Shown: piece after piece, positions 1 through 21,570 of the stretch | How positions within the stretch are numbered: position 1 is the stretch's first letter | Layout: each line of letters starts with the position of its first letter | Source: Utricularia gibba | Taxonomy: Eukaryota > Streptophyta > Magnoliopsida > Lamiales > Lentibulariaceae | Reading direction: 5' to 3' | DNA length: 21,570 nucleotides | NCBI GenBank assembly: GCA_002189035.1 | Contig: NEEC01000289.1 | Coordinates: 1 to 21,570, forward strand | Made by a program: the position numbers and the translations under genes | The notes under the pieces: model-generated | The model's input: the letters and a program-made list of their open reading frames with translations, nothing else | Database searches by the model: none | What the model was told of the DNA's origin: nothing

Positions 1-11
1 GTTTAAATTAC

Positions 12-25
12 GATATCACGTGCAC
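12..25. other. Three overlapping palindromes (GATATC-CACGTG-GTGCAC)
   Basis: In 14 bp, GATATC (12-17), CACGTG (17-22) and GTGCAC (20-25) overlap. Almost every unit keeps this cluster; unit 20 (near 5866) lost two bases of it and the diverged half-unit near 13190 lacks it. CACGTG is the core E-box bound by many bHLH proteins in eukaryotes. Binding here is only a possibility, since a 6-bp site in a satellite may mean nothing. Confidence 0.6.
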
Positions 26-83
26 CCCACATGATTTTTTCAACAACTTACTTTATACTTGAGGAGGCGGTCTTGGGGTGCAC
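20..83. repeat. 10-bp inverted repeat, 44-bp spacer, in half A
   Basis: GTGCACCCCA at 20-29 and TGGGGTGCAC at 74-83 are exact reverse complements separated by 44 bp. The pair recurs in most units. Many copies have CCC or GGG in place of four, in one arm or both, so arm length varies. It could form a hairpin in single-stranded DNA or RNA or hold a two-site protein; no function is shown. Confidence 0.6.
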
Positions 84-140
84 CTAGAACGGGACAAAGG
101 TCAGGTTTGGCTTGCGCCGAGAGTTAGTTGTAGCTCGGAA

Positions 141-146
141 AATAAA
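141..146 (+). other. AATAAA hexamer repeated in many units
   Basis: AATAAA lies at 141-146 in unit 1 and at the same place in many units, followed by GT-rich and TTTATTA sequence. This matches the eukaryotic polyadenylation hexamer, so plus-strand transcripts of the array could in principle be cut once per unit. Some units have lost it (AAAAAAG in units 49, 51, 67 and 68). There is no evidence of transcription, and an A/T-rich hexamer can arise by chance. Confidence 0.25.
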
Positions 147-309
147 GTGATGTATTTATTAACGTTCAGTTTTCGGGGGCTGCCTACATGGTTTTTCAAG
201 GAACAGCTTCTCGTTTTGTGGCGGCCAGTCTCGCTGGGAACTTGGTCCTTGACCCGATTATGTATGGCTCATGAGGTCAACCGGATGCAAATCGATTAAA
301 AAAATGATG

Positions 310-464
310 CTTTTGTTTAAATTACGATATCACGTGCACCCACATGATTTTTTCAACAACTTACTTTATACTTGAGGAGGCGGTCTTGGGTGCACCTAGA
401 ACGGGACAAAGGTCAGGTTTGGCTTGCGCCGAGAGTTAGTTGTAGCTCGGAAAATAAAGTGATG
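310..464 (+). repeat. Half-unit A (about 155 bp)
   Basis: This is the first half of the ancestral dimer, taken here as the stretch from just after one TGATG to the end of the next. It aligns imperfectly to half B: TTTAAATTACG against TTTATTAACG, ACATGATTTTTTCAA against ACATGGTTTTTCAAGG, GAGGCGGTCTTGGG against GTGGCGGCCAGTCTCGCTGGG, TGGCT against TGGCT, and AATAAAGTGATG against AAAAAATGATG. The palindrome cluster and the GTGCACCCCA/TGGGGTGCAC inverted repeat occur only in this half. Confidence 0.8.
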
Positions 465-621
465 TATTTATTAACGTTCAGTTTTGGGGGCTGCCTACAT
501 GGTTTTTCAAGGAACAGCTTCTCGTTTTGTGGCGGCCAGTCTCGCTGGGAACTTGGTCCTTGACCCCGATTCTGTATGGCTCATGAGGTCAACCGGATGG
601 AAATCGATTAAAAAAATGATG
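465..621 (+). repeat. Half-unit B (157 bp)
   Basis: This is the second half of the dimer, aligned to half A through anchors 157 bp apart. It contains GGCGGCCAGTCTCGC and the TTGACC/GGTCAA inverted repeat. The two halves are far more different from each other than B copies are from other B copies. The dimer therefore formed long before the present array was amplified, and the ~312-bp dimer is now the unit being homogenised. Confidence 0.8.
555..592. repeat. Nested inverted repeats in half B (GGTC..GACC and TTGACC..GGTCAA)
   Basis: GGTCCTTGACC at 555-565 has a 4-bp stem and 3-bp loop. TTGACC at 560-565 also pairs with GGTCAA at 587-592 across 21 bp. The two foldings exclude each other because they share GACC. 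Most intact units keep both. The arms are short, so this may be chance; it is listed because it is regular across the array. Confidence 0.4.
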
Positions 622-3600
622 CCTTTGTTTTAAATTACGATATCACGTGCACCCACATGATTTTTTCAACAACTTACTTTATACTTGTGGAGGCGGTCTT
701 GGGGTGCACCTAGAACGGGACAAAGGTCAGGTTTGGCTTGCGCGAGAGTTAGTTGTAGCTCGGAAAATAAAGTGATGTATTTATTAACGTTCAGTTTTGG
801 GGGCTGCCTACATGGTTTTTCAAGGAACAGCTTCTCGTTTTGTGGCGGCCAGTCTCGCTGGGAACTTGGTCCTTGACCCCGATTATGTATGCTCATGAGG
901 TCAACGGATGCAAATTGATTAAAAAAATGATGCTTTTTTTAAATTACGATATCACGTGCACCCACATGATTTTTTCAACAACTTACTTTATACTTGAGGA
1001 GGCGGTCTTGGGGTGCACCTAGAACGGGACAAAGGTCAGGTTTGGCTTGCGCCGAGAGTTAGTTGTAGCTCGGAAAATAAAGTGATGTATTTATTAACGT
1101 TCAGTTTTCGGGGCTGCCTACATGGTTTTTCAAGGAACAGCTTCTCGTTTTGTGGCGGCAGTCTCGCTGGGAACTTGGTCCTTGACCCCGATTGTATGGC
1201 TCATCAACCGGATGGAAATTGATTAAAGAAAATGATGCCTTTTTTAAATTACGATATCACGTGCACCCCATGATTTTTTCAACAACTTACTTTATACTTG
1301 AGGAGGGGTCTTGGGGTGCACCTAGAACGGGACAAAGGTCAGGTTTGGCTTGCGCGAGAGTTAGTTGTAGCTCGGAAAATAAAGTGATGTATTTATTAAC
1401 GTTCAGTTTTGGGGGCTGCCTACATGGTTTTTCAAGGAACAGCTTCTTTTTGTGGCGGCCAGTCTCGCTGGGAACTTGGTCCTTGACCCATTCTGTATGG
1501 CTATGAGGTCAACCGGATGCAAATTGATTAAAAAAAATGATGCGTTTAAATTACGATATCACGTGCACCCCACATGATTTTTTCAACAACTTACTTTATA
1601 CTTGAGGAGGCGGTCTTGGGGTGCACCTAGAACGGGACAAAGGTCAGGTTGGCTTGCGCCGAGAGTTAGTTGTAGCTCGGAAATAAAGTGATGTATTTAT
1701 TAACGTTCAGTTTTTGGGGCTGCCTACATGGTTTTTCAAGGAACAGCTTCTCGTTTTGTGGCGGCCAGTCTCGCTGGGAACTTGGTCCTTGACCCGATTC
1801 TGTATGGCTCATGAGGTCAACCGGATGCAAATCATTAAAAAAATGATGCTTTGTTTAAATTACGATATCACGTGCACCCCATGATTTTTTAACAACTTAC
1901 TTTATACTTGGAGGCGGTCTTGGGTGCACCTAGAACGGGACAAAGGTCAGGTTTGGCTTGCGCCGAGAGTTAGTTGTAGCTCGGAAAATAAAGTGATGTA
2001 TTTATTAACGTTCAGTTTTGGGGGCTGCCTACATGGTTTTTCAAGGAACAGCTTCTCGTTTTGTGGCGGCCAGTCTCGCTGGGAACTTGGTCCTTGACCC
2101 CGATTTGTATGCTCATGAGGTCAACCGGATGCAAATGATTAAAAAAAATGATGCAAATTACGATATCACGTGCACCCCACATGATTTTTTCAACAACTTA
2201 CTTTATACTTGAGGAGGCGGTCTTGGGGTGCACCTAGAACGGGACAAAGGTCAGGTTTGGCTTGCGCCGAGAGTTAGTTGTAGCTCGGAAAATAAAGTGA
2301 TGTATTTATTAACGTTCAGTTTTCGGGGGCTGCCTACATGGTTTTTCAAGGAACAGCTTCTCGTTTTGTGGCGGCCAGTCTCGCTGGGAACTTGGTCCTT
2401 GACCCCGATTATGTATGGCTCATGAGGTCAACCGGATGCAAATCGATTAAAGATGTTTAAATTACGATATCACGTGCACCCCACATGATTTTTTCAACAA
2501 CTTACTTTATACTTGAGGAGGCGGTCTTGGGGTGCACCTAGAACGGGACAAAGGTCAGGTTTGGCTTGCGCCGAGAGTTAGTTGTAGCTCGGAAATAAAG
2601 TGATGTATTTATTAACGTTCAGTTTTGGGGGCTGCTACATGGTTTTTCAAGGAACAGCTTCTCGTTTTGTGGCGGCCAGTCTCGCTGGGAACTTGGTCCT
2701 TGACCCCGATTATGTATGGCTCATGAGGTCAACCGGATGCAAATTGATTAAAAAAAATGATGCCTTTGTTTAAATTACGATATCACGTGCACCCCACATG
2801 ATTTTTTCAACAACTTACTTTATACTTGAGGAGGCGGTCTTGGGTGCACCTAGAACGGGACAAAGGTCAGGTTTGGCTTGCGCCGAGAGTTAGTTGTAGC
2901 TCGGAAAATAAAGTGATGTATTTATTAACGTTCAGTTTTGGGGGCTGCCTACATGGTTTTTCAAGGAACAGCTTCTCGTTTTGTGGCGGCCAGTCTCGCT
3001 GGGAACTTGGTCCTTGACCCCGATTCTGTATGCTCATGAGGTCAACCGGATGCAAATTGATTAAAAAATGATGCCTTTTTAAATTACGATATCACGTGCA
3101 CCCACATGATTTTTTCAACAACTTACTTTATACTTGGGAGGCGGTCTTGGGTGCACCTAGAACGGGACAAAGGTCAGGTTTGGCTTGCGCCGAGAGTTAG
3201 TTGTAGCTCGGAAAATAAAGTGATGTATTTATTAACGTTCAGTTTTTGGGGGCTGCCTACATGGTTTTTCAAGGAACAGCTTCTCGTTTTGTGGCGGCCA
3301 GTCTCGCTGGGAACTTGGTCCTTGACCCCGATTCTGTATGGCTCATGAGGTCAACCGGATGCAAATCGATTAAAAAATGATGCCTTTCTTTAAATTACGA
3401 TATCACGTGCACCCCACATGATTTTTTCAACAACTTTATACTTGAGGAGGCGGTCTTGGGTGCACCTGAACGGGACAAAGGTCAGGTTTGGCTTGCGCCG
3501 AGAGTTAGTTGTAGCCGGAAAATAAAGTGATGTATTTATTAACGTTCAGTTTTCGGGGCTGCCTACATGGTTTTTCAAGGAACAGCTTCTCGTTTTGTGG

Positions 3601-6462
3601 CGGCCAGTCTCGCTGGGAACTTGGTCCTTGACCCGATTCTGTATGGCTCATGAGGTCAACCGGATGGATTAAAAAAATGATGCCTTTTTTAAATTACGAT
3701 ATCACGTGCACCCACATGATTTTTTCAACAACTTACTTTTACTTGAGGAGGCGGTCTTGGGTGCACCTAGAACGGGACAAAGGTCAGGTTTGGCTTGCGC
3801 CGAGAGTTAGTTGTAGCTCGGAAATAAAGTGATGTATTTATTAACGTTCAGTTTTTTGGGGGGCTGCCTACATGGTTTTTCAAGAAACAGCTTCTCGTTT
3901 TGTGGCGGCCAGTCTCGCTGGAACTTGGTCCTTGACCCCGATTGTATTGCTCATGAGGTCAACCGGATGCAAATCGATTAAAAAAATGATGCCTTTGTTT
4001 AAATTACGATATCACGTGCACCCCACATGATTTTTCAACAACTTACTTTATACTTGAGGAGGCGGTCTTGGGGTGCACCTAGAACGGGACAAAGGTCAGG
4101 TTTGGCTTGCGCCGAGAGTTAGTTGTAGCTCGGAAATAAAGTGATGTATTTATTAACGTTCAGTTTTCGGGGGCTGCCTACATGGTTTTTCAAGGAACAG
4201 CTTCTCGTTTGTGGCGGCCAGTCTCGCTGGGAACTTGGTCCTTGACCCCGATTATGTATGGCTCATGAGGTCAACCGGATGCAAATTGATTAAAAAAAAT
4301 GATGCTTTTTGTTTAAATTACGATATCACGTGCACCCCACATGATTTTTTCAACAACTTACTTTATACTTGAGGAGGCGGTCTTGGGGTGCACCTAGAAC
4401 GGGACAAAGGTCAGGTTTGGCTTGCGCCGAGAGTTAGTTGTAGCTCGGAAATAAAGTGATGTATTTATTAACGTTCAGTTTTGGGGGCTGCCTACATGGT
4501 TTTTCAAGGAACAGCTTCTCGTTTTGTGGCGGCCAGTCTCGCTGGGAACTTGGTCCTTGACCCCGATTCTGTATGGCTCATGAGGTCAACCGGATGCAAA
4601 TCGATTAAAAAAATGATGCCTTTTTAAATTACGATATCACGTGCACCCCACATGATTTTTTCAACAACTTACTTTATACTTGTCTTGGGGTGCACCTGAA
4701 CGGGACAAAGGTCAGGTTTGGCTTGCGCCGAGAGTTAGTTGTAGCTCGGAAATAAAGTGATGTATTTATTAACGTTCAGTTTTGGGGGCTGCCTACATGG
4801 TTTTTCAAGGAACAGCTTCTCGTTTTGTGGCGGCCAGTCTCGCTGGGAACTTGGTCCTTGACCCCGATTCTGTATGGCTCATGAGGTCAACCGGATGCAA
4901 ATCGATTAAAAAAATGATGCCTTTTTTAAATTACGATATCACGTGCACCCCACATGATTTTTTCAACAACTTACTTTATACTTGAGGAGGCGGTCTTGGG
5001 GTGCACCTAGAACGGGACAAAGGTCAGGTTTGGCTTGCGCCGAGAGTTAGTTGTAGCTCGGAAATAAAGTGATGTATTTATTAACGTTCAGTTTTGGGGG
5101 CTGCCTACATGGTTTTTCAAGAACAGCTTCTCGTTTTGTGGCGGCCAGTCTCGCTGGGAACTTGGTCCTTGACCCCGATTATGTATGCTCATGAGGTCAA
5201 CCGGATGCAAATCGATTAAAAAATGATGCCTTTGTTTAAATTACGATATCACGTGCACCCCACATGATTTTTCAACAACTTACTTTATACTTGAGGAGGC
5301 GGTCTTTGGGTGCACCTAGAACGGGACAAAGGTCAGGTTTGGCTTGCGCCGAGAGTTAGTTGTAGCTCGGCAAATAAAGTGATGTATTTATTAACGTTCA
5401 GTTTTGGGGGCTGCCTACATGGTTTTTCAAGGAAACAGCTTCTCGTTTTGTGGCGGCCAGTCTCGCTGGAACTTGGTCCTTGACCCCGATTTGTATGGCT
5501 CATGAGGTCAACCGGATGCAAATCGATTAAAAAAATGATGCTTTCTTTAAATTACGATATCACGTGCACCCCACATGATTTTTTCAACAACTTACTTTAT
5601 ACTTGAGGAGGCGGTCTTGGGTGCACCTAGAACGGGACAAAGTCAGGTTTGGCTTGCGCCGAGAGTTAGTTGTAGCTCGGAAAATAAAGTGATGTATTTA
5701 TTAACGTTCAGTTTTCGGGGGCTGCCTACATGGTTTTTCAAGGAACAGCTTCTCGTTTTGTGGCGGCCAGTCTCGCTGGGAACTTGGTCCTGACCCCGAT
5801 TATGTATGGCTCATGAGGTCAACCGGATGCAAATTGATTAAAAAATGATGCGTTTAAATTACGATATCGTGCACCCCACATGATTTTTTCAACAACTTAC
5901 TTTATACTTGAGGAGGCGGTCTTGGGTGCACTAGAACGGGACAAAGGTCAGGTTTGGCTTGCGCCGAGAGTTAGTTGTAGCTCGGAAATAAAGTGATGTA
6001 TTTATTAACGTTCAGTTTTGGGGGCTGCCTACATGGTTTTTCAAGGAACAGCTTCTCGTTTTGTGGCGGCCAGTCTCGCTGGGAACTTGGTCCTTGACCC
6101 CGATTCTGTATGGCTCATGAGGTCAACCGGATGCAAATCGATTAAAAAAATGATGCCTTTGTTTAAATTACGATATCACGTGCACCCACATGATTTTTCA
6201 ACAACTTACTTTATACTTGAGGAGGCGGTCTTGGGTGCACCTGAACGGGACAAAGGTCAGGTTTGGCTTGCGCCGAGAGTTAGTTAGCTCGGAAATAAAG
6301 TGATGTATTTATTAACGTTCAGTTTTGGGGGCTGCCTACATGGTTTTTCAAGGAACAGCTTCTCGTTTTGTGGCGGCCAGTCTCGCTGGGAACTTGGTCC
6401 TTGACCCCATTATTATGCTCATGAGGTCAACCGGATGCAAATGATTAAAAAAATGATGCTTT

Positions 6463-6815
6463 GTTTAAATTACGATATCACGTGCACCCCACATGATTTT
6501 CAACAACTTACTTTATACTTGAGGAGGCGGTCTTGGGGTGCACCTAAACGGGACAAAGGTCAGGTTTGGCTTGCGCCGAGAGTTAGTTGTAGCTCGGAAA
6601 TAAAGTGATGTATTTATTAACGTTCAGTTTTTGGGGGCTGCCTACATGGTTTTTCAAGAACAGCTTCTCGTTTAACGGCGGCCATGGGGGCTGCTGGGAA
6701 CTTCAACCCTTCGATTTGTGGCGGCCAGTCTCGCTGGGAACTTGGTCCTTGACCCCGATTCTGTATGGCTCATGAGGTCAACCGGATGCAAATCGATTAA
6801 AAAAATGATGCCTTT
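6463..6815 (+). repeat. Unit 22, expanded to 353 bp by a local duplication
   Basis: About 41 extra bases lie at 6674-6714, after CTCGTTT. They start with GGCGGCCA and contain CTGCTGGGAACTT, so they are an altered copy of the segment that follows (GGCGGCCAGTCTCGCTGGGAACTT without the middle). The rest of the unit is normal. Confidence 0.8.
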
Positions 6816-7128
6816 GTTTAAATTACGATATCACGTGCACCCCACATGATTTTTTCAACAACTTACTTTATACTTGAGGAGGCGGTCTTGGGTGCACCTA
6901 GAACGGGACAAAGGTCAGGTTTGGCTTGCGCCGAGAGTTAGTTGTAGCTCGGCAAATAAAGTGATGTATTTATTAACGTTCAGTTTTGGGGGCTGCCTAC
7001 ATGGTTTTTCAAGGAACAGCTTCTCGTTTTGTGGCGGCCAGTCTCGCTGGGAACTTGGTCCTTGACCCCGATTCTGTATGGCTCATGAGGTCAACCGGAT
7101 GCAAATCGATTAAAAAAATGATGCCTTT

Positions 7129-7358
7129 GTTTAAATTACGATATCACGTGCACCCCACATGATTTTTTCAACAACTTACTTTATACTTGAGGAGGCGGTC
7201 TTGGGGTGCACCTAGAACGGGACAAAGGTCAGGTTTGGCTTGCGCCGAGAGTTAGTTGTAGCTCGGAAAATAAAGTGATGTATTTATTAACATGTTCAAG
7301 TTTTGGGGGCTGCCTTTACATGAGGTCAACCGGATTCGATTAAAAAAATGATGCCTTT
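7129..7358 (+). repeat. Unit 24, 230 bp, internal deletion in half B
   Basis: The unit is normal up to CTGCCT and then jumps to CATGAGGTCAACC at 7319, losing about 80 bp of half B. CATG is present at both sides of the lost segment in a normal unit (ACATGG and TCATGAGG), so the join sits on a 4-bp microhomology. Small extra bases occur near 7290 (ACATGTTCAAG instead of ACGTTCAG). Confidence 0.85.
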
Positions 7359-7665
7359 GTTTAAATTACGATATCACGTGCACCCACATGATTTTTCAAC
7401 AACTTACTTTATACTTGAGGAGGCGGTCTTGGGTGCACCTAGAACGGGACAAAGGTCAGGTTTGGCTTGCGCGAGAGTTAGTTGTAGCTCGGAAATAAAG
7501 TGATGTATTTATTAACGTTCAGTTTTGGGGGCTGCCTACATGGTTTTTCAAGGAACAGCTTTCGTTTTGTGGCGGCCAGTCTCGCTGGGAACTTGGTCCT
7601 TGACCCCGATTCTGTATGGCTCATGAGGTCAACCGGATGAAATCGATTAAAAAAATGATGCCTTT

Positions 7666-7934
7666 GATATCACGTGCACCCCATGATTTTTTCAACAACT
7701 TACTTTATACTTGAGGAGGCGGTCTTGGGTGCACCTCGGGACAAAGGTCAGGTTTGGCTTGCGCCGAGAGTTAGTTGTAGCTCGGAAAATAAAGTGATGT
7801 ATTTATTAACGTTCAGTTTGGGGGCTGCCTACATGGTTTTTCAAGGAACAGCTTCTCGTTTGTGGCGGCCAGTCTCGCTGGAACTTGGTCCCCCCGATCT
7901 CATGAGGTCAACCGGATGCAAATTGATTACTTTT
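7666..7934 (+). repeat. Unit 26, 269 bp, several small deletions
   Basis: The unit starts at GATATC because the GTTTAAATTAC start is missing. Bases are also lost after CACCT (near 7737), around the TTGACC segment (near 7890) and at the A-tract and TGATG end (near 7929). The losses are scattered rather than one clean deletion. Confidence 0.8.
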
Positions 7935-8242
7935 TTTAAATTACGATATCACGTGCACCCCACATGATTTTTTCAACAACTTACTTTATACTTGAGGAGG
8001 CGGTCTTGGGGTGCACCTAGAACGGGACAAAGGTCAGGTTTGGCTTGCGCCGAGAGTTAGTTGTAGCTCGGCAAATAAAGTGATGTATTTATTAACGTTC
8101 AGTTTTGGGGGCTGCCTACATGGTTTTTCAAGGAACAGCTTCTCGTTTTGTGGCGGCCAGTCTCGCTGGGAACTTGGTCCTTGACCCCGATTCTGTATGG
8201 CTCATGAGGTCAACCGGATGCAAATCGATTAAAAAAATGATG

Positions 8243-8506
8243 AAATTACGATATCACGTGCACCCCACATGATTTTTTAACAACTTACTTTATACTTGAG
8301 GAGGCGGTCTTGGGGTGCACCTAGAACGGGACAAAGGTCAGGTTTGGCTTGCGCCGAGAGTTAGTTGTAGCTCGATAAAGTGATGTATTTATTAACGTTC
8401 ACTGCCTACATGGTTTTTCACAGCTTCTCAGTCTCGCTGGGAACTTGGTCCTTGACCCCGATTTGTATGCTCATGAGGTCAACCGGATTATTAAAAAAAT
8501 GATGCC
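8243..8506 (+). repeat. Unit 28, 264 bp, deletions in both halves
   Basis: The segment AGTTTTGGGGG is missing, giving GTTCACTGCC near 8397. The AAGGAA and TTTTGTGGCGGC segments are lost around 8420-8430, and CTCGGAAAATAAAG is reduced to CTCGATAAAG near 8372. The GTTCACTGCC join also occurs in unit 35. Confidence 0.8.
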
Positions 8507-9439
8507 TTTAAATTACGATATCACGTGCACCCCACATGATTTTTTCAACAACTTACTTTATACTTGAGGAGGCGGTCTTGGGGTGCACCTAGAACGGGAC
8601 AAAGGTCAGGTTTGGCTTGCGCCGAGAGTTAGTTGTAGCTCGGAAAATAAAGTGATGTATTTATTAACGTTCAGTTTTGGGGGCTGCCTACATGGTTTTT
8701 CAAGGAACAGCTTCTCGTTTTGTGGCGGCCAGTCTCGCTGGGAACTTGGTCCTTGACCCCGATTATGTATGCTCATGAGGTCAACCGGATGCAAATCGAT
8801 TAAAAAAATGATGCCTTTGTTTAAATTACGATATCACGTGCACCCACATGATTTTTTCAACAACTTACTTTATACTTGAGGAGGCGGTCTTGGGGTGCAC
8901 CTAGAACGGGACAAAGGTCAGGTTTGGCTTGCGCCGAGAGTTAGTTGTAGCTCGGAAAATAAAGTGATGTATTTATTAACGTTCAGTTTTGGGGGCTGCC
9001 TACATGGTTTTTCAAGGAACAGCTTCTCGTTTTGTGGCGGCCAGTCTCGCTGGAAACTTGGTCCTTGACCCCGATTCTGTATGCTCATGAGGTCAACCGG
9101 ATGCAAATCGATTAAAAAAATGATGCCTTTGTTTAAATTACGATATCACGTGCACCCCACATGATTTTTTCAACAACTTACTTTATACTTGAGGAGGCGG
9201 TCTTGGGGTGCACCTAGAACGGGACAAAGGTCAGGTTTGGCTTGCGCCGAGAGTTAGTTGTAGCTCGGAAAATAAAGTGATGTATTTATTAACGTTCAGT
9301 TTTTGGGGGCTGCCTACATGGTTTTTCAAGGAACAGCTTCTCGTTTTGTGGCGGCCAGTCTCGCTGGGAACTTGGTCCTTGACCCCGATTCTGTATGCTC
9401 ATGAGGTCAACCGGATGCAAATTGATTAATGATGCCTTT
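8507..9439 (+). repeat. Units 29-31, regular copies inside the centre
   Basis: Three consecutive units of 312, 312 and 309 bp are close to consensus. They show that the disturbed centre is not uniformly bad and that rearranged pieces are interspersed with good copies. Confidence 0.95.
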
Positions 9440-9930
9440 GTTTAAATTACGATATCACGTGCACCCACATGATTTTTTCAACAACTTACTTTATACTTGA
9501 GGAGGCGGTCTTGGGTGCACCTAGAACGGGACAAAGGTCAGGTTTGGCTTGCGCCGAGAGTTAGTTGTAGCTCGGAAATAAAGTGATGTATTTATTAACG
9601 TTCAGTTTTTTAAATTAATATCACAACTGCACCCGTTTTGGAGGAGCGGTCTTGGGGTGCACCTAGAACGGGACAAAGGTCAGGTTTGGCTTGCGCCAAC
9701 GTTGGTCCTTGGCTTGAAATATTAGTCATGAGGTCAACCGGATGCAAATCGATTAAAAAAATGATGCAACGTTCAGTTTTGATAGTGGTTTTTCACTCCA
9801 GTACATGGTTTTTCAAGGAACAGCTTCTCGTTTTGTGGCGGCCAGTCTCGCTGGGAACTTGGTCCTTGACCCCGATTATGTATGCTCATGAGGTCAACCG
9901 GATGCAAATCGATTAAAAAATGATGCCTTT
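9440..9930 (+). repeat. 491-bp composite of about three half-units with A/B switches
   Basis: The first piece (9440-9606) is half A plus the start of B. At about 9607 the start of B runs into a damaged half-A start (TTTAAATTAATATCAC), continues as half A to GCGCC at 9697, then returns to B sequence (TTGGTCCTTG, then CATGAGGTCAACC) and ends in TGATG at 9766. What follows is not a half-A start but AACGTTCAGTTTTG, which belongs after the TGATG of half A, so B is followed by B (9767-9930). The total is close to three half-units, an odd number. The second B copy has extra bases near 9782-9803, including a partial repeat of GGTTTTTCA. Confidence 0.75.
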
Positions 9931-10547
9931 TTTAAATTACGATATCACGTGCACCCCACATGATTTTTTCAACAACTTACTTTATACTTGAGGAGGCGGT
10001 CTTGGGTGCACCTGAACGGGACAAAGGTCAGGTTTGGCTTGCGCCGAGAGTTAGTTGTAGCTCGGAAAATAAAGTGATGTATTTATTAACGTTCAGTTTT
10101 GGGGGCTGCCTACATGGTTTTTCAAGGACAGCTTCTCGTTTTGTGGCGGCCAGTCTCGCTGGGAACTTGGTCCTTGACCCCGATTATGTATGGCTCATGA
10201 GGTCAACCGGATGCAAATCGATTAAAAAAATGATGCCTTTGTTTAAATTACGATATCACGTGCACCCACATGATTTTTTCAACAACTTACTTTATACTTG
10301 AGGAGGCGGTCTTGGGGTGCACCTAGAACGGGACAAAGGTCAGGTTTGGCTTGCGCCGAGAGTTAGTTGTAGCTCGGAAAATAAAGTGATGTATTTATTA
10401 ACGTTCAGTTTTTGGGGGCTGCCTACATGGTTTTTCAAGGAACAGCTTCTCGTTTTGTGGCGGCCAGTCTCGCTGGGAACTTGGTCCTGACCCCGATTCT
10501 GTATGGCTCATGAGGTCAACCGGATGCAAATCGATTAAAAAAATGAT
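9931..10547 (+). repeat. Units 33-34, regular copies
   Basis: Two units of 310 and 307 bp match the consensus apart from homopolymer changes. The end of unit 34 lacks the GCCTTTGTTT segment, so ATGAT joins AAATTACG directly at about 10547. Confidence 0.9.
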
Positions 10548-10795
10548 AAATTACGATATCACGTGCACCCCACATGATTGCTTTATACTTGTGGAGGCGG
10601 TCTTGGGGTGCACGAACGGGACAAAGGTCAGGTTTGGCTTGCGCCGAGTTAGTTGTATCGTAAAGTGATGTATTATTAACGTTCACTGCCTACATGGTTT
10701 TTCAAGGAACAGCTTCTCGTTTTGTGGCGGCCAGTCTCGCTGGGAACTTGGTCCTTGAATTATGTATGCTCATGAGGTCAACCGGATGCACCTTT
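10548..10795 (+). repeat. Unit 35, 248 bp, multiple deletions
   Basis: Segments are lost after ACATGATT (near 10580), in CACCTAGAACGG (near 10613), in the CTCGGAAAATAAAG region (near 10658), at GTTCACTGCC (near 10680), after CCTTGA (near 10758) and at the A-tract and TGATG end (near 10790). The GTTCACTGCC join and the damaged AATAAAG region resemble unit 28, about 2.3 kb upstream. Confidence 0.8.
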
Positions 10796-11737
10796 GTTTA
10801 AATTACGATATCACGTGCACCCCACATGATTTTTTCAACAACTTACTTTATACTTGAGGAGGCGGTCTTGGGGTGCACCTAGAACGGGACAAAGGTCAGG
10901 TTTGGCTTGCGCCGAGAGTTAGTTGTAGCTCGGAAAATAAAGTGATGTATTTATTAACGTTCAGTTTTGGGGGCTGCCTACATGGTTTTTCAAGGAACAG
11001 CTTCTCGTTTTGTGGCGGCCAGTCTCGCTGGGAACTTGGTCCTTGACCCCGATTATGTATTGCTCATGAGGTCAACCGGATGCAAATCGATTAAAAAAAT
11101 GATGCCTTTGTTTAAATTACGATATCACGTGCACCCCACATGATTTTTTCAACAACTTGCTTTATACTTGAGGAGGCGGTCTTGGGGTGCACCTAGAACG
11201 GGACAAAGGTCAGGTTTGGCTTGCGCCGAGAGTTAGTTGTAGCTCGGAAAATAAAGTGATGTATTTATTAACGTTCAGTTTTCGGGGCTGCCTACATGGT
11301 TTTTCAAGGAACAGCTTCTCGTTTTGTGGCGGCCAGTCTCGCTGGGAACTTGGTCCTTGACCCCGATTCTGTATGGCTCATGAGGTCAACCGGATGCAAA
11401 TCGATTAAAAAAAATGATGCCTTTGTTTAAATTACGATATCACGTGCACCCCACATGATTTTTTCAACAACTTACTTTATACTTGAGGAGGCGGTCTTGG
11501 GGTGCACCTAGAACGGGACAAAGGTCAGGTTTGGCTTGCGCCGAGAGTTAGTTGTAGCTCGGAAAATAAAGTGATGTATTTATTAACGTTCAGTTTTGGG
11601 GGCTGCCTACATGGTTTTTCAAGGAACAGCTTCTCGTTTTGTGGCGGCCAGTCTCGCTGGGAACTTGGTCCTTGACCCCGATTATGTATGCTCATGAGGT
11701 CAACCGGATGCAAATCGATTAAAAAAATGATGCCTTT
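10796..11737 (+). repeat. Units 36-38, regular copies
   Basis: Three near-consensus units of 314, 315 and 313 bp. Unit 36 carries the TATTGCTC variant that is common in the right block, and unit 37 carries the TTTCGGGG variant that is common in the left block. Confidence 0.95.
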
Positions 11738-12017
11738 GTTTAAATTACGATATCACGTGCACCCCACATGATTTTTTCAACAACTTACTTTATACTTGAG
11801 GAGGCGGTCTTGGGGTGCACCTAGAACGGGACAAAGGTCAGGTTTGGCTTGCGCCGAGAGTTAGTTGTAGCTCGGAAAAAAAGTGATGTATTTATTAACG
11901 TTCAGACATGGTTTTTCAAGGAACAGCTTCTCGTTTTGTGGCGGCCAGTCTCGCTGGAACTTGGTCCTCCCCGATTAATGGCTCATGAGGTCAACCGGAT
12001 GCAAATGATTTGATGCC
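11738..12017 (+). repeat. Unit 39, 280 bp, shortened
   Basis: TTCAG joins ACATGG directly near 11905, losing the T-tract, G-tract and CTGCCT segment. Bases are also missing in the TTGACC region near 11970 and in the A-tract and T-rich end near 12010, so the next unit starts at GATATC. Confidence 0.8.
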
Positions 12018-12241
12018 GATATCACGTGCACCCCACATGATTTTTTCAACAACTGCGGTCTTGGGGTGCACAGAACGGGACAAAGGTCAGGTTTGGCTTG
12101 CGCCGAGAGTTAGTTGTAAAAATAAAGTGATGTATTTATTAACGTTCAGCTTCTCTTCGTGTGGCGGCCAGTCTCGCTGGGAACTTGGTCCTTGACCCCG
12201 ATTATGTATGGCTCATGAGGTCAACCGGATGCAAATCCTTT
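12018..12241 (+). repeat. Unit 40, 224 bp, two larger deletions
   Basis: In half A, CAACAACT joins GCGGTCTTGGGG near 12055, losing about 20 bp. In half B, GTTCAG joins CTTCTC at 12149, losing about 43 bp; CAG stands at both edges of the lost segment in a normal unit, a 3-bp microhomology. The unit also lacks the ATCGATTAAAAAAATGATG end. Confidence 0.8.
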
Positions 12242-12532
12242 GTTTAAATTACGATATCACGTGCACCCCACATGATTTTTTCAACAACTTACTTTATACT
12301 TGGGAGGCGGTCTTGGGCACCTAGAACGGGACAAAGGTCAGGTTTGGCTTGCGCGAGAAGTTGTAGCTCGGAAAATAAAGTGATGTATTTATTAACGTTC
12401 AGTTTTGGGGGGCTGCCTACATGGTTTTTCAAGGAACAGCTTCTCGTTTTGTGGCGGCCAGTCTCGCTGGGAACTTGGTCCTTGACCCCGATTCTGTATG
12501 GCTCATGAGGTCAACCGGATGCAAATCGATTA
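12242..12532 (+). repeat. Unit 41, 291 bp, nearly complete, cut at its end
   Basis: The unit follows the consensus with small losses near 12317 (GGGCACC) and 12353 (GCGCGAGAAG). It stops at CGATTAA, which joins CCCCACATGA of the next unit at 12533. The A-tract, TGATGCC and the whole start of the following half A, with its palindrome cluster, are missing. Confidence 0.8.
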
Positions 12533-12936
12533 ACCCCACATGATTTTTTCAAATGAGGCGGTCTTGGGGTTTGAGAACGGTACAAAGGTGCACCCCACAT
12601 TGGGACAAAGGTCATTACAGGTTTGAGGAGAATCAAGAGTGTATGCGTTCAGTTTTGGGGGCTGCCTACATGGTTTTTCAAGGAACAGCTTCTCGTTTTG
12701 TGGCGGCCAGTCTCGCTGGGAACTTGGTCCTTGACCCAGATTTGGCTCGATGAGAGTCAGTTGTTTTTCTCGGAAATAAAGTGATGTATTTATTAACGTT
12801 CAGTTTTGGGGGCTGCCTACATGGTTTTTCAAGGAACAGCTTCTCGTTTTTGGCGGCCAGTCTCGCTGGGAACTTGGTCCTTGACCCCGATTCTGTATGG
12901 CTCATGAGGTCAACCGGATGCAAATCGGATGCCTTT
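12533..12936 (+). repeat. 404-bp composite: scrambled A, B switching to A, then B
   Basis: The first part (12533-12649) is scrambled half-A sequence in which GTGCACCCCACAT appears again near 12589, after the G-rich segment, out of normal order. A good half-B start follows from 12650. At about 12738-12748, after TTGACCC, the sequence passes through TTTGGCTCGATGAGAG into half-A sequence (AGTTG, CTCGGAAATAAAGTGATG). Half B then starts again at about 12786 and continues to 12936. The switch lies at TGGCT, one of the anchors shared by A and B at 157-bp spacing. Confidence 0.7.
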
Positions 12937-13172
12937 GTTTAAATTACGATATCACGTGCACCCACATGATTTTTTCAACAACTTACTTTATACTTGAGGA
13001 GGCGGTCTTGGGTGCACCTGAACGGGACAAAGGTCAGGTTTGGCTTGCGCCGAGAGTTAGTTGTAGCTCGGAAAATAAAGTGATGTATTTATTAACGTTC
13101 AGTTTTGGGGGCTGCCTACATGGTTTTTCAAGGAACAGCTTCTCGTTTTTGTGCGGCCAGATCTCGCTGGGA
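12937..13172 (+). repeat. Unit 43a, cut after CTCGCTGGGA
   Basis: Half A and the first part of half B are normal up to about 13130. The sequence then shows small errors (TTTTTGTGCGGCCAGATCTCGCTGGGA) and stops in the middle of half B, missing the TTGACC/GGTCAA part and the A-tract end. It is followed directly by the diverged half-unit. Confidence 0.75.
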
Positions 13173-13451
13173 TGCTCTTTGTCAAATTACGATATGATTT
13201 TACTCCCAGTTTTTGGGGGATGCAACATTACTTTTACCTTGTGGAACATGGCGTCTTGGGTGTGTCCAGAACTCGCAAACATTTTTTCAACAGATTCTTG
13301 TTGGCTCGGAGGTCATTGGGGACGTTCGGTTTTGGGGGCTGCCTACATGGTTTTTCAAGGAACAGCTTCTCGTTTTGTGGCGGCCAGTCTCGCTGGGAAC
13401 TTGGTCCTTGACCCCGATTCTGTATGCTCATGAGGTCAACCGGATGCCTTT
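13173..13451 (+). repeat. Unit 43b, strongly diverged half A followed by a normal half B
   Basis: From 13173 to about 13322 the sequence still resembles half A but with many substitutions: TGCTCTTTGTCAAATTACG at the start, CATTACTTTTACCTTGTGG against ACTTACTTTATACTTGAGG, GGCGTCTTGGGTG against GGCGGTCTTGGGGTG, CCAGAACTCGCAAA against CTAGAACGGGACAAA, and GTTGGCTCGGA against GTTGTAGCTCGGA. It lacks the CACGTGCACC segment. From about 13321 (GACGTTCGG) normal half B resumes. It is the only half-unit in the window that differs mainly by substitution. Confidence 0.7.
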
Positions 13452-13694
13452 GTTTAAATTACGATATCACGTGCACCCCACATGATTTTTTCAACAACTG
13501 AGGAGGCGGTCTTGGGGTGCACCTTAAAGTTAAAAATATGACGTTCAGTTTTTGGGGGCTGCCACATGGTTTTTCAAGGAACAGCTTCTCGTTTTGTGGC
13601 GGCCAGTCTCGCTGGGAACTTGGTCCTTGACCCCGATTCTGTATGGCTCATGAGGTCAACCGGATGCAAATCGATTAAAAAAAATGATGCCTTT
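13452..13694 (+). repeat. Unit 44, 243 bp, half A mostly lost
   Basis: Half A runs to GGGGTGCACC at 13522 with a loss after CAACAACT. A short A/T-rich stretch (13523-13540) then leads to GACGTTCAG of half B. The purine-rich middle of half A, GCGCCGAG and AATAAAG, is absent. Half B is normal. Confidence 0.8.
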
Positions 13695-13914
13695 GTTTAA
13701 CTATTACGATTTTTTCAACAACTTACTTTATACTTGAGGAGGCGGTCTTGGGGTGCACCTAGAACGGGACAAAGGTCAGGTTTGGCTTGCGCCGAGAGTT
13801 AGTTGTAGCTCGGAAAATAAAGTGATGTATTTATTAACGTTCAGTTTTGGGGGCTGCCTACATGGTTTTTCAAGGAACAGCTTCTCGATAACTTGTGGAG
13901 CGTCTTTGGATTTT
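13695..13914 (+). repeat. Unit 45, 220 bp, half B switching into A-like sequence
   Basis: Half A is near normal apart from a loss at its start. Half B is normal up to CTTCTCG at 13887 and then continues as ATAACTTGTGGAGCGTCTTTGG, which resembles the ATACTTGTGGAGGCGGTCTTGG of half A (the TTGTGG form is seen in units 3 and 35). It then passes into the TTTTGTTTAAATTACG start of the next unit. The B-to-A jump is at matching positions of the two halves. Confidence 0.65.
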
Positions 13915-14102
13915 GTTTAAATTACGATATCACGTGCTGATTTTTTCAACGGGACAAGAACGGTCAGGTTTGGCTTGCGCCGAGAGTTAGTTGTAGCACG
14001 GACAAATGGCGGCCAGTCTCGCTGGGAACTTGGTCCTTGACCCCGATTCTGTATGCTCATGAGGTCAACCGGATGCAAATCGATTAAAAAAATGATGCCT
14101 TT
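13915..14102 (+). repeat. Unit 46, 188 bp, scrambled
   Basis: After CACGTG the sequence goes to CTGATTTTTTCAAC and directly to GGGACAAGAACGGTCAGG, so the order of AGAACGG and GGGACAA is disturbed and the G-rich segment is lost. After GTAGCACGGACAAA it jumps to TGGCGGCCAG, skipping the first third of half B. The rest of half B is intact. Confidence 0.7.
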
Positions 14103-14233
14103 CTTTTTGGGATATACATGGTTTTTCACTCGGACAGCACTGATTTTTTCTCGCTGGGAACTTGGTCCTTGACCCGATTATGTATGCTCATGAGGTCAAC
14201 CGGATGCAAATCGATTAAAAAAATGATGCCTTT
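14103..14233 (+). repeat. Unit 47, 131 bp, half B only
   Basis: After the ATGATGCC end of unit 46 the sequence continues as TTTTTGGGATATACATGGTTTTTCA, which is the start of half B, not of half A. The piece lacks the AAGGAACAGC to GGCGGCC segment, then runs normally from TCTCGCTGGG to TGATGCC. A lone half B between full units is a second case of B followed by B. Confidence 0.75.
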
Positions 14234-16392
14234 GTTTAAATTACGATATCACGTGCACCCCACATGATTTTTTCAACAACTCTTATACTTGAGGAGGCGG
14301 TCTTGGGGTGCACCTAGAACGGGACAAAGGTCAGGTTTGGCTTGCGCCGAGAGTTAGTTGTAGCTCGGAAAATAAAGTGATGTATTTATTAACGTTCAGT
14401 TTTCGGGGCTGCCTACATGGTTTTTCAAGGAACAGCTTCTCGTTTTGTGGCGGCCAGTCTCGCTGGAACTTGGTCCCCCGATTCTGTATGGCTCATGAGG
14501 TCAACCGGATGGAAATTGATTAAAAAAATGATGCCTTTTTTAAATTACGATATCACGTGCACCCACATGATTTTTTCAACAACTTACTTTATACTTGAGG
14601 AGGCGGTCTTGGGGTGCACCTAGAACGGGACAAAGGTCAGGTTTGGCTTGCGCGAGAGTTAGTTGTAGCTCGGAAAAAAGTGATGTATTTATTAACGTTC
14701 AGTTTTCGGGGCTGCCTACATGGTTTTTCAAGGAACAGCTTCTCGTTTTGTGGCGGCCAGTCTCGCTGGGAACTTGGTCCTTGACCCCGATTCTGTATGC
14801 TCATGAGGTCAACCGGATGCAAATCGATTAAAGAAAATGATGCCTTTGTTTAAATTACGATATCACGTGCACCCCACATGATTTTTTCAACAACTTACTT
14901 TATACTTGAGGAGGCGGTCTTGGGGTGCACCTAGAACGGGACAAAGGTCAGGTTTGGCTTGCGCCGAGAGTTAGTTGTAGCTCGGAAAATAAAGTGATGT
15001 ATTTATTAACGTTCAGTTTTGGGGGCTGCCTACATGGTTTTTCAAGGAACAGCTTCTCGTTTTGTGGCGGCCAGTCTCGCTGGGAACTTGGTCCTACCCC
15101 GATTCTGTATGGCTCATGAGGTCAACCGGATGCAAAGATTAAAGAAAATGATGCCTTTGTTTAAATTACGATATCACGTGCACCCCACATGATTTTTTCA
15201 ACAACTTACTTTATACTTGAGGAGGCGGTCTTGGGTGCACCTAGAACGGGACAAAGGTCAGGTTTGGCTTGCGCCGAGAGTTAGTTGTAGCTCGGAAAAA
15301 AGTGATGTATTTATTAACGTTCAGTTTTGGGCTGCCTACATGGTTTTTCAAGGAACAGCTTCTCGTTTTGTGGCGGCCAGTCTCGCTGGGAACTTGGTCC
15401 TCCCCGATTCTGTATGGCTCATGAGGTCAACCGGATGGAAATCGATTAAAAAAAATGATGCCTTTTTTAAATTACGATATCACGTGCACCCCACATGATT
15501 TTTTCAACAACTTGCTTTATACTTGGGAGGCGGTCTTGGGGTGCACCTGAACGGGACAAAGGTCAGGTTTGGCTTGCGCCGAGAGTTAGTTGTAGCTCGG
15601 AAAATAAAGTGATGTATTTATTAACGTTCAGTTTTTGGGGGCTGCCTACATGGTTTTTCAAGGAACAGCTTCTCGTTTTGTGGCGGCCAGTCTCGCTGGG
15701 AACTTGGTCCTTGACCCGATTCTGTATGGCTCATGAGGTCAACCGGATGGAAATCGATTAAAGAAAATGATGCCTTTCTTTAAATTACGATATCACGTGC
15801 ACCCCACATGATTTTTTCAACAACTTACTTTATACTTGAGGAGGCGGTCTTGGGGTGCACCTAGAACGGGACAAAGGTCAGGTTTGGCTTGCGCCGAGAG
15901 TTAGTTGTAGCTCGGAAAATAAAGTGATGTATTTATTAACGTTCAGTTTTTGGGGGCTGCCTACATGGTTTTTCAAATTCTCGTTTTGTGGCGGCCAGTC
16001 TCGCTGGGAACTTGGTCCTTGACCCGATTATGTATTGCTCATGAGGTCAACCGGATGCAAATTGATTAAAAAAAATGATGCCTTTGTTTAAATTACGATA
16101 TCACGTGCACCCCACATGATTTTTTCAACAACTTACTTTATACTTGAGGAGGCGGTCTTGGGGTGCACCTAGAACGGGACAAAGGTCAGGTTTGGCTTGC
16201 GCCGAGAGTTAGTGTAGCTCGGAAAATTATGTATTTATTAACGTTCAGTTTTGGGGGCTGCCTACATGGTTTTTCAAGGAACAGCTTCTCGTTTTGTGGC
16301 GGCCGTCTCGCTGGGAACTTGGTCCTTGACCCCGATTCTGTATGCTCATGAGGTCAACCGGATGCAAATCGATTAAAGAAAATGATGCCTTT

Positions 16393-16972
16393 GTTTAAAT
16401 TACGATATCACGTGCACCCCACATGATTTTTTCAACAACTTACTTTATACTTGAGGAGGCGGTCTTGGGGTGCAAATCAGGTTTGGCTTGCGCCGAGAGT
16501 TAGTTGTAGCTCGGAAAATAAAGTGATGTATTTATTAACGTTCAGTTTTTGGGGGCTGTGGTTTTTCAAGGAACAGCTTCTCGTTTTGTGGCGGCCAGTC
16601 TCGCTGGGAACTGGTCCTGACCCCGATTATGTATGCTCATGAGGTCAACCGGATTTAAAAAAATGATGCCTTTTTATTACGATATCACGTGCACCCCACA
16701 TGATTTTTTCAACAACTTGCTTTATACTTGAGGAGGCGGTCTTGGGGTGCACCTGGAACGGGACAAAGGTCAGGTTTGGCTTGCGCCGAGAGTTAGTTGT
16801 AGCTCGGAAATAAAGTGATGTATTTATTAACGTTCAGTTTTTGGGGGCTTTGGTTTTTCAAGGAACAGCTTCTCGTTTTGTGGCGGCCAGTCTCGCTGGG
16901 AACTTGGTCCTTGACCCCGATTATGTATTGCTCATGAGGTCTGCAAATTGATTAAAAAAAAATGATGCCTTT
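16393..16972 (+). repeat. Units 55-56, adjacent copies both lacking CCTACA
   Basis: Unit 55 (279 bp) loses CCTAGAACGGGACAAAGG near 16474 and the CCTACA segment near 16558. Unit 56 (301 bp) lacks nearly the same CCTACA segment near 16849. Adjacent copies with nearly the same loss suggest one was copied from the other. Confidence 0.7.
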
Positions 16973-19900
16973 GTTAAATTACGATATCACGTGCACCCCA
17001 CATGATTTTTTCAACAACTTACTTTATACTTGAGGAGCGGTCTTGGGGTGCACCTAGAACGGGACAAAGGTCAGGTTTGGCTTGCGCCGAGAGTTAGTTG
17101 TAGCTCGGAAAATAAAGTGATGTATTTATTAACGTTCAGTTTTGGGGGCTGCCTACATGGTTTTTCAAGGAACAGCTTCTCGTTTTGTGGCGGCCAGTCT
17201 CGCTGGGAACTTGGTCCTTGACCCGATTATGTATTGCTCATGAGGTCAACCGGATGCAAATCGATTAAAAAAAATGATGCCTTTGTTTAAATTACGATAT
17301 CACGTGCACCCCACATGATTTTTTCAACAACTTACTTTATACTTGAGGAGGCGGTCTTGGGGTGCACCTAGAACGGGACAAAGGTCAGGTTTGGCTTGCG
17401 CGAGAGTTAGTTGTAGCTCGGAAAATAAAGTGATGTATTTATTAACGTTCAGTTTTGGGGGCTGCCTACATGGTTTTTCAAGGAACAGCTTCTCGTTTTG
17501 TGGCGGCCAGTCTCGCTGGGAACTTGGTCCTTGACCCCGATTCTGTATGCTCATGAGGTCAACCGGATGCAAATCGATTAAAAAAATGATGCCTTTGTTT
17601 AAATTACGATATCACGTGCACCCCACATGATTTTTTCAACAACTTACTTTATACTTGAGGAGGCGGTCTTGGGTGCACCTAGAACGGGACAAAGGTCAGG
17701 TTTGGCTTGCGCCGAGAGTTAGTTGTAGCTCGGCAAATAAAGTGATGTATTTATTAACGTTCAGTTTTTGGGGGCTGCCTACATGGTTTTTCAAGGAACA
17801 GCTTCTCGTTTTGTGGCGGCCAGTCTCGCTGGGAACTTGGTCCTTGACCCCGATTCTGTATGGCTCATGAGGTCAACCGGATGGAAATCGATTAAAAAAA
17901 TGATGCTTTAAATTACGATATCACGTGCACCCCACATGATTTTTTCAACAACTTACTTTATACTTGAGGAGGCGGTCTTGGGGTGCACCTAGAACGGGAC
18001 AAAGGTCAGGTTTGGCTTGCGCCGAGAGTTAGTTGTAGCTCGGAAATAAAGTGATGTATTTATTAACGTTCAGTTTTTGGGGGCTGCCTACATGGTTTTT
18101 CAAGGAACAGCTTCTCGTTTTGTGGCGGCCAGTCTCGCTGGGAACTTGGTCCTTGACCCGATTATGTATTGCTCATGAGGTCAACCGGATGCAAATTGAT
18201 TAAAAAAAATGATGCCTTTTTTAAATTACGATATCACGTGCACCCCACATGATTTTTTCAACAACTTACTTTATACTTGAGGAGGCGGTCTTGGGTGCAC
18301 CTAGAACGGGACAAAGGTCAGGTTTGGCTTGCGCGAGAGTTAGTTGTAGCTCGGAAAATAAAGTGATGTATTTATTAACGTTCAGTTTTGGGGCTGCCTA
18401 CATGGTTTTTCAAGGAACAGCTTCTCGTTTTGTGGCGGCCAGTCTCGCTGGGAACTTGGTCCTTGACCCCGATTATGTATTGCTCATGAGGTCAACCGGA
18501 TGCAAATTGATTAAAAAAAATGATGCCTTTGTTAAATTACGATATCACGTGCACCCCACATGATTTTTTCAACAACTTACTTTATACTTGAGGAGGCGGT
18601 CTTGGGGTGCACCTAGAACGGGACAAAGGTCAGGTTTGGCTTGCGCGAGAGTTAGTTGTAGCTCGGAAAATAAAGTGATGTATTTATTAACGTTCAGTTT
18701 TGGGGGCTGCCTACATGGTTTTTCAAGGAACCTTCTCGTTTTGTGGCGGCCAGTCTCGCTGGGAATTGGTCCTTGACCCCGATTCTGTATGCTCATGAGG
18801 TCAACCGGATGCAAATCGATTAAAGAAAATGATGCCTTTTGTTTAAATTACGATATCACGTGCACCCCACATGATTTTTTCAACAACTTACTTTATACTT
18901 GAGGAGGCGGTCTTGGGGTGCACCTAGAACGGGACAAAGGTCAGGTTTGGCTTGCGCCGAGAGTTAGTTGTAGCTCGGAAAATAAAGTGATGTATTTATT
19001 AACGTTCAGTTTTTGGGGGCTGCCTACATGGTTTTTCAAGGAACAGCTTCTCGTTTTGTGGCGGCCAGTCTCGCTGGGAACTTGGTCCTTGACCCCGATT
19101 CTGTATGCTCATGAGGTCAACCGGATGCAAATCGATTAAAAAAATGATGCCTTTGTTTAAATTACGATATCACGTGCACCCCACATGATTTTTTCAACAA
19201 CTTACTTATACTTGAGGAGCGGTCTTGGGTGCACCTAGAACGGACAAAGGTCAGGTTTGGCTTGCGCGAGAGTTAGTTGTAGCTCGGAAAATAAAGTGAT
19301 GTATTTATTAACGTTCAGTTTTTGGGGCTGCCTACATGGTTTTTCAAGGAACAGCTTCTCGTTTTGTGGCGGCCAGTCTCGCTGGGAACTTGGTCCTGAC
19401 CCCGATTCTGTATGGCTCATGAGGTCAACCGGATGGAAATTCGATTAAAAAAATGATGCCTTGTTTAAATTACGATATCACGTGCACCCCACATGATTTT
19501 TTCAACAACTTACTTTATACTTGAGGAGGCGGTCTTGGGTGCACCGAACGGGACAAAGGTCAGGTTTGGCTTGCGGAGAGTTAGTTGTAGCTCGGAAAAT
19601 AAAGTGATGTATTTATTAACGTTCAGTTTTGGGGGCTGCCTACATGGTTTTCAAGGAACAGCTTCTCGTTTGTGGCGGCCAGTCTCGCTGGGAACTTGGT
19701 CCTTGACCCCGATTCTGTATGGCTCATGAGGTCAACCGGATGCAAATTGATTAAAAAAATGATGCCTTTGTTTAAATTACGATATCACGTGCACCCCACA
19801 TGATTTTTTCAACAACTTACTTTATACTTGAGGAGGCGGTCTTGGGGTGCACCTAGAACGGGACAAAGGTCAGGTTTGGCTTGCGGAGAGTTAGTTGTAG

Positions 19901-21327
19901 CTCGGAAAATAAAGTGATGTATTTATTAACGTTCAGTTTTTGGGGGCTGCCTACATGGTTTTTCAAGGAACAGCTTCTCGTTTTGTGGCGGCCAGTCTCG
20001 CTGGAACTTGGTCCTTGACCCGATTCTGTATGGCTCATGAGGTCAACCGGATGCAAATTGATTAAAAAAAATGATGCCTTTGTTTAAATTACGATATCAC
20101 GTGCACCCCACATGATTTTTTCAACAACTTACTTTATACTTGAGGAGGCGGTCTTGGGTGCACCTAGAACGGGACAAAGGTCAGGTTTGGCTTGCGCGAG
20201 AGTTAGTTGTAGCTCGGAAAAAAGTGATGTATTTATTAACGTTCAGTTTTGGGGGCTGCCTACATGGTTTTTCAAGGAACAGCTTCTCGTTTTGTGGCGG
20301 CCAGTCTCGCTGGGAACTTGGTCCTTGACCCCGATTCTGTATGCTCATGAGGTCAACCGGATGCAAATCGATTAAAAAAATGATGCCTTTGTTTAAATTA
20401 CGATATCACGTGCACCCCACATGATTTTTCAACAACTTACTTTATACTTGAGGAGGCGGTCTTGGGGTGCACCTAGAACGGGACAAAGGTCAGGTTTGGC
20501 TTGCGCCGAGAGTTAGTTGTAGCTCGGAAAAAAGTGATGTATTTATTAACGTTCAGTTTTTGGGGGCTGCCTACATGGTTTTTCAAGGAACAGCTTCTCG
20601 TTTTGTGGCGGCCAGTCTCGCTGGGAACTTGGTCCTTGACCCCGATTCTGTATGCTCATGAGGTCAACCGGATGCAAATCGATTAAAAAAATGATGCCTT
20701 TTTAAATTACGATATCACGTGCACCCCACATGATTTTTTCAACAACTTACTTTATACTTGAGGAGGCGGTCTTGGGGTGCACCTAGAACGGACAAAGGTC
20801 AGGTTTGGCTTGCGCCGAGAGTTAGTTGTAGCTCGGAAAATAAAGTGATGTATTTATTAACGTTCAGTTTTTGGGGGCTGCCTACATGGTTTTTCAAGGA
20901 ACAGCTTCTCGTTTTGTGGCGGCCAGTCTCGCTGGGAACTTGGTCCTTGACCCCGATTATGTATTGCTCATGAGGTCAACCGGATGCAAATCGATTAAAA
21001 AAATGATGCCTTTGTTTAAATTACGATATCACGTGCACCCCACATGATTTTTTCAACAACTTACTTTATACTTGAGGAGGCGGTCTTGGGGTGCACCTAG
21101 AACGGGACAAAGGTCAGGTTTGGCTTGCGCCGAGAGTTAGTTGTAGCTCGGAAAATAAAGTGATGTATTATTAACGTTCAGTTTTGGGGGCTGCCTACAT
21201 GGTTTTTCAAGGAACAGCTTCTCGTTTTGTGGCGGCCAGTCTCGCTGGGAACTTGGTCCTTGACCCCGATTCTGTATGGCTCATGAGGTCAACCGGATGC
21301 AAATCGATTAAAGAAAATGATGCCTTT

Positions 21328-21570
21328 GTTTAAATTACGATATCACGTGCACCCCACATGATTTTTTCAACAACTTACTTTATACTTGAGGAGGCGGTCT
21401 TGGGTGCACCTAGAACGGGACAAAGGTCAGGTTTGGCTTGCGCCGAGAGTTAGTTGTAGCTCGGAAATTAAGTGATGTATTTATTAACGTTCAGTTTTGG
21501 GGCTGCCTACATGGTTTTTCAAGGAACAGCTTCTCGTTTTGTGGCGCCAGTCTCGCTGGGAACTTGGTCC
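21328..21570 (+). repeat. Unit 71, cut by the window end
   Basis: The last 243 bp follow the consensus from GTTTAAATTACG to AACTTGGTCC and stop with the window. The array therefore continues to the right. On the left the window begins at a unit start, so it very probably continues there too. Confidence 0.95.

What the first reader, a model, noticed from the sequence alone, without database searches (positions are those of the whole stretch)
1..314. The 312-bp unit is an old dimer of ~155- and 157-bp halves
ACATG (29/186), TGGCT (108/265) and TGATG (148/305) recur at exactly 157 bp, each inside longer imperfect matches such as ACATGATTTTTTCAA/ACATGGTTTTTCAAGG. The present unit thus arose by doubling of a ~157-bp monomer, followed by divergence and amplification of the pair. 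About 157 bp is close to the DNA wrapped by one nucleosome, so each half could hold one nucleosome; that last step is inference.
Basis: seen in the sequence. Interest (0 to 1): 0.7.

Follow-up and report, generated by a model that had tools for sequence, protein, structure and literature searches.

The report
Bladderwort satellite made of paired halves
A tandem repeat of about 314 bases that fills this stretch of what is most likely a bladderwort genome is an ancient fused pair of 157-base units, and elsewhere in the genome the pair was multiplied again into larger repeating blocks, much as in the repeats of human centromeres.

Summary
Confirmed, with one correction. The window is a whole 21.6-kb contig of tandem satellite. 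Lag 157 is the best circular lag (70 of 157 pairs equal; mean of lags 25%); 0 of 2000 shuffles reach the gapped A/B alignment, 88 of 153 identical. The first unit alone: 79 of 157, 0 of 5000 shuffles. A subfamily about 71% identical, closing a 3.7-Mb telomere-bearing contig, shows the same doubling. A tree separates 17 A from 17 B halves, so the doubling predates the subfamilies. A and B probes hit 17,406 and 17,571 places, about 5.4 Mb. Three other contigs carry higher-order blocks of 2, 5 and 7 dimers. COX1 points to Utricularia or a Genlisea section; size and contig number (recalled) to U. gibba, whose putative centromeric regions are said in print to lack satellites. One nucleosome per half is untested; a 10-bp WW test gave no support. 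A centromeric or pericentromeric role is inferred, about 50%.

The parts
1..21570 (+). Whole contig C162: one head-to-tail array of the ~314-bp dimeric satellite
   Evidence: TRF 1-21570, period 312; contig identity and length
1..314 (+).
   Evidence: 79 of 157 positions equal at lag 157, 0 of 5000 shuffles
144..300 (+). First complete A half, 157 bp (starts AAAGTGATG); phase chosen from the A/B alignment, so the cut point is a convention
   Evidence: alignment; coordinates
301..455 (+).
   Evidence: alignment; coordinates
7133..13918 (+). Stretch in which several units are cut, jumbled or of odd length; probably poor consensus sequence, not tested against reads
   Evidence: odd-length units listed; TRF rows

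Best explanation
The window is satellite DNA of a bladderwort, most likely Utricularia gibba. Its 314-bp unit is an A+B dimer: a ~157-bp monomer was duplicated, the two copies diverged to about 57% identity (gapped), and from then on the pair was copied together (shown by alignment, tree and counts). The pair exists in at least two deep subfamilies, and on some contigs it was copied again in blocks of 2, 5 and 7 dimers that are 99% identical to each other, so that amplification is recent (pattern shown; unequal exchange, rolling-circle re-insertion or break-induced replication as the cause is inference). The arrays most likely form, or flank, the centromere on part of the chromosomes, packed in nucleosomes (inference; about 50%). 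The confidence given is for the dimer origin and the higher-order re-amplification.
For: A/B alignment and lag tests. Same half-period in the subfamily at the end of C213, about 71% identical to the window's consensus (312 of 441): 100 of 141 identical between its halves, 0 of 1000 shuffles, best circular lag 156. The best circular lag is 154-158 in 17 of 17 unit-type consensuses from 10 contigs. Tree: a branch of 0.49 with support 1.000 parts the 17 A from the 17 B halves. The majority base agrees between A and B at 86 of 164 columns, spread over the length: 24, 23, 21 and 18 per quarter. A and B probes hit 17,406 and 17,571 places, reversed-pattern control 0. In 23 held stretches A to B is 156 bp and B to A 157 bp at the median, with 3 same-type neighbours at half distance. 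Higher-order repeats (substitutions only): C7 lag 2 99.5% v 88.6-88.9% at odd lags, C11 lag 5 99.2% v 89-92%, C8 lag 7 99.4% v 91-93%. Position: C213 has telomere repeats at one end and the array at the other; seven sampled pieces between 3.500 and 3.705 Mb are 86-100% covered by the satellite.
Against: Of six consensuses given an ungapped lag test, four had 0 of 2000 shuffles at or above, C137 9 and C7_1 17; the local A/B test gave 22 of 2000. The 17 consensuses are related, so they are not 17 independent tests. No array of single 157-bp monomers was seen in the 23 stretches, so the ancestral state is not observed; TRF did find one local two-copy repeat of 151 bp in C11 (L025), which looks like a rare exchange between A and B. 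For function: C3 and C4 carry telomere repeats at both ends, and the listings of exact A and B probe copies, which run in contig order, start at C7, so the satellite is not at every centromere as assembled. No WW signal.
Confidence: 0.93

Rival explanations
1. Same satellite, but its place and role are not centromeric: it is a distal or knob-like heterochromatin block on some chromosomes.
For: Apparently complete chromosomes C3 and C4 show no exact probe copy in the listings. A whole chromosome here can be as short as 3.85 Mb (C4), so C213 (3.70 Mb) could be nearly a whole chromosome with the array near its far end.
Against: In 13 telomeric contig ends no 314-bp satellite was found, but only about 0.8-3.5 kb beyond the telomere repeats was read. 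C496, 0.70 Mb with one telomere, ends in a different, 343-bp satellite, which fits an arm ending at a centromere, though for another family.
Confidence: 0.35
2. The A/B likeness is due to a few shared binding-site blocks kept or acquired by selection, not to descent from one monomer.
For: Columns invariant in all 34 halves fall from 12, 10 and 7 to 3 over the four quarters; the longest shared blocks (TGATG, ACATG.TTTTT) lie in the first half of each unit half.
Against: Majority-equal columns are spread fairly evenly (24, 23, 21, 18), and matches are colinear over halves of equal length.
Confidence: 0.05
3. The half-period is a chance resemblance picked out of many possible lags.
For: The local alignment test alone was reached by 22 of 2000 shuffles; two of six single consensuses are only moderately significant.
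Against: 0 of 2000, 0 of 1000 and 0 of 5000 in the main tests and in the C213 subfamily.
Confidence: 0.01
4. The array is contamination or an assembly artefact rather than nuclear DNA of the plant.
For: Of 17 satellite-bearing contigs whose length was printed, 16 are under 66 kb; the middle of the window is jumbled.
Against: A related subfamily closes the 3.7-Mb contig C213, which starts with plant-type telomere repeats.
Confidence: 0.03

Closest known systems
Primate alpha satellite (SF1/SF2 A/B dimers and their higher-order repeats)
   Same: Alternating diverged A and B monomers of about nucleosome length; the dimer re-amplified in near-identical higher-order blocks; diverged subfamilies (passages of PMC8997354 and PMC8122249).
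   Different: No sequence comparison was made. Halves here are about 57% alike: below the ~70% given for alpha dimers in PMC8122249, within the 50-70% given in a passage of PMC8997354. No monomeric arrays were seen; a CENP-B box was not looked for; centromere protein binding is unknown.
Plant satellites of 150-180 and 320-360 bp (one and two nucleosome lengths)
   Same: 157 bp is in the one-nucleosome class and 314 bp close to the two-nucleosome class (PMC7290377 passages); maize CentC is 156 bp (PMC8122249 passages).
   Different: 314 bp lies slightly under 320-360 bp. Here the doubling is shown in the sequence and is followed by blocks of 2, 5 and 7 dimers.
Drosophila Responder satellite
   Same: Satellite unit that is a dimer of two related monomers (PMC8122249 passages).
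   Different: 120-bp monomers sharing 84% identity; here 157 bp and about 57%.

Membership tests
Satellite DNA (long tandem array) | Head-to-tail copies over many kb, high copy number | tested here: met
   Whole 21.6-kb window; 17,406 and 17,571 probe places genome-wide
Dimeric satellite (A/B monomers) | Unit made of two homologous halves in alternation | tested here: met
   exceptions: 3 same-type neighbours, one 151-bp two-copy repeat
Higher-order-repeat satellite | Blocks of several diverged units repeated at much higher identity | tested here: met
   Clear in 3 of 12 stretches measured: C7 x2, C11 x5, C8 x7; an alternating 2-unit pattern in C10 left and a weaker one in C18; not in the window, where lags 1-12 are 99.1-99.3%
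Centromeric satellite | Bound by CENH3 / located at the primary constriction | not testable with these tools
   No chromatin or FISH data; position on C213 only suggestive
Centromeric satellite | Present on all or most chromosomes | tested here: inconclusive
   Present at the end of C213; exact A and B probe listings, in contig order, start at C7, so none in C1-C6, which include C3 and C4 with telomeres at both ends; diverged copies there not excluded
Subtelomeric satellite | Next to telomere repeats | tested here: not met
   0 of 13 telomeric ends, but only about 0.8-3.5 kb beyond the repeats was read; satellite further in is not excluded
Nucleosome-phasing satellite | Phased nucleosomes or 10-bp WW periodicity | tested here: inconclusive
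   WW power not above shuffles in 5 of 5 consensuses tested; a weak predictor; no MNase data
Known structured RNA or 5S rDNA unit | Match to an Rfam family | tested here: not met
   0 Rfam matches at E up to 1 in window 1-2200

The most novel reading that the evidence does not exclude
U. gibba, whose putative centromeric regions are described as lacking satellites, in fact mixes chromosome classes: some with alpha-satellite-like centromeres built on this A/B dimer and its higher-order repeats (others on a 344-bp family), and some, such as C3 and C4, with satellite-free centromeres. That would let one small genome test what a satellite adds to a centromere.
Probability: 0.35. Interest if true: 0.75.

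Novelty: new member of a known kind. Interest (0 to 1): 0.5.

Why it matters
U. gibba is a reference case for a stripped-down plant genome, and a paper on it speaks of the absence of satellite repeats in its putative centromeric regions (PMC8333044 passages). Here one satellite makes up at least about 5% of the assembly (arithmetic), with a three-level structure (157-bp monomer, 314-bp dimer, blocks of 2, 5 or 7 dimers) comparable to alpha satellite. If some centromeres carry it and others do not, this is a compact system for asking why satellites gather at centromeres. The kind of repeat itself is ordinary.

Tried and rejected
Known RNA families: none in window 1-2200. Whether the 344-, 343-, 355- and 536-bp satellites at other contig ends are relatives or also dimers: 15 of 16 local alignments to the main and C213 consensuses did not exceed the best of 60 shuffles; the 16th (536-bp v C213, plus strand) scored 26 against 25 over 13 bp and is taken as chance. 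No clear half-period: in the 344- and 343-bp consensuses the half lag is not among the six best; in the 355-bp one lag 177 is joint second (106 matches) with lag 125, just above lags 150, 39 and 149; in the 536-bp one lag 262 (half is 268) ties with lag 7. Nucleosome rotational signal: none. Unit cutting by a fuzzy 30-mer failed for several arrays and was replaced. Literature: the listings for U. gibba with centromere and satellite (12 papers), with tandem repeat and PacBio (14 listed), for Lentibulariaceae (15 of 1,980 listed) and for Utricularia with CENH3 (2) showed no title or abstract start that reports a 312-314-bp satellite; a search for satellite DNA with 314 bp, 157 bp and centromere gave 0 papers. 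Of these I opened passages only, in PMC8333044, PMC10663240 and PMC6982007; for other points passages of PMC11688529, PMC8997354, PMC8122249 and PMC7290377. The 2017 genome paper is not held, so what it says of satellites is known only through PMC8333044, and its assembly figures are recalled. Species: the contiguous COX1 dicysteine is shared by Utricularia and Genlisea sect. Recurvatae (PMC11688529 passages); gibba rests on assembly size and contig number, recalled.

Full report
What the window is. The 21,570-bp window is the whole of contig C162 in a 100.1-Mb, 516-contig assembly. It is one head-to-tail satellite array. Contig C515 carries a plant-type mitochondrial COX1 with two contiguous cysteines (LLLLCCSAL); this pair is reported for the Utricularia species studied and for one section of Genlisea (PMC11688529 passages).

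The observation. The three 5-mer pairs are at the stated places, 157 bp apart. In window 1-314, 79 of 157 positions agree at lag 157 (0 of 5000 shuffles). The window autocorrelation peaks at 157 between lags 20 and 285. Of 64 anchored units, 51 of 285-325 bp went into a consensus and 13 were dropped. It is 314 bp long; lag 157 is the best circular lag, 70 of 157 pairs being equal; the gapped A/B alignment has 88 of 153 identities and 0 of 2000 shuffles reach its score; the local test is weaker, 22 of 2000. The consensus halves are 157 + 157. The first complete pair in the window is 157 + 155, in keeping with the many small deletions of this contig.

Independent support. Contig C213 (3.70 Mb) begins with telomere repeats and ends in a related satellite whose consensus is about 71% identical to the window's. 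Seven pieces sampled between 3.500 and 3.705 Mb are 86-100% satellite. Its consensus shows the same doubling: 100 of 141 identities, 0 of 1000 shuffles, best circular lag 156. Among 17 unit-type consensuses from 10 contigs the best circular lag is 154-158 in 17 of 17; they are related, not independent, and of six tested by ungapped lag two are weaker (9 and 17 of 2000 shuffles). A FastTree of the 34 halves has a branch of 0.49 substitutions per site, support 1.000, between the 17 A and the 17 B halves: doubling came first, subfamilies later. As a control, four other long-period consensuses of the genome (344, 343, 355 and 536 bp) show no clear half-period and no credible likeness to this family; the closest case is the 355-bp one, where the half lag is joint second.

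Genome-wide picture. An A-specific probe hits 17,406 places and a B-specific probe 17,571 (up to 3 mismatches; reversed controls 0). At ~311 bp per unit this is about 5.4 Mb. It is likely a lower bound: on 23 held stretches of 150,749 bp in all, nearly all satellite and so about 485 units by length, the probes found 400 A and 376 B sites. A to B is 156 bp and B to A 157 bp at the median; 3 same-type neighbours at half distance were seen, and TRF found one 151-bp two-copy repeat. So no array of single monomers appeared in these stretches. I saw the family on 33 contigs in listings that are cut short; of the 17 whose lengths were printed, 16 are under 66 kb and one is C213.

Higher-order repeats. 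Twelve stretches were measured, counting substitutions only. In the window, lags of 1-12 units are all 99.1-99.3% identical: no higher order here. Three stretches have a clear block structure: C7 repeats two dimers (99.5% v 88.6-88.9% at odd lags), C11 five (99.2% v 89-92%) and C8 seven (99.4% v 91-93%). C10 left alternates with a period of two and C18 does so weakly; the rest show no clear block. The history is thus 157-bp monomer, 314-bp dimer, and in places blocks of 2, 5 or 7 dimers.

How it likely works. Amplification of the pair and of blocks of pairs follows the general pattern of satellite turnover by unequal exchange or break-induced replication (PMC8997354 passages); which process acted here is not shown. 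The best-supported role is centromeric or pericentromeric chromatin on some chromosomes, at about 50%: one chromosome-scale contig ends in it opposite its telomere, and 0 of 13 telomeric ends have it within the 0.8-3.5 kb read beyond the telomere repeats. Against a universal role, C3 and C4, with telomere repeats at both ends, have no exact A or B probe copy, judging from listings in contig order that start at C7; diverged copies are not excluded. One nucleosome per half is plausible by length, since satellite units of one or two nucleosome lengths predominate (PMC8997354 passages), but WW dinucleotides show no signal near 10 bp (426, 394, 152, 382 and 168 of 500 shuffles reached the five observed values).

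Compared with what is known. It works like alpha satellite, with A/B dimers and higher-order blocks. It is a new member of a known kind; no sequence relation to alpha satellite was tested. What is notable is the host: a paper on U. gibba speaks of the absence of satellite repeats in its putative centromeric regions, citing the genome paper (PMC8333044 passages), which itself is not held. My listings showed no report of this satellite, but most of those papers were not opened. Both statements can hold if the satellite-bearing regions are the ones that did not assemble into the large contigs.

Noticed in passing
C7 (L052), C11:1-16000 (L010, L011), C8 (L068): Higher-order repeats of 2, 5 and 7 dimers, 99.2-99.5% identical at the block period against 89-93% otherwise.
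   Followed up: yes
C244 right end (L031), C496 right end (L047), C411 left end (L035): A second satellite family of 343-355 bp, not alignable to the 314-bp family: arrays at the ends of C244 and C496, 2.8 copies near the end of C411; a probe hits 2,907 places.
   Followed up: partly
C505 left end (L019, L051): A 535-536-bp tandem repeat at 99% identity.
   Followed up: no
window 7133-13918: Several units are cut, jumbled or odd in length between two cleaner flanks; looks like poor consensus sequence in the middle of the contig.
   Followed up: partly
L025 7441-7736 (C11): A local two-copy repeat of 151 bp spanning B end and A start, as if A and B had exchanged once.
   Followed up: partly
314-bp consensus, positions 16-25 and 70-79 (B half): Perfect 10-bp inverted repeat GTGCACCCCA/TGGGGTGCAC; 11 of 500 base shuffles have one at least as long within 120 bp. 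The same stretch holds ATCACGTG, which resembles the yeast CDEI site (recalled, not tested).
   Followed up: partly
C1, C2, C69, C409, C505, C515: Contig lengths are exact multiples of 2,500 (8,500,000; 6,192,500; 25,000; 2,492,500; 3,452,500; 267,500), as if cut; the last 2 kb of C1 and C2 show no telomere repeats.
   Followed up: no
26-base A motif, genome-wide: One place had the CpG cytosine changed against 31 with a nearby G changed, many of the latter copies of one C11 block variant; possibly low CpG decay or tight homogenisation.
   Followed up: no
C213:3500001-3502000 (L064): Mosaic stretch with matches up to 91% to the window's subfamily and up to 97% to the C213 type.
   Followed up: no
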